Positions 1-64,000 of a stretch of 64,000 nucleotides of DNA are shown here, one piece after another. Numbering within the stretch: position 1 is the first letter of the stretch; each line of letters begins with the position of its first letter. The notes under the pieces were generated by a model. The model was not told the origin of the DNA. It did not search any database and worked only from the letters and a program-made list of their open reading frames with translations. The position numbers were made by a program, and so were the translations under genes. This DNA comes from Methylobacterium sp. (GTDB taxonomy: Bacteria > Pseudomonadota > Alphaproteobacteria > Rhizobiales > Beijerinckiaceae). The stretch is from the NCBI GenBank assembly GCA_002928875.1, contig PERO01000003.1:62001-126000 (forward strand), in the 5' to 3' direction.

Positions 1-820
1 GCGCGGCGCCCGCCCGTTGCGCGAGGCTCTGCGGCTCGATGCCGGCCTTCACCACCAGCGCCGCGAGGCGATGCAATGCGCCATTGCCCTGCGGATACCA
101 ATCCTCGCCGCGCCGCGCCGCGAGTTCCGCCAGCATCACCAGCGGGGTGATGGAAAAGGCGTGATAATGCGAGGCCATGCCGGCCCGCGCCATTTCCCGC
201 GGCAGCGCGCCATCGGCTTCGACATGCGCCACCGATTCGCGGAAGACATCGCGCGCGAGCGACCAGTGCCGCGCATTCCCGGTGGCGGAGGCCGCGGCAC
301 CCAGCGCGAAGCCCAGCCAGTAGAGATGGTTGTTGCCCCCGCCCTTGCGGCGCGCCGGGAGATCCTTCGCGGTTTCCGCCGCAACCCGGTCGAGCCAGCT
401 TTCGATCACCGGCCGGCGCTCGGGCGAAATCGCTTCCTTCGCGTTGAGATAGGCGATGGAGAGGCCGCTGAGTATCCAGACGCGCTCGAAATGCGCCTGC
501 ACCTCGTTGAGCCGGCCGAGCATGGCGCCGGCCTCGGCCCATTGGGCCATGCCATTCTCGAGACAGCGCGCCCATGTCGCCTGCCCCGCGAGCACGCGGC
601 TGGCATAGCGGGTCATGTCGGCGCGGAAATCCTCGAGGGGTTTCATCGCGACCCGGCGCTTCTCCACGAGCGCCGGGTCGGGAACCGAATATGCGCCATC
701 CGTGTAGAAGCGGTTCGACACGATATCGACGGCCGGTGTCTGCACCGGCGTGCAGGTCTGCGCGGCCGCCGGCGCAATCATCCCGATGGCCAGAAGTCCG
801 GCTGCAATCCGGTTCCGCAT
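1..820 (-). CDS. Alginate lyase family protein (PL5, AlgL-like), 3' end cut by window edge
   Basis: Partial gene: the ATG is at 818-820 and the frame stays open to base 1, giving 273 visible residues. Residues 1-20 form a signal peptide ending AAAQ, so the product should be periplasmic. The segment around residues 163-168 reads NNHLYW, and residues 218-222 read HYHAF. In the alginate lyase AlgL (polysaccharide lyase family 5), matching segments carry the catalytic Asn, His and Tyr. No alginate biosynthesis genes are visible, so the substrate could be another uronate polymer, such as one made by the locus at 12-23 kb. The fold assignment is good; the substrate is inference. Confidence 0.75.
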   Translation of the reverse strand, partial: MRNRIAAGLLAIGMIAPAAAQTCTPVQTPAVDIVSNRFYTDGAYSVPDPALVEKRRVAMKPLEDFRADMTRYASRVLAGQATWARCLENGMAQWAEAGAMLGRLNEVQAHFERVWILSGLSIAYLNAKEAISPERRPVIESWLDRVAAETAKDLPARRKGGGNNHLYWLGFALGAAASATGNARHWSLARDVFRESVAHVEADGALPREMARAGMASHYHAFSITPLVMLAELAARRGEDWYPQGNGALHRLAALVVKAGIEPQSLAQRAGAA

Positions 821-866
821 GGCGTTTTCCCTCCGATGGCGAAACCCTGCCACCGTGGGCTCGGCC

Positions 867-1910
867 TCACAATCCCAGCATCAACCGGAGATTCTGCACC
901 GCCGCGCCCGAGGCACCCTTGCCGAGATTGTCGAGCCGCGCCACCAGCGCCGCCTGGCCCTTGGCATCGTCGCCGAAGACGAAGAGTTCCATCCTGTTGG
1001 TATCATTGAGCGCTTGCGGTTCCAACCGGCCTTTCAGCGCAGCCGTTTCCTCCGCCGATGCGACCCGGACCTCGGTCGCGCCGGCGTAATGGGCCGCAAG
1101 GCAATCACGCAAAGTTGCAGCGTGCTTGACGCCGCGGAGCTGCGCGAAATGCAGCGGCACGGAGACCAGCATGCCCTGCCGGAAATTGCCGACGCTCGGC
1201 ACGAAGATCGGCTGGTGCCAGAGGCCGGAATAGCGCGTGAGTTCCGGCAGATGCTTGTGGTTGAAGCCGAGGCCGTAAAGCTCGAAGTCCGGGGCGGTCT
1301 TTGGCATTGTCGCATGGTCCTGCGCGGAACCGGCAGCCACGTCCGCGGACAATGCTTTGGCCTCATACGCCTCGATCATGCTCTTGCCGCCGCCGGAATA
1401 GCCCGACACGGCGTTGACCGAGACCGCGAGATCGGCCGGCATCATCCCCGCATCGACGAGCGGGCGCAGCAGCGCGATGCCGCCGGTGGGATAGCAGCCG
1501 GGATTGGCGACCTTCTGCGCTTCCGCGATCGCCCTGGGCTGGCTCGCGGTGAGTTCCGGAAAGCCATAGACCCAGCCCGGCGCCACGCGATGCGCGGTCG
1601 AGGCATCGATGAAGCGCGGCGCGGCATTGCCGAGGCTGTCGCCCATGGCGACGGCTTCCTTCGCGGCATCATCCGGCAGGCAGAGGATCACCACATCCAC
1701 ATCCGCCATCAGCGCGCGCTTGGCTTCGGCATCCTTGCGCTTCTCGGGCGCGATCGAGACGAGCCTGATCGCGGATTGCCCTTCGAGCCGCTCGCGAATC
1801 TGCAGGCCGGTGGTGCCGGCCTCGCCATCGATGAAGACGGTGGGGGTGGAGCCCTTGAGAGCGGGCCGATGGCAGCCCGCGAGCGGGGCGTGATGCGGAT
1901 CGAAGGTCAT
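867..1910 (-). CDS. argC: N-acetyl-gamma-glutamyl-phosphate reductase (ArgC type 2)
   Basis: NADPH-dependent reduction of N-acetylglutamyl phosphate to the semialdehyde, third step of arginine synthesis in the cytosol. The nucleotide-binding loop EAGTTGLQI and the catalytic-cysteine motif NPGCYPTGG are clear. The compact protein lacking the longer N-terminal half matches the type 2 ArgC common in alphaproteobacteria. At 347 residues it is some 30 longer than usual because of a histidine/proline-rich N-terminus before [10 protein letters not shown] kept the ATG at 1910 because no in-frame start lies closer to the core. It is followed on the same strand by the truncated lyase gene. Confidence 0.93.
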
Positions 1911-1987
1911 GGTGCGCGTTCCAGATCAAGGCGAAAGACAACAGGCAGCGTGGCGCGAGGCCCAGCGGGCTCGCGGCGAAATCAGGA

Positions 1988-2929
1988 TCAGGCTCGTCGG
2001 AGCGCCAGGGCCTGAAGGTGATGCTGCATGATCGTCGCTCCTGCGATCGCGGTGATCTCCGCATGGTCGTAGGGCGGGGACACTTCGACGACGTCCATGC
2101 CGCAAAACCGCACGTCCCGCAAGGCCCAGAGCAGGCGCAACGCCTCCGAACTCGACATTCCGCCCGCGACAGGCGTGCCCGTGCCCGGTGCGAAAGCGGG
2201 ATCGAGCCCATCGATATCGAAGGTGAGATAGCTCGGCCCGCCCGCGAGCCGCGCGCGGATCGCCTCGGCCAAAGCCGCGACCCCCATCTCGGCCGCCTCG
2301 TAGGCGCCGATCACCCGGACGCCGCCATCCGCCGGCGAGATCGTCCGGATGCCGATCTGGATCGAACGCGCGGGGTCCACCAGCCCCTCGCGGATGGCCT
2401 CGCGGAGGAAGGAGCCGTGCGAGATGCCGTCCGGCCCGCTCTCCCACATGTCCTGATGCGCATCGAATTGCAGCAGACCCATCGGGCCGTGTTTCTTCGC
2501 ATGCGCGCGCAGCAGCGGCAGGGTGATGAAATGATCCCCGCCCATGGTCATGAGGTGCGCGCCGCTGTCGAGGATGCGCGTCGCCTCGGCCTCGATCGCG
2601 CCGGGATGGGCCGCGAAATCCCCCTTCGGGAAGGCGCAATCGCCATAATCGATGACCGAGAGATGCTCGAACGGGTCGATTCCCGAGGGATATTGCGGGT
2701 CGCCATCGAAGATCGCGCTGGCACGCCGGATCGCCGCCGGCCCGAAGCGCGTGCCGGGGCGGTTCGTCACGGCGAGATCGTAGGGCACGCCCCAGACCAC
2801 GACATCCGCACCCGCGAGGTTCTTCGTGTAGCGCCGGCGCATGAAGGAATGCGCCCCGGCGAAGGTGGGGTCCGAGGCCGCGCCCCGCATCTCGCCGGTG
2901 AAGGCGTGGTCGATGCGCGAATTCGTCAT
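1988..2929 (-). CDS. speB: Agmatinase (ureohydrolase family)
   Basis: Hydrolyses agmatine to putrescine and urea; a manganese enzyme of the arginase/agmatinase family. All three metal motifs are present: GGDHF, FDAHQDM, and FDIDGLDPAFAPG near the C-terminus. The product is 313 residues, the usual family length. The frame stays open upstream, but the ATG at 2927-2929 is the correct start: it gives a normal N-terminus and overlaps the stop of the preceding membrane-protein gene by 4 bp (ATGA). Agmatinase versus guanidinobutyrase cannot be separated by eye. The nearby argC is consistent with arginine-linked metabolism. Confidence 0.88.
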   Translation of the reverse strand: MTNSRIDHAFTGEMRGAASDPTFAGAHSFMRRRYTKNLAGADVVVWGVPYDLAVTNRPGTRFGPAAIRRASAIFDGDPQYPSGIDPFEHLSVIDYGDCAFPKGDFAAHPGAIEAEATRILDSGAHLMTMGGDHFITLPLLRAHAKKHGPMGLLQFDAHQDMWESGPDGISHGSFLREAIREGLVDPARSIQIGIRTISPADGGVRVIGAYEAAEMGVAALAEAIRARLAGGPSYLTFDIDGLDPAFAPGTGTPVAGGMSSSEALRLLWALRDVRFCGMDVVEVSPPYDHAEITAIAGATIMQHHLQALALRRA

Positions 2930-3225
2930 GCTGAACCCGCCTTGCGCCCCGCATGCAGGAACAGCGCGAAAATGATCCATGGCAGGAAGAAGCCCGCACC
3001 CCACAGGGCCAGCCCCAGCAGATGCGCCCATTGCGGCGCGTTGCGCACATCGTTGGTGAGGTAGGGCAGCATGTTGACGAGCCCGAACATCACGACCGGC
3101 GAAATGAAGGCCAGCGTCGCCAGCGGCAGCCGCGCCTTCATCGGGCGGTGGCTGGCGAACAGGATCAGCAGGCTCGGCAGCAGCACGAGCAGCACGATCA
3201 ATCCGAGAGGCAGGAAACGCAGCAT
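2926..3225 (-). CDS. Small inner-membrane protein, function unknown
   Basis: A 99-residue hydrophobic protein with about three membrane segments (residues 5-25, 37-57 and 70-92) and a basic C-terminus. Its stop overlaps the speB start by 4 bp, so the two are translationally coupled. I do not recognise the family; the coupling suggests, but does not show, a role linked to polyamine metabolism or transport. Confidence 0.6.
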   Translation of the reverse strand: MLRFLPLGLIVLLVLLPSLLILFASHRPMKARLPLATLAFISPVVMFGLVNMLPYLTNDVRNAPQWAHLLGLALWGAGFFLPWIIFALFLHAGRKAGSA

Positions 3226-3403
3226 GGCAGACCCGTTCGCGACGAGGCGTCGTGGAAACCTTCCGCCGGGAGATAAAGAACCGCGACGGGGGCTGGCAAG
3301 GCCCGTGCATGCGCCGTTCAGGTCAAAACCTGCAAATCCGCACTTGGCTTTGCCGGCCCTGTGCCTTTAGGCAGGGTGACGTTTCGCGACAAAGGACGAT
3401 CCC

Positions 3404-4174
3404 ATGCGCCTTCACACCGGCAATCCCGCGCTCGATGCCTATCTGGAGAAGGGCTACGGCAGCGTGCGCGGCATGTCGTCCGTCTTCGCGGCCTCGATCT
3501 GCGGTCACATGATCCGCCGGCAGACGGAGCTTGGCATCCGGGGGCACATTGCCGAGATCGGCACCTTCGAGGGGCGCTTCTTCATCGCTCTGGCGCATGG
3601 CCTTGCCGAGGGCGAGCACGCGATCGGCATCGACATCTTCACCTGGCCCTCCGAGAAGGTGCTGGAGAACCTGCATGCGAACGTGGCGCATCACGGCATC
3701 GAGCGGGCGCGCTACACCGCCATCAAGGGCTCGACCGCCGCGATGGACCCGGCGCATGTCATCGCACCCGCGAAGGTGAAGGCGGATGCCACCCTGCCGA
3801 TCCGCTTCTTCCATATCGATGGCCAGCACGACGAGCCGAGCCTCGTGAAGGATCTCTCGCTCGCCCTCCCCCTGATGCATCCGCAAGGGCTGATCGTGCT
3901 CGATGACATGCTGCATCCGAGCTATCCCGGCCTGGTCGAGACCGTGCACAAATGGCTGCGCGCCCATCCGGAATGGGTGTGCCTCGCCATCATCGACCGC
4001 GAGGATATCGTCGCGGCAGCCAAATATGTGCTGGTGCGGGAGGAGGCGCTGGGCCTCTACGAGCAGGACCTGCTCACGACCTTCGCGGCCAATGTGTTTC
4101 CCATGGGCTCGGATGTGGAGGGGCACTTCACCGTGGTGCTCACCCCGCACCCGCGCCTTGCGGAAGTGGATTGA
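3404..4174 (+). CDS. Class I SAM-dependent methyltransferase (Methyltransf_24 type)
   Basis: 256 residues. The SAM-binding motif I is IAEIGTFEGRF near residue 50, followed by an acidic strand end (AIGIDIF). A downstream FFHIDGQHD segment and VLDDML resemble the metal-associated aspartates of O-methyltransferase-like proteins that accompany glycan genes. The ATG at 3404 follows a short spacer with the purine-rich GGACGA. The gene stands alone between divergent speB and a convergent secreted-protein gene, so context gives no substrate. It could modify a sugar or a small molecule. Confidence 0.68.
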   Translation: MRLHTGNPALDAYLEKGYGSVRGMSSVFAASICGHMIRRQTELGIRGHIAEIGTFEGRFFIALAHGLAEGEHAIGIDIFTWPSEKVLENLHANVAHHGIERARYTAIKGSTAAMDPAHVIAPAKVKADATLPIRFFHIDGQHDEPSLVKDLSLALPLMHPQGLIVLDDMLHPSYPGLVETVHKWLRAHPEWVCLAIIDREDIVAAAKYVLVREEALGLYEQDLLTTFAANVFPMGSDVEGHFTVVLTPHPRLAEVD

Positions 4175-4177
4175 GGC

Positions 4178-4516
4178 TCAGCGCGCGCGGATCTGCGGCC
4201 CCGGCACCTCGATAAGCCGGCCGCTGCCGCGCAGGCCATTGCGCTCCGGCACCACGCGCGGCTCGGGGATGCGCACATCGGAAGGCGGAGCGGGTCGCAG
4301 CGGCTGGTAGCCTGTCGCCTGCTCGGGCGGCCGCGTGGGCACAAAGACGGGCGGCGGCGGAGGCGGCACCGCATAAGGCTGGAACGGCCGGTTCGCGCCA
4401 TATTCATGTGCATAGGGCACGTCACCGGGCATGCGGCCGGGGAAATTGGTCTGTGCCAGCGCGGGCGCCGCCATAGGGGCGAGGATCATCAGGGAAAGGG
4501 CGGAGCGTCGAAGCAT
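4178..4516 (-). CDS. Secreted proline-rich protein, unknown function
   Basis: 112 residues: a signal peptide with likely cleavage after APALAQ (residue 22), then a low-complexity region rich in Pro, Arg and Val, including a run of six prolines near residue 52. No catalytic motif is visible. It ends 3 bp from the stop of the convergent methyltransferase gene. The signal peptide supports a real gene, but such extended proteins have no assignable role from sequence alone. Confidence 0.5.
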   Translation of the reverse strand: MLRRSALSLMILAPMAAPALAQTNFPGRMPGDVPYAHEYGANRPFQPYAVPPPPPPVFVPTRPPEQATGYQPLRPAPPSDVRIPEPRVVPERNGLRGSGRLIEVPGPQIRAR

Positions 4517-4561
4517 TCGCCCTTGTCGCAGGGCATTCCGGCGCTCTCAAGGCGGAAACGA

Positions 4562-4590
4562 AAAAAGCCCCGGCGAACCGGGGCTTTTCG
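4562..4590 (-). terminator. Rho-independent terminator of rplM-rpsI
   Basis: Stem AAAAGCCCCGG (4563-4573), loop CGAA, and complementary arm 4578-4588. Read on the minus strand, the hairpin is followed by a T run formed by the A run at 4561-4566. It lies about 110 bp past the rpsI stop. Confidence 0.85.
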
Positions 4591-4606
4591 TCTGAACTGG
4601 TTCCGT

Positions 4607-4692
4607 CGTCATCGCGAGGAGCGAAGCGACGTGGCGATCCAGCAAAAAATGGATTGCCGCGTCGGCTGCCTTGCAGCCTCCTCGCAATGACG
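4607..4692. repeat. Dispersed palindromic repeat, family 2 copy 1
   Basis: 86-bp imperfect palindrome with ends CGTCATCGCGAGGA (4607-4620) and TCCTCGCAATGACG (4679-4692). Inner arms GGCGATCCAG and TGGATTGCCGC also pair. A second, longer copy is at 49342-49474. It sits between the rpsI stop and its terminator, so it is transcribed as a long 3' UTR hairpin. Confidence 0.85.
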
Positions 4693-4700
4693 TTGATGCG

Positions 4701-5180
4701 TCAGCGCTTCGAGAACTGGAAGCTGCGGCGGGCCTTGGCCTTGCCGTACTTCTTGCGCTCGACCACGCGGCTGTCGCGGGTCAGGAAGCCGCCCTTCTTG
4801 AGCACCGGGCGAAGGTCCGGCTCGTAATGGGTCAGCGCCTTCGAAATGCCGTGACGCACCGCGCCGGCCTGGCCCGAAAGACCACCGCCATCCACCGTGA
4901 CATTCACGTCATACTGGTCCACACGACCGGCCGCGACGAGCGGCTGGTTCAGCAGCATGCGCAGAACGGGGCGCGCAAAATAGACTTCCAGCGCGCGGCC
5001 ATTCACGACGATCTTGCCCGAACCCGGCTTGATCCAGACGCGGGCGACCGCGTCCTTGCGCTTGCCGGTGGCATAGGCGCGGCCGAGCTTGTCGAGCTTC
5101 TGGACATGAACCGGCGCTTCCGCCTGCACGCCCTTGGTGGCGCCGCCGAGATCGGCGAGAGAGGAAAGGGTCTCAGCCAT
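4701..5180 (-). CDS. rpsI: 30S ribosomal protein S9
   Basis: Small-subunit ribosomal protein. The body from residue 33 ([17 protein letters not shown]) through [15 protein letters not shown] to the C-terminal [17 protein letters not shown] is typical S9, whose basic tail reaches the P-site tRNA. At 159 residues it carries the roughly 30-residue N-terminal extension usual in alphaproteobacteria. The start overlaps the rplM stop by one base (TGATG), so translation is coupled. A terminator follows at 4562-4590. Confidence 0.98.
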
Positions 5181-5665
5181 CAGCCGTGCCTCGTGTTCTT
5201 CGGGTTGAGCTTGGCCACGTCGAGCATCTCGGGGCCTTGCGCATCATGCGGGTGGGTCGCGCCCTTGTAGACGCGGAGATTGCCGAGCTGCTTGCGGCCG
5301 AGGGGCCCGCGCGGAAGCATGCGCTCCACGGCCTTCTCCACCACGCGCTCCGGGAAGCGACCATCGAGGATGAAGCGCGCGGTGCGCTCCTTGATGCCGC
5401 CGGGATAACCGGTGTGGTGATAATAGACCTTGTCGTTGCGCTTGTTGCCCGTGAACACCACCTTCTCGGCGTTGATCACGATCACGTTGTCGCCCATGTC
5501 CACATGCGGCGTGAACGTGGCTTTGTGCTTGCCGCGGAGACGAAGCGCGATGATGGAAGCGAGGCGGCCGACCACGAGGCCGGCACCGTCGATCACGATC
5601 CACTTCTTCTCGACCTCGGCGGGCTTCGCCACGAAAGACTTCGTGGCCGATGTCAGGGCCCTCAT
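5180..5665 (-). CDS. rplM: 50S ribosomal protein L13
   Basis: Large-subunit protein L13. Recognised by [24 protein letters not shown]-type N-terminal sequence, the [18 protein letters not shown] block and [10 protein letters not shown]. 161 residues. The ATG at 5663-5665 has GAGG at about 5673-5676 as its ribosome binding site. First gene of the rplM-rpsI operon; its own promoter and a leader hairpin lie immediately upstream (5680-5749). Confidence 0.98.
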
Positions 5666-5679
5666 GGAAACCTCGGATC

Positions 5680-5710
5680 AAAAAAAGGAACCGGCGCGAG
5701 AGCGCGCCGG
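5680..5710 (-). promoter_or_regulatory. Leader hairpin plus T run just ahead of rplM
   Basis: A perfect stem CCGGCGCG/CGCGCCGG with a 4-nt loop at 5691-5710. On the minus strand it is followed by TTCC and seven Ts (5680-5686), ending only about 14 nt before the rplM ATG. It looks like an intrinsic terminator placed inside the leader. It may stop read-through from the thioesterase gene, or act in ribosomal-protein feedback. Confidence 0.55.
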
Positions 5711-5720
5711 AATGAGCGTT

Positions 5721-5749
5721 TCGATAAAGCATTGATTCCGCCGGGTCAA
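5721..5749 (-). promoter_or_regulatory. rplM: Probable rplM promoter
   Basis: On the minus strand: -35 TTGACC (5744-5749), 17-bp spacer, -10 TATCGA (5721-5726). The predicted start near 5713 puts the leader hairpin at the very 5' end of the transcript. An AT-rich stretch lies just upstream at 5772-5822. Confidence 0.55.
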
Positions 5750-5823
5750 CGGCTTTCGAAGCGAGGCAATTCGCTCTTTTCTCATATTTTTCAATAGCAT
5801 GAGAAAAACGGTATTATTTTACC

Positions 5824-6264
5824 TCACACTGGAGCCCGTTCCGGCGGGACGGAATAGGTGCCGGTGACATGCGCGACAGGCTCCGCCCGCCCCTCGGAGA
5901 AGATCGTCACCTCGCCCACGCAGAGCCGCTTGCCGGCCTTGAGGAGCCGCGTTTCGCTCAGCAGGTCACCCACTTCCGGCTTGCGGAGAAAGTTGATCGA
6001 GAGGTTCGTTGTCACCGCCAGCGGCACCTTGCCCACGGTGCTCAGCACCGCGACATAGAGCGCGTAATCGGCGAGCGTCATCATCGCGGGACCGGAAATC
6101 GTGCCGCCGGGCCGAAGGTTCTTCGCATGGTGCTTCATGCGCACGCGGCAGGTGCCGTAGCCCAGATCCTCGAGGAAAAGCGCGCGCCCGCCGTGATGCA
6201 CTTCGGGGAAGACCTCGTCGAGATAGGCTTGCATCTCGGCGAGCGTCAGGGCCGGCTCACGCAT
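5824..6264 (-). CDS. PaaI-family hotdog-fold thioesterase
   Basis: 146 residues with the single hotdog-fold layout of PaaI-like acyl-CoA thioesterases: GGTISGPAMMTLADYALYVAVLS carries the helix with the usual catalytic acidic residue, followed by TTNLSINFLRKP and a C-terminal VAHVTGTYSVP strand. It hydrolyses an acyl-CoA of unknown identity. It is same-strand upstream of rplM-rpsI, but the rplM promoter and hairpin in the 158-bp gap argue for separate transcription. Confidence 0.85.
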   Translation of the reverse strand: MREPALTLAEMQAYLDEVFPEVHHGGRALFLEDLGYGTCRVRMKHHAKNLRPGGTISGPAMMTLADYALYVAVLSTVGKVPLAVTTNLSINFLRKPEVGDLLSETRLLKAGKRLCVGEVTIFSEGRAEPVAHVTGTYSVPPERAPV

Positions 6265-6377
6265 CGGTCATTCTCCCCCGCGATCCGCTCCGGCGTGATC
6301 GTCTTTTCGTTCAGGATTGAACAGAAGCGGGGCGAAGCAGTCTTGTCAAATCCTGCCGGAGCCGGCGCGCGGCGCGT

Positions 6378-8063
6378 TCACGCCGCCCGGATGCGACCGA
6401 GGAACCCATTCACTTCGGCGCGGATCGCTTCCGCCTCTTCGGCCAGGCGGCCGGCAGAGCCGAGCACGCTGGTGGCAGCGCTGCCGGTATCGGCCGCCGC
6501 TTTCGACACGCCCATGATGTTGGCGGAAACCTGCTCCGTGCCGTTGGCCGCGTTCTGCACGTTGGCGGCGATTTCCTGCGCGGCGATGCGCTGCTGCTCG
6601 ACGGCCTGCGCCACTTCCTGCGCGACGCGGCGCATCTCCTCGATGGTCGAGGCGATCTCCTGCACGGCCGCGATCGAATCCAGCGCGACGCTCTGCACAT
6701 GCGCGATGCTCGTGCCGATATCGGCGGTGGCGCGCGTGGTCTGGCTCGCGAGATCCTTTACCTCGCTGGCGACCACCGCGAAGCCCCGCCCCGCCTCGCC
6801 CGCCCGCGCGGCCTCGATCGTGGCGTTCAGTGCGAGCAGGTTGGTCTGGTTCGCGATGGAATTGATGAGTTCCACCACCTGGCCGATGGTCTTCACCGCG
6901 CGGTCGAGTTCGGCGAATTTCTGCGCGGTGCCATGGCTCGTGCGCGAGGCGACATCGGAAATTTCGGTCGCGCGGTTCATGCCGGCGCTGATCTCCGAAA
7001 TGGCGCTCGCCAGTTGCGTTCCCGCATGGGCCAGCAGATCGATATTGTTGGCCAGTTCGTGGGCGGCTTCCGTGACGATTTCCGCCTGCCGCGCGGTTTC
7101 CTCCGCGGCGGTGGACATGGTGGCCGCGGCGCCATGCAGGACGCCGGAGGTATCCGCCACGGTGGCGACGCGGCTCGAGGCGGCCTGCTCGAAATCGGAA
7201 ACGGCGGTCATCATGCCCTGCTGGCGCTGCGTTTCGGCCCGGCTGCGCTCGAGTTCCGCCTGCTGCGCGGCTTCCCGCCCGACGAGCGCCATCCGGAACC
7301 CGTCCACGGCGCTGGCGAAGGTGCCCACCTCGTCCTTCCGCCCGAGCGCGTGAACCGGTTCGGTGATCTCACCGGCCGCGATGCGATGGATGTCGCTCGA
7401 CAGGCGGTTGAACGGCTTCGCGACCTGCCGGGAGAACCAGAGCAAGGCGCCCAGCGCGAACAGGATGATCGCACCCAGCACGCTCCGCGAGATCAGCGCG
7501 GCAATGAAGTGCTTCTGCTCGTTCTGCGCCTCGATATCCCGGATCTGCTCGCGATAGGTCTCGGCGAGCTTTTCGAGAGCCGTGTTGAAGGCGGTGCGGA
7601 CGGCCCGGTTCGCTTCGTTGTCGCCCACGGCGCGCGCACCGGCGGACCCCTTCTGCTTCGCTTCCTCGACGAGTTGCGTGCGCAGGCGCGTGAAACCCTG
7701 TGCCTGCTGGCTGAAGCCCTCGAACAGCGCGCGGTCGCGCTCGTCGAGCATCTTCGACCATTCCTGGGACACTTCACCCAATGTCCCGAGATGCCGCATG
7801 AGTCCCTTGGCGAAGCGGTCGGCCTGCGCGGGATCGTCGGTCATGTAGAGCCCGCGGGATTCCATCACCACCGCATAGACCAGCCCATTGGCCCGCTCGA
7901 CCAGATTGAGCTTCTTCATCGCGGATTCGATCTTCTGGTCGAGCGCCTGCTCTTCTGCGTCATTGTGCCAGTTCAGCGTGACCAGCACGATCGAAAGGAC
8001 GCTGATCAGACCCATGATGATCTGGATCTGAAGGAACAGTCGGCTGCGAATCCAGGCGATCAT
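6378..8063 (-). CDS. Methyl-accepting chemotaxis protein, periplasmic helical sensor
   Basis: 561-residue chemoreceptor: membrane segment at residues 7-30, a helical sensing region of about 160 residues, a second membrane segment near 190-212, HAMP ([22 protein letters not shown]) and a signalling domain. The hairpin tip reads [44 protein letters not shown], the CheA/CheW contact region (given here only as the landmark). No C-terminal CheR pentapeptide is seen. The frame is open another 61 codons upstream, but the ATG at 8061-8063 has AAAGGG before it and begins a normal cytoplasmic stub. No che genes lie nearby. Confidence 0.93.
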
Positions 8064-8226
8064 GACAGACCCTTTGGCCAGAGGCAGGACAGGCAAAAAC
8101 TCACCTGACGGTTGCAGGATTTCAGTAAAACTTTCGTGAAGTCGTGACCCGTCAGACAGGTTTTCTGCAAAAAACGTGAGACGATCGCCCCTTGCCGGGC
8201 CATTCGGGAATGGCCATGTTCGGCGC

Positions 8227-8784
8227 ATGACGCAGTCCTCTCCCACCCCCGACGCCGTGGCCGATCTCGTTTACCCGGACGAGTTGATCCGTTCGATCCT
8301 CAAGACGTGCAAGCGCATCGCGCTGGTCGGGGCGAGCGACAATCCCGCGCGCCCGAGCTATTTCGTCTACAAATATCTCAGCGAGCGCGGCTACGACGTC
8401 ATCCCCGTGAACCCGGCGCGGGCGGGCGGCGCGATCCTCGGCAAGCCCTTCCTGTCGAGCCTCGCGGAGATCGAGGGGCCGGTCGACATGGTCGAGATCT
8501 TCCGCAATTCGGAAGCGGCCTATGGCGTGACCGAGGAGGCGCTGAAGCTCGACCCGCTGCCGAAAGTCATCTGGATGCAGCTCTCCGTGCGCAACGATGC
8601 CGCCGCCGCCCTGGCCGAGGCGAAGGGCATCACCGTCATCATGAACCGCTGCCCCAAGATCGAATATGGCCGCCTCTCCGGTGAAATTTCCTGGCAGGGC
8701 ATCAATTCGCGCGTCCTCTCGGCGAAGCGGCCGGCGCTCTCCACCAAGGGCTTCCAGAAGCTGACGATCGACCGGCGGCAGTGA
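8227..8784 (+). CDS. CoA-binding domain protein (YccU-like)
   Basis: 185 residues. A single Rossmann-type CoA-binding domain: [15 protein letters not shown], then a GYDVIPVNP strand and [14 protein letters not shown], with [10 protein letters not shown] near the end. This matches the small YccU-like family related to succinyl-CoA synthetase alpha subunits. The ATG at 8227 was chosen over an upstream in-frame extension because it gives the family N-terminus and leaves a divergent promoter region with the chemoreceptor. No specific reaction is known for the family. Confidence 0.85.
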
Positions 8785-9167
8785 ACGTCATTCCGATGTC
8801 ATGCGCCCGGCTGGCGCCGCCTCCGACTTCGGAGGTCCGCTTGGGCGATCGAACTTTCAGCGTTCTGTCTCTCGGCACCGGAACACAGCGCGTCCGATCC
8901 TCGCGGACTGGTCACCAGCGGCGTGATGGTGGCGATGGCTTTGTTGCTCACGCGCGCGACTGCCTCCTGCATCCTGGCGCAAATCGCGGGCGGCGCATGG
9001 GGCGCCGTTGCGGCGCGCGCGGTTTTCGGCCACCCTCCGGAACGTTGAACCAAGTCGTTCGTCAAAAAGAACGAAACGATTGACAAACGAGTTTCCGTTC
9101 GACATAACGCCCACGCTTTGCCTTGTGGTTATGCCCGTTTTTCACAGGGTACTTCTGGAGATTGACG
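8785..9167 (+). other. 383-bp spacer upstream of metY, no gene recognised
   Basis: I see no convincing coding region on either strand. The only firm content is the metY promoter at 9080-9108 and, overlapping its -10 element, an inverted repeat CATAA...TTATG (9103-9133) enclosing CCAC/GTGG. I looked for a SAM-II riboswitch core, expected ahead of alphaproteobacterial met genes, and did not find it. Confidence 0.5.
9080..9108 (+). promoter_or_regulatory. metY: Probable metY promoter
   Basis: Perfect -35 TTGACA (9080-9085), 17-bp spacer, -10 CATAAC (9103-9108). Transcription would start near 9115, giving a leader of about 53 nt to the ATG at 9168. An inverted repeat overlaps the -10 region and early leader, a natural place for an operator. 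Confidence 0.65.
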
Positions 9168-10451
9168 ATGACCGACCGCGCCCCCGGATTTTCCACCCTC
9201 GCCATTCATGCCGGTGCCCAGCCCGATCCGGCGACCGGCGCGCGCGCCACGCCCATCTACCAGACCACGAGCTTCGTCTTCGACGATGTGGATCACGCGG
9301 CTTCGCTCTTCGGGCTTCAGGCCTTCGGGAACATCTACACCCGCATCGGCAACCCCACGAATGCCGTGCTGGAGGAGCGCGTCGCGGCGCTGGAGGGCGG
9401 CACCGCCGCGCTTGCCGTGGCCTCGGGCCATGCGGCCGAGCATCTCGTCTTCCACACGCTGCTCGAGCCCGGTGACGAATTCATCGCCGCGAAAAAGCTC
9501 TATGGCGGCTCGATCAACCAGTTCAACCACGCCTACAAGAAGTTCGGCTGGAACGTGGTCTGGGCCGACAGCGATGATCTCGAAACCTTCCGCAAGGCTG
9601 TCACGCCGAAGACCAAGGCGATTTTCGTCGAATCCATCGCCAATCCGGGCGGCGTGATCACCGATCTCGAAGGCATTGCGAAGATCGCGCGCGATGCCGG
9701 CGTGCCGCTGATCGTCGACAACACGCTCGCGAGCCCTTACCTGATCCGGCCCATCGAATATGGCGCGAATATCGTCGTGCACAGCCTCACGAAGTTCCTC
9801 GGTGGACACGGCAATTCGATCGGCGGCATCATCGTCGATGGCGGCAATTTCGATTGGTCGAAGACGGGCAAGCGCTATCCCTCGCTCACCGCGCCGCGTC
9901 CGGAATATGCCGGCATCGTGCTGGGCGAGACCTTCGGCAATTTCGCCTTCGCCATTGCCTGCCGCGTGCTCGGCCTGCGTGACCTTGGCCCGGCGCTCTC
10001 GCCCTTCAACGCCTTCCAGCTCCTCACCGGCATCGAGACCCTGCCGTTGCGCATGCAGCGCCACTCGGACAATGCGCAGAAGGTCGCGGAATTCCTTGCG
10101 AAGCACGCGCAGGTGAGCTGGGTCTCCTATCCCGGCCTCAAGGGCGACAAGTACCACGCGCTGCAGCAGAAATATTCGCCCAAAGGCGCGGGTGCGGTCT
10201 TCACCTTCGGCCTGAAGGGCGGCTACGACGCGGGCATCAAGCTCGTCTCGAACCTGAAGCTCTTCTCGCATCTCGCGAATGTCGGCGATACGCGCAGCCT
10301 CGTGATCCACCCCGCTTCCACCACCCATCGCCAGCTGACGGACGACCAGCGCAAGGCTTCCGGCGCGGGCTCCGAGGTGATCCGCCTCTCGATCGGCATC
10401 GAGGATGCGGAGGATCTGATCGCGGATCTCGATTCTGCGCTGAATGCCTGA
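9168..10451 (+). CDS. metY: O-acetylhomoserine aminocarboxypropyltransferase (sulfhydrylase)
   Basis: PLP enzyme that makes homocysteine from O-acetylhomoserine and sulfide. 427 residues, the MetY length; MetZ is nearer 400. Motifs: YTRIGNPTNAVLEERVAALEGG at residues 58-78, and SLTKFLGGHGN with PLP-binding Lys209. The ATG at 9168 follows GGAG with good spacing. Transcribed alone from a strong promoter and ended by a hairpin that runs into the convergent ctaA gene. An O-succinylhomoserine sulfhydrylase is the alternative. Confidence 0.92.
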   Translation: MTDRAPGFSTLAIHAGAQPDPATGARATPIYQTTSFVFDDVDHAASLFGLQAFGNIYTRIGNPTNAVLEERVAALEGGTAALAVASGHAAEHLVFHTLLEPGDEFIAAKKLYGGSINQFNHAYKKFGWNVVWADSDDLETFRKAVTPKTKAIFVESIANPGGVITDLEGIAKIARDAGVPLIVDNTLASPYLIRPIEYGANIVVHSLTKFLGGHGNSIGGIIVDGGNFDWSKTGKRYPSLTAPRPEYAGIVLGETFGNFAFAIACRVLGLRDLGPALSPFNAFQLLTGIETLPLRMQRHSDNAQKVAEFLAKHAQVSWVSYPGLKGDKYHALQQKYSPKGAGAVFTFGLKGGYDAGIKLVSNLKLFSHLANVGDTRSLVIHPASTTHRQLTDDQRKASGAGSEVIRLSIGIEDAEDLIADLDSALNA

Positions 10452-10472
10452 GGCATCAGACCCGGAAAGACC

Positions 10473-11561
10473 TCATGCAGCGCGGCCTACGGGCCGCGTT
10501 TCTGTGTCCGGTGAGACGCGCATCGCGTGCACCACCGCCGTCAGCAGCACGAGCATCGCCATCGCCTGATGCGCGAGGCCGGCCCAGAGCGGCACGACCA
10601 GCAGCAGCGTGACGATGCCGAGCACGCCCTGCAGGAGCACCATCGCGGCGAGCATCCGCGCCATCTTGGCGACCGCCGTGCCGCGCGCCGCAATCGCGTG
10701 CCAGATCGCGAGCGCCATCAGCAGATAGGCGCCGATCCGGTGGTTGAACTGCACCAGCGTCGGGTTATCGACGAAATTCTCCCAGAAGACCGGGTTGCGC
10801 GCGAGGCTCTCGAGCGGCGGCACCAGCGCGCCATCCATCAGCGGCCAGGTGTTGTAGGTGAAGCCCGCCTTCGAACCCGCGACGAGCCCGCCAAGCGCGA
10901 TCTGCAGCAGCACCGCCAGCACAAGCGCCCAGGCCGCGCGGCTCAACCCCGCTGTCCCCGCTTTCCGCGCGCCGAACGCGCCCCAATGCGCGGCCATCAC
11001 GATCAGCCCGATGAAGAACAGGCAGGCGAAGGTGAGATGCAGCGTCAGCTTCACCGGCGCCACGGCGATCATCCCCGGCTGCAGGCCCGAGGCGACCATG
11101 ATCCAGCCGATCGTGCCCTGCAGCGCGAGCAGCAGCCCGAGGCCGAAGGTCAGCATGGCCATGCGCCCGGTGATCACGCGCGCGGCCCAGAAGGCGAGGA
11201 AGCCCCCGAGCATCACGAGGCCGATGAAGCGGCCCAGTTGCCGGTGGCCCCATTCCCACCAGTAGATGAACTGGAAATCACCGAGGCTCATGCCCTGGTT
11301 GAGCAGCTTGTATTGCGGGCTCGCGCGATAGAGGTCGAATTCCCTGGCCCAATCGGCTGATGAAAGCGGCGGAATGGCGCCGGTGATCGGCTTCCACTCG
11401 GTGATGGACAGGCCCGAGCCGGTGAGCCGCGTGGCTCCACCCACCGTCACCATGATGAGGACCAGCGCGATCAGCAGCATGAGCCAGGCGCGAAAGGCGC
11501 TGGCCCCGCGCGCCCGCGCCGGGTTGAAGGGTGGGACTTCGGACAGGCTCATCACCGACAC
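10473..11561 (-). CDS. ctaA: Haem A synthase (COX15/CtaA type)
   Basis: Inner-membrane enzyme that oxidises the C8 methyl of haem O to give haem A for aa3-type cytochrome oxidase. 362 residues with about eight membrane segments. Recognised by TVGGATRLTGSGLSITEWKPITGAIPPL near the N-terminus, EWGHRQLGRFIG, LTLHLTFACLFF and FNHRIGAYLL, which supply the conserved haem-ligand histidines. It lacks the cysteine pair of the Bacillus type and so belongs to the proteobacterial/mitochondrial class. Single gene here; other oxidase genes are not in the window. Confidence 0.95.
   Translation of the reverse strand: MSVMSLSEVPPFNPARARGASAFRAWLMLLIALVLIMVTVGGATRLTGSGLSITEWKPITGAIPPLSSADWAREFDLYRASPQYKLLNQGMSLGDFQFIYWWEWGHRQLGRFIGLVMLGGFLAFWAARVITGRMAMLTFGLGLLLALQGTIGWIMVASGLQPGMIAVAPVKLTLHLTFACLFFIGLIVMAAHWGAFGARKAGTAGLSRAAWALVLAVLLQIALGGLVAGSKAGFTYNTWPLMDGALVPPLESLARNPVFWENFVDNPTLVQFNHRIGAYLLMALAIWHAIAARGTAVAKMARMLAAMVLLQGVLGIVTLLLVVPLWAGLAHQAMAMLVLLTAVVHAMRVSPDTETRPVGRAA
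10481..10498 (+). terminator. Probable metY terminator
   Basis: Perfect 7-bp stem CGCGGCC/GGCCGCG with loop TACG, followed on the plus strand by TTTCTG. It overlaps the last codons of convergent ctaA, whose stop is at 10473-10475. Confidence 0.5.
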
Positions 11562-11683
11562 GTCAGGATCTCCCGGGGATGCGCGACTTCAATTCACTTG
11601 CTTCCGGCGCATCTGCGCCCGATATGCATCTTCGTGCGCAAAGGGCAAGCGACCGATCGCCGCGAGGCAGGGAAGGAACAGCC

Positions 11684-11902
11684 ATGAATCCGCGACTGAA
11701 AAAATTCATCGGCACGGTGATCATGGTCGTGTTCGTCATTGTCTATGCCCTCGTGGTGATGGCGATCGCGCCGGGCATTGTCGGCGCAGGCACCTCGAAG
11801 CTGGTCGAATTGCTGTTCTACCTCATCGCAGGCCTCGCCTGGGCCGTTCCGCTGATGCCGCTGATCCGCTGGATGGAGAAGAAGCCGGCACCGAAGGCCT
11901 GA
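11684..11902 (+). CDS. DUF2842 small membrane protein
   Basis: 72 residues with two membrane segments (about 9-30 and 40-62), a basic N-terminus MNPRLKKFIG and a charged tail EKKPAPKA. This matches the alphaproteobacterial DUF2842 family of unknown function. The ATG at 11684 is preceded by GGAAGG at a good distance; the longer open frame upstream runs into the divergent ctaA start and is not coding. It ends 8 bp from the convergent deacetylase gene. Confidence 0.75.
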   Translation: MNPRLKKFIGTVIMVVFVIVYALVVMAIAPGIVGAGTSKLVELLFYLIAGLAWAVPLMPLIRWMEKKPAPKA

Positions 11903-11910
11903 TCCGGCGG

Positions 11911-12966
11911 CTAATCGGCGTTCACGCGCCGGAAGCGGTTCGCGAGGCCCGTCGGCAATCCCGAAAGCAGCACGCGCACGACATCCGGGTTCTGGAACAG
12001 CCCGTTCATGGAAAGGCGGGGCAATGCGTGCAGTGCAGCCCCGTGTTCGGGAAAAAGAACGCCCGGCCGGGTGGTGACGGCCGTCTCGAACCCGAGATCG
12101 CGGGCCATCTGGAATTCGCGCGGCCCGGCTGACGTGCGATCCCCCACGGGATAGGCGAAATGCTTCACCGGGCGGCCGAATTCGCGTTCGAGCCGGGCCT
12201 TGCTCTCGGCCATCTCATGGCGCGCGGCATCGTCCGGCAGCAGGCGCAGGCGCGGATGGCTGAGGCTGTGCGCGCCGATCGTCACGAGCGGCTCCCGCGC
12301 GAAATCGCGCAGAGCCGGCCAGTCGAGACAGAGCCGGGCGACCCGCCCCATCGTGTCCACGCCGGATTCGGCCGCCATGAGTGCGATGGTCTCCCGCATC
12401 TCCGCTTCCGGCAGCGCGCGCATGCGCCAGTAGAGCTGGCGGAAGGCGGAGCGCTTTTCCACCGGCGACCGCGCGGGCAGCACGACACGCCCGGTGGAGA
12501 GCGCGAGATCGATGCCGGGGCGCGCGCGCACCACATCCTCGAGATCGAGCCACCAGAGCGGCGCGGCTCGATCGACAAATCCCGGCACGACGAACACCGT
12601 GAACGGCGCCTCGTAGCGCTTCAGGATGGGCAAGGCGTAATCGCGCGTGTCGGCATAGGCGTCATCGAAGGTGAGCACCGCGAAACGCCGCTCGTTGCCC
12701 TCCTTCGCGAGGCGCGCGGGCACCTGATCGAGGGGGATGAGGTCGTAATCGAGGTCACGCAGCAGGCGCAGCACATTCTCGAGGAAGGACGGCGTGACCT
12801 CCAGCAGGCGGTTTTCGGAGAATTCGCGATCGGTCGCGAGCCGCACATGGTGAAAGGTCAGGATGACACCGCGACCGCCGAGCCCCGCTGCCGCGAAGCG
12901 GTCCAGCCGCAGGGCGCCCAGCATGCGCAAGGCAGTGCCGATGGCCTGATGTCGCAAGCTCGCCAT
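11911..12966 (-). CDS. Polysaccharide deacetylase family protein (NodB homology)
   Basis: 351 residues. NodB-domain motifs are present: motif 1 VLTFDDAYADT with the catalytic base and metal Asp, motif 2 HSLSHPRL with the two metal histidines, and FAYPVGD as motif 3. The protein should remove N- or O-acetyl groups from a carbohydrate. There is no clear signal peptide. It opens the surface polysaccharide locus and is divergent from the CelD-like acyltransferase, so it probably edits that polymer or its lipid-linked precursor. Confidence 0.85.
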   Translation of the reverse strand: MASLRHQAIGTALRMLGALRLDRFAAAGLGGRGVILTFHHVRLATDREFSENRLLEVTPSFLENVLRLLRDLDYDLIPLDQVPARLAKEGNERRFAVLTFDDAYADTRDYALPILKRYEAPFTVFVVPGFVDRAAPLWWLDLEDVVRARPGIDLALSTGRVVLPARSPVEKRSAFRQLYWRMRALPEAEMRETIALMAAESGVDTMGRVARLCLDWPALRDFAREPLVTIGAHSLSHPRLRLLPDDAARHEMAESKARLEREFGRPVKHFAYPVGDRTSAGPREFQMARDLGFETAVTTRPGVLFPEHGAALHALPRLSMNGLFQNPDVVRVLLSGLPTGLANRFRRVNAD

Positions 12967-13106
12967 GAAAATCCCGTGTGGGCCCGTCGCCCCGATTCGC
13001 CGTGCCGGCCGGACCGGCGCCCGGCTTAGCGCTTTCTTCGCTTCTTTTCAGCCAGAAAGGATGGACGGAGCGCGTGAAGCCAAATTGAGGCGCGATAACG
13101 GCAGGC

Positions 13107-14285
13107 ATGACGGCGATCGGAGAAACCTCGGCGGAGCGGATCAGCCCTGCGCAAAGCGCATTGGCCTGGCGCATCCATGCCGGTGCGGAGGCGCTGGCCC
13201 GGCTGGCCGCGCCCGGTATCCGGCCGATCACACCGTTCCAGCAGGCGGCCTGGCTCTCCTCGCTGCTCGGCGCGACCGGCGCGATGGACGCCTTCCGGCT
13301 GGTGGAAATCGAGGGGATGGGCGGCAGCGTCCTGCTGCCACTGGAGATCCATCGGCTGGGGCCCTTTCGTGTCGCGGATATCGCGGGCGGCAAGCAGGCG
13401 AGTTTCCACGGCGTGGCGATGCGGGGCCAGCCGATGCTGCCGGCGGAAGCGTTCCGCGCTGCCCTGCGCGAGGCTGGGCAAGCCCTCGGTCTCGATGCCT
13501 TCACCTTCCGGGATGCGCCTGTCTTGTGGCTCGGCGAAGCACTGTCTTTCGCCAGTCTCGCGGCCCGGCCGAGCCCGAGCGCGGGATGGGCGGTGACGCT
13601 CGAAGCGGAATGCGAAACGCTGTTCGCACGCCTGTCGAGCCGGGAGGACCGGAAGAAACAACGCTACAAGGCCAACAAGCTGGCGCAGATTGGCCCCGTC
13701 GTCGGCGGCTGGATCACCGATGAGGCCCGGATCGGCGAAGCCCTGACGAAGCTCTTCGCCTGGAAGGCCGCCCGTTTCGGCGCGGTGGGCATCGACAACC
13801 CGTTCGAGGACCCGGCCATGCAGGCCTTTCTCCGGGCTGGCAGCGCCGGGAGGCTGGCCCCGTTGCGGATCTTCGCGCTTTCGGCCGGCGAAAGGCTCGT
13901 GGCGGTGATGGTCTGCGCCATCGACGGGCGGGCCTGTTCCGGCATGGTCAACGCCCATGATCCCGATCCGGATATCGCGAAGACAAGCCCCGGCGAGCAA
14001 TTGCTGATGCATCTGCTGCGCCGGCTCTGCGCGGAAGGGTTCCGGCAATTCGATCTCGGCATCGGCGAAGCGCGCTACAAGGCGCATTTCTGCCCCGAGC
14101 CGGTCGCGCTGATCGATGCCGCGCTGGCGATCTCCGCGAAGGGCCGCGTGGCCGCGCTTCTCTTCGTGGCGATGCGTCGGCTGAAGCGCCGGGTGAAGCA
14201 GGACCCGCGCCTGTGGGCGCTGGTGATGCGCTATCGCAAGTGGAAGGCGGGTCAGGCCGCCGCGTCGAGCGCCCGGCCCGGCTGA
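13107..14285 (+). CDS. CelD/BcsL-like GNAT acyltransferase
   Basis: 392 residues. The central and C-terminal part has the GNAT-like fold of the CelD/BcsL (Acetyltransf_6) family: REDRKKQRYKANKL, GVGIDNPFEDP-type middle region, MVNAHDPDPDIAKTSPGEQLLMHLL, and EGFRQFDLGIGEARYKAHFCPE. Such proteins are common in exopolysaccharide and cellulose loci and probably acylate sugars. Its last 34 bp overlap the 3' end of the convergent chain-length gene; both frames look genuine. Substrate unknown. Confidence 0.78.
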   Translation: MTAIGETSAERISPAQSALAWRIHAGAEALARLAAPGIRPITPFQQAAWLSSLLGATGAMDAFRLVEIEGMGGSVLLPLEIHRLGPFRVADIAGGKQASFHGVAMRGQPMLPAEAFRAALREAGQALGLDAFTFRDAPVLWLGEALSFASLAARPSPSAGWAVTLEAECETLFARLSSREDRKKQRYKANKLAQIGPVVGGWITDEARIGEALTKLFAWKAARFGAVGIDNPFEDPAMQAFLRAGSAGRLAPLRIFALSAGERLVAVMVCAIDGRACSGMVNAHDPDPDIAKTSPGEQLLMHLLRRLCAEGFRQFDLGIGEARYKAHFCPEPVALIDAALAISAKGRVAALLFVAMRRLKRRVKQDPRLWALVMRYRKWKAGQAAASSARPG

Positions 14286-16549
14286 TCGTCGATCAGCAGC
14301 ACCGGAGCGGCGGTGATCTCCTCGAGCCGCGCGATGGCCTGCTGCAGATAGCCCTCGTCGGCGCCCTCCGGGGCCACGAGCCCCAGGCAATCCGCGGCCT
14401 CGGTCGCGAATTCGGCAGCCCCGCCGACATTGCCCGCATCGATCAGCACGAAGGCATAGGCCTGCGCCAGCACCTTGACCAGCGATTGCACGGACTGGCG
14501 CGCCTGCGGCCCGGCGAGATGCGTCGCGAGCGGTTCACCCGCCGGCACGAGATGCACGCGCGAGCGCGGATCGCGATGGAGGATATCCGCGAGTTCCACC
14601 GTTCCGATCAGGTAATCGGCGAGGCCCGTCGCGCCCTCGCCCACCACGCGCGGATAGAGCGGGTTCGCCCCGGAAAGGTCGAGAATCACCGTGGCGCCAT
14701 CCTGCGCGAGGCGGCGCGCGAGGCGCATCGCCTGCAAGGCGACGCGCGCCTCGCGATCGAGCCCCTGCAGCACCATCACCTTCGCCCGGCCGGGCATGCC
14801 GAGAAGGGCGAGTTCAGCCGCGACCTGATCGGGCAGGCTCGATGCGGCGCGCGCGGATACGGGCTCGCGCACCGGTTCCTCTGCGGCCGGTTCGTCGAAC
14901 CAGCCATTCGCGGCTGGAGCGATACGCGGGGTCGCGGCCGGAGCCGGCATCGGCCAGACAGGCCCGGTTTCGGCTTCGGATTTCCGGAATTTTCCGATCA
15001 CAGCGTCAATCAAGCCACGCCGGCGCACCGCGCCGCCGCCCCCTCCCCCGCCGCCACCACCACCCCGAGGAGGCGGCACGAGCGGCGCTGGCACGAGAGG
15101 CGGCAGGCCCGGCAGCGGATAGCCCGCCGGCGTCGCGAAATCGGCCATCCCAAAATGCGAGACCCGCGCCATCAGGTGCAGCGATGCCACCAGCGCGGAG
15201 GAAACCACCAGCGTGCCGAGCGTCACGAGCGCCACGATCGGCAGGCGCTTGGGGAAAGCCGGATCGTTCTGTGCGAAGGCCCGGCTGATGATGCGCCCGT
15301 CGGCGGGCGAGGCCGTCTCGCTCGAACGCGCGGCGGCATCGAGGAACTTGTTGCGATAGGAGACGAGCTGCTCGCGCAGGGCCAGCGCCTCGCGCTCGAG
15401 GGCCTTCAGCTGCACCTCGTCCTCATTGGAGAGGGCAGCGCTTCTTTTCTGGTTGTTGAGTTCGGCCTGCAGGCTTTCGAGGCGGGCGCCGGCGGCGCGG
15501 GCATCGTTCTCGAGCGCGCGGGCCGCGCGCTCGGCGGCAGCGCGCACCTGCGCCTCAAGGTCGCGCAATTGCGAATTCAGCTCCTGCATGCGCGGATGGC
15601 CCGGCAGAAGCGTGCGTTCATCGAAGGCGATCTGCGCCTTCAGCGCGGCGCGCTGTTCGAGCGGGCGGCGCACGAGTTCGTTGTTGTTGATCTCGCTCGT
15701 CTCGAACACCCGGCCGAGCCGCACCGCCTCGCGGATGAGTTTCGCGCGGGAGGTGAGATCCGCCTGCTGCGTGCGGGCGGTGGCGAGCTGCGAATTCATT
15801 TCCGCCAGCTGCTGGTTCGAGATCGTCATGTTGTTCGAGCCGACGAACAGGCCCTTGGAAGCGCGGAAAGCCTCGACCTTCGCATCGGCCGCCATCACCT
15901 TCTTCATCAAGGGCTCGATGGCCTTGTCGAGCCAGTCCGAGGTGATCTTCGAGGTGTCGCGCTTGGCGAGTTCCTCCCGGCTGAGATATTCTTCGGCGAT
16001 CCGATTCGCGACATCGGCGGCGAGTTGCGGGTCCTCCGACTGGAATTCGATGGAAATCACCCGGGATTTCCCCTGCGGAAACACCAGCAGCCGCTTGTAG
16101 AAGGTCTGCAGCACGCGTTCTTCCAGCGGGATCGCGCGCGGATCGTTCATCAGGCCCGTGAGCATGCCGACGATATGGACAATGCCGAGCCCCTTGGAGA
16201 GCGGATCGAATTCCGCCCGCTGGGTGAGTTCCATGTCGCGGATGACCTTCAGCGCCAGGTCCTTCGACATCACGATCTGCACCTGGCTCGCCACCGCCTC
16301 GGGGTCGATGGCGGGGTCCTGGCGCGTATCGGCCGTGGGGCGGGAATAGACGGTTTCCCGGTTTTCGAGCAGCACGCGCGCCTCGCCCGAATAGCGGGTG
16401 GGCAGGATGTTCACGAGGCCAAGGCTCGCCAGGAAGGCGAGCAGCGTCGGCACGAGAATCCAGAACTTGCGCCGCCAGAGCGCGGCGCCCAGCGTCATCA
16501 CATCCTGATCGGTAGGCGACGGAGGAACCGCCGTCGGTGCCGCTGACAT
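14252..16549 (-). CDS. Exopolysaccharide co-polymerase (Wzz/ExoP-like) with degenerate tyrosine-kinase domain
   Basis: 765 residues. Wzz-type domain with membrane segments at about 28-48 and 435-460 flanking a long coiled-coil periplasmic region; it controls polymer length and export. A linker with eleven consecutive glycines (about 494-504) follows. The C-terminal 190 residues resemble a BY-kinase ATPase domain, but the Walker A lysine loop is replaced by VLQGLDREARVALQ and no C-terminal tyrosine cluster is present, so kinase activity is unlikely. The ATG at 16547-16549 has GGAAAGAAGAG upstream; an ATG at 16603 is an alternative. Confidence 0.85.
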   Translation of the reverse strand: MSAAPTAVPPSPTDQDVMTLGAALWRRKFWILVPTLLAFLASLGLVNILPTRYSGEARVLLENRETVYSRPTADTRQDPAIDPEAVASQVQIVMSKDLALKVIRDMELTQRAEFDPLSKGLGIVHIVGMLTGLMNDPRAIPLEERVLQTFYKRLLVFPQGKSRVISIEFQSEDPQLAADVANRIAEEYLSREELAKRDTSKITSDWLDKAIEPLMKKVMAADAKVEAFRASKGLFVGSNNMTISNQQLAEMNSQLATARTQQADLTSRAKLIREAVRLGRVFETSEINNNELVRRPLEQRAALKAQIAFDERTLLPGHPRMQELNSQLRDLEAQVRAAAERAARALENDARAAGARLESLQAELNNQKRSAALSNEDEVQLKALEREALALREQLVSYRNKFLDAAARSSETASPADGRIISRAFAQNDPAFPKRLPIVALVTLGTLVVSSALVASLHLMARVSHFGMADFATPAGYPLPGLPPLVPAPLVPPPRGGGGGGGGGGGAVRRRGLIDAVIGKFRKSEAETGPVWPMPAPAATPRIAPAANGWFDEPAAEEPVREPVSARAASSLPDQVAAELALLGMPGRAKVMVLQGLDREARVALQAMRLARRLAQDGATVILDLSGANPLYPRVVGEGATGLADYLIGTVELADILHRDPRSRVHLVPAGEPLATHLAGPQARQSVQSLVKVLAQAYAFVLIDAGNVGGAAEFATEAADCLGLVAPEGADEGYLQQAIARLEEITAAPVLLIDDQPGRALDAAA

Positions 16550-16690
16550 CCGCTCTTCTTTCCGCAACAACTGACCTTCTGTGCGCGAAGCCTGCCCCAA
16601 CATGGTTTCCACCCGGTTAAGGGCCGGCGATTTTTGGCAATTCATTAACCAGCTTCGTTCATCGTCGGCGCGAGAGAGGCTCGTCGATTC

Positions 16691-17254
16691 ATGCTGCCCC
16701 GTCGCCATTTCCTGCTGTGTCTGCCCATGGCCGCGCTTGCCGCGTGCGCGGGCCCGCCGCGCCTGACAGCGGAATATCTCAACGCCCATATCAACGAGCC
16801 CTACACGCTCGATGCCGGCGACCGCCTGCGCGTGATCGTGTTCGGCCAGGACAGCCTGTCGAATTCCTATGGCGTGGATGGCGGCGGCCGGATCTCCATG
16901 CCGCTGATCGGGCAGATCGAGGCGCGGGGACGCACCACGCAACAGCTTCAGGGTGCGATCGAGGGCCGCCTGCGCTCCGGATACCTGCGCGAGCCGCGCG
17001 TCTCGGTCGAGGTCGAGCAATATCGTCCGTTCTTCGTGCTGGGCGAGGTGAATACCAGCGGGCAATATCCGTTCGTCAACCAGATGACGGTGCAGACCGC
17101 GGTGGCGATCGCCGGCGGCTATTCGCCGCGCGCGAACCGCAACTACGCCGAGCTCACGCGCGTCATCAACGGCGAGATCACGACGCTCGCGGTGCCGATC
17201 AACACGCCGATGCGCCCCGGCGACACGGTGGTGATCAAGGAACGCTACTTCTGA
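16691..17254 (+). CDS. Polysaccharide export lipoprotein (Wza-like)
   Basis: 187 residues. Lipoprotein signal with lipobox LAAC at about residues 16-19, so the mature protein is lipidated and sent to the outer membrane. Then a Poly_export domain (YTLDAGDRLRVIVFGQDSLSNSY, then VDGGGRISMPLIGQIEARG) and one SLBB-like beta-grasp region (FFVLGEVNTSGQYPFVNQMTVQTAVAIAGGY). Shorter than full Wza, as is common in alphaproteobacterial exopolysaccharide loci. Divergent from the co-polymerase and upstream of a glycosyltransferase in the same operon. Confidence 0.93.
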   Translation: MLPRRHFLLCLPMAALAACAGPPRLTAEYLNAHINEPYTLDAGDRLRVIVFGQDSLSNSYGVDGGGRISMPLIGQIEARGRTTQQLQGAIEGRLRSGYLREPRVSVEVEQYRPFFVLGEVNTSGQYPFVNQMTVQTAVAIAGGYSPRANRNYAELTRVINGEITTLAVPINTPMRPGDTVVIKERYF

Positions 17255-17277
17255 GGCAAGCCGGAAGGACCAGCCCC

Positions 17278-18423
17278 GTGGCCGAAGCCGAGCGCCCCTT
17301 GCGCATCCTGCTGACCTTCCGCGCGCCGGTGGGCGGCCTGTTCCGGCATGTCTACGATCTCGTGAAGGGCCTCGTCGCGCGCGGTCACGCGGTCGGGATC
17401 GTCTGCGATTCCATGACCGGGGGCGAGCGCGGCAACACGCTGCTGGCCGAACTCGAGCCGCATCTCGCGCTCGGGCTGCATCGCCTGCCGATGCATCGCA
17501 ACCCGAATGCGGGGGATCTCGCGGTTCTCCGCCTGATCGCGCGGCTGATCCGGGAACTGAAGCCCGATGTGGTGCATGGCCAGGGCGCGAAGGGCGGACT
17601 TTACGCGCGCCTTCACGGGGTTTTGCGGCCCCATGCCGGCCCGGTCCGCTGCTACACGCCGCATGGCGGCAGCCTGAACTACTATCCCGGTTCGCCCCTG
17701 CATCGCGCCTACATGCTGATCGAGCGCCTGCTGGAACGCGGCACGGATCTCTTCCTGTTCGAGAGCCGGTTCATCCAGGACCGTTTCCACGAATATGTCA
17801 CCGTCTCGCAGCGCCCGACCCTGATCGCGCTGAACGGCCTCTATCCGCATGAATTCGAGCCGGTGGAGCCCAATGCGGATGCCCGCGATTTCCTCTATGT
17901 CGGCGAATTCCGCGAGGCCAAGGGCATCGATACGCTGGTGGAAGCCATGGTGCTTCTCTCCGAAAAGGGCCTTCGCCCGACCGTGCAGATGGTGGGGTCC
18001 GGCCCTTCCGAACAGCGCATCCGCGAACTCATCGGCAAGGCGGGGCTCGCGGCCTCCTTCGCCTGGCGGGGCGTGACGCCGGCGGCGCAGGCCTTCCGGC
18101 TGGGGCGGATCATGGTCGTGCCGTCGCGGTTCGAATCCCTCCCTTACATTGTGCTGGAGGCGGTGGCGGGCGCCCTGCCCCTGATCTCGACCAATGTCGG
18201 CGGCATTCCGGAAATCCTCGCGGCGGATTACCGCTATCTCATCCCGCCGAACAACCCGCAGGCGCTGGCGGATGCCATGGCCGATGCACTGGCCCGCCCG
18301 CATGCCGAACTGGCCGCGGATGCCGGCCGGCTCTCCGCCCATGTCAATGCGCGCTTCAGGGTGGACCTGATGGTCGACACCATCGTCGCGAGCTATCGCC
18401 GGGCCATCGCCGAACGGCGCTGA
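17278..18423 (+). CDS. Glycosyltransferase family 4 protein
   Basis: 381 residues from a GTG start at 17278, preceded by GGAAGGA 8-9 nt upstream and 23 bp after the export gene stop. GT-B fold: N-terminal GGLFRHVYDLVKGL loop, central FLYVGEFREAKGIDTLVEAM, and the donor-site motif SRFESLPYIVLEAVA with the EX7E glutamates. It should transfer a sugar from a nucleotide donor onto a lipid-linked oligosaccharide at the cytosolic face. No ATG gives as good an N-terminus. Confidence 0.88.
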   Translation: MAEAERPLRILLTFRAPVGGLFRHVYDLVKGLVARGHAVGIVCDSMTGGERGNTLLAELEPHLALGLHRLPMHRNPNAGDLAVLRLIARLIRELKPDVVHGQGAKGGLYARLHGVLRPHAGPVRCYTPHGGSLNYYPGSPLHRAYMLIERLLERGTDLFLFESRFIQDRFHEYVTVSQRPTLIALNGLYPHEFEPVEPNADARDFLYVGEFREAKGIDTLVEAMVLLSEKGLRPTVQMVGSGPSEQRIRELIGKAGLAASFAWRGVTPAAQAFRLGRIMVVPSRFESLPYIVLEAVAGALPLISTNVGGIPEILAADYRYLIPPNNPQALADAMADALARPHAELAADAGRLSAHVNARFRVDLMVDTIVASYRRAIAERR

Positions 18424-18538
18424 ACGGCCTTTGGCGCCGGGGATTAACCCGATCTTGATGCGACGATGCGAGAGATGACAGGTCCCGGCCTCGCGTCTTC
18501 GCAGGCCGGCCGTTGTTGCGTTCTGGTGGTCTCGCGTC

Positions 18539-20053
18539 ATGTCGGAATGGAATCTCGCGCCGAAACTGGGCGGGTCGCCCGGGCCCGCGGGTCGCCGCCC
18601 CGGCCTTATCGAGCGCCTGTTCTCCGCGCGCCCCGGCAGCGACCCCACCCTTGCCCCCCTGCTCTTCGCGTGGTTCGCCTCGGCGCTGGAAGCGTTGCTG
18701 ATCGCCGCCCTCGGTTACGGAATCGCCGCGATCTATGTCGGAGACCGGCCGCAGGTCTTCGCGGAATACCTGCTGCCCGTGCCGCTGCTGGCGCTCGCTG
18801 CCGTGGCGACCTTCCAGTCGCTCGATCTCTATGCGGTGCCGGTGCTGCGGCGCTTTCCCGGCGCGCTGCCGCGCCTGCTGATGGGCTGGACCATCGTCTT
18901 CCTGCTCGCCTTCGCGCTGATCTTCTTCCTGAAGCTCGATGGCGTGTTCTCCCGCGTGGTGTTCGGCGCCTGGTATGCGAGCGGCCTTTTCGCGCTCTCG
19001 GTCTCGCGGCTCGCCATCGTGCATGTCGGGCAGGCGCTGGCGACGCGCGGCGCCTTCCGCCGGCGTGCGGTGCTGGTGGGCGGCGGCCCGGAGGCCGAGG
19101 CCTTCCTCGCGGCGATGAAACAGGGCGGCGAGCATGATCTCGAGATCGTCGGCATCGTGGATGACCGCACGGATGACCGTTCCCCGGTCGAGGTCGGCGG
19201 CATCCGCAAGCTCGGCGACGTGGCATCGCTCGCCGAACTGGCGCGGCAGGCCCCCATCGATCTCGCGATCTTCACCCTGCCGGTGACGGCGGAGAACCGC
19301 ATCCTGCGCATGCTCGGCGCGCTGAACGTGCTGCCGATCGACATCCGCCTCGCGGCCCATGCGCAGCGCCTGCGCTTCAAGGCCCGGCATTACAGCTATT
19401 TCGGCAACCTGCCGGTCTTCGCGATTTCTGACCGGCCGGTGGCCGGCTGGGCGAATTTCCAGAAGGCCATGTTCGACCGGCTGCTCGGCGCGATCATCCT
19501 TGTGCTCGTCTCCCCGCTGATGCTCATCGTTGCGCTGGCGGTGAAGCTCGACAGCCGCGGGCCGGTCTTCTTCCGCCAGCGGCGCTTCGGCTTCAACAAC
19601 GAGCCGATCGAGGTCTTCAAGTTCCGCTCGATGTATGCCGACAAGACCGACCACAACGCCGCGAAGCTCGCGACGCGCGGCGATCCGCGCATCACCCGCG
19701 TGGGGCGGTTCATCCGTCGCACCTCGCTCGACGAATTGCCGCAGCTTTTCAATGTCGTGTTCTTCGGCAATCTGTCGCTGGTCGGCCCGCGCCCGCACGC
19801 CTTTGCCGCCAAGGCCGGCGACCGGCTCTACGAGGACGTGATCGACGGCTATTTCGCCCGCCACCGCGTGAAGCCGGGCATGACCGGCTGGGCGCAGATC
19901 AATGGCTGGCGCGGCGAGACCGATACGCCCGACAAGCTGCAGAAGCGGGTCGAGCATGATCTGCATTATATCGAGAACTGGTCGCTCTTCTTCGATTTCT
20001 CCATCCTGGTGATGACGCCGGTGGCGCTGATCCGCGGCGAGAACGCCTATTGA
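18539..20053 (+). CDS. Polyprenyl-phosphate sugar-1-phosphate transferase (WbaP/ExoY-like, initiating)
   Basis: 504 residues. Starts synthesis by placing a sugar phosphate on undecaprenyl phosphate. About five membrane segments come first, then a CoA-binding-like region (RAVLVGGGPEAEAF), then the catalytic sugar-transferase domain: DRLLGAIILVLVSP, FFRQRRFGFNNEPIEVFKFRSM, TSLDELPQLFNVVFFGNLSLVGPRP. The ending MTGWAQINGWRGETDT is typical of glucose/galactose-1-phosphate transferases. One base separates its stop from the next start, so it is in one operon with the polymerase-like gene. The exact sugar is not readable. Confidence 0.93.
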   Translation: MSEWNLAPKLGGSPGPAGRRPGLIERLFSARPGSDPTLAPLLFAWFASALEALLIAALGYGIAAIYVGDRPQVFAEYLLPVPLLALAAVATFQSLDLYAVPVLRRFPGALPRLLMGWTIVFLLAFALIFFLKLDGVFSRVVFGAWYASGLFALSVSRLAIVHVGQALATRGAFRRRAVLVGGGPEAEAFLAAMKQGGEHDLEIVGIVDDRTDDRSPVEVGGIRKLGDVASLAELARQAPIDLAIFTLPVTAENRILRMLGALNVLPIDIRLAAHAQRLRFKARHYSYFGNLPVFAISDRPVAGWANFQKAMFDRLLGAIILVLVSPLMLIVALAVKLDSRGPVFFRQRRFGFNNEPIEVFKFRSMYADKTDHNAAKLATRGDPRITRVGRFIRRTSLDELPQLFNVVFFGNLSLVGPRPHAFAAKAGDRLYEDVIDGYFARHRVKPGMTGWAQINGWRGETDTPDKLQKRVEHDLHYIENWSLFFDFSILVMTPVALIRGENAY

Positions 20054-20054
20054 G

Positions 20055-21347
20055 ATGCGCGGCCCCCCGCCCTTCCCCTCGCGGCTGACGCTTCCGCCCC
20101 GCCACGGCCTCGAAATCCTGCTGCTGCTGTGGCTCGGCCTCACCGTGTTCTCGAGCGCGCTCGTGCTGGTGGACGTGATCTACAACGTGATGGCGGTGGG
20201 CGCGGTGGGCCTGTTCACGCTGCTCGGACTGCGCCTCGACCGGGCGAACGTGCCGCTGATCCTGTTCCTGGCCTTGTTCAACATCGCGGGGCTCATCGCG
20301 CTGCAGCCCTATCTCGATTTCGACGACAGCCGCGACTTCATGCTCGGCACCTGCTTCGTGGCCGTGACCGCCGTGTTCTTCGCGCTTGTGCTGAACGAGA
20401 ACGCGATCCGGCGGCTGGAGGCCATCAAATGGGGCTTCATCGCCGGCGCGCTGGTAGCGGCGAGCGTGGGCCTTGCGAGCTATGTCGGCGTGCCGGGCCT
20501 CGAAGGCCGCTTCATCATGTTCGAGAGCCGCGTCTCGGGCACCTTCCGCGATCCGAACGTGTTCGGCTCGTTCCTGGTGCTCCCCGCCTTGTTCGTGGCG
20601 AACGACATCCTGCGTGGCCGCGGCTCGCTGCCCGTGCGCGTCGGCATCTTCTCGGTCATCGCGCTTGGCATCTTCCTTTCCTTCTCGCGCGGCTCCTGGA
20701 TCGCGCTGGTCGTCGGCCTGTCGATGCTGGTGATGCTCAACGCCTTCACCACCCGCGACGGCGCGACGCGCGCCCGCCTCGCGCTTTTCGTGATGTTCGG
20801 CTTCGTCTTCCTCGTTCTGGGCCTGACGATGATCCTGTCGGTGGACCCGATCTACGAGGTCTTCCGGGACCGCTTCACGCTGACGAAAGACTATGATTCA
20901 GGCCCCGATGGCCGCTTCGGCAGCCAGCTCCGCTCCATCCCGAAGCTTCTGGAGATGCCGTTCGGCTATGGCCCCAACCGGTTCTGGATCTTCTACACCG
21001 AGAACCCGCACAACACCTTCCTGATGGCCTTCTCCTCCTATGGCTGGATGGGCGGCATCATCTTCTTCGCCTTCATCGTGACCACCCTGACCATCGCGAT
21101 CCGCACGGCCCTGATGCGCACGCCCTTCCAGCCCTATGCCATCGTGTTGGTCGCCGGGTTCGTGCCGCACCTGATCCAGATGTTCCAGATCGACATGGAC
21201 CGCTGGCGCCATCTCTTCATGATGTACGGCATGATGTGGGGGCTGGCGGCGATTTCCACGCGCTGGCTCGCGGAATACCGCGCCTATGCGCATGCCTGCT
21301 ACCGTGCGCAAATCAACCTTTCGGCGAGCGCCCAGCCGGCGGAGTGA
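20055..21347 (+). CDS. O-antigen ligase family membrane protein (probable polymerase)
   Basis: 430 residues with about ten membrane segments and the Wzy_C-type signature: SGTFRDPNVFGSFLVLPALF, then LSFSRGSWIALVVGL, a periplasmic loop, and NPHNTFLMAFSSYGWMGG with the conserved histidine. In this setting it most likely polymerises the lipid-linked repeat unit (Wzy role). It follows the initiating transferase after 1 bp, and its stop directly abuts the stop of a convergent glycosyltransferase gene. No Wzx flippase is visible nearby. Confidence 0.87.
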   Translation: MRGPPPFPSRLTLPPRHGLEILLLLWLGLTVFSSALVLVDVIYNVMAVGAVGLFTLLGLRLDRANVPLILFLALFNIAGLIALQPYLDFDDSRDFMLGTCFVAVTAVFFALVLNENAIRRLEAIKWGFIAGALVAASVGLASYVGVPGLEGRFIMFESRVSGTFRDPNVFGSFLVLPALFVANDILRGRGSLPVRVGIFSVIALGIFLSFSRGSWIALVVGLSMLVMLNAFTTRDGATRARLALFVMFGFVFLVLGLTMILSVDPIYEVFRDRFTLTKDYDSGPDGRFGSQLRSIPKLLEMPFGYGPNRFWIFYTENPHNTFLMAFSSYGWMGGIIFFAFIVTTLTIAIRTALMRTPFQPYAIVLVAGFVPHLIQMFQIDMDRWRHLFMMYGMMWGLAAISTRWLAEYRAYAHACYRAQINLSASAQPAE

Positions 21348-22568
21348 CTATTCCTGCCGCGCGAGCATCGCGCCATAGACCTCCTCCAGCCGCGCGCAAT
21401 GGCGCTCGAGGCTGAAGGGCGCGGCCCAGTAATGCCGGTAGGCCGCTTCCGACATCGCGCGCGCCACCTCGTCCCGCGTGAGGACACCGATGGCGCGGGC
21501 GAGATCATCCTCATCCATGTGGCGGAACCACAGGCCCGTCTCGCCGTCGCGCACGCTCTCGCGGCCGGCACAGCCATCCGAGGCGATCACCGGCGTGCCG
21601 AGCGACAGGCTCTCCAGCACCGTGAGCGGCTGTCCCTCGTACCAGAGCGACGGGAAGACCAGCGCGCGCGCTTCCCTCAGGCGCTTTCGCACGCCCTTCG
21701 CGTCATGCCAGCCGAGGAACCTGGCGTCGGGAAAGCGCGCTTTCAGCTGCGGCACCGCCGGGCCATCGCCCACGAAGACCGGCGCGAGCCCGGCCTTGCG
21801 CATGGCGGCGGCATAGAGGAACACGCCCTTCTCCTCCGCGAGGCGGCCGAGGAAGATGATCTCGCCGGCCGCACCATCGGCCTTGAGGCCAAGCGGTTCG
21901 GCCTCGATCGGGTTGGCGATCTCGTGCAGGCGGGCCGTTTTCGGCACATGCCGCTCGATGATCGCGCGCTGGAAGGGGTGGAAATAGGCGATATCCGCCA
22001 TGGCCTGCGGCAGGCGATGCCCGTATTTCGCCGTCGCGAGCCGCGCCGTGCGCCACATCTTCCAGATATAGGAGCGGCTGTCGCATTGCGTGGCGAGGCA
22101 CTGCACCGAGAGCGGCGTGAGCGGGCAATGATGGTGGCCGCGATAATTGTAGAACCCGCCATTCGGGCAGAGCAGGAAATATTCGTGCATCGTGTAGAGC
22201 ACGGGCAGCCGCGACGCGCGGATCGGCCCGGCGATGGAGGCCGAGAGCGCCTTCGCCCAGCCATGCACATGCACCACCGTTTCTCCCCGCGGCTGCGCCT
22301 GCAGCACGGCATGCAGCGCGCGGGCCGCCGCGCGATTGTCGATGCCGCGCCACGCCGCCGCGAGCTTGTTCGGATCGGCCAGCAATTCGGATTGTTCGAG
22401 GCAATGGACGGGAATGCCGGCCTGTTCCAGCGCCGGATCGATCGGGCCGACCGCGGCGAAGACCATCGGCTCATGCCCGCGCGCCTTCAGCGCCAACGCG
22501 GAATCGAGCGCGACCTTGGCCTGCCCGCCATTCACATGAGCCCAATCGAGAACGAGGATGACACGCAT
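21348..22568 (-). CDS. Glycosyltransferase family 4 protein
   Basis: 406 residues. N-terminal donor/acceptor domain begins LVLDWAHVNGGQAKVALDSAL; a Cys/His-rich segment (CPNGGFYNYRGHHHCPLTPLS, then CLATQC) is typical of a GT4 subgroup. The C-terminal domain has IIFLGRLAEEKGVFLYAAAM and FPSLWYEGQPLTVLESLSLG with the EX7E motif. Likely adds a sugar to the same polysaccharide. Its stop codon abuts that of the convergent polymerase-like gene, and it lies downstream of the methyltransferase at 22611 with a 42-bp gap. Confidence 0.88.
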   Translation of the reverse strand: MRVILVLDWAHVNGGQAKVALDSALALKARGHEPMVFAAVGPIDPALEQAGIPVHCLEQSELLADPNKLAAAWRGIDNRAAARALHAVLQAQPRGETVVHVHGWAKALSASIAGPIRASRLPVLYTMHEYFLLCPNGGFYNYRGHHHCPLTPLSVQCLATQCDSRSYIWKMWRTARLATAKYGHRLPQAMADIAYFHPFQRAIIERHVPKTARLHEIANPIEAEPLGLKADGAAGEIIFLGRLAEEKGVFLYAAAMRKAGLAPVFVGDGPAVPQLKARFPDARFLGWHDAKGVRKRLREARALVFPSLWYEGQPLTVLESLSLGTPVIASDGCAGRESVRDGETGLWFRHMDEDDLARAIGVLTRDEVARAMSEAAYRHYWAAPFSLERHCARLEEVYGAMLARQE

Positions 22569-22610
22569 GCTGGCCCGTGGCGATCGCGGCCTCCCATGGC
22601 CGCCGATCCC

Positions 22611-23438
22611 TTATTTCTGCACGATCACCAGCGCATAAGTGGTGAACAATCGCACATCGAGCGCCGCGAACGCCCGGTTCAGCGCCGCTTCCGCCTGGTA
22701 GAGGCCCGGCACGCGGCGCAGGTAATGGTGCCCCCAAAAGGGCAGCACCTGCACCTCGCGGAAGCCGATCGGATCCATGAAGCGGCGGATCGCCTTCTCC
22801 GAGCCGACGCAATGGTTGTAATGCGCGGGGAAGACCGGGTCGCCGCCATCGCTCCGGCGGTTGGGGTAGAGCGTCTCGACAATCCGGCGCGCCACATCAT
22901 CCGGCAGCAGCTTGTTGACGACAAAGGGCCAGGCATAGAGCGTGGGAAAGAACGCCATGCCGATGCCGCCCGGCTTCAGGATGCGATGCACGTTGCGCCA
23001 GGCTGCCGGCACATCCGGCAGGTGCTCGAACACCATCCGCGACACCGCAAGATCGAAAGCTTCGTGCAGGTCCGCCCGCCCGGAGAGATCCCCGATCAGG
23101 TCGAACTGGGCGCTCGGCGTGCCGGCCGGCAGATGCGCCAGCTCCTCGGGGTCGATATCGTTGACGATCACCGACAGGCCCGCCGCGTTTCCGCTCTCGA
23201 GGAAGCCGGGGTCACGCCCGCCCCCCAGTTCGAGCAGGCGATGGTGGCCGAAGCTTTTCGCGAGATGCAGCGTCAGCGGCTCGTAGTTGTTCCAGGCCCA
23301 GTCCGAATGCCAGTGCGGGCCCGACGTCGTCGCGCGATAGGCCGCGATCGCCTGCGCGAGCGCCGTGCCGCCGGCTGCGGACCGCGCCGCGGGGAGAGAA
23401 GCGAAACCGGGAGTCGGGGCGTGGTCGGACAGGCTCAT
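22611..23438 (-). CDS. Class I SAM-dependent methyltransferase
   Basis: 275 residues. Motif I HRLLELGGGRDPGFL, acidic end of strand 2 VIVNDIDPEEL, motif post-I DLAVSRMVFEHLPDVPAAWRNVHRILKPGGIG: a full Methyltransf_11-type fold. Same strand as and upstream of the GT4 gene, so probably in the polysaccharide operon, where it may methylate a sugar residue or cap chain ends. The ATG at 23436-23438 was chosen; the 172 bp from there to tRNA-Pro show no gene. Confidence 0.8.
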   Translation of the reverse strand: MSLSDHAPTPGFASLPAARSAAGGTALAQAIAAYRATTSGPHWHSDWAWNNYEPLTLHLAKSFGHHRLLELGGGRDPGFLESGNAAGLSVIVNDIDPEELAHLPAGTPSAQFDLIGDLSGRADLHEAFDLAVSRMVFEHLPDVPAAWRNVHRILKPGGIGMAFFPTLYAWPFVVNKLLPDDVARRIVETLYPNRRSDGGDPVFPAHYNHCVGSEKAIRRFMDPIGFREVQVLPFWGHHYLRRVPGLYQAEAALNRAFAALDVRLFTTYALVIVQK

Positions 23439-23610
23439 CGGGCGGGCCTTTTCGGAAGGTTCGGCGGATTGCAGCGCGACAATCCGGCATCTTTGCCATG
23501 AAACCCTTGCCGACCGGCTCCTTTTCCCATTCAGCCTTAATCGATTGCGAAAGCCACCACGAGAACCCGATTGCCAGCCCGCCGGCGAATGCCTATAGAG
23601 GCCACCGGTT

Positions 23611-23688
23611 CGGAGTGTAGCGCAGCCTGGTTAGCGCACTAGTCTGGGGGACTAGGGGTCGTGGGTTCGAATCCCGCCACTCCGACCA
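23611..23688 (+). tRNA. tRNA-Pro (anticodon GGG)
   Basis: Complete cloverleaf: acceptor arm CGGAGTG pairs with CACTCCG, D arm GCGC...GCGC, anticodon stem CTAGT/ACTAG with loop CTGGGGG (anticodon GGG), T arm GTGGG/CCCGC with TTCGAAT. Discriminator A and CCA are encoded in the genome. Its 3' 28 bases recur at 23773-23800. Confidence 0.97.
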
Positions 23689-23772
23689 TTCGCTTCCGCC
23701 CGAAAATCGAACCCACGATTCGATGCCGATCGCCGGACGAACCTTGTCCGGCGGCGATCGGCAGGCAGGGCT

Positions 23773-23800
23773 TGGGTTCGAATCCCGCCACTCCGACCAT
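23773..23800 (+). repeat. Duplicated 3' end of tRNA-Pro (att-like direct repeat)
   Basis: 28 bp identical to 23662-23689: the T arm, acceptor 3' strand, CCA and one base beyond. The copies are 111 bp apart. The 83 bp between them hold a strong hairpin, CCGATCGCC...GGCGATCGG (about 23731-23763). A tRNA 3' end repeated downstream is the usual scar of site-specific integration, here with almost nothing between the ends. Confidence 0.85.
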
Positions 23801-23875
23801 CGTTCCTTCCGTTCTGCCCCCTTCCCCTCAATCCCGTTGCGCGCCATGTTGAGGGGGCAGCACGGAGGGTGAACC

Positions 23876-24691
23876 ATGCGGATCGCGTTTCTGCTCGGGC
23901 TGGTTGCAGCCCTGCTCGGCGGTTTTCCGGCCCAGGCCGACGAGGCCTGCCTCGGGCCGATCGCCCGGAACGCGCCGCGCGCGCCGGATGGCACGCTGAT
24001 CCTTCCCGCCACGCTGCAATCCGGCGAGGTGCGCCTCACCTATGTGGGCCATGCGACCTTCACCATCGAGACGCCCGGCGGCGTGACGGCTGCGACGGAT
24101 TACAACGATTACGTCCGCCCCCAGGCCCTGCCGGATGTCGCGACGATGAACCACGCGCATTCGACCCATTTCACCTACGCGCCGGACCCGGCGATCCGCC
24201 ATGTCTTGCGGGGCTGGGGCCGCGCCGGCGAGATGCCGCGGCACGACCTGCAGGAACGCGACCTGCGCGTGCGCAACGTGCCCACCAACATCCGCGGCGG
24301 CTGGGGCGAGGGACGCACCGAATTCTACGGCAATTCGATCTTCATCTTCGAGGCGGCGGGGCTGTGCATCGCCCATCTCGGGCATCTCCACCACACGCTG
24401 ACGCCGGAGCATCTCGCGGCCATCGGCCAGGTGGACGTGGTGCTCGCTGCGGTGGATGGGTCCTGGACGATCGATCTGTCCGGCATCGTCGAGGTGATCG
24501 GGCAGTTGAAGCCGAAGATGGTCGTGCCGATGCACTATTTCTCCGAGCGGGTTCTGCAGAATTTCCTCCTCAAGATGACCGACACCCACGCGATCGAGCG
24601 CGCGGGTGCAACGAGTATCGTGCTGAGCCGGGCGAGCCTGCCGCAACGGCCGACCATCCGCGTGCTCGAGCGGGTGATGGAAGGCCGCTGA
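23876..24691 (+). CDS. Secreted MBL-fold metallohydrolase-like protein
   Basis: 271 residues. Signal peptide ending about residue 21 (FPAQADE), so periplasmic. The core strand LTYVGHATFTIETPGG and a metal loop NHAHSTH mark a metallo-beta-lactamase fold of the UlaG-like type, with further candidate ligands in AHLGHLHH and MVVPMHYF. The usual HxHxDH aspartate is a threonine here, which may alter the second metal site. ATG at 23876 after GGAGGG. It stands alone between the tRNA region and a convergent chemoreceptor. Confidence 0.75.
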   Translation: MRIAFLLGLVAALLGGFPAQADEACLGPIARNAPRAPDGTLILPATLQSGEVRLTYVGHATFTIETPGGVTAATDYNDYVRPQALPDVATMNHAHSTHFTYAPDPAIRHVLRGWGRAGEMPRHDLQERDLRVRNVPTNIRGGWGEGRTEFYGNSIFIFEAAGLCIAHLGHLHHTLTPEHLAAIGQVDVVLAAVDGSWTIDLSGIVEVIGQLKPKMVVPMHYFSERVLQNFLLKMTDTHAIERAGATSIVLSRASLPQRPTIRVLERVMEGR

Positions 24692-24694
24692 GGC

Positions 24695-26647
24695 TCAGGC
24701 CGCGTCGCGGATCAGTTGTTCGGGCGCCTCGGTATCGAGCGCGATACCGCCATGGCCGTCCCGGAGCCAGACGAGGCGGCCGCGCAGGCGATCGCCCGTC
24801 GACCATTCGATCTCGAGCGCATCGCCCACGGTCAGGCCGTCCACCGCCTCGATCCGCAACCCGGTCGCGGAGATGTCGACCACCATCGTCTGCATGCGCA
24901 TGCCGCGACTGGTCACGATCGCGATCTGCCGGATCGCCTTGCGCGTCGCGCGCCGGCGCTCCCGCACATCCTCAGCCACGGATTGCAGGAACCCGTCGAC
25001 GATCTGGGTGAGATTGCCGCTGACATCGGCGATGAGATCGGAGATCGAGCGCAGTTGACCCGCCTCGGCGTTGGTCTGCGCGACCGATTGCACCATGGTC
25101 GAAACCGAACCGGCGACCTGCTCGGAACCTTCCGAAGCCAGCGCGATGGCCCGGCTGATCTCGTGGGTCGAGGCCTCCTGCTCCTCGACAGCGGCGGCGA
25201 TGGCGGTCGTGCGGCCCTGGATCTCCGAGACCTGGTTGGTGATCGTGCGGATGGAGGTCACGGCCTGCTGGGTCGCCTGCTGGATGGCCTGGACCTGCGC
25301 GGAAATCTCGTCCGTCGCCTTGGCGGTCTGGCCGGCCAGCGTCTTCACCTCGGAGGCCACGACCGCGAAGGAGCGCCCTGCCTCACCCGCGCGGGCCGCC
25401 TCGATGGTGGCATTCAGCGCCAGCATGTTGGTCTGCTCGGCGATGGAACTGATGAGGACGACGATGGCGCCGATGCGCTCGGCCAGCGTCGCAAGGCTCG
25501 AGACATCCTGATCCGCCTTCTGCGCGACGACCATCGCCTCGGTGACGGATTCGCTCGCCTTGTGCACCTGCGTGGAGATTTCGCGGCTGGCGGCGGTGAG
25601 TTCGCCGGCCGCATTGGCGACATGCGCCACGTTCTCGGAGGATTCGGAGGTGGCGTTGCCCGCGACATTCGCGCCCTGCGAGGCTTCCTCGGCAATTCGG
25701 CCGAGGGTCGATGCGGAACTTTGCAGCGTGCCGAGCTGGCCATCGAGCATCTGGCGGATCTCGCCGATATTGCCGCGGAACTCGGTGATCAGCTCTTCGA
25801 TCCGGCGCTGGCGCGCCTTTTCCATGTCGCGCTCGCGGCGCATCTCGGTCTCGAGGCGCGTGCGTTCGACGGCGTTCTCCCGGAAGACGGCGACGGTCTT
25901 CGCCATCATGCCGATCTCGTCCTTGCGCTCTGCGCCCTCCACCTCCTTGTCGGTGCGGCCGGCAGCCAAGGCCTGCATCGCATGGATCAGCCGCATCAGC
26001 GGACGCGTGATGCCGATGACGATGGTCGTGAAGGCGGCGAGCAGGCCCAGCACGCAGCCGACCGAAGCGATGATGATGATCGTGGTCAGCAGTTCCTTCT
26101 GGGCTTCGTTCAGTTCCTTCACGTCGGCGGTGTAGAAGCGCTGGTTCCGATCCTCGATGGCACGAAAGGCCTGCCGGATCTCGGCGATCATCTTGGAACC
26201 GTCGAAGGCGACCTTGGTGGCCTCATCGAGCTTGTGCTCACGCCCGAGCTTCACGACCGGAGCGAACACCTCGTGCTCGTACTTTGCGGTCAGCGCCCGG
26301 ACCTTGGCCAGATCCTGCCGGGTTTCCTCGACCGTCGCGACAATCGCGTCCAGGCGCACCCGGAACCGGCGCAATTCGTCGACAGCTTGCTTCTCGAAGG
26401 ATTCGCGATCGGCGGCGGGAAGTTCCAGCGGCAGGAATTCCACCGCGCGGGCGAAGGCGAGGAGGTTGGAGGTTCCGCGCCCGGCCTGGAACATGCGATC
26501 CGTGGCGCTCTCGATGCCACGCGACAGGCCGATGACCTCCTTCGTCGCGTAATAGACGATGGCCGATATGCCGGCCGAGACGAAAATCAGGAACCCGACG
26601 ACGGCGAAGAGCTTCGTCTTCAGGCGGATATTGTTGAGAATGCCCAT
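24695..26647 (-). CDS. Methyl-accepting chemotaxis protein with C-terminal PilZ domain
   Basis: 650 residues. Membrane segments at about 12-32 and 187-212 frame a four-helix sensor; HAMP follows, then a signalling domain whose tip contains [30 protein letters not shown]. After about residue 555 comes a PilZ domain: [12 protein letters not shown] gives the RxxxR motif, and [11 protein letters not shown] gives the D-x-S-x-x-G motif, the c-di-GMP contacts. The receptor therefore probably senses c-di-GMP directly as well as a periplasmic cue. Its stop lies 3 bp from that of the convergent MBL gene. Confidence 0.93.
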
Positions 26648-26832
26648 GGTCCCCTCTCGCTCTCCCGCCTACCGCCCCGCAATCCGTGACTGGTCCGGAG
26701 AGAATAAATAAAACCTAGGGTTGTGTTTTTGCCGGCAATATCGTTAAGTTGACGTAAAGTCCTCCGGATCAGGACCGCGAAAATTCGCCGCACGCCGCGA
26801 TTTCGGCGGATCGGGCCGTTCTGCTCGCGCTT

Positions 26833-27348
26833 TCAGGGCGTCGCAGCAAGGGCGCGCGTGGCAATGGCGAGGAAAATCGCGTCCAGCTCGCTGGCGGTCG
26901 CCGCAAGGCCGGCGCCACCCTCCGCCGCATAGGGCTTAAAGACGAAGGACGGCCGCTTCCAGGAGAGCCAGCCTTTCCCGTCGGGGCCTTCGGTGACGTA
27001 GAAGCGGATCGGTGCCTCGATCATCGCCGCCGTGCTCAGCCCCAGCACGCGCACCGCGAAATCGTTGCGGAAGACACCGACGACGCGATTGCCCGGAATG
27101 GTGACGCCCCGCGCCTTCGCGGTTTCGGTCGGCCCGGCCTCGGTGACGAGCCCCATGCCCTCCGCCGCGATCGCCGCGCGCAAGCTTTCGAGCAGGGCCG
27201 CGTAGCTCTTGCCGCTCTGGCGGATCTCCCAGCCCTCGCGCGGGGCGATCGGCCCGGCGACAACCGGAACCGGGCGCACGATCAATTCGGAGGCCGCGAA
27301 GACCGCAGCCAGGAAGCAAGCCAAGGCAAGATGCTGTCGGCGCTTCAT
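26833..27348 (-). CDS. DUF302-like secreted protein
   Basis: 171 residues. N-terminal signal or anchor (residues 5-30), then a domain with SYAALLESLRAAIAAEGMGLVTEAGPTETAKARG and VVGVFRNDFAVRVLGLSTAAMIEAPIRFYVTE, matching the DUF302 family, whose role is unknown. The ATG at 27346-27348 has an excellent AGGAGGAT site, so the longer open frame upstream is not used. It is 56 bp downstream of, and probably co-transcribed with, the secreted protein at 27405. Confidence 0.78.
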   Translation of the reverse strand: MKRRQHLALACFLAAVFAASELIVRPVPVVAGPIAPREGWEIRQSGKSYAALLESLRAAIAAEGMGLVTEAGPTETAKARGVTIPGNRVVGVFRNDFAVRVLGLSTAAMIEAPIRFYVTEGPDGKGWLSWKRPSFVFKPYAAEGGAGLAATASELDAIFLAIATRALAATP

Positions 27349-27404
27349 CGTATCCTCCTGCGGGAAGCCGTGCCGACCGGCGCGCCGGTCGCTTCCCCCG
27401 CAGG

Positions 27405-28370
27405 TTACTTCTCGAAGCGGGAGAACACCATATCCGGCGCGGATGTGTTGTGGCGCGATGCGACGTGCCGGCCGGCCCAGAACTCGGTGGCCTCCCCGCC
27501 CTTGTAATCGAGGATATGCGCCTCGCCCCAGCGCGGGTTCTTCGCCTCGCGCCAGGCGACGCGGGCCGCATCGTTGTTCGTCTCGGTGATATACATCGAG
27601 CGGAGCGCTGCGAAAGGCTTGTCCTTCGGCAGATCGCCGGCCAGCGTCGCTTCGAGCACGAAGCGATCCTGATCGAGATGCACGATGCGCAAGGCACCCT
27701 CGCCGCCATCGCGGAAGGTGAAGGTGAATTTCTTCTCCTCCGGGTCGAAGGCGATTTCCTTCAGCGCGACGATTGGCCGGCCTTCCATCGTCACGGGGCC
27801 GACCATGAAGCTCGAACCATAGGCGGTCCAGCCCAGATGCTTCGGCGGCAATGGACGCGCGCGCCAGTAGCCATCGGGCGGATAGACCACCAGCATTTCC
27901 TCGGAGCGCTCGTTCACGCGCATCCAGAGCTGGATGAGGTGCAGGCCATGCTCCACCCGGTCGCCGATCTTCACCGGCACGGTGGCGGGACGCCAGAAGG
28001 CGGGGAAGACATGCCCCACCACCCACATCGAGGGGGTTTCCCAGAGCGTCACCTGCCTGGGCTTGCCCGACACGAAAGCCGGGTCGCCGGTCATGTCGCA
28101 GGCGGTCCAGTCCGGCAGGTAGCGATCCTCCCGCAGCATGCCGATATAGCTCGGCTGGATCGCCTGGATCTTGAAGCGCCGCACGTCAGGGTTCGCGAAG
28201 CGGATATCGATGTTGTCCTTCTCGGCGCAGACCTCGGGTTCGGAGAGGTTCTCGACCTTGACGGTCATTTCGTCTTTCGGGGGAGCGAGCACGGGGCCTC
28301 CGGGGGTATTCTGGGCAAAAGCGGGCGCAGCGAGGAGCGTGAGAAAGGCAGCGAGGCTAGCGCGCCTCAC
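27405..28370 (-). CDS. Secreted protein of unknown function
   Basis: 321 residues from a GTG at 28368-28370, which directly begins a signal peptide (RRASLAAFLTLLAAPAFAQ). The mature part is acidic/aromatic-rich and strand-like, with single cysteines at EVCAEKDNID and WTACDMTG that could form a disulfide. I do not recognise a family. The frame continues upstream through the palindromic repeat 28371-28476, which is non-coding in other copies, so the GTG at its edge is the likely start. It lies downstream of mdoH-fkbM on the same strand. Confidence 0.65.
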   Translation of the reverse strand: MRRASLAAFLTLLAAPAFAQNTPGGPVLAPPKDEMTVKVENLSEPEVCAEKDNIDIRFANPDVRRFKIQAIQPSYIGMLREDRYLPDWTACDMTGDPAFVSGKPRQVTLWETPSMWVVGHVFPAFWRPATVPVKIGDRVEHGLHLIQLWMRVNERSEEMLVVYPPDGYWRARPLPPKHLGWTAYGSSFMVGPVTMEGRPIVALKEIAFDPEEKKFTFTFRDGGEGALRIVHLDQDRFVLEATLAGDLPKDKPFAALRSMYITETNNDAARVAWREAKNPRWGEAHILDYKGGEATEFWAGRHVASRHNTSAPDMVFSRFEK

Positions 28371-28476
28371 CGTGTCATTCCCGACGGCGGCGAAGCCGAC
28401 GAGCGGGAATCCACGAAGGACCGGCAGGCATGGGTTCCCGTTCTCAGGGCCTGCGGCCCTGGCCGGGAATGACACG
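28371..28476. repeat. Dispersed palindromic repeat, family 1 copy 1
   Basis: 106 bp with perfect 13-bp inverted ends CGTGTCATTCCCG (28371-28383) and CGGGAATGACACG (28464-28476), plus inner arms. Other copies are at 32228-32321 and 62279-62373. It ends exactly at the GTG start of the secreted protein on the minus strand and starts 9 bp past the FkbM stop. Confidence 0.88.
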
Positions 28477-28485
28477 TTGAGCCGT

Positions 28486-29253
28486 TCAGGCCAGAACCGC
28501 ATAGACGTCTCCCGAATTGGCCGCATGCGGCAGGGCGCGGATATGCGCCTCCATCGCCTCGGCGGACAGGCCTTCCGCGAAGGTCATCTGCTGGCTCTCG
28601 CCCAGTGCGATGTTAAAACGATAGGGCCCGCGCCGCGCGATCAGCGCCAGGCACTGATAGGCCACGGCGCGCTGGATGGTCGTGAACTCAAAGGAAAGCG
28701 CCGGAATGGGGCGGGAAAGCCCCGCGAGCACATCCGCCTCGAAGCCTTCGACGTCGATCTTCACGAAATCCGGCACCCCATATTGGCTGATGAGTGCATC
28801 CAGCGTGGTGACCGGCACATGGATCTCGCGATCCCAGATCTGGCCCTCCCAGCCGGCGGCACCATCCGCAGCCTTCAGGAAATCCGCGGAGGCCGTGGAA
28901 ACGGTGGGGTTCGCGGTGTTGACGTGCAGGGTGAGTTCGCCGGGCTGCGGGCCACAGGCGCTCTCGAGGAGCGTCACGCCGGCATCGCCCGCGAAGATGG
29001 CGCGGATGGCGCTGGCGCAATCCGGTTGCGGCTCGAGCGCCACGACCCGCGCGCCGCAGCGCCGGAAGGAGCCGATCCGGTCGCCGACATGCGAGCCGAT
29101 ATCGAACGCCAGCGAACCGCCCGCGAGGAAGCGCGCATAGAGCGCATCCATCGCGTCATCCCTGGGCTTGTCGCCGTGATAGACCTCGAAGGAGCGCTTG
29201 AGGCGCGGCCATTTGCGCGTGAGCGCCGAGATTTCCGTAACCGAGAGCGCCAT
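28486..29253 (-). CDS. FkbM family methyltransferase
   Basis: 255 residues. SAM-binding motif LAFDIGSHVGDRIGSF, acidic ARVVALEPQP, and the FkbM signature PDFVKIDVEGFEADVLAGLS with LSFEFTTIQ. These enzymes usually O-methylate a sugar or polyketide hydroxyl. Its ATG is separated from the mdoH stop by one base, so it is translationally coupled to the glucan synthase. Methylation of the glucan is the natural guess, though osmoregulated periplasmic glucans are better known for phosphoglycerol or succinyl substituents. Confidence 0.88.
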   Translation of the reverse strand: MALSVTEISALTRKWPRLKRSFEVYHGDKPRDDAMDALYARFLAGGSLAFDIGSHVGDRIGSFRRCGARVVALEPQPDCASAIRAIFAGDAGVTLLESACGPQPGELTLHVNTANPTVSTASADFLKAADGAAGWEGQIWDREIHVPVTTLDALISQYGVPDFVKIDVEGFEADVLAGLSRPIPALSFEFTTIQRAVAYQCLALIARRGPYRFNIALGESQQMTFAEGLSAEAMEAHIRALPHAANSGDVYAVLA

Positions 29254-29254
29254 G

Positions 29255-31051
29255 TCAGTGACCCGCTTCCTGCTGGCGGAGCTTCGCGACGATCGCCGGC
29301 GTGTCGATTTCCTCGGGGATCGCGTAGAGGCCGCGCTTCACGCTCGCCGCGCCGAGCGCCGGTTCCGCGCTCCACACCGCGAAGGGGATGGCGACGAGGA
29401 AACCGAGGGTGAGCGGCAGCGACCACAGCGCGAATTCGATGCTCGTCGCGGCCATCAGGCCGACTACCACGAAGCCGAACAACGTCTGCGGCCAGAGGTT
29501 CGAGGTCGCGACATCCCACGGCACGCCATGCGCGTCGCGCGCCTGCCCGCCCCAGGTGACACTCTTTCCGAAGAGCAGCCCGACGATGAAGATCGTGGTG
29601 CGGAAGGTATCCGACGCACCGAGGATCCACGCGAAGACGATTTCGCTCAGCCCAGCGAACAGGAACTTGCCCGTGCCGCCATAGCGCTTCGTGCCGCCCG
29701 GCGTGAGCATGATGTCGATGAGGCCGGCGATCTTCGGCATCAGGTTCATGATCGTGAAGAAGATATAGAGCGTCAGCGCCGAAGCTGCGGGGAAGGCCGC
29801 GAGGCTCTCGCCGTCGAAGGGCTTCAGCGCCGCGAGCGGCAGCATCAACGTCCAGGCGGGGATGCCGAGGAACATCAGGATCGCCCAGATCAGCTGGAAG
29901 CGGCTGACCGGATAAAGCCCCTTGGTGTCGAGCAGCTTGAAATATTGCAGGTTGCCCTGGCACCAGCGCGTGTTGCGCTTCATGAATTCGAGGATGGTCG
30001 GCGGGTTTTCCTCCCAGGAACCGCCCTCCTCCGGCATCACGCGCACTTCGTAGCCCGCGCGACGCATGAAGGTGGCCTCCACCTGATCATGGCTCAGGAT
30101 ATGCCCGCCGAAGGGCGGTGGGCCGGGCAGCACGGGCAATTCGCAATGGTCGCGGAAGGGCGCGATGCGCGCGAGCGCATTATGGCCCCAGAACGGGCCG
30201 CAATCGCCCACCCACCAGGCCTGCCCCATCGTGTAGGAGCGCATGCCCTGCCGCATGCCGAACTGGAAGACGCGCGCGAACAGGCTCTGCGACGGCATGC
30301 CGACCACAAGGCTCTGCAGGATGCCGAGCTTCGGGTTCGCTTCCATGATGCGGACATGCCGGAGGATCGTCTCGCCATCCATCAGGCTGTCGGCATCGAG
30401 CGGCAGCATGAGGTCGTAATCCGAACCCCAGCGATTGAGGAAATCCTTCACGTTGCCGGCCTTGAAGCCGGTATTGTCCGTGCGGCGGCGATAGAAGAGT
30501 GGCGCAGCCTCGCCGGCCTCGGCCTTCCAGGCGGCGAAGAGTTCCTCCTCCTGCGCCGCGACATCGTCCTTGTTGGTGTCGGAAAGCAGGAAATAGGCGA
30601 ATTTTTCGCCATAGCCCGTGGCATCCACCGTTTCCTTCACGAGCCGGAGGCGACGGAAGGCGCGCGAGGGGTCCTCGTTGCGCAGCGTCATGAAGATCGC
30701 GGTCTTCAAGGTCACCGGCATCGCGGGGTTGGCGAGTTCGGCGAAGGGCGCGACATCCTTCATGGCGTTGCGCGGGCCATGCAGCAGGAACAGGCCGATG
30801 ACGGCGTTCCAGAAGCCGAGCACCGCCCAGGGCGTGCCGAGCAGGAAGCCGATGAACAGCAGGATATCGACCCAGCTCCAGCCGCCCACCGAAAGAATGG
30901 ACCAGCCCCACACGGCGAGACCGAGATAGAGCACGATGTTCAGGCCACCCACGATGAGGCGGCGCAACATCAGCACTTCCGAACTCTGGGTGCCGGTGGG
31001 GGTCAGGGGAAGCTCGGCGCGGATGGCGGCGGGCTCGGTGGTCATCGTCAT
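29255..31051 (-). CDS. mdoH: Glucan biosynthesis glucosyltransferase H
   Basis: 598 residues; inner-membrane GT2 enzyme that makes and extrudes the beta-glucan backbone of osmoregulated periplasmic glucans from UDP-glucose. Membrane segments lie at about 35-95 and in the C-terminal third. Catalytic elements: YDLMLPLDADSLMDG, SQSLFARVFQFGMRQG, and the RNTRWCQGNLQY block equivalent to QxxRW. Shorter than the E. coli enzyme because the long N-terminal tail is missing. The usual partner mdoG is not in the window. An ATG six bases downstream is an alternative start. First gene of an operon with fkbM. Confidence 0.93.
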   Translation of the reverse strand: MTMTTEPAAIRAELPLTPTGTQSSEVLMLRRLIVGGLNIVLYLGLAVWGWSILSVGGWSWVDILLFIGFLLGTPWAVLGFWNAVIGLFLLHGPRNAMKDVAPFAELANPAMPVTLKTAIFMTLRNEDPSRAFRRLRLVKETVDATGYGEKFAYFLLSDTNKDDVAAQEEELFAAWKAEAGEAAPLFYRRRTDNTGFKAGNVKDFLNRWGSDYDLMLPLDADSLMDGETILRHVRIMEANPKLGILQSLVVGMPSQSLFARVFQFGMRQGMRSYTMGQAWWVGDCGPFWGHNALARIAPFRDHCELPVLPGPPPFGGHILSHDQVEATFMRRAGYEVRVMPEEGGSWEENPPTILEFMKRNTRWCQGNLQYFKLLDTKGLYPVSRFQLIWAILMFLGIPAWTLMLPLAALKPFDGESLAAFPAASALTLYIFFTIMNLMPKIAGLIDIMLTPGGTKRYGGTGKFLFAGLSEIVFAWILGASDTFRTTIFIVGLLFGKSVTWGGQARDAHGVPWDVATSNLWPQTLFGFVVVGLMAATSIEFALWSLPLTLGFLVAIPFAVWSAEPALGAASVKRGLYAIPEEIDTPAIVAKLRQQEAGH

Positions 31052-31233
31052 GGAAGGTCGGCCTTTCGGTCGAAGATCAGATGGGGCGAAGTTGCGAAAA
31101 GTCCCGCCTTGCGCGTCCCTCTCTGGCATGAAAAGGGTGCGGGGCGAAACCGGCGCGAAACGGGTTTTCCCGTCCTTGCGGCGGCTTCCTGCCATGCGCA
31201 ATCTGAACAGAAGCAAACTGAAACGGCCGAGCC

Positions 31234-32214
31234 ATGTTCATCTCCGCCCCTGCCCGCGCGCTCTGGTATGTCGGGCCGATGCAGGCCGAATTGCGCGAGG
31301 AGCGCGTGGAGCCGCCGCTGGCGGATGAATCCCGCCTCGTGATGCTGGCTTCCGCCCTCTCGCGCGGCACGGAACGGCTCATCGCCTCGGGCCTCGTGCC
31401 GGAGGGCGAGCGGGAGCGCATGCGCTGCCCGCACCAGGCGGGGGATTTCCCGTTTCCGGTGAAATACGGCTATTGCGCCGTGGCGCGCGTCGAGGAAGGG
31501 CCGGAGGCATTCGCCGGCCAGCGCGTCTTCGTGCTCCACCCGCATCAGGATGTGTTCAACGCGAAAACCGCGATGCTGAACCCGATCCCCAAGGACATCC
31601 CCACCCCGCGCGCGACGCTCGCCGCCAACATGGAAACCGCGCTCAACGCGATCTGGGATTCCGGCATGAGCGCGGCGGATCGCGTCACGGTTGTCGGCGG
31701 CGGGCTCGTGGGCCTGCTCGTGACCTACATCGCCGCGCGCTTTCCCGGCGCGGAAGTCACGCTCGTCGATGTGAACCCCGCCCGCGCCGAAATCGCCACG
31801 TTGTTCGGCGCGCGATTCGCCCTGCCCCCGGATGCGCCGAAGCATCAGGATGTCGTGTTCCACACCTCCGCGAGCCAGCCCGGCCTCGCGACGGCCATCG
31901 CCGCGAGCGCCGCGAATGGCACGGTGATCGAACTCTCCTGGTATGGCGAAAAGCCGCTGATGGTGCCGCTCGGCGGGCATTTCCATGCGGGCCGGGTGAA
32001 GCTCGTCTCCTCGCAGGTCGGCACGGTGTCGCCGGGCCATGCCGCGCGCGGCTGGACTTATTCATCGCGCCTTCAGGCGGCGTTGCGCTTATTGCGCGAC
32101 GAAAGGCTCGACGCGCTTCTCACCGAAACGCTTCCCTTCCCCGCTTTGCCCGACGCCATCCCGCGGCTGCTCGCCGCGGATGCGAAAGGCCTCGTGACTG
32201 TCGTGAGTTATTGA
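31234..32214 (+). CDS. MDR-family dehydrogenase lacking the catalytic zinc motif
   Basis: 326 residues. N-terminal segment ALSRGTERLIASGLVP and a central Rossmann fold, VTVVGGGLVGLLVTYIA (about 150-166), place it among medium-chain dehydrogenases near the BchC branch. The usual GHE zinc-ligand motif is replaced by KYGYCAVARV, and the canonical N-terminal Cys is absent, so catalysis is probably zinc-free. First gene of a run with a PTPS-fold protein, glycosyltransferase, methyltransferase and acyltransferase, and probably a redox step of that pathway. Divergent from mdoH. Confidence 0.72.
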   Translation: MFISAPARALWYVGPMQAELREERVEPPLADESRLVMLASALSRGTERLIASGLVPEGERERMRCPHQAGDFPFPVKYGYCAVARVEEGPEAFAGQRVFVLHPHQDVFNAKTAMLNPIPKDIPTPRATLAANMETALNAIWDSGMSAADRVTVVGGGLVGLLVTYIAARFPGAEVTLVDVNPARAEIATLFGARFALPPDAPKHQDVVFHTSASQPGLATAIAASAANGTVIELSWYGEKPLMVPLGGHFHAGRVKLVSSQVGTVSPGHAARGWTYSSRLQAALRLLRDERLDALLTETLPFPALPDAIPRLLAADAKGLVTVVSY

Positions 32215-32227
32215 ATTGAACCGCCGA

Positions 32228-32321
32228 GTGTCATTCCCGACGCGCTGAAAGCGCGAGCGGGAATCCATACCAAGGCAAGAGGTGGATCCCCGTTCGCCCT
32301 CGCGGGCGCCGGGGATGACAC
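32228..32321. repeat. Dispersed palindromic repeat, family 1 copy 2
   Basis: 94 bp; ends GTGTCATTCCC (32228-32238) and GGGGATGACAC (32311-32321), with inner arms such as CGCGCTGAAAGCGCG. It lies between the MDR and PTPS-like genes, inside what looks like one operon, and would form a long hairpin in the mRNA. Confidence 0.85.
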
Positions 32322-32354
32322 GAAGCGCCTGAAGCAGACCACAAGGAGACCCTG

Positions 32355-32756
32355 ATGTTCGCCGTTGAAGTCCGTGACCGCATCATGATCGGCCATTCCC
32401 TGCCCGATCCGTTCTTTGGCCCGGCGCAGAACATGCATGGCGCGACCTTCGTGGTCGATGTCGCGTTTTTCCGCGAGAAAATGACCAAACAGAACGTGGT
32501 GGTGGATATCGGCGCGGCGCTCGATACGCTCGCGGCGGTGCTGAAGCCGCTGAAATACCAGAATCTCGACGAACTCCCGCAGTTCAAGGGCGTGCTCACC
32601 ACGACCGAGTTCCTCTGCCACCACATCTTCGAGGCGATGTTGAAGGCCGCGAAATCCGGCGCGCTCGGCGAGGATGGCAAGGGCCTGACGAAGATCCGCG
32701 TGACCCTGCACGAAACCGACCTCGCCCGGGCGTGGTTTGAAGGGAATGTGGCTTGA
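32355..32756 (+). CDS. PTPS/QueD-fold protein with substituted active site
   Basis: 133 residues, normal PTPS length. The fold is recognisable: IGHSLP (His14) aligns with the first zinc His, MHGATF (His28) with the HGH motif, LTTTEFL with NPTxExL, and TLHETD (Glu120) with the C-terminal pterin-binding Glu. Compared with E. coli QueD from memory, the catalytic Cys is missing, the second His of HGH is Ala30, and the Asp-His pair is Lys67-Tyr68. It is therefore not a standard PTPS or QueD. It may bind a pterin or pyrimidine, or catalyse a different step. AAGGAGA precedes the ATG. Confidence 0.75.
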   Translation: MFAVEVRDRIMIGHSLPDPFFGPAQNMHGATFVVDVAFFREKMTKQNVVVDIGAALDTLAAVLKPLKYQNLDELPQFKGVLTTTEFLCHHIFEAMLKAAKSGALGEDGKGLTKIRVTLHETDLARAWFEGNVA

Positions 32757-32835
32757 TCAGGGGAGCCGGCCGAAATGTCGCGGGCGCAAAACCGGTGACC
32801 ACTTTTGCTGACATTTCGGCTGGTCGAGGCTTGCC

Positions 32836-33921
32836 ATGACCAGGATCGCCTTCGTCATTCCCGGCGATCTGTCGCTGCCCACCGGCGGCTACAACTACGA
32901 TCGCGCCGTGATCCGCCTGCTGCCGCAGGCGGGGGTGGAGGCCTTGCACGTCGCGCTGCCCGGCGGCTACCCGAACCCCAGCGCCACGGATCTCGAGGAT
33001 ACCGCCGCCATCATCGCGAGCCTGCCGGCGGATTGCCTGCTGCTGATCGACGGCCTCGCCTATGGTGCGATGCCGGAGAGCCTGATCCGCGGCTTCAACC
33101 GGCGGATCGTCGCGCTTTGCCACCATCCGCTGGCGCTGGAGAACGGCATCTCGCCCGAGCGTGCGGTGGCCTTGCATGATTCCGAATCCGCCGCTCTGGC
33201 GCTCGCCGAGCACGTGATCGTCACCTCGCCGCTCACCGCGAAGATCCTCGCGGGCGATTTCGGCGTGCCGCGTGACAAGATCACCGTGGCCGAGCCCGGC
33301 ACGGCCCGGAAGATGCGGGCCACGGGCTCGAAATCCGACATCGTCAACATGCTGGCAGTGGGCTCCATCGTGCCGCGCAAGGGCTATGGCGTGCTGGTCG
33401 AGGCGCTGCACGGCCTGAAGCGCCGGAACTGGAAATTGCGCATCGCCGGCACGGCCCGGAGCCTCGAGACGGTGAATGCCCTGCGCGACCAGATCCGCCT
33501 TTCCGGCCTCGACGAGCATATCCAGCTCCTCGGCGCGGTGCCGGATCGCGATCTCGATCATCTCTTTGAAACAGCCGACCTTTTCGTCATGTCCTCGCTC
33601 TTCGAAGGCTATGGCATGGTCCTGGGCGAAGCCTTGCAGCGCGGGCTCCCCATCGTCACCACCACGGGCGGCGCCGCGAGCGAAACCGTGCCCGATGGCG
33701 CGGGGCTGAAAGTGCCGCCGGGTGATGTCTCGGCCCTGCGCAAGGCGCTCGACGACGCGCTGGCCGACCCCGGCTTGCGCGCAAGCCTCGCCGAGGCCGC
33801 CCATCGCGCGGGCCAGAACCTGCCGACCTGGGAGGATACGGCCCGCATCATCGCCGGCGCGCTGCAAGGCCTGCCCGTCGCCCCCTCCCCCTCCGTTTCA
33901 TCTGCCTCGAAAGGCACCTGA
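32836..33921 (+). CDS. Glycosyltransferase family 4 protein (pterin-like cluster)
   Basis: 361 residues, GT-B fold. N-terminal IPGDLSLPTGGYNYDRAVI, middle NMLAVGSIVPRKGYGVLVEAL, and donor motif FVMSSLFEGYGMVLGEALQRGLP with the EX7E glutamates. Short for GT4, and sited between a PTPS-fold gene and a methyltransferase rather than in the polysaccharide locus, so a small-molecule acceptor is plausible. Its stop is 2 bp before the methyltransferase start. Confidence 0.87.
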   Translation: MTRIAFVIPGDLSLPTGGYNYDRAVIRLLPQAGVEALHVALPGGYPNPSATDLEDTAAIIASLPADCLLLIDGLAYGAMPESLIRGFNRRIVALCHHPLALENGISPERAVALHDSESAALALAEHVIVTSPLTAKILAGDFGVPRDKITVAEPGTARKMRATGSKSDIVNMLAVGSIVPRKGYGVLVEALHGLKRRNWKLRIAGTARSLETVNALRDQIRLSGLDEHIQLLGAVPDRDLDHLFETADLFVMSSLFEGYGMVLGEALQRGLPIVTTTGGAASETVPDGAGLKVPPGDVSALRKALDDALADPGLRASLAEAAHRAGQNLPTWEDTARIIAGALQGLPVAPSPSVSSASKGT

Positions 33922-33923
33922 CC

Positions 33924-34775
33924 ATGGGTTTCTCCGCCGATTGGCTGGCTCTGCGCGAGCCGGCCGACCATCGCTCCCGTTCCGCCGAACTGCTCGCGAC
34001 GCTGGCGAAGCGTGTCGACGGCCGTGACGTCCTGCGCATCACCGATCTCGGCTGCGGCACGGGCTCGAACCTGCGCGCCACCGCGCCCGCTTTCGGCCCG
34101 AGGCAGGAATGGACGCTCGTCGATTACGATCCCGCCCTGCTGAAGCGCGCGGAACAGGTCCTCTCCGAATGGGCGGACGAGGCGAAGCCGGCCGGCGAGC
34201 GGCTGGTGCTGGTGAAGGACGGCAAGACGATCGAAGTCGCCTTCCGCATCGCGGACCTGAATGTCGAACTGGAGCAGGTCATTTGCGGCGCGATCGACAT
34301 CGTCACGGCCTCGGCCCTGTTCGATCTCATCTCGGAAGCCTGGATGCGCCGCTTCGTGAAGGCGCTGAAGACCACGCCGGCGATCTTCTACACGGTGCTG
34401 ACCTATAACGGCGAGGATGATTTCATCCCCGCCCATCCCTTCGATTGGGGCATGATCAACGCCTTCAAGATCCACCAGCGGCGCGACAAGGGTTTTGGCC
34501 CGGCGGAAGGCCCGATGGCCGCCGCGACTTTGGCGCGCCTTCTCCGCGAGGAAGGCTATGGCGTCGAGACCGCCGACACACCCTGGGTGCTCAAGCCCTC
34601 GGATATCGCGCTGAAGACCGAGCTCCTGAAGGGCCTGCACGGCGCGGTGATGGAAACCGGGCTCATCGCCGACAACGGCGCCGATGACTGGCTGTTCTGG
34701 CGCACCTCGATGGGCGACCAGAAGGGCTCGCGCATGAAGACGGGCCACACGGATATCCTCGCCGTAAATCCCTGA
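33924..34775 (+). CDS. SAM-dependent methyltransferase (pterin-like cluster)
   Basis: 283 residues. Motif I ITDLGCGTGSNLRA near residue 39 and acidic strand end WTLVDYDPALL; further on, IDIVTASALFDLISEAWMRRFV. The C-terminal half has an FDWGMINAFKIHQRRDKGFGP block that probably shapes the substrate pocket. Tightly coupled on both sides: 2 bp after the glycosyltransferase, and one base shared with the GNAT start. It likely methylates the cluster product. Confidence 0.82.
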   Translation: MGFSADWLALREPADHRSRSAELLATLAKRVDGRDVLRITDLGCGTGSNLRATAPAFGPRQEWTLVDYDPALLKRAEQVLSEWADEAKPAGERLVLVKDGKTIEVAFRIADLNVELEQVICGAIDIVTASALFDLISEAWMRRFVKALKTTPAIFYTVLTYNGEDDFIPAHPFDWGMINAFKIHQRRDKGFGPAEGPMAAATLARLLREEGYGVETADTPWVLKPSDIALKTELLKGLHGAVMETGLIADNGADDWLFWRTSMGDQKGSRMKTGHTDILAVNP

Positions 34776-35197
34776 TGCCAACGCTGCCATCCCTCACGTT
34801 GCGGCCCGCCACCCTGGCGGAGATCCTGCCGGTGCGCAGCGCCGGCCTCCAACCGGGCGAGCCGCTGGACGCCGTCGCGATCGACAACGATGCCGAGGGC
34901 CTGCATTTCGCGATGTTCGGCGAGGACGGGCCGTTGAGCGTCGCGAGCCTCTTCATCGAGGGCGAGCGCATGCGATTGCGCAAGTTCGCGACGCTTCCCG
35001 CCTGGCAGGGGCGCGGCATCGGCACGCGACTTCTCGCGGCCATGATCGAGGAAGCGCGCAGACGCGGCGGGCGCATCTTCTGGTGCAACGCGCGGGTCGA
35101 TGCGCTGGCGATCTATGCCCGCGCGGGCCTCGAGCCCGTCGGGGATCGGTACGAGAAAGACGGCCGGCTCTACCAGGCCATGAGCCGGCCTCTCTAG
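34775..35197 (+). CDS. GNAT family N-acetyltransferase
   Basis: 140 residues with the acetyl-CoA-binding motif LPAWQGRGIGTRLLAAMIEEA and a C-terminal AIYARAGLEPVGD helix-strand, as in small-molecule GNATs. The start overlaps the methyltransferase stop (TGATG). Last gene of the plus-strand run; it ends 2 bp before the stop of the convergent cytochrome b561 gene. The acceptor is unknown. Confidence 0.85.
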   Translation: MPTLPSLTLRPATLAEILPVRSAGLQPGEPLDAVAIDNDAEGLHFAMFGEDGPLSVASLFIEGERMRLRKFATLPAWQGRGIGTRLLAAMIEEARRRGGRIFWCNARVDALAIYARAGLEPVGDRYEKDGRLYQAMSRPL

Positions 35198-35199
35198 CC

Positions 35200-35754
35200 T
35201 CACGCGCCGGGCATCATCCGGCGCAACACGCCGTCCTTCTTCACGAAGCCATGCATCATCGCCCCGGCGAAATGCAGCGCGACCAGCGCCGCCAGCGCGA
35301 TTGCCGCGTAGCCGTGCAGTTGCAGGAGCGTTTCCGCGAGCTTCTCGTTGATCGGGGCGATGGGCGGCAGCGACAGGCCAAAGAAAATCCCGCGCGCGGG
35401 ATAGGCCGAGACGCCCGCCCAGCCCAGCAGCGGCACGAGGAGCATCAGGACATAAAGCAGCTTGTGCACGGCTTCCGAGACGAAGCGCTCCATCGGCGAC
35501 AAGGTCGCGACCGGGGCGGGCGCACCGCGGCTCCGGCGCACGACGATGCGCAAGGCGACCAGCATCAGCACCACGAAGCCGAAGGTCTTGTGCGCGGTGT
35601 AGAGCGTGTTGGTCCATGCGTCGAAATTGGTCTTCGCGCCACGGTCGACCATGTAGAACCCGATGGGCAGCATCGAGAGAATCATCAGCGCAATCAGCCA
35701 GTGCAGGGCCTTCTGGGCGCCAGAATAGGATTGCGGTTCACGCCCCGTTGCCAT
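35200..35754 (-). CDS. Cytochrome b561 family membrane protein
   Basis: 184 residues with four membrane segments. Candidate haem ligands fall in the membrane helices: ALHWLIALM, AHKTFGFVV, VHKLLYVLM and ALHFAGAMMH. It shuttles electrons across the inner membrane, typically from quinol or to/from a periplasmic acceptor. The start at 35752-35754 has AAAGGGG. Its first 17 bp overlap the 3' end of the RibD-like gene in another frame, so the two are co-expressed; a redox role in the same pathway is inference. Confidence 0.87.
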   Translation of the reverse strand: MATGREPQSYSGAQKALHWLIALMILSMLPIGFYMVDRGAKTNFDAWTNTLYTAHKTFGFVVLMLVALRIVVRRSRGAPAPVATLSPMERFVSEAVHKLLYVLMLLVPLLGWAGVSAYPARGIFFGLSLPPIAPINEKLAETLLQLHGYAAIALAALVALHFAGAMMHGFVKKDGVLRRMMPGA

Positions 35755-36472
35755 GATCACCCCTTTGATCCGAAACCAGATCACAATCGAATAGCACCTC
35801 GCCGGCCCCCAGCATAATCACCTCGACTTGAGGCCGGCGCGCTTCCGCAAGCCGCTGGATCGGGGCGAGTTCGAGCCCGGGCTGGCCGGAACCGATCAGC
35901 ACCGGCGACACCATGAGATGCAGCCGGTCCACGATTCCCGCATCGATTGCCTGCGAGATGATCGCCGCGCCGCCTTCGAGGAGCACGCGCTCGAAGCCAA
36001 GACGCCGCAGCGCCCGCGCGAGTTCCACGAGGTCGAACCGGCCGGCGGCATTCACGGGGAGCCCGTGCTGTTCGACCCCCTCGGGAAAATGGCCCGCCGG
36101 CATCGATGCGCCGCGCAACACCACGCGCCGGGCGCCATCGCTGCCGTCGAGGCATTGCGCGGCGGCCGGAAGCCGCCCTTTCGCATCGATGACGACCCGC
36201 GCGGGGTTCGGGCCCGGACAATGCCGGACATTCAGCCTGGGATCATCCGCCAGAACCGTGCCGATCCCCACCACCACCGCATCGACATGCGCGCGGATCG
36301 CGTGCAGATGCGCGAGCGAGGGCCGGCTGCCGATATACTTGCTGTCCCCCGTGACGGTGGCGATGCGCCCGTCGAGGGACTGGCCGAGCTGGGCCACGAT
36401 GAACGGCCGATCGGGACGGCGCGGCCGGAAAAATCGGAACGGATTCGGTTCGGCGGGCGTTGACGGCAGCAT
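35738..36472 (-). CDS. Stand-alone RibD C-terminal-type reductase
   Basis: 244 residues. Only the reductase half of RibD: QSLDGRIA, HLHAIRAHVDAVVVGIGTVLADDPRLNVR, then VLLEGGAAIISQAIDAGIVDRLHLMVSPVLIGSG. The deaminase domain is absent, as in the fungal/archaeal RIB7 type that reduces the GTP cyclohydrolase II product before deamination. The Lys usually three residues before the SLDG motif is Gln here. Since a complete ribD lies at 52171, this is a second pathway branch or backup. The ATG at 36470-36472 was chosen; a GTG 12 bp upstream is possible. Divergent from ribA. Confidence 0.85.
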   Translation of the reverse strand: MLPSTPAEPNPFRFFRPRRPDRPFIVAQLGQSLDGRIATVTGDSKYIGSRPSLAHLHAIRAHVDAVVVGIGTVLADDPRLNVRHCPGPNPARVVIDAKGRLPAAAQCLDGSDGARRVVLRGASMPAGHFPEGVEQHGLPVNAAGRFDLVELARALRRLGFERVLLEGGAAIISQAIDAGIVDRLHLMVSPVLIGSGQPGLELAPIQRLAEARRPQVEVIMLGAGEVLFDCDLVSDQRGDHGNGA

Positions 36473-36657
36473 GAAGCAATCCACACCCCGAAGCGAGGCT
36501 AGCGAAATGACGGTTTCCCCCCGTTCTGAAATGACGCATGCGCCGAAGGCAAGGAAATTTGAATCGCCGAATTTTCACGAAGCTGAACAGGCAGACAGGC
36601 TGCGTTCATCTTCGCTGGTGATAAGTGCCACCACCGAATGTGAACACGGTGTCCATC

Positions 36658-36676
36658 CGACGGAATTCCTCCGTCG
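36658..36676 (+). promoter_or_regulatory. Inverted repeat in the ribA upstream region
   Basis: Perfect 7-bp arms CGACGGA and TCCGTCG separated by ATTCC, 34 bp before the ribA ATG and in the divergent spacer shared with the RibD-like gene. It could be an operator or a leader hairpin. I saw no FMN-riboswitch core in this 238-bp spacer. Confidence 0.4.
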
Positions 36677-36710
36677 AAAAGACCGTAAACATGGACTGAT
36701 TGGAAGTGAA

Positions 36711-37832
36711 ATGAGCAAGGTTGCCGAAGTTCTTGGGCTTTTCGATACGGCGGACGAGCGCGCGGTGGATCGCGCCATCGCCGAATACCGCGCAGGCCGC
36801 CCGGTTGCGGTTCTGGATGGCGACGAGGCCCTCGTGGTGCTCCTCGTCGATGCCCTGAGCCAGAAGATCGCGGAAGGTCTCGATACGCTTTCTCCGGGCC
36901 GCGCCCGGCTGATCATCCCGGCCGCGCGCCTGCGCCGGCTGGGCCTCGACCGCCAGCAGACCGGCATCGTCGCCTTTCCCGTGCCGGATGCGGCGCGCGT
37001 GGCAACGCTGGCTCTCAAGATCGATGCACGCATCGACGCGCCCGTCTCCCCGGCTGTGGCGCTTGACGAGGCCGCGATCGAACTCGCCCGCCTCGCGCTG
37101 CTGACCCCGGCGGTCTATGCCATTCCGATGGCGGTTTCGGCCGTGACGAGCGATCTCGTGCGCGTCTCGCTGAAGGATATCCGCGATTATCGCGCGGCGC
37201 AGGTCAAGGCGATCCAGATCGTCGGCCGCGCGCCGGTTCCGCTCGAATTCGCGGCGGAAACCGAGTTCGTGGTGTTCCGCGGCGGCGAAGGCCTGCGCGA
37301 TCAGGTGGCGATCATCGTCGGCAAGCCGGATTTCTCGAAGCCGGTGGCGATCCGCATGCATTCGGCCTGCCTCACGGGCGATCTGTTCGGCTCGCTGAAA
37401 TGCGATTGCGGCGACCAGCTGCGCGGCACCGTGCAGAAGATGGCGCAGGCGGAAGGCGGCATCCTGCTCTATCTCGACCAGGAGGGCCGCGGGAACGGGA
37501 TCGCCAACAAGATGCGTGCCTACAAGCTGCAATCGCAGGGCTGGGACACTTACGACGCGGATGAGGTTCTGGGCTTCGGCCTCGACCAGCGCCGCTTCGA
37601 TTTCGCGGCCGAAATGCTCCGCAAGCTCGGCGTGACGAGCGTGCGCGTGATGACCAACAACCCCGAGAAGATCGGCGCGCTGAAGGCGTCCGGCCTCGAG
37701 GTCGTGGCCGACAACCGCGCCTATGGCCGCCCCACTGCCGAAAATGTGAGGTATCTTGCCTCTAAACGTGATCGGGCGGGCCATTTCATCGACTTCGATG
37801 CGATGGTAGCACATGCACCTCTGACAGATTGA
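36711..37832 (+). CDS. ribA: GTP cyclohydrolase II with long N-terminal extension
   Basis: Converts GTP to 2,5-diamino-6-ribosylamino-pyrimidinone 5'-phosphate, formate and pyrophosphate. 373 residues. The C-terminal 200 hold the whole catalytic core: zinc cysteines in HSACLTGDLFGSLKCDCGDQL, then DQEGRGNGIANKMRAYKLQ, DADEVLGFGLDQR and VMTNNPEKIGAL. The first 165 residues are not a working DHBP synthase (no acidic ERENEGD-type motif). ATG at 36711 after TGGAAGTGA. It may feed riboflavin, the neighbouring reductase, or both. Confidence 0.92.
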   Translation: MSKVAEVLGLFDTADERAVDRAIAEYRAGRPVAVLDGDEALVVLLVDALSQKIAEGLDTLSPGRARLIIPAARLRRLGLDRQQTGIVAFPVPDAARVATLALKIDARIDAPVSPAVALDEAAIELARLALLTPAVYAIPMAVSAVTSDLVRVSLKDIRDYRAAQVKAIQIVGRAPVPLEFAAETEFVVFRGGEGLRDQVAIIVGKPDFSKPVAIRMHSACLTGDLFGSLKCDCGDQLRGTVQKMAQAEGGILLYLDQEGRGNGIANKMRAYKLQSQGWDTYDADEVLGFGLDQRRFDFAAEMLRKLGVTSVRVMTNNPEKIGALKASGLEVVADNRAYGRPTAENVRYLASKRDRAGHFIDFDAMVAHAPLTD

Positions 37833-37882
37833 ACGACCTCGGGGGGAGGTATCCGGCAATCCGTCAGGCGTAGGGGGAAAGC

Positions 37883-40261
37883 ATGCTCCAGAAGTCGCCT
37901 GAAACGGCGAAGGATCTCGCAGAGATCCTTCTCCCGCGTATCACCTATCCGCCGGTTGTTCCGCGGGGCGACGATCTTCGAACCTGGCTTTCCGTTTCCG
38001 GACTTCTCGTTCTGGTCTGGGCCGGTCTCGCATGGCCCTGGCTCTCCGGCCAGGTCACCATTCCCTGGGATGCGAAGGCGCATTTCCACGCGCAGGTCGT
38101 TTTCCTGGCCCAGTCGCTCCATCGCGGCGACAGCCCGTTCTGGGCGCCCTTCGTGTTTGGCGGGCATCCGCAGATCGCGGACCCGCAATCGCTGATCTTC
38201 TCGCCGCCGCATTTCATCCTCGCGATGCTGACGCCCGATCCGACCATGCAGATGGTGGATGCGGTCACCTTTCTCGGCCTGCTGTTCGGCGCATTCGGTG
38301 TTCTGGGTTTCGGCCGCGATCGCCGCTGGCACCCTGCGGCTGCGTTGGTTGCGGCCATCGCCTTCGCCTATGGCGGCGCCGCCTCGTGGCGCATTCAGCA
38401 TACAGGGCAGATCTTCTCGCTGATCTACTTCCCCTGGGCGCTCTGGATGCTCGAGCGCGCCCTGCGTCTCGGCTCGGCCCGGTATGGCGCGCTGGCGGGC
38501 TTTTTCGCGGCGCTGACGGCACTCGACCCCGATCAGGTGGCGTTCCTGACCCTGCTGGCCCTCGCCGGCTACGTCGTCGCCTACTGGATGACCGGGCGGG
38601 CCTTTGTTGAGCGCTTCCGCGCGACGCTGGTGCCGCTGGTGGTGGGAACCATCGTCGGTGCGGCGATCATCGCGCTTCCCACGATGATGGTGCTCGGCTT
38701 CGCCGCTGAATCAAACCGGCCGCATTTTTCCATCGCCGATGCGGAAATGGGATCGCTCCATCCGTCGAGCCTGCTGACGCTGCTCGTCGCGAACCTCTTC
38801 GGCACGATCGGCCCGGCCGAGAATTTCTGGGGCGCACCCAGCGCCCACTGGCCCTATATCGTGAGCCTCGTCATCGCCCGGAACATGGCGAATTTCTACA
38901 TGGGCGTGCTGCCGCTCGCGGGGATCGTGCTATGGCTGACGTCGCGCCGGGCCTATGGGCATCGCTTCATGGTGCTCGGCATCATGTTCGTCGTGATGAC
39001 GCTTTACGCGCTGGGGCAATACACGCCGCTGTTCGGCGTGCTCTACCACGCGCTGCCCGGCGTCTCGCTGTTTCGCCGCCCGGCGGATTCGCTGTTCCTC
39101 GTCGGTGCGCTCGGCGCTTTCCTCGCGGGCTTCGGCATCGATCACATGATCCGTCGCGGCGAGGAGATCGGCCGGAAGGCGATCGTCATCCTGGGTGGGC
39201 TGGCGGCTTTCGGATTTGCCGCTTCCACCGGCATGGCGATCTGGCTTGGAAAGCTCCCGCAGGCGCTGCCGGAAATGCTGATCGCGCTTGCGTTCATCGC
39301 GCTCACGGTCACCGTCGTGCTGCTGGTCCGGCCCCTGGCCATGCGCCGGCCCATTCTCGCCGCGAGCGCTTTCGCCGTGCTGTTGCTCGCGGATTTCGGC
39401 TGGAACATGCGCCCCAACGATTCGACCGGCCTGCCGCCTGCCGAATATGACGCGATGCGTCTCGACACCGAGAACGAGACCATCATGGAGCTCAAGAAGC
39501 GCATCGTCGAGGACGGGACGCGCCGCGACCGCGTGGAAATCGCCGGCCTCGGTTTCCATTGGCCCAATCTGGGCCTCGTCCACGGCTTCGAGAACACGCT
39601 GGGCTACAACCCGCTGCGCCTGAAGCACTACGCCGCCGCAACCGGCGCGGGCGACCAGGTCGCCGGCATCGACCAGCACAAGTTCGCGCCGCTCTTCCCG
39701 TCCTACCGGTCGCCCTTCGCGAACCTGATGGGCCTGCGCTTCATCGCGATCGGCGCGCCCATCGCGGAGGTCGATCCGCGCATGCGGGCGAATCCGCTGC
39801 CGCTCGTGGCACGCACGAACGAAGCCTATATCTACGAGAATCCGGATGCCCTGCCGCGCGTGATGGTGGTGAACGAGGCGCAGATCGTCGATCAGGCGCG
39901 CCTGCTGCAATTCGGCGAATGGCCCGGCACCGATTTCCGCCGCGTCGCCTATATCGAGCGCACCTCCCTGCCCCTGCCGCGCACGCGGCTCGGCGGCACG
40001 GCGCGCATTACCCGCTACACCAACACCGAGATCGTGGTGGAAACCGATGCCCAGCGCGGCGGCGTGCTGCTGCTGAATGACATCTGGCACCCGTGGTGGT
40101 TCGCGGAAATCGACGGGAAATCGACCCCGGTCCTGCGCGCCAACGGCATTTTCCGCGCCGTGATCCTGCCGGCGGGCGTGCAGACCGTGACCTTCCGCTT
40201 CGAACCGCTGCGCGGGCTGCTGCGCGGCTTGCTGACCTCCACACGCTTCATTCCGGGCTGA
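37883..40261 (+). CDS. YfhO-like large membrane protein
   Basis: 792 residues with about a dozen membrane segments in the first 510 residues and a soluble C-terminal domain of about 270. The N-terminal loop after the first membrane span (PWDAKAHFHAQVVFLAQSLHRGDSPFWAPFVFGGHP) and LFRRPADSLFLVGALGAFLAGFGI match YfhO-type proteins related to GT-C glycosyltransferases that use polyprenyl-linked sugars. The C-terminal RGGVLLLNDIWHPWW segment is also typical. Start after GGGGGAAA, 50 bp past ribA. Function is not established; a lipid-linked glycosyl transfer is inference. Confidence 0.78.
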   Translation: MLQKSPETAKDLAEILLPRITYPPVVPRGDDLRTWLSVSGLLVLVWAGLAWPWLSGQVTIPWDAKAHFHAQVVFLAQSLHRGDSPFWAPFVFGGHPQIADPQSLIFSPPHFILAMLTPDPTMQMVDAVTFLGLLFGAFGVLGFGRDRRWHPAAALVAAIAFAYGGAASWRIQHTGQIFSLIYFPWALWMLERALRLGSARYGALAGFFAALTALDPDQVAFLTLLALAGYVVAYWMTGRAFVERFRATLVPLVVGTIVGAAIIALPTMMVLGFAAESNRPHFSIADAEMGSLHPSSLLTLLVANLFGTIGPAENFWGAPSAHWPYIVSLVIARNMANFYMGVLPLAGIVLWLTSRRAYGHRFMVLGIMFVVMTLYALGQYTPLFGVLYHALPGVSLFRRPADSLFLVGALGAFLAGFGIDHMIRRGEEIGRKAIVILGGLAAFGFAASTGMAIWLGKLPQALPEMLIALAFIALTVTVVLLVRPLAMRRPILAASAFAVLLLADFGWNMRPNDSTGLPPAEYDAMRLDTENETIMELKKRIVEDGTRRDRVEIAGLGFHWPNLGLVHGFENTLGYNPLRLKHYAAATGAGDQVAGIDQHKFAPLFPSYRSPFANLMGLRFIAIGAPIAEVDPRMRANPLPLVARTNEAYIYENPDALPRVMVVNEAQIVDQARLLQFGEWPGTDFRRVAYIERTSLPLPRTRLGGTARITRYTNTEIVVETDAQRGGVLLLNDIWHPWWFAEIDGKSTPVLRANGIFRAVILPAGVQTVTFRFEPLRGLLRGLLTSTRFIPG

Positions 40262-40321
40262 TCCGCCCGGAGCATCCTCTGGATCACGCGGATAGCAGGC
40301 GCGGATGGGTGGGAAGTCGCC

Positions 40322-41107
40322 TCAATCGGTGCTGAGGCGGTCGCGGTTCGCCAGCACCATCCCGATCGCGGCGCGCGCCGATTCGAGTTCGTTCAGCGCA
40401 TCCAGCAGCGCCTTGCGCATCGCCGGGCCGGCAGGCGGCAACGCGGCTCCCGGGAGCGACGCGACGGCAGCGGGAGGCTCGTCCACGGGTGCGAAGCTAG
40501 GGCGGGCACCGATACCGCCGCGTGTGAAGGAGACCTGCGCCTCATCCATCCGCGACGCGGCAGGAGGCGCGAACCCGGCATAGGGTAAGGGCGGTGCGGC
40601 CACGGGCGCGACGGGTGCCGGCGGAACCGGTGCCGCGGACATGGCGGCCACCGGCGGGGCGGCGACGGGCGGGGCTGTCGCGAGCGGCATCGGCGAAGGC
40701 GGCGCGGGGATGACGGGAGCCGGCGCGGGGCTGGCAGGCGCCGATGCGACAGCGGGTTCGAACGCGGCCTGCGGCAGCACGAAATCCTCGGCCAGATCAT
40801 CCGGCGAGGCTGGCCCGAGCCCAGGAACGAGCCCGCCGGCCCGGCCCACGGCCTGCACGGCCTTGGCACCCTGCTCCTTGAGGATGCGCTGCACGCCCTT
40901 GATGGTATAGCCCTCGCGGTAGAGCAGATGGCGGATGCCCTTCAGCAGCTCGACATCATCCGGCCGATAGTAGCGCCGACCGCCGCCCCGCTTCAGTGGC
41001 TTGATCTGCGGAAAACGGGTCTCCCAGAATCGCAGGACATGCTGCGCGATGTCGAGATCCTCGCCGACCTCGCTGATCGTCCGGTACGCATCCGGTGCCT
41101 TGTCCAT
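40322..41107 (-). CDS. MerR-family transcriptional regulator
   Basis: 261 residues. Winged-helix MerR DNA-binding domain at residues 8-75 ([30 protein letters not shown], then [29 protein letters not shown]). The next roughly 130 residues are a Pro/Ala-rich low-complexity linker with almost no charge, ending in a short helix. It lacks metal-binding cysteines. The plsX-fabH-ihfA-merR order is widely conserved in alphaproteobacteria, but its targets are not known to me. Confidence 0.9.
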
Positions 41108-41231
41108 CAGCCTCCTCCCGATTCCGCAACGGCCTGCAATTCGTTCGGCCGCCCCCGGCTTCTGACAGCCGCGGGCGACGTTATCCGGCGAATGACTTTA
41201 ATGGAAAGGGAAGTGGGTCAATTGTCGAAGA

Positions 41232-41543
41232 TCAATCGTCGTTGGCGGCTTCGTCGCCGTTGATCCGGGCCTTCATGACATTGGACGGCTTGAAAACCAG
41301 CACGCGGCGCGGCGTGATCGGCACCTCGACGCCGGTCTTCGGGTTGCGGCCGATCCGTTCGCCCTTTTCGCGCACGATGAACGACCCGAAGGAAGACAGC
41401 TTCACGGTTTCGCCCGAAACGAGCGTATCGGAGATTTCCTTGAGAACGGTCTCGACCAGTTCGGCTGATTCGGCGCGGCTCAGCCCCAGTTTCTGATAGA
41501 CCGCCTCGCAGAGATCGGCTCGCGTGATGGTACGCCCTGCCAT
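41232..41543 (-). CDS. ihfA: Integration host factor subunit alpha
   Basis: 103 residues; DNA-bending protein of the HU/IHF family that works as a heterodimer with IhfB. Start [26 protein letters not shown]; the DNA-intercalating arm is in [23 protein letters not shown]. The ATG at 41541-41543 has GAGGGAG. Downstream of fabH with a 162-bp gap that could hold its own promoter, and upstream of merR. Confidence 0.96.
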
Positions 41544-41705
41544 GTCCAACTCCCTCGATTGGCCGGATGACCCGCGGCCTATGACTATTCTTTTTTGCAG
41601 CCGGCTCCGAATCCGGCATGGATATCTCAAATCTATCCTTCTGAAATCCCGAGGCTATTGCCAATCGGTCGCAGGGTCAAGCTTCAACGCGTGCCCAAGG
41701 CTTTC

Positions 41706-42677
41706 CTAATAGCGGAAAAGCGCGGAGCCCCAGGTGAAACCGCCGCCCATCGCCTCGATCAGCACGACATCGCCCCGCGCGATCCGGCCATCCTTCACCG
41801 CGACATCGAAGGCCAGCGGAATGGAGGCGGCGGAGGTGTTGCCGTGCCGGTCGACCGTGAGGACGACCTTCTCCATCGCGATTCCCAGCTTCTCGGCACT
41901 GGCCGTGATGATGCGCTGGTTTGCCTGGTGCGGCACGAACCAGTCGATGGTCTCGGCCGAGTAGCCCGTGGCCGCGAAAGCATCGACGATGACGTCGGTG
42001 ATCATGCCGACCGCATGCTTGAAGACCTCGCGGCCCTCCATGCGCAGATGACCGGCCGTGCCCGTGGTCGAGGGACCACCATCGACATAGAGCTTCGCGC
42101 GGTGGCGGCCATCCGAGCGCAGATGCGTGGTCAGCACGCCGGTATCCGAGGCATCGCCCTTGCCTTCGCTCGCCTCCAGCACCACCGCGCCCGCACCGTC
42201 GCCGAACAGCACGGCCGTCGTGCGATCTTCCCAGTCGAGGATGCGCGAGAAGGTTTCCGCGCCGATCACCAGCGCGCGGGTGTTGGAACCGCTCGTGATG
42301 AACTTGTCTGCGACGGTCAGCGCATAGACGAAGCCGGAGCACACCGCCGCGACATCGAAGGCCGCGCCATGGGTGATGCCGAGCGCCGCCTGCACCTGCG
42401 TGGCGGCGGAGGGGAAGGTGTAGTCGGGCGTGGCGGTCGCCAGCACGATCAGGTCGATATCGGAGGCCTTCAGGCCGGCATGGGCGAGCGCCGCCTCAGC
42501 CGCCTTCACGCCCAGCATGCTCGTCGTCTCGCCCTCCGCCGCGATATGGCGCTGGCCGATGCCCGTGCGCTGGCGGATCCATTCATCGGACGTATCCATC
42601 CGACCGGCCAGTTCGGCATTCGTGACGATGCGCGCGGGCAGATAGCTTCCCACACCGGCAATCCGCGAGCGACGCAT
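41706..42677 (-). CDS. fabH: Beta-ketoacyl-ACP synthase III
   Basis: Condenses acetyl-CoA with malonyl-ACP to start fatty-acid elongation. 323 residues with the full triad: Cys113 in [11 protein letters not shown], His250 in VPHQANQRI, Asn280 in [12 protein letters not shown]. The start overlaps the plsX stop by one base (TGATG), giving the common plsX-fabH coupling between phospholipid and fatty-acid synthesis. Confidence 0.97.
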
Positions 42678-43816
42678 CAGGCTGATCCCGTTTCGCTGTC
42701 GGCCGGGTTTTCGCCGGCTCGATTCTCGACCATGGCGGAGGACGCGCCGGGCAGAACCCATTCGCCACGCTCGGCCAGTGCCGAACCGATCTTCGCCATC
42801 AATTCGTACTTCACCATCTCGTAGGCGACATCGACGGCGCTGGCGAATCCGAGCGCATCCGTCCCGCCATGGCTTTTCACCACCACGCCGTTGAGCCCGA
42901 GAAACACCGCACCATTGACGCGGCGCGGGTCCATCTTCTTGCGCAGGGCATTGAACGCGCCACGCGCGAAAAGGTAGCCGATCTTCGCCAGAACAGAGGA
43001 CTGGATCGCGCTTTTCAGATAATCGCCGATCTGCTTCGCGGTGCCCTCGGCGGTTTTCAGCGCGATATTGCCCGCAAAGCCTTCCGTAACGACGACATCG
43101 GAGCGGCCCTTGCCGATATCGTCGCCCTCGACGAAACCGATATAATGCATGTTCGGCAGGTTGACCTCGCGCAGGATGGCGCCCGCCTCCTTCACCTGCT
43201 CGACGCCCTTGATCTCCTCGACGCCCACATTCAGCAGGCCCACCGTGGGGCGCTCGAGGTCAAAGACGATCCGCGCCATGGCCGAACCCATGATCGCCAT
43301 GTCGACGAGGTTCTCGGCCGTGGCACCGATGGACGCGCCGACATCGAGGACGATGCTCTCGCCGCGCGCCGTGGGCCACATGCAGGCGAGCGCGGGGCGG
43401 TCGATTCCGGGCATCATCCGCAGGCAGAAGCGCGCCATCACCATCAGCGCGCCGGTATTGCCGGCGGAGCAGCAGACATCCGCCTCGCCCTTGCGCACGG
43501 CATCGATCGCCATCGACATCGAGGATTTGTAGCGGCCATGGCGCAGCGCCTGGCTCGGCTTCTCGTCCATCGAGACCACGACATCGGAATGGATGACGCG
43601 CGACCGGGCTTTCAGCTTCGGGTGCTTGTCGAGTTCCGGCAGGATCTCGGATTCGCGACCGAACAGCAGGAATTCGCAATCCGGATGCCGCTCCAGCGCC
43701 AAAGCCGCGCCGGGAACCACGACCGAGGGACCATGATCCCCACCCATCGCATCGAGCGAAATGCGCAAGGCGCGCCCGCTGCGGCGGGGCTCGGGAGCCT
43801 GGGCGTCTTCGCTCAT
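42677..43816 (-). CDS. plsX: Phosphate acyltransferase PlsX
   Basis: Makes acyl-phosphate from acyl-ACP for phospholipid synthesis; peripheral membrane enzyme. 379 residues from the ATG at 43814-43816. Signatures: [37 protein letters not shown] and [21 protein letters not shown] 12 bp upstream is in frame, but it would touch the GGAGGAG ribosome site, which is well spaced for the ATG. Upstream is DUF177, without the rpmF gene that often intervenes. Confidence 0.96.
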
Positions 43817-43920
43817 TCCGGTATCCACTCCTCCGCCGACCCGACGCGCCGCCTTTGCGAACCGGCAGGCGGGATGGATTAGAATGCGCGAGGCCCGCTG
43901 GCAAGCACGAAGCGGGTGCT

Positions 43921-44490
43921 TCAGCCCTGGCCATCCCCGGGCTTCAGCGCCTTCAACGCGGCGAAGGGCGAAATCACCTCTTCCCCCACCTTCAATTCGG
44001 GGAAATCGGCATCCGGCTTGCGCGGATAGGGGTCGAGACCGAGGATCAGGAATTCCACGGCGAGCGCCGCGGGATCGATCTGCCCGTTGACGATCTCGTC
44101 GGGCAATTCCGGGCTGCCATCCGTCAGCGCGTCCTCATCCTCCTCGGCCTGGTGCTCGACGAGGCGCGCGAGAACCTCGGGCGGGGCGAAGGTGGCCTCG
44201 ACGGGCTCGGAGACGCGATCCGCGAAGGGCTCGAGCGTCACGACGCAGATCGGCTGGGTCCGGGCCTCGACGCGGCCGGTGATCGCCACCGAACCGTCGT
44301 GCTTCGGCTGCAGCGTGAGGTGCGCCTCGAAGCTGTCGAGCGCATGGAGCCCGGCGAAACCCGCGATGCGCGCGCGTGTCTCGGCATCCGGCTTCAGCAC
44401 GAGATGGGTCTCGCCCTTGAGCGACATCACGGAAAGCGGCTCGGTATAGGGCAGATCGGGAAGCTTTGCGGGCGCCTTGGCCTTGCTCAT
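43921..44490 (-). CDS. DUF177 (YceD-like) protein
   Basis: 189 residues, strongly acidic in the middle. Contains [25 protein letters not shown], the region of the conserved CxxC-type loop in YceD homologues; only one cysteine remains here. The ending [30 protein letters not shown] is the classic alphaproteobacterial DUF177 tail. In E. coli YceD is linked to rpmF and 23S rRNA. It overlaps the upstream chaperone gene by 4 bp. Confidence 0.87.
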
Positions 44491-45035
44491 GATTGGCCTC
44501 CGGCAAGAACCTTGCCTCCGGACAGAACCTTGCCACCCAGGAGCGCCGCCAGATCCGCCGCCTCGAGCAACTCGGCCATGCCGCGGATCTCCTCGAGCAG
44601 CGCGGCGGGAACCTCTTCGGGACTCCGCTCGGACCCGTAGAGATTGCGGGCGAGGGCCGCCCGGAACTGTCCCTCGTCGCCGGCTTCAAGTGCATCCGTA
44701 TAGGCCTTGGCGCGACCATAGAAGCCCTGCGCCAGCGCCTTCACCTTCTTGCCCACCGAGAGATCCCCCACGCCGGAGCGGCGGAACCCGTCATCGAGAT
44801 GCTTGAAGAGCTGGTCCACCACCTCCTGCCCCACCGCCTCGGCCGGGGCTGGCAGGGCCGAAAGACGCCGCAGCACGAGCGTCGTCACCAGCGCCAGCCG
44901 CTCGAACCGGCCCTCGAACGTATCCGCCACGCCGTATTCGAGATAGACTACAGGCTTGCGCGCCGCCGCGACCACATCGCGAAACAGCGCGGTCGCATCG
45001 GGCACCGAACGGGAACGGAACAACCAGCCGAACAT
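44487..45035 (-). CDS. Ubiquinol-cytochrome c chaperone (CBP3-like)
   Basis: 182 residues. Helical protein with YGVADTFEGRFERLALVTTLVLRRL and DQLFKHLDDGFRRSGVGDLSVGKKVKALAQGFYGRAKAY, the core of the CBP3 family that assists assembly of cytochrome b in the bc1 complex. The start at 45033-45035 gives MFGWLFRSR, the usual N-terminus; the open frame farther upstream overlaps the divergent bamE promoter. Stop overlaps the DUF177 start by 4 bp. Confidence 0.9.
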   Translation of the reverse strand: MFGWLFRSRSVPDATALFRDVVAAARKPVVYLEYGVADTFEGRFERLALVTTLVLRRLSALPAPAEAVGQEVVDQLFKHLDDGFRRSGVGDLSVGKKVKALAQGFYGRAKAYTDALEAGDEGQFRAALARNLYGSERSPEEVPAALLEEIRGMAELLEAADLAALLGGKVLSGGKVLAGGQS

Positions 45036-45241
45036 GAAAATCCTGCGCCGCGCGACCATGGAAACAGAAAAGCGCACGCTTTCCCGCCGCTTGTGCCGAA
45101 GCCCGTGCCGTTTTTCAATCTTCATTTCTCCGCAATCGGACGATTGTCTTTCCGAGCCGAAACGGGCATCCATGGCCACAACACGCGCCTCGCGCCAGAA
45201 AACGCCCCGAGAAAACGCCCTGAGCGAATGGAGTTGACCGC

Positions 45242-45688
45242 ATGACGATCCGCACCCTGCCCGGCCTGGCCCATGCCACGGCCCTCGCGGCACTGCTCGT
45301 CGTTGCCGGTTGCGCCGATCAAAGCATCGGCCAGCGCGGCTACGTGATCGATGAGAAAGCCCTGGCGCAGATCAAGGTCGGCTCCTCGGCGGAGCAGGTC
45401 ATCCTGGTGATGGGCACGCCCTCCACCACCGCCACCGTGGGCGGCCAGACCTATTATTACATCTCGCAGAAGCTTTCGCGGCCCATCCTCGCGATGAACG
45501 ACCGCATCACCGACCAGCGCGTCATCGCCTTCTATCTCGACGACAAGAACCGGGTCTCGCGCATCGCGGATTACGGGCTGAAGGATGGCGCGGTGTTCGA
45601 TTTCATCTCGCGCACCACGCCGACGGGCGGGCAGGAAGCGAGCTTCCTCAGCGGCATCTTCCGTCGCCTCGGCGCCGCGGCGGTCTGA
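45242..45688 (+). CDS. bamE: Outer-membrane assembly lipoprotein BamE (SmpA/OmlA)
   Basis: 148 residues. Lipobox VVAGC places the lipidated Cys near residue 24. The SmpA/OmlA fold follows: AQIKVGSSAEQVILVMGTPSTTATVGGQTYYYISQ, then QRVIAFYLDDKNRVSRIADYGL. Part of the beta-barrel assembly machine at the inner face of the outer membrane. Divergent from the CBP3 chaperone, with a strong terminator shared with convergent hppA. Confidence 0.92.
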   Translation: MTIRTLPGLAHATALAALLVVAGCADQSIGQRGYVIDEKALAQIKVGSSAEQVILVMGTPSTTATVGGQTYYYISQKLSRPILAMNDRITDQRVIAFYLDDKNRVSRIADYGLKDGAVFDFISRTTPTGGQEASFLSGIFRRLGAAAV

Positions 45689-45729
45689 GGGGCGCCGGCT
45701 CGAAACACTTCCCGGCTCGTCCAACAGAA

Positions 45730-45760
45730 AACCCGCGGAGTGTCCTCCGCGGGTTCTTTT
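45730..45760. terminator. Bidirectional terminator between bamE and hppA
   Basis: Perfect 10-bp stem AACCCGCGGA (45730-45739) and TCCGCGGGTT (45746-45755), loop of six. T-rich on both strands: CTTTTT after it on plus, and TTTTCTG on minus. It serves two convergent genes. Confidence 0.9.
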
Positions 45761-45787
45761 TCGTGCGCACCGCGCGAGGCGCGAGCC

Positions 45788-47938
45788 TCAATGCGCCAGG
45801 ATCGCGAGCAGCAGCAGGGCCACGATGTTCGTGATCTTGATGGCCGGGTTCACGGCCGGGCCGGCGGTGTCCTTGTAGGGGTCGCCGACGGTATCGCCCG
45901 TCACGGAGGCCTTGTGCGCATCCGAACCCTTCATGTGGCGCACGCCGTCCTGGTCCACGAAGCCATCCTCGAAGGATTTCTTCGCATTGTCCCAGGCGCC
46001 GCCGCCGGAGGTCATCGAGATCGCGACGAAGAGGCCCGTGACGATCACGCCGAGCAGCATCGCACCCACCGCCGCGAAGGCCTGCGCCTTGCCGGCAATG
46101 GCGTTCACGCCGAAGAAGATGATGACGGGCGCCAGCACCGGCAGCAGCGAGGGGATGATCATCTCGCGGATGGCGGCCTTGGTCAGCATGTCGACCGCGC
46201 GGGCGTAATCCGGCTTGTCGGTGCCTTCCATGATGCCCGGCTTCTCCTTGAACTGGCGGCGCACTTCCACCACCACGTCGCCGGCCGCACGGCCCACGGC
46301 CGTCATCGCGATGCCGCCGAACAGGAAGGGGATGAGACCGCCGAGCAGCAGACCCACGACGACATACGGATTGGCGAGGCCGAAATCGACCGCGTCAATG
46401 CCCTTGAAATAGGGGAAAGCCGTCGAGCCCGCCTTGTTCGCTTCCGTGATGAAGAATTGCAGGTCGTAGTTATAGGCCGCGAAGAGCACCAGCGCGCCGA
46501 GGCCGGCCGAGCCGATCGCATAGCCCTTGGTGACCGCCTTCGTGGTGTTGCCCACCGCGTCGAGCGCGTCGGTCGACTTGCGCACTTCCTTCGGCAGGCC
46601 GGCCATCTCGGCGATGCCGCCGGCATTGTCCGTCACCGGACCGAAGGCATCGAGCGCGACGATCATGCCGGCGAGGCCGAGCATCGAGGCCGTGGCGATC
46701 GCCGTGCCGAAGAGGCCCGCAAGGTTGTAGGTGAGGATCACGCCCACGACGATGACGAGGGTCGGCAAGGCGGTCGATTCCAGCGACACCGCGAGGCCCT
46801 GGATGACGTTGGTGCCGTGGCCGGTCACCGAGGCCTGGCTGATCGAGTTCACCGGGCGCATGCCGGTGCCGGTGTAGTATTCGGTGATCCACACGATCGC
46901 CGCCGTCACCGCGAGGCCCACGAGGCCGCAGAGGAACAAGGCGCCGCCGGTGATGCTCTGGCCGGCCACCGTGCCGATCGAGCCCCAGCCGATGGTGAAC
47001 TGCGTCGCGACCCACAGGCCGCCGATCGAGAGCACGCCGGTGGCGATGAGGCCCTTGTAGAGCGCGCCCATGATCGAGCCATTGGCGCCGAGCTTCACGA
47101 AATACGTGCCGATGATCGAGGTGAGGATGCAGACGCCGCCGATCATCATCGGGTAGATCATCGCGCTCGTCAGGCTCGCCTGGCCCGCGAAGAAGATCGC
47201 CGCGAGCACCATGGTGGCGACGATGGTCACCGCATAGGTCTCGAAGAGGTCGGCCGCCATGCCGGCGCAGTCGCCCACGTTGTCGCCCACATTGTCGGCG
47301 ATCACGGCCGGATTGCGCGGGTCATCCTCGGGAATGCCGGCTTCCACCTTGCCCACGAGGTCGGCGCCGACGTCCGCGCCCTTCGTGAAGATGCCGCCGC
47401 CGAGACGCGCGAAGATCGAGATCAGCGAGGCGCCGAAGCCGAGCGCCACCAGCGCGTCGATCACGGTGCGGCTCGCCGGGGCATGGCCCATGAACTGCGT
47501 GAGGATCATGTAATAGACCGCAACGCCGAGGAGCGCGAGGCCCGCCACCAGCATGCCGGTCACCGCGCCCGCCTTGAAGGCGAGGTCGAGGCCGCCCGCG
47601 AGGCTCTGCATCGCGGCCTGTGCCGTGCGCACATTCGCGCGCACCGAGACGTTCATGCCGATGAAGCCGGCCGCGCCCGAGAGCACCGCGCCGATGAGGA
47701 AGCCGATGGCCACCGTCAGGCCCAGCAGCAGCCAGGTGCCGATGAAGATCACGGCGCCGACGAGCCCGATCGTCTTGTACTGGCGGTTGAGATAGGCCTG
47801 CGCGCCTTCCGCGACGGCGGCGGCGATTTCCTGCATGCGCTGGCTGCCCGCATCCTTGCTCATCACCTGGTTGATGGTGACGACGGCATAGAGGATCGAG
47901 AGCGCACCGAGCGCGATGATCACGAGAAGTGGTGTCAT
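45788..47938 (-). CDS. hppA: Membrane H+-translocating pyrophosphatase, K+-independent type
   Basis: 716 residues with about 16 membrane helices. Uses pyrophosphate hydrolysis to pump protons. Substrate loops are intact: [54 protein letters not shown] (landmark region) and [10 protein letters not shown]. The residue that sets potassium dependence lies in GNTTKA: lysine, rather than alanine, marks the K+-independent subfamily. A 175-bp leader precedes it and a strong terminator follows. Confidence 0.96.
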
Positions 47939-48066
47939 GTCCTGCCCTGTCTGCGTTTACTTCGAAACATTATCGTTGGCCGCAGATCGCCCGGAAGAGG
48001 CCCCCTGCCATGATCCGTCTCTGCGGGTTGGCCACGGGTTTACAAAGCTTCAACCACTTCTCCAAG

Positions 48067-48081
48067 CCCCCAATTCGGGGG
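48067..48081 (-). terminator. Possible weak terminator after the MFS gene
   Basis: Five-bp stem CCCCC/GGGGG with a 5-nt loop, 33 bp past the MFS stop and ahead of hppA. It lacks a proper T run, so the call is weak. Confidence 0.3.
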
Positions 48082-48113
48082 ATGCGCGCGTTATCGACCG
48101 CGAATGGCCCCGA

Positions 48114-49307
48114 TCAGGCGGGAAGCGAGCGCCGCTCGTCGCGCAGCAGCAACACGACCATCACCAGAGCGGCGATGACAAAGGGGAACAATGCGATGTT
48201 CAGGCTCGCCCAGCCGAACCCCGCAAGCAGCTTGCCGGAGGAAAGCGAAGCGAGCGCCGTGACCGAGAAGATCACGAGATCGGTGAAGCCCTGCACCATG
48301 TTGCGTTCGGCGGGCTTCTGGCCCTCGGCCACCACGGCGGAGGCCCCGACGAAGGCGAAATTCCAGCCCACGCCCAGCACGATCAGCGCCGCATTGAAAT
48401 GCGCGATGGAAATCCCCGAAAGCCCGATCACTCCGCAGATGGCGAGCAGGATCAGGCCCGTCGCAATCACCCGATAGACGCCGAATCGCGCGATCAACGG
48501 GCCGGTGAAGAAGCCCGGCAGGAACATCCCCACGATATGCCACTGGATCGCCAGCGTCGCATCGGTCGTGGTGTGGAAGCAGCCGATCATGGCGAGCGGC
48601 GTCGCGGTCATGATGAAGTTCATCAGGGCCTGCGCGATGGCCGAGATGCCGATGGCGAGCTTGAGACGGCGCGACTTCAGGATCTCGCGCAAGGGGCGCG
48701 CCGGCTCCTGCGATCCCGCGGGCGGCGCGGGCGCGTTACGGAAGAAGAACAGCAGGAAAATGGAGAGCCCGGCCACCATGGCCTGCCCGATATAGCTCGC
48801 CATGAAGGTGAAGGGCGGCATCATGTCCTTGGTGTGGATCACGAGCTGCGGCCCCACGAAGGCCGCGGCGATGCCACCCGCGAGAACCCAGGCAATCGCC
48901 TTCGGCCGGAAGACGGGGCTGGCATTGTCGGTCGCGCCGAAGCGGTAATTCACCACGAAGGCCTGGTAGCAGCCGCACATCGCGGTCGCGACCATGAAGA
49001 GCGCGAAGGAGCCCTCGCGCACGGCATAGGCCGCGAGCAACCCTGCGAGAAGCCCGATCGCCGCGCCATATTGGTAGGCGGCGCGCCGCCCCAGCGTGCG
49101 CAGCAGGAAGGCCGCCGGCATGGTCGCCAGCGCGGTGCCGAGCACGAAGGTCGTGGTGGGGGCCGTCGCCCAGGCCGGCGAAGGCCCGAGCGCCGCGCCC
49201 ACGAGCGCGCCGGTGGCGAAGACCACGGAGGCATTGGCCCCGGCCAGCGCCTGCGCGCCGGACAGCACGAGCGCGTTGCGCCGCGCCAGCGCATCATCAT
49301 GGGCCAT
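48114..49307 (-). CDS. MFS transporter
   Basis: 397 residues and about twelve hydrophobic helices. A GRRAAYQYGAAIG stretch after helix 2 fits the loop 2-3 signature of major facilitator carriers. The MCGCYQAFVVNYRFGATDN segment in helix 4-5 matches a subgroup of uncharacterised alphaproteobacterial carriers. Substrate not readable. It lies downstream of the thiL operon but is separated from it by a palindromic repeat and about 180 bp, so it is probably independent. Confidence 0.87.
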   Translation of the reverse strand: MAHDDALARRNALVLSGAQALAGANASVVFATGALVGAALGPSPAWATAPTTTFVLGTALATMPAAFLLRTLGRRAAYQYGAAIGLLAGLLAAYAVREGSFALFMVATAMCGCYQAFVVNYRFGATDNASPVFRPKAIAWVLAGGIAAAFVGPQLVIHTKDMMPPFTFMASYIGQAMVAGLSIFLLFFFRNAPAPPAGSQEPARPLREILKSRRLKLAIGISAIAQALMNFIMTATPLAMIGCFHTTTDATLAIQWHIVGMFLPGFFTGPLIARFGVYRVIATGLILLAICGVIGLSGISIAHFNAALIVLGVGWNFAFVGASAVVAEGQKPAERNMVQGFTDLVIFSVTALASLSSGKLLAGFGWASLNIALFPFVIAALVMVVLLLRDERRSLPA

Positions 49308-49341
49308 GGGGGTTCCTCTGGATCTCGTTCCTTGGGCTCAT

Positions 49342-49474
49342 CGTCATTGCGAGGAGGGCGGCGCAGCCAAGTTTACGCGGGCTGCGTAAACTTGCCCGCG
49401 ATGCCCGACGCGGCAATCCGGAAATACAGAAGAAGGTCTGGATTGCTTCGTCGCTGTCGCTTCTCGCAATGACG
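49342..49474. repeat. Dispersed palindromic repeat, family 2 copy 2 with nested hairpin
   Basis: 133 bp. Ends CGTCATTGCGAGGA (49342-49355) and TTCTCGCAATGACG (49461-49474) match copy 1 at 4607-4692. It is about 47 bp longer because of an internal palindrome AGTTTACGC...GCGTAAACT (about 49370-49393). It follows the thiL stop on the minus strand. Confidence 0.85.
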
Positions 49475-49489
49475 GTCGACTCCTCGGTT

Positions 49490-50494
49490 CTAGAAGCTAT
49501 GCGCGTATGAGCGCCGCGTGAAGGCTCGTTCGCTCCCATCGGGGTTGCACCAAAGCCGCACCCCGCCCGCTTCTCCGAGTTGGCCGATGCGCGTGACCGG
49601 CACGCCCGCTTCGCGCGCGGCCTGCTCGAAAGCCTGCGCTTCTTGAGGCGCAACCGCGCCGAGGATCTCGTAATCGTCGCCGCCGGTGAGGATCGTCTCG
49701 ATCAAGGCGGGCTCGGCCAGCAAAGCCGCGCGCGCCGCCGGCGATAGCGGCACGTCGCCGATCTCGAAACGCCCGCCGAGCCGGCTCGCGAGCTTGTCGC
49801 CATCGCCGACGAGCCCGTCCGAGACATCCATCGCGCCGCTGGCATGGGCGAGAAGCGCGGGTGCCAGCGCCAGCCGGGCCTGCGGGTGGAGATAGCGGTC
49901 GAACAGGAATGCGCGCTGCGCCTCCGTCAAGGCCTTGCCCCAGGCGACGTCGGGCGCGATACGCAGGGCGAGGCCCAGAGCGGCATCGCCGATCGTGCCG
50001 GAGACATAGACCGCGTCGCCCGGCTCCCCGCCCTGCCGTTGCACCATGCGGCCCTGCGGCACAGTGCCGAAGGCCGTGACGGAAAGCGTGAGCGCGGCGG
50101 CGTTCACCGTATCCCCGCCCAGAAGCGCGCAGCCGCTGGCCTTCGCAAGCCGCGCGAGGCCGGACGCGAAGCCCGCGCACCACGCTTCGTCCTGAGCGCG
50201 CGTGCGGCCGAAGCCGAGCAGGAAACCCAGCGGTTTCGCCCCCTTCGCCGCAAGATCGGAGAGGTTCACCGCGAGTGCCTTGTGCGCGATGGAAGCGGGC
50301 GCATCATGGCGGAAGAAATGCACGCCTTCGAGCAGCATGTCCTTCGTGACGACGAGGCTCTGGCCTGCCGGCACGTCGAGGGTTGCGGCATCATCCGCAA
50401 GCCCGAAGGCCCCCGGCCCCGCGAGCGGCGCGAAATGCCGCGCGATCAGCTCGAACTCGCCGGGCGGATCGCCGGGCCCCGTCGCCCCGGTCAT
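49490..50494 (-). CDS. thiL: Thiamine-monophosphate kinase
   Basis: Phosphorylates thiamine monophosphate to the diphosphate cofactor. 334 residues. Conserved stretches: GLADDAATLDVP, VTKDMLLEGVHFF, LAVNLSDLAAKGAKPLGFLLGFG and MDVSDGLVGD, with the magnesium-binding aspartates. It ends the nrdR-rib-nusB operon, 6 bp after nusB. Confidence 0.96.
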   Translation of the reverse strand: MTGATGPGDPPGEFELIARHFAPLAGPGAFGLADDAATLDVPAGQSLVVTKDMLLEGVHFFRHDAPASIAHKALAVNLSDLAAKGAKPLGFLLGFGRTRAQDEAWCAGFASGLARLAKASGCALLGGDTVNAAALTLSVTAFGTVPQGRMVQRQGGEPGDAVYVSGTIGDAALGLALRIAPDVAWGKALTEAQRAFLFDRYLHPQARLALAPALLAHASGAMDVSDGLVGDGDKLASRLGGRFEIGDVPLSPAARAALLAEPALIETILTGGDDYEILGAVAPQEAQAFEQAAREAGVPVTRIGQLGEAGGVRLWCNPDGSERAFTRRSYAHSF

Positions 50495-50500
50495 GGTGGC

Positions 50501-51019
50501 TCAGCCCTCGCGCACGGGCGCAGGCTTCGCGAGATCCTCGGCGCGATAATCGCGCGCCAGCTTGTCGAGCACGGCATTGACCATGCCGACCTCGTCCTTC
50601 TCCAGGAAGGCCGAGGCGATATCGACATATTCCGAGAGGATGACGCGCGGCGGCACATCCATGCTGTGCTTCAGTTCGAAGGCGCCCGCGCGCAAAGTCG
50701 CGCGCATGATGGCCTCGACGCGCTTCAGCGGCCAGCCCTCGAGAATGCGATCGACGGCGCGGTCGAGCGCGACCTGATCGTTCAGCACCCCTTCCATGAT
50801 CGACCGGAACAGCGCGGCCTCGGCGGGCTTGTACTGGTCGCCCTCGATCTCCCGGCCGATCCAGAAGCTCTCGAACTCCGCGAAGACCTCGTTCAGCCCC
50901 TTGCCGGCCAGTTCCATCTGGTAGAGCGCCTGCACGACCGCGAGGCGCGCCGCCGCGCGCTTCTCGCCCCGGCTGATGGACCGGTCGCGCGAACGGATGC
51001 GCTTGCCTTCCTCGATCAT
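50501..51019 (-). CDS. nusB: Transcription antitermination factor NusB
   Basis: 172 residues, all-helical. N-terminal SRGEKRAAARLAVVQALYQMELAGKGL and C-terminal PPRVILSEYVDIASAFLEKDEVGMVNAVLDKLAR are the RNA-binding and NusE-binding faces. With NusE it forms the boxA-binding unit for rRNA antitermination. Start overlaps the ribH stop by 4 bp. Confidence 0.96.
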   Translation of the reverse strand: MIEEGKRIRSRDRSISRGEKRAAARLAVVQALYQMELAGKGLNEVFAEFESFWIGREIEGDQYKPAEAALFRSIMEGVLNDQVALDRAVDRILEGWPLKRVEAIMRATLRAGAFELKHSMDVPPRVILSEYVDIASAFLEKDEVGMVNAVLDKLARDYRAEDLAKPAPVREG

Positions 51020-51489
51020 CGCTCAATCCCCCGCTTCAACGCCACGAGTGTGAGAGCGGCCCGGGCGGCGTCGCCCCCCTTGTCGCCCGTCGCCGGATTG
51101 GCGCGCGCTTCCGCCTGCGCCTCGTTCTCCACCGTCAGGATCGCATTGCCGAACGGCATGGCGCTCGCGGTGGCCAGATCGATCAGCGCGCGGTTCGCCT
51201 GCACCGAAACGATCTCGTAATGCGTGGTTTCGCCGCGAATGACGATGCCGAGCGCGACGAACCCGTCCGGCTTCGGCTCCTGCGCCATGCGGATCGACAT
51301 GGCGACGGGAATTTCCAGCGCGCCGGGCACGGTGATGACCTCGACGCTCGCGCCCGCCGCCGCTGCGGCCGCCTTCGCGCCGGCGAGCAGCATGTCGTTG
51401 AGCGCGTCGTAATAGCGCCCCTCGATGACGACGATATGGGCACCGCGCGCGCCGGTCACCGGCGCCTGCTGGCGCTTGGCCTCAGCCAT
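51016..51489 (-). CDS. ribH: 6,7-dimethyl-8-ribityllumazine synthase
   Basis: 157 residues. Condenses 5-amino-6-ribitylaminouracil with dihydroxybutanone phosphate. Motifs: VIEGRYYDALND, VPGALEIPVA, VALGIVIRGETTHYEIVS and the catalytic-His region. The ATG at 51487-51489 (MAEAKRQQAP) is preceded by AGGAG; the upstream open frame is not needed. 31 bp after ribE. Confidence 0.96.
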   Translation of the reverse strand: MAEAKRQQAPVTGARGAHIVVIEGRYYDALNDMLLAGAKAAAAAAGASVEVITVPGALEIPVAMSIRMAQEPKPDGFVALGIVIRGETTHYEIVSVQANRALIDLATASAMPFGNAILTVENEAQAEARANPATGDKGGDAARAALTLVALKRGIER

Positions 51490-51520
51490 GACAAACTCCT
51501 GAATTCCCGAGCGCTTGCGT

Positions 51521-52171
51521 TTAGGCGGTTCCCTGCCGCTCGGCAAGCGCTGCCGTCTCGGCGAGACGCGCCGCATAGCGCGCCATCATGTCGATCTCGA
51601 GATGCACCTTCTCGCCCGCCTGCCGCCCCCCGAAAGTGGTGACGGCGAGCGTGTGCGGGATGAGCAGCACCGAGAACAGATCGTCCTCGACCGTATTCAC
51701 CGTGAGCGACACGCCATCGAGCGTCACCGAGCCCTTGGTGGCGATGAAGCGATGCAACGGCTTCGGGGCCCGCAAGGTGAAGCGTGCGGTCGCGCCCCAG
51801 TTCGCGTCCGACGGCGTCACCTCGTCGCGCGACACGATTTCGACCAGCGCATCGACATGGCCGGTGACGAGGTGACCGCCGAGTTCATCGCCGATCTTCA
51901 GCGCGCGCTCGAGATTGACGCGCGTGCCGGCCTGCCACGTCCCGACATGGGTGAGGCGCAAAGTCTCGGCCGCGGCCTCCACCTCGAACCAGCTCGCGCC
52001 CTTTTCGCCGCCAACCGCGATCGCCGTGAGACAGCAGCCGGCGCAGGCGATGGACGCGCCGATGGCGATGGTCGCGGGATCATAGCCGCAGGCGATGCGC
52101 AGGCGCCGGAGGCTTGCGCCGCCCTCGACGCTTTCCACGGTTCCGATGTCGGTGACGATGCCGGTGAACAT
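51521..52171 (-). CDS. ribE: Riboflavin synthase alpha chain
   Basis: 216 residues with the two-fold lumazine-binding repeat. MFTGIVTDIGTVESVE is the hallmark N-terminus; GASIACAGCCLTAI, GGHLVTGHVDA and KGSVTLDGVSLTVN follow. Dismutates two lumazine molecules to riboflavin. Start and ribD stop share one base (TGATG). The symbol ribE is used for the alpha synthase; some systems call it ribC. Confidence 0.96.
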   Translation of the reverse strand: MFTGIVTDIGTVESVEGGASLRRLRIACGYDPATIAIGASIACAGCCLTAIAVGGEKGASWFEVEAAAETLRLTHVGTWQAGTRVNLERALKIGDELGGHLVTGHVDALVEIVSRDEVTPSDANWGATARFTLRAPKPLHRFIATKGSVTLDGVSLTVNTVEDDLFSVLLIPHTLAVTTFGGRQAGEKVHLEIDMMARYAARLAETAALAERQGTA

Positions 52172-53337
52172 CAGCTGGCCCCTTCCTCGCACGCCCGCAC
52201 ATGGACGGAGAGACGATCCTGCCCGAGCGCGCGCTCCTCCACGAGTTGGGCGCGCGCGATCCATCCGGCAAGATCCGGGCCGATGGCAGCAAGGCCATCG
52301 CCGCTTGCGTTTCCGCCCGTGAGCAAGGCCAGGCGATCGACGAATCCGCCCCTGGCGAAGGCATTGGCCAATGTCGGCCCGGCCTCCACCATCACGCGGG
52401 TGATGCCGCGGGCGGCCAGCGCGCCGAGCACGGCCGCGAGATCGAGATGGCCATCATCGCCCTTGGGAACGATCACGATATCAATTGCTTCCGGCATTTC
52501 GTGCCCAGAATGAATCGGGTCCTTCACAGACGGATTCAACAGCTTCTCGAATTGATTCCGGTCCGTCGCGGAGACGATCACCACCGGCTTCGTCCCGGCT
52601 TGCGCGAGCATCGCCGCGCCGGCGGGCATGCGCCCCGTGGTGTCGAGCACCACGCGCATCGGGCTCATCGCCGCCATGCCCGGCAGGCGGACATCGAGGC
52701 GCGGATCATCGGCCAAAACCGTGTCGATGCCGGTGATGAGAGCGTCATGCGTCGAGCGCAGGCGATGCACATAGGCCCGCGCTTCCTCGCCCGTGATGGC
52801 CAGCGGCTTTTGGTCCCGCGTGCCGGCGAAGCCATCGGCGGTCTGCGCGAGTTTCAGCGTCACCAGCGGGCGGTTCTGCGATACGCGCAGGCAATGGCCC
52901 AGATTGACCGCCTGCGCCTCGGCCTCGAGCACGCCGGTGACGACCTCGATGCCCGCCTCGCGCAAGCGGGTCGCGCCCTCGCCGCTCGCGAAGGGCGATG
53001 GATCGGCCGCGCCGATCACCACCCGGCGGATGCCGCTCTCGAGGATGATTTCCGTGCAGGATGGCCCGAAGACGCGCTGCGAACGGCGCGCGCAGGGTTC
53101 GAGCGTGACATACATCGTCGCGCCGCGCGCGGCCGCGCCGGCTTCCGCGACGGCATTCGCTTCCGCATGCGGGCGGCCGCCGGGCGAGGTGCGGCCGCGA
53201 CCCAGCATCACCGCCGGATCGACGCTCTCATCGACCACGAGCGCCGCAACCGATGGCATCGGCCAGGTCTGGCCGAGGCCGCGCTGCGCCAGCGCGATGG
53301 CGGCGCGCATGAAGGCTTCATCGCGCGACCGGTGCAT
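52171..53337 (-). CDS. ribD: Bifunctional riboflavin deaminase/reductase RibD
   Basis: 388 residues, both domains present. Deaminase half: HAEANAV and LEPCARRSQRVFGPSC supply the zinc ligands, but the second cysteine is 11 residues after the first instead of the usual 8, and the position often held by His is Arg. Reductase half: LVTLKLAQTADGFAGT, ALITGIDTVLADDPRLDVR and a C-terminal MVEAGPTLANAFARGGFVDRL. It overlaps nrdR and ribE by one base on each side. The altered zinc loop deserves checking, but operon context makes a working enzyme likely. Confidence 0.94.
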   Translation of the reverse strand: MHRSRDEAFMRAAIALAQRGLGQTWPMPSVAALVVDESVDPAVMLGRGRTSPGGRPHAEANAVAEAGAAARGATMYVTLEPCARRSQRVFGPSCTEIILESGIRRVVIGAADPSPFASGEGATRLREAGIEVVTGVLEAEAQAVNLGHCLRVSQNRPLVTLKLAQTADGFAGTRDQKPLAITGEEARAYVHRLRSTHDALITGIDTVLADDPRLDVRLPGMAAMSPMRVVLDTTGRMPAGAAMLAQAGTKPVVIVSATDRNQFEKLLNPSVKDPIHSGHEMPEAIDIVIVPKGDDGHLDLAAVLGALAARGITRVMVEAGPTLANAFARGGFVDRLALLTGGNASGDGLAAIGPDLAGWIARAQLVEERALGQDRLSVHVRACEEGAS

Positions 53338-53822
53338 CAGCCGCCATCCTCGCTGGCATCGCCCGAGGCTTCCTCCGGGCCCAGTTCGCGCAGGATGTCG
53401 CCAAATTCCTCGGCCGCCGTGAAATTCTTGTAGACCGAGGCGAAGCGCACATAGGCCACCTGGTCGAGCCGCCGCAGGCGCTCCATCACCAGCGCGCCGA
53501 TGCCCTCGCTCGTGACTTCGCCCTCGGACTGGCTCTCGAGTTCGCGCACGATGCCGTTGATGAGCCGCTCGACGCGGTCGCGGTCGATGGGGCGCTTCCT
53601 CAGCGCGATCTCGATCGAGCGGGCGAGCTTGTCGCGGTCGAACGGCACGCGCCGGCCCGAGCGCTTCACCACCATCAGTTCCTTCAGTTGCACGCGCTCG
53701 AAGGTGGTGAAGCGGCCGCCGCAATCCGTGCAGACGCGCCGGCGACGGATCGCCCCGCCATCATCGGCCGGGCGACTGTCCTTCACCTGGGTGTCGAAGG
53801 AACCGCAGAAGGGACAACGCAT
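53337..53822 (-). CDS. nrdR: Transcriptional repressor NrdR
   Basis: 161 residues. N-terminal zinc ribbon [18 protein letters not shown]...[15 protein letters not shown], then an ATP-cone ([28 protein letters not shown]). It represses ribonucleotide reductase genes according to nucleotide state. First gene of the riboflavin/nusB/thiL operon, a widespread arrangement. The ATG at 53820-53822 begins exactly at the zinc ribbon; the upstream open frame covers the glyA terminator. Confidence 0.96.
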
Positions 53823-53843
53823 GGAAGACGTCCGGAACGGAAA

Positions 53844-53864
53844 GCCGGGCCTTGGCGGCCCGGC
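53844..53864 (-). terminator. Probable glyA terminator
   Basis: Perfect 8-bp stem GCCGGGCC/GGCCCGGC with a 5-nt loop, followed on the minus strand by TTTCC. It lies between the glyA stop and the nrdR start; the T run is short. Confidence 0.5.
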
Positions 53865-53929
53865 CTTTGCCTGTTGGAAAGGGGCGGAAAGGTCAAGCCG
53901 GCTCCTGCGAGAAGCCGGTTTGCACGGGA

Positions 53930-55222
53930 TCAATAGATCGGGAAGCGTGCCGTGAGCGCGTGGACCTTGGCCTTCACGGCCTCTTCCACGGCGCCATTGC
54001 CCTCCTCGCCGTTTGCCGCGAGGCCTTCCACCACTTCGGCGATGAGGTTGCCGACCGTCACGAATTCCGCCACGCCGAAGCCGCGCGAGGTGGCAGCCGG
54101 CGACCCCAGGCGAATGCCGCTCGTCACCATCGGCTTCTCCGGGTCGAAGGGAATGCCGTTCTTGTTGCAGGTGATGTGCGCCCGGCCCAGGGCCTTCTCG
54201 GCGGCCACGCCCGTCACCTTCTTCGGGCGCAGGTCGACCAGCATCAGGTGATTGTCCGTGCCGCCGGTGATGATGGCGAAGCCGCGCGTCACAAGCGTCT
54301 CGGCCAGAGCCTTCGCATTGGCCACCACGGCATGGGCGTAATTCCTGAATTCCGGCTGCAGAGCCTCGCCGAAGGCCACGGCCTTCGCGGCGATGACATG
54401 CATCAGCGGGCCGCCCTGCAGGCCGGGGAACACGGCCGAATTGATCTTCTTGGCGATGTCCGGGTCATTCGTCAGCACGATGCCGCCGCGCGGGCCGCGC
54501 AGGGTCTTGTGCGTCGTCGAGGTCACGACATGCGCATGCGGGAAGGGCGAGGGATGCGCGCCGCCGGCCACCAACCCTGCGAAATGCGCGATATCGACCA
54601 GGAAATACGCGCCCACGGCATCGCAGATGCGCCGGAAGCCCTCGAAATCCCAGTGCCGCGCATAGCCCGAGCCGCCGGCCACGATGATCTTCGGCTTGTG
54701 CTCATGCGCGAGGCGCTCGACCTCCGCCATGTCGATCAGATGCGTGTCCGGGTCCACGTTGTAGGGCACCACGTTGAACCACTTGCCGCTCATGTTCACC
54801 GAAGCGCCATGCGTGAGATGGCCGCCGGCCGCGAGGTTCAGGCCCATGAAGGTGTCGCCCGGCTTCATCAGCGCGAGGAACACGGCCTGGTTCGCCTGGC
54901 TGCCGGAATTCGGCTGCACATTCGCGAAATCGCAGCCGAAAAGCTGCTTCACGCGGGAAATCGCCAACTCTTCGGCGATATCCACGAACTGGCAGCCGCC
55001 ATAATAGCGCCGGCCGGGATAGCCTTCCGCGTATTTGTTGGTCATCACCGAGCCCTGCGCCTCGAGCACGGCGCGGCTCACGATGTTCTCGGAGGCGATG
55101 AGTTCGATCTCGTCGCGCTGGCGACCGAGTTCGAGCTGCACGGCCTTCGCGATTTCGGGATCGGCATCGGCGAGGCTCGCCGAGAAGAAGGAATTCGAGC
55201 GGATGGCGGCAGCGGCGGTCAT
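53930..55222 (-). CDS. glyA: Serine hydroxymethyltransferase
   Basis: 430 residues. PLP enzyme interconverting serine and glycine with tetrahydrofolate. Signatures: [64 protein letters not shown] with the PLP lysine, and [16 protein letters not shown]. The ATG at 55220-55222 follows AAGGAG. Transcribed separately from cspA, whose terminator lies upstream. Confidence 0.97.
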
Positions 55223-55380
55223 GGTGGCTCCTTGGCGGCTCCCTGTCGGGGTCCGGGCCGGGCAGCCTTCATGGAAGGGAATCCGCCGGCGCCAGAAGCC
55301 GCGTTCTCTAAAGCGGACGAGGCACAATCACAAGGGTCGAAGCCCTTCGCGCGGCGAAGAGCCGCCCTGCATCGGCAACA

Positions 55381-55409
55381 AAAAACCGCGCCCCGGAGGA
55401 CGCGGTTTC
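55381..55409 (-). terminator. cspA terminator
   Basis: Stem AAACCGCG (55384-55391) with CGCGGTTT (55402-55409), followed on the minus strand by six Ts. About 30 bp past the cspA stop. Confidence 0.85.
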
Positions 55410-55439
55410 GAATGCCGTTCCGGCCGGGGCCGGAGCGAA

Positions 55440-55652
55440 TCAGCCCACGAGGCGGAGCTGATCGGCGGCCGACTTGCCGGTGCGGCGGTCCGGCGTCAGC
55501 ACGAACTCGACCTTCTGGCCTTCGCCGAGGCCACGGATGCCCGCGCGCTCGAGAGCGGTGATGTGCACGAACACATCGGGACCACCGGCATCCGGCTGAA
55601 TAAAGCCGAAGCCTTTGGTGGCGTTGAACCATTTCACGGTTCCGGTCTGCAT
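55440..55652 (-). CDS. cspA: Cold shock domain protein
   Basis: 70 residues, a single OB-fold. RNP1 is [12 protein letters not shown] and RNP2 is VFVHITAL, the RNA-contact strands; [11 protein letters not shown] begins the domain. A single-stranded RNA binder that keeps transcripts unfolded. GAAAGGAAA precedes the ATG at 55650-55652. The long upstream region (55653-55894) could act as a cold-responsive leader. Confidence 0.95.
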
Positions 55653-55894
55653 GGTAGTTTCCTTTCAAGAAACAGTTTCATAAGGCGAACGTTCGGACAA
55701 ACGTTCACGGGTCTATCGATGTCTTGATTGGAAGGTCTAGAGCCGACACCCGGAGTAGTTCAACGGGGTTGCCGGCAGGCCATTCAGCCGAAAACTCGAT
55801 GAAAGTTGTTATGCCACAGGTTTGAGACGAAAGAAAGGCGAAGATTTTTATTTTGCGTTCAAGGCGACCACAATTTTGCTTTATCGGCATGGGA
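55653..55894 (-). promoter_or_regulatory. cspA upstream region and possible long leader
   Basis: 242 bp without a gene, AT-richer than its surroundings. It contains a tandem GAACGTTTGTCC and GAACGTTCG on the minus strand (about 55690-55711) and an A/T stretch near 55845-55860. I cannot place a confident promoter. Long structured leaders are typical of cold-shock genes, but a thermosensing fold is not demonstrated. Confidence 0.4.
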
Positions 55895-56836
55895 CTAGGT
55901 AATTCTACCCGGATCGACATTGCCGCCGCAGAGAAGAATGCCGACCCGCTCGCCCGAGGCGGGGCGATAGGCACCGGAGAGCAAGCCGGCCAAAGCCGCC
56001 GCACCGCCCGGCTCGGAGGCGAGACGATAATCCCGCCACAACAGCGCCATCGCCGCGCGAATGGCGTCATCCGGCACCAGCACCACGTCGGCCACGTGAT
56101 CGCGGCAGATCGAATAGACCAGTTCGCCGACATTGCGCGCGCCGAGCGAATCCGCCGCGACCGATTCCACCCGGACCTCCAGCGGTCGGCCAGCCTGAAG
56201 CGCGGCATGCAACGCGCGCGAACCCTCGGGCTCGACGCCCACGACCCGGATGCCGCTGCCGGCAAAAGCGCTCGCCACGCCCGAAATCAGCCCGCCCCCG
56301 CCCACCGCGATCAGCACGGTGTCGAGTTCGGCCTGCTTCGCCCATTCGAGGCCGAGCGTCCCCTGCCCGGCGATGGTCGGCCGGGCGGAGAAGGGGTGGA
56401 TGCGCGTCGCCCCGGTCTCGGCGACATAGGCATCGCAAGCGGCTTGCGCGTCGTCATATTGCGCGCCGCCGACGACCACCTCGGCCCCGAACCGGCGGAT
56501 CGCCTCCACCTTTGCCGCGGGAGAGATCTCGGGGACGAAGATGCGCGCCTTGAGGCCGAGCCGGCTTGCGGCATAGGCCACCGCCGCGCCGTGATTGCCG
56601 CCCGAGGCCGCGGCCACGCCACGATCCGGATCGTCCAGAGTCAGCAGGGAGTTGAAGGCGCCGCGCGTCTTGAAGGAGCCGGCATGCTGGGTGAGTTCCA
56701 GCTTGAAATTCGGGATGAAATCCCCGCCGAGTGCGCCGCGTGCGAGCGGCAGGACCGGCGTGTGGCGGATATGCGGGGCGATGCGTGCGGCAGCCGCGCC
56801 GATATCATCCGCCGAAACAGGAGAAGGCTGGGCCAT
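55895..56836 (-). CDS. Serine/threonine dehydratase-like PLP enzyme
   Basis: 313 residues, tryptophan-synthase-beta fold (fold type II). PLP lysine is Lys56 in HAGSFKTRGAFNSL; the phosphate-binding loop is VGGGGLISGVASAF; SGGNHGAAVAYAA is the substrate loop. No C-terminal ACT regulatory domain, so it is a catabolic or racemase-like member. The precise substrate (Thr, Ser or a hydroxy-aspartate) cannot be set by eye. A second, truncated paralogue begins at 63760. Confidence 0.85.
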   Translation of the reverse strand: MAQPSPVSADDIGAAAARIAPHIRHTPVLPLARGALGGDFIPNFKLELTQHAGSFKTRGAFNSLLTLDDPDRGVAAASGGNHGAAVAYAASRLGLKARIFVPEISPAAKVEAIRRFGAEVVVGGAQYDDAQAACDAYVAETGATRIHPFSARPTIAGQGTLGLEWAKQAELDTVLIAVGGGGLISGVASAFAGSGIRVVGVEPEGSRALHAALQAGRPLEVRVESVAADSLGARNVGELVYSICRDHVADVVLVPDDAIRAAMALLWRDYRLASEPGGAAALAGLLSGAYRPASGERVGILLCGGNVDPGRIT

Positions 56837-56879
56837 GCCCCGTGGCTAGCACGGGGCATGGCGCGCGAACAACCGGCGA

Positions 56880-58181
56880 TCAATCCGGGCGATCGTCGCC
56901 TTCGCGCAGCGCCTGCGTCACGGCGCCGGGGCCCACGCCATCCTTGCCGTAGATGTCGTCGCGGAACTGGATGACGCCGTCGGGCGTGGCCCAGGCGGTG
57001 ATGTAGGTCCAGTAGACCGGAATCGGCTCGCGCGGCCGGGCATCGATGCGGCGCGCGGCGCGGAACGCCTCGTCGATCGCATCGCGGGTCCATTGCGGGT
57101 TATCCTGCAGGATCCAGTAGATGTATTCGCGCACGTTCTGCACGCGCACGCAGCCCGAGGAGACGAAGCGGTAATCCTCGCCGAAAATGCCCTTGGCCGG
57201 CGTGTCATGCATGTAGACGCCGTGCGGGTTCGGAATGTTGATGCGCACGAAGCCGAGCGAATTGTGCTCGCCGCCCGGATCCTGCCGGAACATGTAGCGC
57301 GTCGCCTCGTCCGAGTTCCAGTTCACCTGCGTCGGCTGCAGTTCCTGGCCCTGCTGGTTGAAGATGCGGATTTTCTGCTCGGTGAGGTAATTCGGGTTCT
57401 TCTGCATCAGCGGGATCAGATCCTTGCGGATGATCGAGGCCGGCACGGTCCAGAAGGGGTGGAAATTCACTTCCACGATGCGGGCATTCATGATCGGCGA
57501 CTGCCGGTCGATCTTGCCGACGCCGGCCACATGGCGCGTCGCGACCTGGCCGTTCTCCACCGTCTCCACATAGGCGGCGGGGATGTTGACGGTCACGTAG
57601 CGCTGGCCGAGATTGCCGGAATAGCCGCGCAGCCGCACGAGGTTGATCTCGAGCTGGCGCAGGCGGATCTCCGCCGGCGTGTTCAGGGCCGCGAAGGTCT
57701 GCGCACCCACGACGCCGGTGGGGGTGAGGCCATGGCGGGCCTGGTAGCGCTTCACGGCGCCATCCACGTAGGAATCGAAGACATCGCTGTCGCCGACATT
57801 CGGCGAAAGATCACCGAGTTCGATGAGGCGGGCGCGCAGCACGCGCACATTCGGGTGGCGGGCCCCGAGCTTCAGCCGCTGATCGGCCGGGACGGGATCA
57901 TGCCCGCCGCGCGCCACGAGCTGCTGGTAGATGCCGATGGCGCCTTCGAGCGCCTCCATCGTGGCCTGGCCGAGGATGGGATGCGAAGTGCGGATGTTGC
58001 GCGAACGGATGGTGCCGGTGTCGTAGCTCTGCGCCCATTCGGCCTGGCCACCGACCACGGCCGATTGCTGGGCGACGGCCGGCAACGCCACCGCGGCCCC
58101 GAACAGGCCGGCTGTTCCCGAAAGGAACGCGCGGCGGTCCATTCCCAACCCCGAAAAGCGTGAAGCCCGATCGCTCGACAT
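56880..58181 (-). CDS. ldtP: L,D-transpeptidase (LdtP-like), Tat-type signal
   Basis: 433 residues; cross-links peptidoglycan stem peptides. Twin-arginine-like signal DRRAFLSGTAGLFGAAVALPAVAQ, a peptidoglycan-binding-like domain (VDGAVKRYQARHGLTPTGVVGAQTFAAL), then the YkuD domain with His325 (MHDTPAKG) and the nucleophile Cys344 in SSGCVRVQN. Large YcbB-type architecture. Start set at 58179-58181; ATGs at 58142 and 58247 are alternatives. The pairing with ldtR matches the regulator/target pair described in Liberibacter and rhizobia. Confidence 0.88.
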   Translation of the reverse strand: MSSDRASRFSGLGMDRRAFLSGTAGLFGAAVALPAVAQQSAVVGGQAEWAQSYDTGTIRSRNIRTSHPILGQATMEALEGAIGIYQQLVARGGHDPVPADQRLKLGARHPNVRVLRARLIELGDLSPNVGDSDVFDSYVDGAVKRYQARHGLTPTGVVGAQTFAALNTPAEIRLRQLEINLVRLRGYSGNLGQRYVTVNIPAAYVETVENGQVATRHVAGVGKIDRQSPIMNARIVEVNFHPFWTVPASIIRKDLIPLMQKNPNYLTEQKIRIFNQQGQELQPTQVNWNSDEATRYMFRQDPGGEHNSLGFVRINIPNPHGVYMHDTPAKGIFGEDYRFVSSGCVRVQNVREYIYWILQDNPQWTRDAIDEAFRAARRIDARPREPIPVYWTYITAWATPDGVIQFRDDIYGKDGVGPGAVTQALREGDDRPD

Positions 58182-58254
58182 CCGTATCACCGTCCCGTTT
58201 TCGCGACCGGCAAACCGATTCTGGCTCGCCCGATCGCCGAACATCATATCCGTT

Positions 58255-58286
58255 TGGTTAAACCAGGAGAGATTTGGTTAACCCAA
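58255..58286 (-). promoter_or_regulatory. Paired palindromic boxes upstream of ldtP (candidate LdtR operator)
   Basis: Two similar palindromes: TGGTTAAACCA (58255-58265) and TTGGTTAACCCAA (58274-58286). Their centres are about 20 bp apart, two helical turns, on the same DNA face. They are 74-105 bp upstream of the ldtP start. The spacing suits two dimers of a MarR-type regulator; binding by LdtR is inference. Confidence 0.5.
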
Positions 58287-58418
58287 GAGAATTGCGAAAG
58301 CGTTTGCGTCCCGCACAAATCGCCCCGCAACTGCATTCCGCGTTCTCTAGAGCGGATCAACAGGGGCGATTTTGTGGCGCAAAAGCCGGAATCCCGCTCA
58401 CGACGGCGTGAGAGCCCC

Positions 58419-58452
58419 AAAAGAACAAGGCCCGCCGGGGGCTGCGGGCCTT
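58419..58452 (-). terminator. Probable ldtR terminator
   Basis: Stem AAGGCCCGC (58427-58435) and GCGGGCCTT (58444-58452), 8-nt loop; on the minus strand GTTCTTTT follows. It lies 365 bp past the ldtR stop, beyond the tandem repeats. Confidence 0.7.
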
Positions 58453-58546
58453 CAGTCGGGGAGTTCTCTGGATGTACGATCGCCCGCAGGCGATGGGTCG
58501 ATGGACCGCGCCGGTCGCCATCCGGGCCGGCGCGCAGCCAACGCGC

Positions 58547-58814
58547 GATCAGAGCCGATAGCGGATCGGACCAGCCAGACCGTGCCTGCGCGGGTCTGGC
58601 TCGGGAAAAAAACAGGATCAGAGACGGTAGCGGATCTGACCAGCCAGACCGCGCCTGCGCGGGTCTGGCTCAGGAGAAAACGGGATCAGAGACGGTAACG
58701 GATCTGGCCAGCCAGACCGCGCCTGCGCGGGTCTGGCTCAGGAAAAAACCAGGATCAGAGACGGTAACGGATCTGATCCGTCCAGACCGCCGCGAACCGT
58801 CAGGTTCGCGGATG
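58547..58814 (-). repeat. Tandem array of partial copies of the ldtR 3' end with hairpins
   Basis: Four head-to-tail units: A 58547-58615 (69 bp), B 58616-58683 (68), C 58684-58752 (69), D 58753-58814 (62). On the minus strand each ends by re-encoding the last codons of ldtR (IRYRL-stop); unit D repeats WTDQIRYRL-stop exactly. Units A-C enclose the hairpin AGCCAGACC/GGTCTGGCT; unit D has CGCGAACC/GGTTCGCG. The array lies directly downstream of the ldtR stop, inside a 635-bp spacer. The rest of that spacer (58287-58418 and 58453-58546) shows no gene. Confidence 0.88.
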
Positions 58815-58816
58815 GA

Positions 58817-59329
58817 TCACAGGCGGTAACGGATCTGATCCGTCCAGAAACGGTCGAGCCGCATCAGGGCGTGGTTCAGCGTGTCGAAATCGTCCTGGCC
58901 GATGCCGCCGATCTGCTCGATCGTGCGGATGTGCTTCTCGTAGAGGTCCGAGACGATCTTGTGCACTTCCTGCCCCTTCGGCGCGAGGCGGATACGAACC
59001 GAGCGGCGGTCGACGCGGCTGCGCTGATGCGAGAGATAGCCCAGTTCGACGAGCTTTTTCACGTTGTAGGAGACATTCGAGCCGAGATAGTAGCCGCGGG
59101 TGCGCAGCTCGCTGGCGGTAACGTCGTTGTCGCCGATGTTGTAGAGCAGCAGAGCCTGCACGCTGTTCACATCGTTGCGGCCGCGGCGGTCGAATTCGTC
59201 CTTGATCACATCAAGAAGACGGCGATGAAGACGCTCCACAAGCGCCAGTGCTTCAAGGTATTTCGGGCGAACGGCCTGCGCGGTTTCGGCCACGGCTTCC
59301 GTCCGGACAGCAACATTGCTCTTCGACAT
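58817..59329 (-). CDS. ldtR: MarR-family regulator LdtR
   Basis: 170 residues. Winged-helix MarR fold: VNSVQALLLYNIGDNDVTASELRTRGYYLGSNVSYNVKKLVELGYLSHQRSRVDRRSVRIRL spans the recognition helix and wing (landmark region). The N-terminal and C-terminal helices form the dimer interface. It matches LdtR, known in Liberibacter and Sinorhizobium to control an L,D-transpeptidase gene and osmotic or wall stress tolerance, and the neighbour here is such a gene. ATG at 59327-59329 with AAGGG; a GTG 9 bp upstream is too close to that site. Confidence 0.92.
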   Translation of the reverse strand: MSKSNVAVRTEAVAETAQAVRPKYLEALALVERLHRRLLDVIKDEFDRRGRNDVNSVQALLLYNIGDNDVTASELRTRGYYLGSNVSYNVKKLVELGYLSHQRSRVDRRSVRIRLAPKGQEVHKIVSDLYEKHIRTIEQIGGIGQDDFDTLNHALMRLDRFWTDQIRYRL

Positions 59330-59449
59330 GATCAGCACCCTTGTTGGACTTGAGGCAGACTTAAGCCTGTCCCCTTGTTGTATAGCGAGTTTTAGGGCAG
59401 TCCTGTGAAGATGCGTTTAAATTCCAGCGTAAATTTGGCATTCATACTT

Positions 59450-59517
59450 CGCGGTAAATGAAATCACCGCGTAGCAATTGTTAGTATTTTCAAGTTGTGA
59501 ATCTTACCGCTTGGTAA
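59450..59517 (-). promoter_or_regulatory. Inverted repeats upstream of ldtR
   Basis: Two palindromes in the AT-rich 235-bp spacer before ldtR: CGCGGT...ACCGCG (59450-59471, 10-nt gap) and TTACCGCTTGGTAA (59504-59517). They share the GGTAA/TTACC half-site. They could be autoregulatory operators; they differ in sequence from the boxes at ldtP. Confidence 0.4.
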
Positions 59518-59564
59518 CGATGACTCTCCAATCGCGGCAGAAGCAGGGCGCAGGCTGGCCAGGA

Positions 59565-62271
<2,707 letters not shown>

Positions 62272-62278
62272 ACCTTGA

Positions 62279-62373
62279 TGTCATTCCCGACGGCGAAGCC
62301 GCGCGGGGATGCATCGTCATCGAAACAGCATTCATGGATTCCCGCTCCTCGCTTCGCTCGGTCGGGAATGACA
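62279..62373. repeat. Dispersed palindromic repeat, family 1 copy 3
   Basis: 95 bp; ends TGTCATTCCCG (62279-62289) and CGGGAATGACA (62363-62373). It starts 7 bp after the hemB stop and ends 8 bp before the permease start, filling the whole gap. Confidence 0.87.
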
Positions 62374-62381
62374 GGGCAAGC

Positions 62382-63728
62382 ATGCCGCTTCGGGCCTCCC
62401 TTCCGCGTCTTGCCGCGCTGGCGCTTGTTTTCCTCGTCGCGTCCTGCGCCGCCTCGCTCGATGCCGAACAGGGCCGCCTCTGCCGCATGCTGCTGCCGGC
62501 TTTGTTTTCGCAGGATGAGGGCATCGCCATCCTCGACAGCGAGGCGGTTTCGGGCCGCGCGGTGCACATCACCTTCCGCGCCGGCGGCCGGAATGCGTCC
62601 GAGCGCCTGCTGTCCTGCCGGTTCGGCGGCACGGGCTATTCCGCCGCGAAGCGCGATCTCGTGGCCGTGCAGATCGATGGCGTGGGCCTGGGGGAAACGC
62701 AGCTCTGGTTCCTGAAAGAGCGCTGGCTCGAGACGCAGATCGCGATCACTGCCGATCCCGGACCACCGCGGCGGGGCGGGGCTGTGCTCGACCTGCCCTC
62801 GCGCGAACTCGCCACCGGCCTGCAATATGCGCTCGGCGGCCTGCCGCGCCTCACGCTTCTGGCGCTGCTCGCGCTGGCGACGGCGCTGATCTACGGGTTG
62901 ATCGGCCGGATCAACCTCGCTTTCGGCGAATTCGCAGCCATGGGCGGTATGCTCGCGAGCCTCGCGATCCTGCTGCTCGCGGCGCTGGCGCCCGGCGCGG
63001 GGCTCGGCATCGAACCTGTCGCGCTTGTTCTGGCGCTGGGAACGGTCGCGCTCTGGGGTCTTGTCGTGGGAAAACGCGTGCTGCACCCGCTTGCGACGCG
63101 GGGCGGCCAGCCGATCCTCGTGGCCGGTGTGGGCATGATGGTCGCGGTGCAGGAAGGGTTGCGCCTCGCGCAGGGCGCGCGCAACGCCTGGCTACCGCCG
63201 GTGGGCGAAGGCAGCGTCGTGCTGGCAACAGGCGGCGGCTTCGAGGTGATGGTTGCCCCGCGCACGCTGGGTGTGGTGCTGATGAACACGCTGGTGATCG
63301 CGCTTCTGCTCCTGCTGATGCGCAAGAGCCGCTTCGGCCGGGCCTGGCGCGCCATCGCCGACGACCCCAGGGCGGCCGAACTGATGGGTCTCGATCCGCG
63401 CCGCGTGCTGGTTCTCGCGAGCCTGATCGCGACGGCGCTGGCCGGCCTCGCCGGTGCCTCGGTGACGTTGCTCTATGGCGGCATGACCTTTTCTTCCGGC
63501 ACGATGATGGGCCTTGCCGGGCTGATGGCGGCGATCCTCGGCGGGGTGGGATCGCTCGGCGGCGCGGTGCTCGCGGGCGTCGCGATCGGCGCGCTGCAGA
63601 CCTTGTGGATGGTTTTCCACGCCATCGAGCACTGGGAGCTTGCGGTTTTCACCCTGCTGACGCTGTTTTTGGTGCTGAAACCGGGGGGCTTTTTCGGCTA
63701 TGCGGAAGGGGCCGAAAGACGCTTCTGA
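62382..63728 (+). CDS. LivH-like branched-chain ABC permease with N-terminal extracytoplasmic domain
   Basis: 448 residues. Residues 1-22 form a signal with lipobox-like VASC. Next come about 105 residues with a second cysteine (LLSCRFGG) that look extracytoplasmic. Then eight or so membrane helices of the LivH type: IYGLIGRINLAFGEFAAMGGMLASL, the EAA-like loop RAWRAIADDPRAAELMGLDPRRV, and GLAGLMAAILGGVGSLGGAVLAGV. Typical LivH proteins are about 300 residues without the first domain. ATG at 62382; the repeat upstream excludes a longer protein. Confidence 0.8.
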   Translation: MPLRASLPRLAALALVFLVASCAASLDAEQGRLCRMLLPALFSQDEGIAILDSEAVSGRAVHITFRAGGRNASERLLSCRFGGTGYSAAKRDLVAVQIDGVGLGETQLWFLKERWLETQIAITADPGPPRRGGAVLDLPSRELATGLQYALGGLPRLTLLALLALATALIYGLIGRINLAFGEFAAMGGMLASLAILLLAALAPGAGLGIEPVALVLALGTVALWGLVVGKRVLHPLATRGGQPILVAGVGMMVAVQEGLRLAQGARNAWLPPVGEGSVVLATGGGFEVMVAPRTLGVVLMNTLVIALLLLLMRKSRFGRAWRAIADDPRAAELMGLDPRRVLVLASLIATALAGLAGASVTLLYGGMTFSSGTMMGLAGLMAAILGGVGSLGGAVLAGVAIGALQTLWMVFHAIEHWELAVFTLLTLFLVLKPGGFFGYAEGAERRF

Positions 63729-63759
63729 CGATGTCGCCGGCGTGAAGGGACGAAACCGC

Positions 63760-64000
63760 ATGTCGAACTCTCCTCCCCGCTGGCCGGATCTCGCCGCGAT
63801 CGAGGCGGCCGCCGCGCTCCTCAAGGGCCAGATCACCCGCACGCCCTGCCTCGCCGCGCCGCGCCTCTCGGCGCTGACCGGCGCGGATTGCGTGGTGAAG
63901 TTCGAGAACATGCAGGTGACGGGCTCGTTCAAGGAACGGGGCGCCTATGTGAAGATGTCCCGCCTCGATCAGGAGGCGCGCAGGAAGGGCGTCATCGCGA
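63760..64000 (+). CDS. Threonine dehydratase-like PLP enzyme, cut by window edge
   Basis: 80 visible residues. Fold type II PLP start: ITRTPCLAAPRLSALTGADCVVKFENMQ, with the PLP lysine Lys58 in TGSFKERGAYVKM. This matches biosynthetic or catabolic threonine ammonia-lyase. Start ATG at 63760 after GAAGGGA, 31 bp past the permease. Whether an ACT domain follows cannot be seen. Confidence 0.85.
   Translation, partial: MSNSPPRWPDLAAIEAAAALLKGQITRTPCLAAPRLSALTGADCVVKFENMQVTGSFKERGAYVKMSRLDQEARRKGVIA

Follow-up and report, generated by a model that had tools for sequence, protein, structure and literature searches.

The first steps of the riboflavin pathway, carried out by GTP cyclohydrolase II (GCH II), a Rib7/RibD_C reductase and a BrbF/ArfB formamidase, are matched in the gene cluster described here by RibA, RibDc and, in some loci, creatininase-family proteins. 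The creatininase-annotated BrbF deformylates the GCH II intermediate (PMC9478397). A second relative is OpgGH/MdoGH periplasmic glucan synthesis, as the family 2 glycosyltransferase (GT2) flanking the cluster appears to be a paralog of MdoH. For the cyanopterin-type pterin glycosides of cyanobacteria, the starting enzymes are GTP cyclohydrolase I and an active PTPS, unlike in the cluster considered here. The only cluster protein with a solved structure is SCO6650 of Streptomyces coelicolor (3d7j, released in 2008 and deposited as uncharacterized), which belongs to the same PTPS subfamily as the PTPS-fold protein of our locus. Spoonamore and colleagues reportedly found in 2008 that SCO6650 lacks zinc, the catalytic triad and PTPS activity.

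The locus lies in a 64,000-nucleotide stretch of Methylobacterium sp. DNA, referred to as the window, with the following features:

27405..28526 (start uncertain), minus strand: SecX, secreted protein with no family assigned, signal-peptide-like N-terminus by eye
28486..29253, minus strand: FkbM-family methyltransferase (PF05050, 58.3 bits), envelope module
29255..31129 (start uncertain), minus strand: MdoH/OpgH-like family 2 glycosyltransferase paralog (NCBIfam MdoH models), divergent from the core operon
31234..32214, plus strand: MDR-family dehydrogenase, core
32355..32756, plus strand: SCO6650-type PTPS-fold protein (PF01242, 72.4 bits), core
32836..33921, plus strand: GT4 glycosyltransferase (PF00534, 108.7 bits), core
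33924..34775, plus strand: class I SAM methyltransferase (MT; Pfam methyltransferase domains), core
34775..35197, plus strand: GNAT, non-conserved local passenger
35200..35784, minus strand: cytochrome b561 (PF01292), recurrent accessory
35738..36484, minus strand: stand-alone RibD_C/Rib7-type pyrimidine reductase (RibDc; PF01872, 131 bits), core partner
36711..37832, plus strand: GTP cyclohydrolase II (RibA) with extra N-terminal region (PF00925, 171.8 bits), core partner
37883..40261, strand not given: YfhO-like gene, local neighbour
51016..51576, minus strand: ribH, separate rib operon, by eye
51521..52264, minus strand: ribE, separate rib operon, by eye
52171..53724, minus strand: ribD, separate rib operon, by eye; RibD reductase domain also matched

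Pfam and NCBIfam matches and coordinates placed all genes named in the preliminary description where it had located them. The tight coupling it had noted from GT4 onwards was likewise confirmed (a gap of 2 bases between GT4 and MT, then an overlap of 1 base between MT and GNAT), and the separate ribD-ribE-ribH operon proved real (51-53.7 kb, minus strand), lying apart from RibA and RibDc with, by eye, no ribA or ribBA among the listed ORFs. RibA starts with an ATG at 36711 and ends at 37832. The conserved neighbourhood reaches further upstream, to the FkbM methyltransferase, the MdoH-like GT2 and the secreted protein at 27.4-31.1 kb. Here, MdoH is followed by FkbM and then by SecX (no Pfam match at E 0.001), with MDR on the opposite side and no adjoining OpgG. 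No regulatory RNA reached the Rfam gathering score in 26-42 kb, and scans of 31-38 kb returned no sigma-70 sites and six terminators, neither number exceeding that in shuffled sequence.

In our reading, which we consider probable, the cluster encodes a dedicated biosynthetic pathway leading from GTP to a glycosylated, methylated pteridine-like compound that is handed to the envelope. We call it after SCO6650, its structurally solved member.

Conservation and spread of the core genes

Homologous loci with a PTPS match were tabulated, yielding 172 loci which include the best-scoring 80 of at least 587 confirmed candidates and are thereby biased towards the window's own type. Removal of five duplicates left 167 distinct loci, and 141 distinct loci measure at least 15 kb; L166 and L167 (no PTPS match), L236-L239 and the stand-alone Streptomyces PTPS genes L230 and L231 stand outside this set. 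Further, 199 genomes of the window's order were surveyed (54 PTPS-positive, 145 PTPS-negative), a comparison for which phylogenetic-profile P values ignore shared ancestry.

MDR, PTPS, GT4 and MT were all present in 123 of the 141 distinct loci of at least 15 kb, with MDR homologs in 138, the class I MT in 133 and GT4 in 131. RibDc, RibA or both were found in 101 of these loci and both were missing from 40. Across the surveyed genomes, a RibDc ortholog was present in 41/54 PTPS-positive (missing from 13) versus 1/145 PTPS-negative genomes, and the full-length RibA type in 29/54 (missing from 25) versus 6/145. Twelve of the 41 RibDc genes sit at least 57 kb from PTPS or on another contig (in one of these cases, G052, a contig break may have split the gene), and six of the twelve have a RibA match at most 700 bases away. 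The co-occurrence of RibDc and PTPS exceeds mere linkage. The preliminary description had proposed that the five plus-strand genes belong together with the RibD-like reductase and RibA; this held for MDR, PTPS, GT4, MT, RibDc and RibA but not for GNAT, which had no retained match in the 172 tabulated loci and was rejected as a cluster member. The YfhO-like gene was rejected as well (16 of the 167 distinct loci), and cytochrome b561 was found in 68 of the 167, in several arrangements.

Gene order varies by lineage and a single-operon form exists. Runs on a single strand were seen, among them RibA-MDR-PTPS-MT-RibDc and PTPS-MT-RibDc-RibA-MDR-GT4; those joining the MDR-PTPS block with RibA/RibDc are in Rhodobacterales. 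RibA is the next neighbour of RibDc in many loci. Three genomes of 1.4-1.6 Mb retain MDR, PTPS, GT4, MT, RibDc and RibA together with a creatininase. Variants are carried by Streptomyces, Microbacterium and Thiodictyon plasmids, with MDR-PTPS-GT4-MT accompanied by a creatininase and RibA on two Streptomyces plasmids. On three Haloarcula plasmids, a GTP cyclohydrolase III (PF05165, 276 bits in the one plasmid scanned) lies between a CDP-alcohol phosphatidyltransferase and MDR-PTPS-MT; this version is divergent, its PTPS carrying an HSH motif, its MT being weakly similar and its GT4 giving no match. Cluster hosts include many alphaproteobacteria, some gammaproteobacteria and actinobacteria, with the divergent form in haloarchaea. 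For part of the sampled genomes, class was recorded simply as the same as or other than the window's. The gammaproteobacterial assignment rests on the Thiodictyon plasmid and on Pseudohaliea rubra; the latter locus is confined to a short contig (8.7 kb), resembles Rhodobacterales in gene order and could be a contaminant. As genomes as small as about 1.5 Mb retain the cluster, and diverse bacteria and, in divergent form, haloarchaea share it, its product is probably of general use, either as a cofactor or as an envelope component.

Two alternative envelope modules

A new finding is that the core is accompanied by either of two envelope modules that almost exclude each other, the first comprising an OpgH/MdoH-like glycosyltransferase and the second a CDP-alcohol phosphatidyltransferase with flippase-like and sulfatase-like proteins. 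Among the 54 PTPS-positive genomes, 43 hold MdoH only, eight the CDP-alcohol phosphatidyltransferase only, one both and two neither. A high-scoring MdoH ortholog is present in 44/54 PTPS-positive versus 2/145 PTPS-negative genomes, and many PTPS-positive genomes hold a second, lower-scoring MdoH elsewhere. The flanking MdoH paralog of the window exceeds the cut-offs of NF003958 (521 bits, cut-off 419) and NF003962 (494 bits, cut-off 328) and falls under those of NF003963 (871 bits, cut-off 884) and further MdoH models. FkbM was found in 59 of the 167 distinct loci, of which 38 hold MdoH only, 14 the CDP-alcohol phosphatidyltransferase only, two both and five neither. SecX homologs occur in 38 of the 167, all of them with MdoH and without the CDP-alcohol phosphatidyltransferase, and an OpgG-like gene in eight. 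The two near-exclusive modules suggest an envelope-bound glycosylated, methylated pteridine as the cluster product, which itself is a compound we infer.

The same modules could also point to an envelope glycan or glycolipid pathway, in which GT4, MT, FkbM and either the MdoH-like GT2 or the phosphatidyltransferase module would build a decorated glucan or glycophospholipid while RibA, RibDc and PTPS provide a redox helper of pterin or flavin type. The confinement of the MdoH paralog largely to PTPS-positive genomes, its near-exclusivity with the CDP-alcohol phosphatidyltransferase, the occasional OpgG-like gene and the linked MdoH, FkbM, sulfatase-like and flippase-like genes would all fit such a product, as would GT4, which has PimB-type and inositol-phosphate glycosyltransferases among its relatives of solved structure at E 1e-10 (4 sequences). 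Given these linked envelope genes, a role of GT4 in polysaccharide synthesis may still hold. We nevertheless regard a glycan pathway as rather unlikely overall, since the compact loci L168-L170 still contain the pyrimidine genes although about 9 kb of flanking sequence on each side gave no match to MdoH, FkbM or the CDP-alcohol phosphatidyltransferase, and since, to our knowledge, PTPS, MDR and MT play no role in known glucan pathways.

Candidate pyrimidine-entry enzymes and the PTPS-fold protein

A pathway from GTP to a pteridine would begin with RibA and RibDc, both of which are akin to pyrimidine-pathway enzymes. RibA scores above the cut-off of NCBIfam NF006456 (499 bits versus 464) and keeps, besides its PF00925 domain, cysteines and a RAY motif as read in the sequence; we take the cysteines to be zinc ligands and the Tyr of RAY to be the active-site residue. 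RibDc consists of a RibD_C domain alone, with no deaminase domain, and its best solved relatives, 6p8c (2,5-diamino-6-ribosylamino-pyrimidinone phosphate reductase) and 2azn, are both pyrimidine reductases. GTP entry via a riboflavin-type pyrimidine gains support from the creatininase-family genes (14 of the 167 distinct loci) and from the replacement of GTP cyclohydrolase II by GTP cyclohydrolase III in Haloarcula. The canonical GCH II Tyr is kept in 51/51 RibA motifs found by pattern, nine of them in creatininase loci. A predicted exchange of this Tyr for Met wherever a creatininase is present failed, with Tyr in 9/9 cases outside Streptomyces and Met in 2/2 Streptomyces, which limits the logic that a formamide-stopping RibA needs a formamidase to these two.

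RibDc might instead be a dihydropterin reductase of the same fold that acts late on the pteridine. RibD_C has a dihydrofolate-reductase-like fold, DmrA of methylotrophs is a dihydropterin reductase of RibD_C-like fold, and RibDc stays under the NCBIfam reductase equivalog cut-offs (TIGR01508, 114.2 versus 186.45 bits; TIGR00326, 108.4 versus 156.35 bits). Its pyrimidine-reductase relatives and the frequent position of RibA next to it make this assignment improbable. Less probable again is a second riboflavin branch, with RibA and RibDc feeding extra flavin and MDR-PTPS-GT4-MT as an unrelated neighbour. Both enzymes are indeed of riboflavin type and the window's RibA, being the sole GCH II match at E 1e-10 in its own genome (as also in a complete congener), may serve riboflavin as well; however, RibDc and the PTPS block co-occur even when far apart, the Rhodobacterales one-strand runs unite both blocks and ribD-ribE-ribH is found elsewhere in the window.

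Within the favoured pteridine pathway, the PTPS-fold protein is, by sequence and predicted model, a SCO6650-type paralog and not QueD. It is 49% identical to SCO6650, a profile search retrieved 3d7j at E 3e-56 (next entry 3e-6) and the model matched 3d7j with a Foldseek TM of 0.93 (next entry 0.74). The zinc HGH motif of QueD/PTPS-I, PTPS-II and PTPS-III is absent, with HGA in its place in 167/167 distinct loci, and the GPAQxxHGA motif is found in all of them except L162 (GPGQ). All 55 aligned sequences carry Ala24 and Ala30, presumably the positions of the third zinc His and the catalytic Cys of PTPS, and none has a Cys at the catalytic position, while Glu120 and a Thr-Glu pair are retained. 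The PTPS catalytic residues have been lost. Although most annotated records name the protein 6-carboxytetrahydropterin synthase, we reject the QueD annotation and find a role in queuosine, folate or biopterin synthesis hardly credible given its score with the QueD model TIGR03367 (32.0 bits, cut-off 89.25), the HGA motif, 3d7j as nearest structure and a separate, higher-scoring PF01242 gene in 9/20 PTPS-positive genomes tested. A PF01242 search found no second such gene in the window's own genome or in G082, a result that weighs neither way.

The remaining core enzymes are less specific in their matches. MDR matches PF00107 weakly (29.1 bits, cut-off 31.8) and reaches 33.6 bits with the BchC model, far under cut-off, with no ADH_N match and, by eye, no usual zinc motif. 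The predicted MT model (pLDDT 97) has a class I fold, for which a fold search returned generic class I matches and no hint of substrate.

Proposed pathway and relation to known systems

GTP cyclohydrolase II would open GTP to a formamido- or diamino-ribosylaminopyrimidinone phosphate, the creatininase-family protein, where present, would take off the formyl group and the RibD_C/Rib7-type reductase would yield a ribitylamino-pyrimidine. MDR and the PTPS-fold protein, which may keep a pterin-type pocket without the PTPS catalytic residues, would then shape this intermediate into a pteridine-like compound, for example by oxidation of a side-chain hydroxyl and closure onto the 5-amino group. Methylation by the class I MT and glycosylation by GT4 would follow, and one of the two alternative modules would pass the product to the envelope. 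We infer the step order, the pteridine nature of the product, the MDR, MT and GT4 substrates and envelope delivery; sequence alone does not reveal the GT4 and MT acceptors. More doubtful, though possible, is that the pteridine forms a membrane-lipid head group or periplasmic-glucan tip, yielding a redox-active envelope-anchored glycoconjugate with cytochrome b561 as a possible electron-exchange partner. Lipid anchoring would be achieved by the CDP-alcohol phosphatidyltransferase (bacteria and Haloarcula), the flippase-like LPG_synthase_TM and sulfatase-like proteins, while the lineage of the window would use the MdoH paralog to carry the pteridine on a glucan instead of a lipid.

Overall, the interpretation given in the preliminary description is partly supported. 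Its statement that no such system had been described stands as far as the pathway is concerned, as a literature search with most subscription papers outside its coverage found no report of pathway or product, but was slightly too strong given the solved structure of SCO6650 in the PTPS subfamily. SCO6650 can now be tested within a concrete pathway, a gene that usually bears the label 6-carboxytetrahydropterin synthase proves to be something else and, in the case of Haloarcula, a GTP cyclohydrolase III unrelated to GTP cyclohydrolase II would take the first step. The likeness to cyanopterin and its relatives lies in the inferred product type only, a methylated, glycosylated pterin. The cluster differs from OpgGH/MdoGH in that just eight of the 167 loci hold an OpgG-like gene, and from the riboflavin pathway in that it joins RibA and RibDc to MDR, the PTPS fold, MT and GT4.

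Gene content and distribution of the cluster

All genes named in the preliminary description were confirmed by Pfam and NCBIfam. They are listed here together with the upstream genes.

Genes of the cluster and its surroundings in the window
31234-32214, MDR dehydrogenase, first gene of the core operon
32355-32756, PTPS-fold protein, second gene of the core operon
32836-33921, GT4 glycosyltransferase, third gene of the core operon
33924-34775, methyltransferase (MT), fourth gene of the core operon
34775-35197, GNAT, directly after the core operon
35200-35784, cytochrome b561, convergent to the core operon
35738-36484, RibD_C reductase (RibDc), convergent to the core operon
ATG at 36711, GTP cyclohydrolase II (RibA, GCH II), divergent from the reductase
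29255-31129, MdoH-like GT2, upstream of the core operon, divergent
28486-29253, FkbM methyltransferase, upstream of the core operon, divergent
27405-28526, secreted protein without a Pfam match whose start resembles a signal peptide, upstream of the core operon, divergent

That description had proposed that these genes yield a GTP-derived, glycosylated and methylated pterin- or flavin-like product. Its observation and central grouping stand, whereas the GNAT is not a member and an envelope module has to be added. The cluster represents a widespread orphan pathway, whose product and mechanism we infer. Of 199 genomes from the order, 54 (in 29 of 99 genera) contain the PTPS protein, as do 46 of 385 from the class, one of these 46 scoring just 27 bits. 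Matches occurred in 40 of 398 genomes of the phylum, 27 above 180 bits and 13 weak ones at 37-47 bits; eleven of those above 180 bits come from outside the window's class, eight from one family and three from another. A scan of named genomes gave at least 587 confirmed candidates. The closest named relative among the matches listed, Rhabdaerophilum calidifontis (90% identity), carries the same cluster without GNAT (locus L086).

We compared neighborhoods from 54 order, 20 class-level and 14 phylum-level regions, the best 80 of the at least 587 named loci, and plasmid records. The class-level regions include two from MdoH-bearing, PTPS-negative genomes (G076 and G111). After four loci were left out and five duplicates dropped, 167 remained, 141 of at least 15 kb. 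Among these 141, MDR, PTPS, GT4 and MT are all present in 123 and at least three of them in 139, with RibDc in 91, RibA in 66 and either or both in 101. A usual form in Hyphomicrobiales is MDR-PTPS-GT4-MT opposed by RibDc, then RibA. Rhodobacterales show two single-strand forms, GT4-IMPase-(FkbM)-RibA-MDR-PTPS-MT-RibDc and PTPS-MT-RibDc-RibA-MDR-IMPase-GT4, and RibDc-MDR-PTPS-GT4-MT occurs at other loci of the class. Creatininase, MDR, PTPS, GT4, MT, RibDc and RibA are all retained in three genomes measuring 1.4-1.6 Mb. The order CDP-alcohol phosphatidyltransferase, MDR, PTPS, GT4, MT, LPG_synthase_TM protein, RibDc is common to L216, a proteobacterial locus not belonging to the class, and L239 from Streptomyces globisporus; RibA then creatininase follow in one and the reverse in the other. 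Plasmids of Microbacterium and Thiodictyon carry variants, the former without RibA, the latter with no RibA within the stretch shown.

Co-occurrence across the order

RibDc orthologs (at least 144 bits; next score 89) were found in 41 of 54 PTPS-positive vs one of 145 PTPS-negative genomes, the latter (G123) being an assembly 56% complete. Full-length RibA, defined here as a match starting at query residue 22 or earlier, occurred in 29/54 vs 6/145, and the MdoH paralog (at least 483 bits; next score 337) in 44/54 vs 2/145. Fisher P values, which ignore shared ancestry, were 7e-30, 2e-14 and 7e-32, respectively. Five of the 41 genomes have RibDc and PTPS on a single contig, separated by 57 kb to 4.4 Mb, and seven have them on separate contigs; in one of the seven (G052) a contig break may have cut through a gene. 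Where RibDc is distant from PTPS, 6 of 12 genomes show a RibA match no more than 700 bases from RibDc. In the PTPS-negative genome G111 (L167), MDR and RibDc matches near each other adjoin MdoH, matches to PTPS, GT4 and MT are absent from the locus, and the arrangement looks like the cluster after partial deletion.

At E 1e-10, the window's RibA was unmatched in 136 of the 199 genomes, and in both genomes of the window's genus the cluster RibA was the only GCH II match. The many unmatched genomes agree with the missing riboflavin enzyme discussed in PMC9478397.

The PTPS-fold protein and the envelope modules

A 38-member PTPS profile matched Streptomyces coelicolor SCO6650 (PDB 3d7j, deposited as uncharacterized) at 3e-56 and canonical PTPS/QueD chains at 3e-6 or weaker. 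The predicted model (pLDDT 95.4) superposes on 3d7j with TM 0.93 and 49% identity, and on E. coli QueD (3qna) with TM 0.74 and 18%. His14 and His28 are retained in the alignment, and the second His of HGH and the Cys position are replaced by Ala30 and Ala24 in all 55 aligned sequences. Also conserved are Glu120 and Thr-Glu 84-85, barring one Thr-to-Ser change and one truncated sequence. These positions we take to be zinc ligand, nucleophile and pterin anchor. The HGA motif is present in 167/167 loci, and L162 alone has GPGQ for GPAQ. SCO6650 reportedly lacks PTPS activity. The family already has a solved structure and, as far as we found, the literature gives it no function. Among 20 PTPS-positive genomes tested, nine carry a separate, higher-scoring PF01242 gene, and a second PF01242 gene is absent from the window's genome and its congener. 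One Rhodomicrobium genome (L046/L116) has a second SCO6650-type copy with no cluster gene matched nearby. Two Streptomyces plasmids (L230, L231) encode stand-alone relatives (44-45% identity to the window's) beside MEKHLA, cupin and MBL-fold genes, with no core cluster in the annotated surroundings.

Across the 167 loci, 92 contain MdoH alone, 32 the CDP-alcohol phosphatidyltransferase alone, six both and 37 neither. Of the 27 loci carrying the LPG_synthase_TM protein, 25 also have the phosphatidyltransferase, as do 19 of the 21 carrying the sulfatase-like protein, and secreted-protein homologs occur in 38 loci, all with MdoH only. Genome-wide, the 54 PTPS-positive genomes comprise 43 with MdoH only, eight with the phosphatidyltransferase only (located at a great distance from PTPS or on a different contig in G055, G092 and G116), one with both and two with neither. 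It is mainly because these modules alternate that we infer a product reaching the envelope. The phosphatidyltransferase also occurs in six PTPS-negative genomes and is therefore not exclusive to the system. In three PTPS-negative genomes of one family (G021, G067, G103; f22), a same-family phosphatidyltransferase adjoins an MdoH homolog.

Proposed entry from GTP and related systems

The best solved relatives of the reductase are pyrimidine reductases (6p8c, 105 bits; 2azn, 94), with bifunctional RibD lower (68), and it scores below curated NCBIfam reductase cut-offs. RibA carries the zinc cysteines and the RAY motif.

Three large Haloarcula plasmids (L236-L238) encode GT4, a Gfo/Idh oxidoreductase, CDP-alcohol phosphatidyltransferase, GTP cyclohydrolase III, MDR, a PTPS fold and MT, a non-homologous enzyme (the cyclohydrolase III) thus standing in place of the first one. 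The MDR is 41% identical to that of Streptomyces (one plasmid compared). Because the PTPS protein retains HSH and shares just 26% identity, similarity in the MT is weak, the GT4 gives no match and RibDc is not annotated within the stretch, this form is a divergent relative, distinct from the bacterial cluster.

Creatininase-family genes occur in 14 of 167 loci. In both Streptomyces clusters the creatininase adjoins a RibA with Met where the active-site Tyr would be, and GCH II enzymes of the Met type are reported to stop at the formamide. Outside Streptomyces RibA retains Tyr, including at creatininase loci (9/9 motifs found), so a formamide-stopping RibA does not explain the creatininase there. 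The cluster proteins belong to the family of Sinorhizobium BrbF, which was formerly annotated as a creatininase and was shown experimentally to be a formamidase acting on the GCH II intermediate (PMC9478397).
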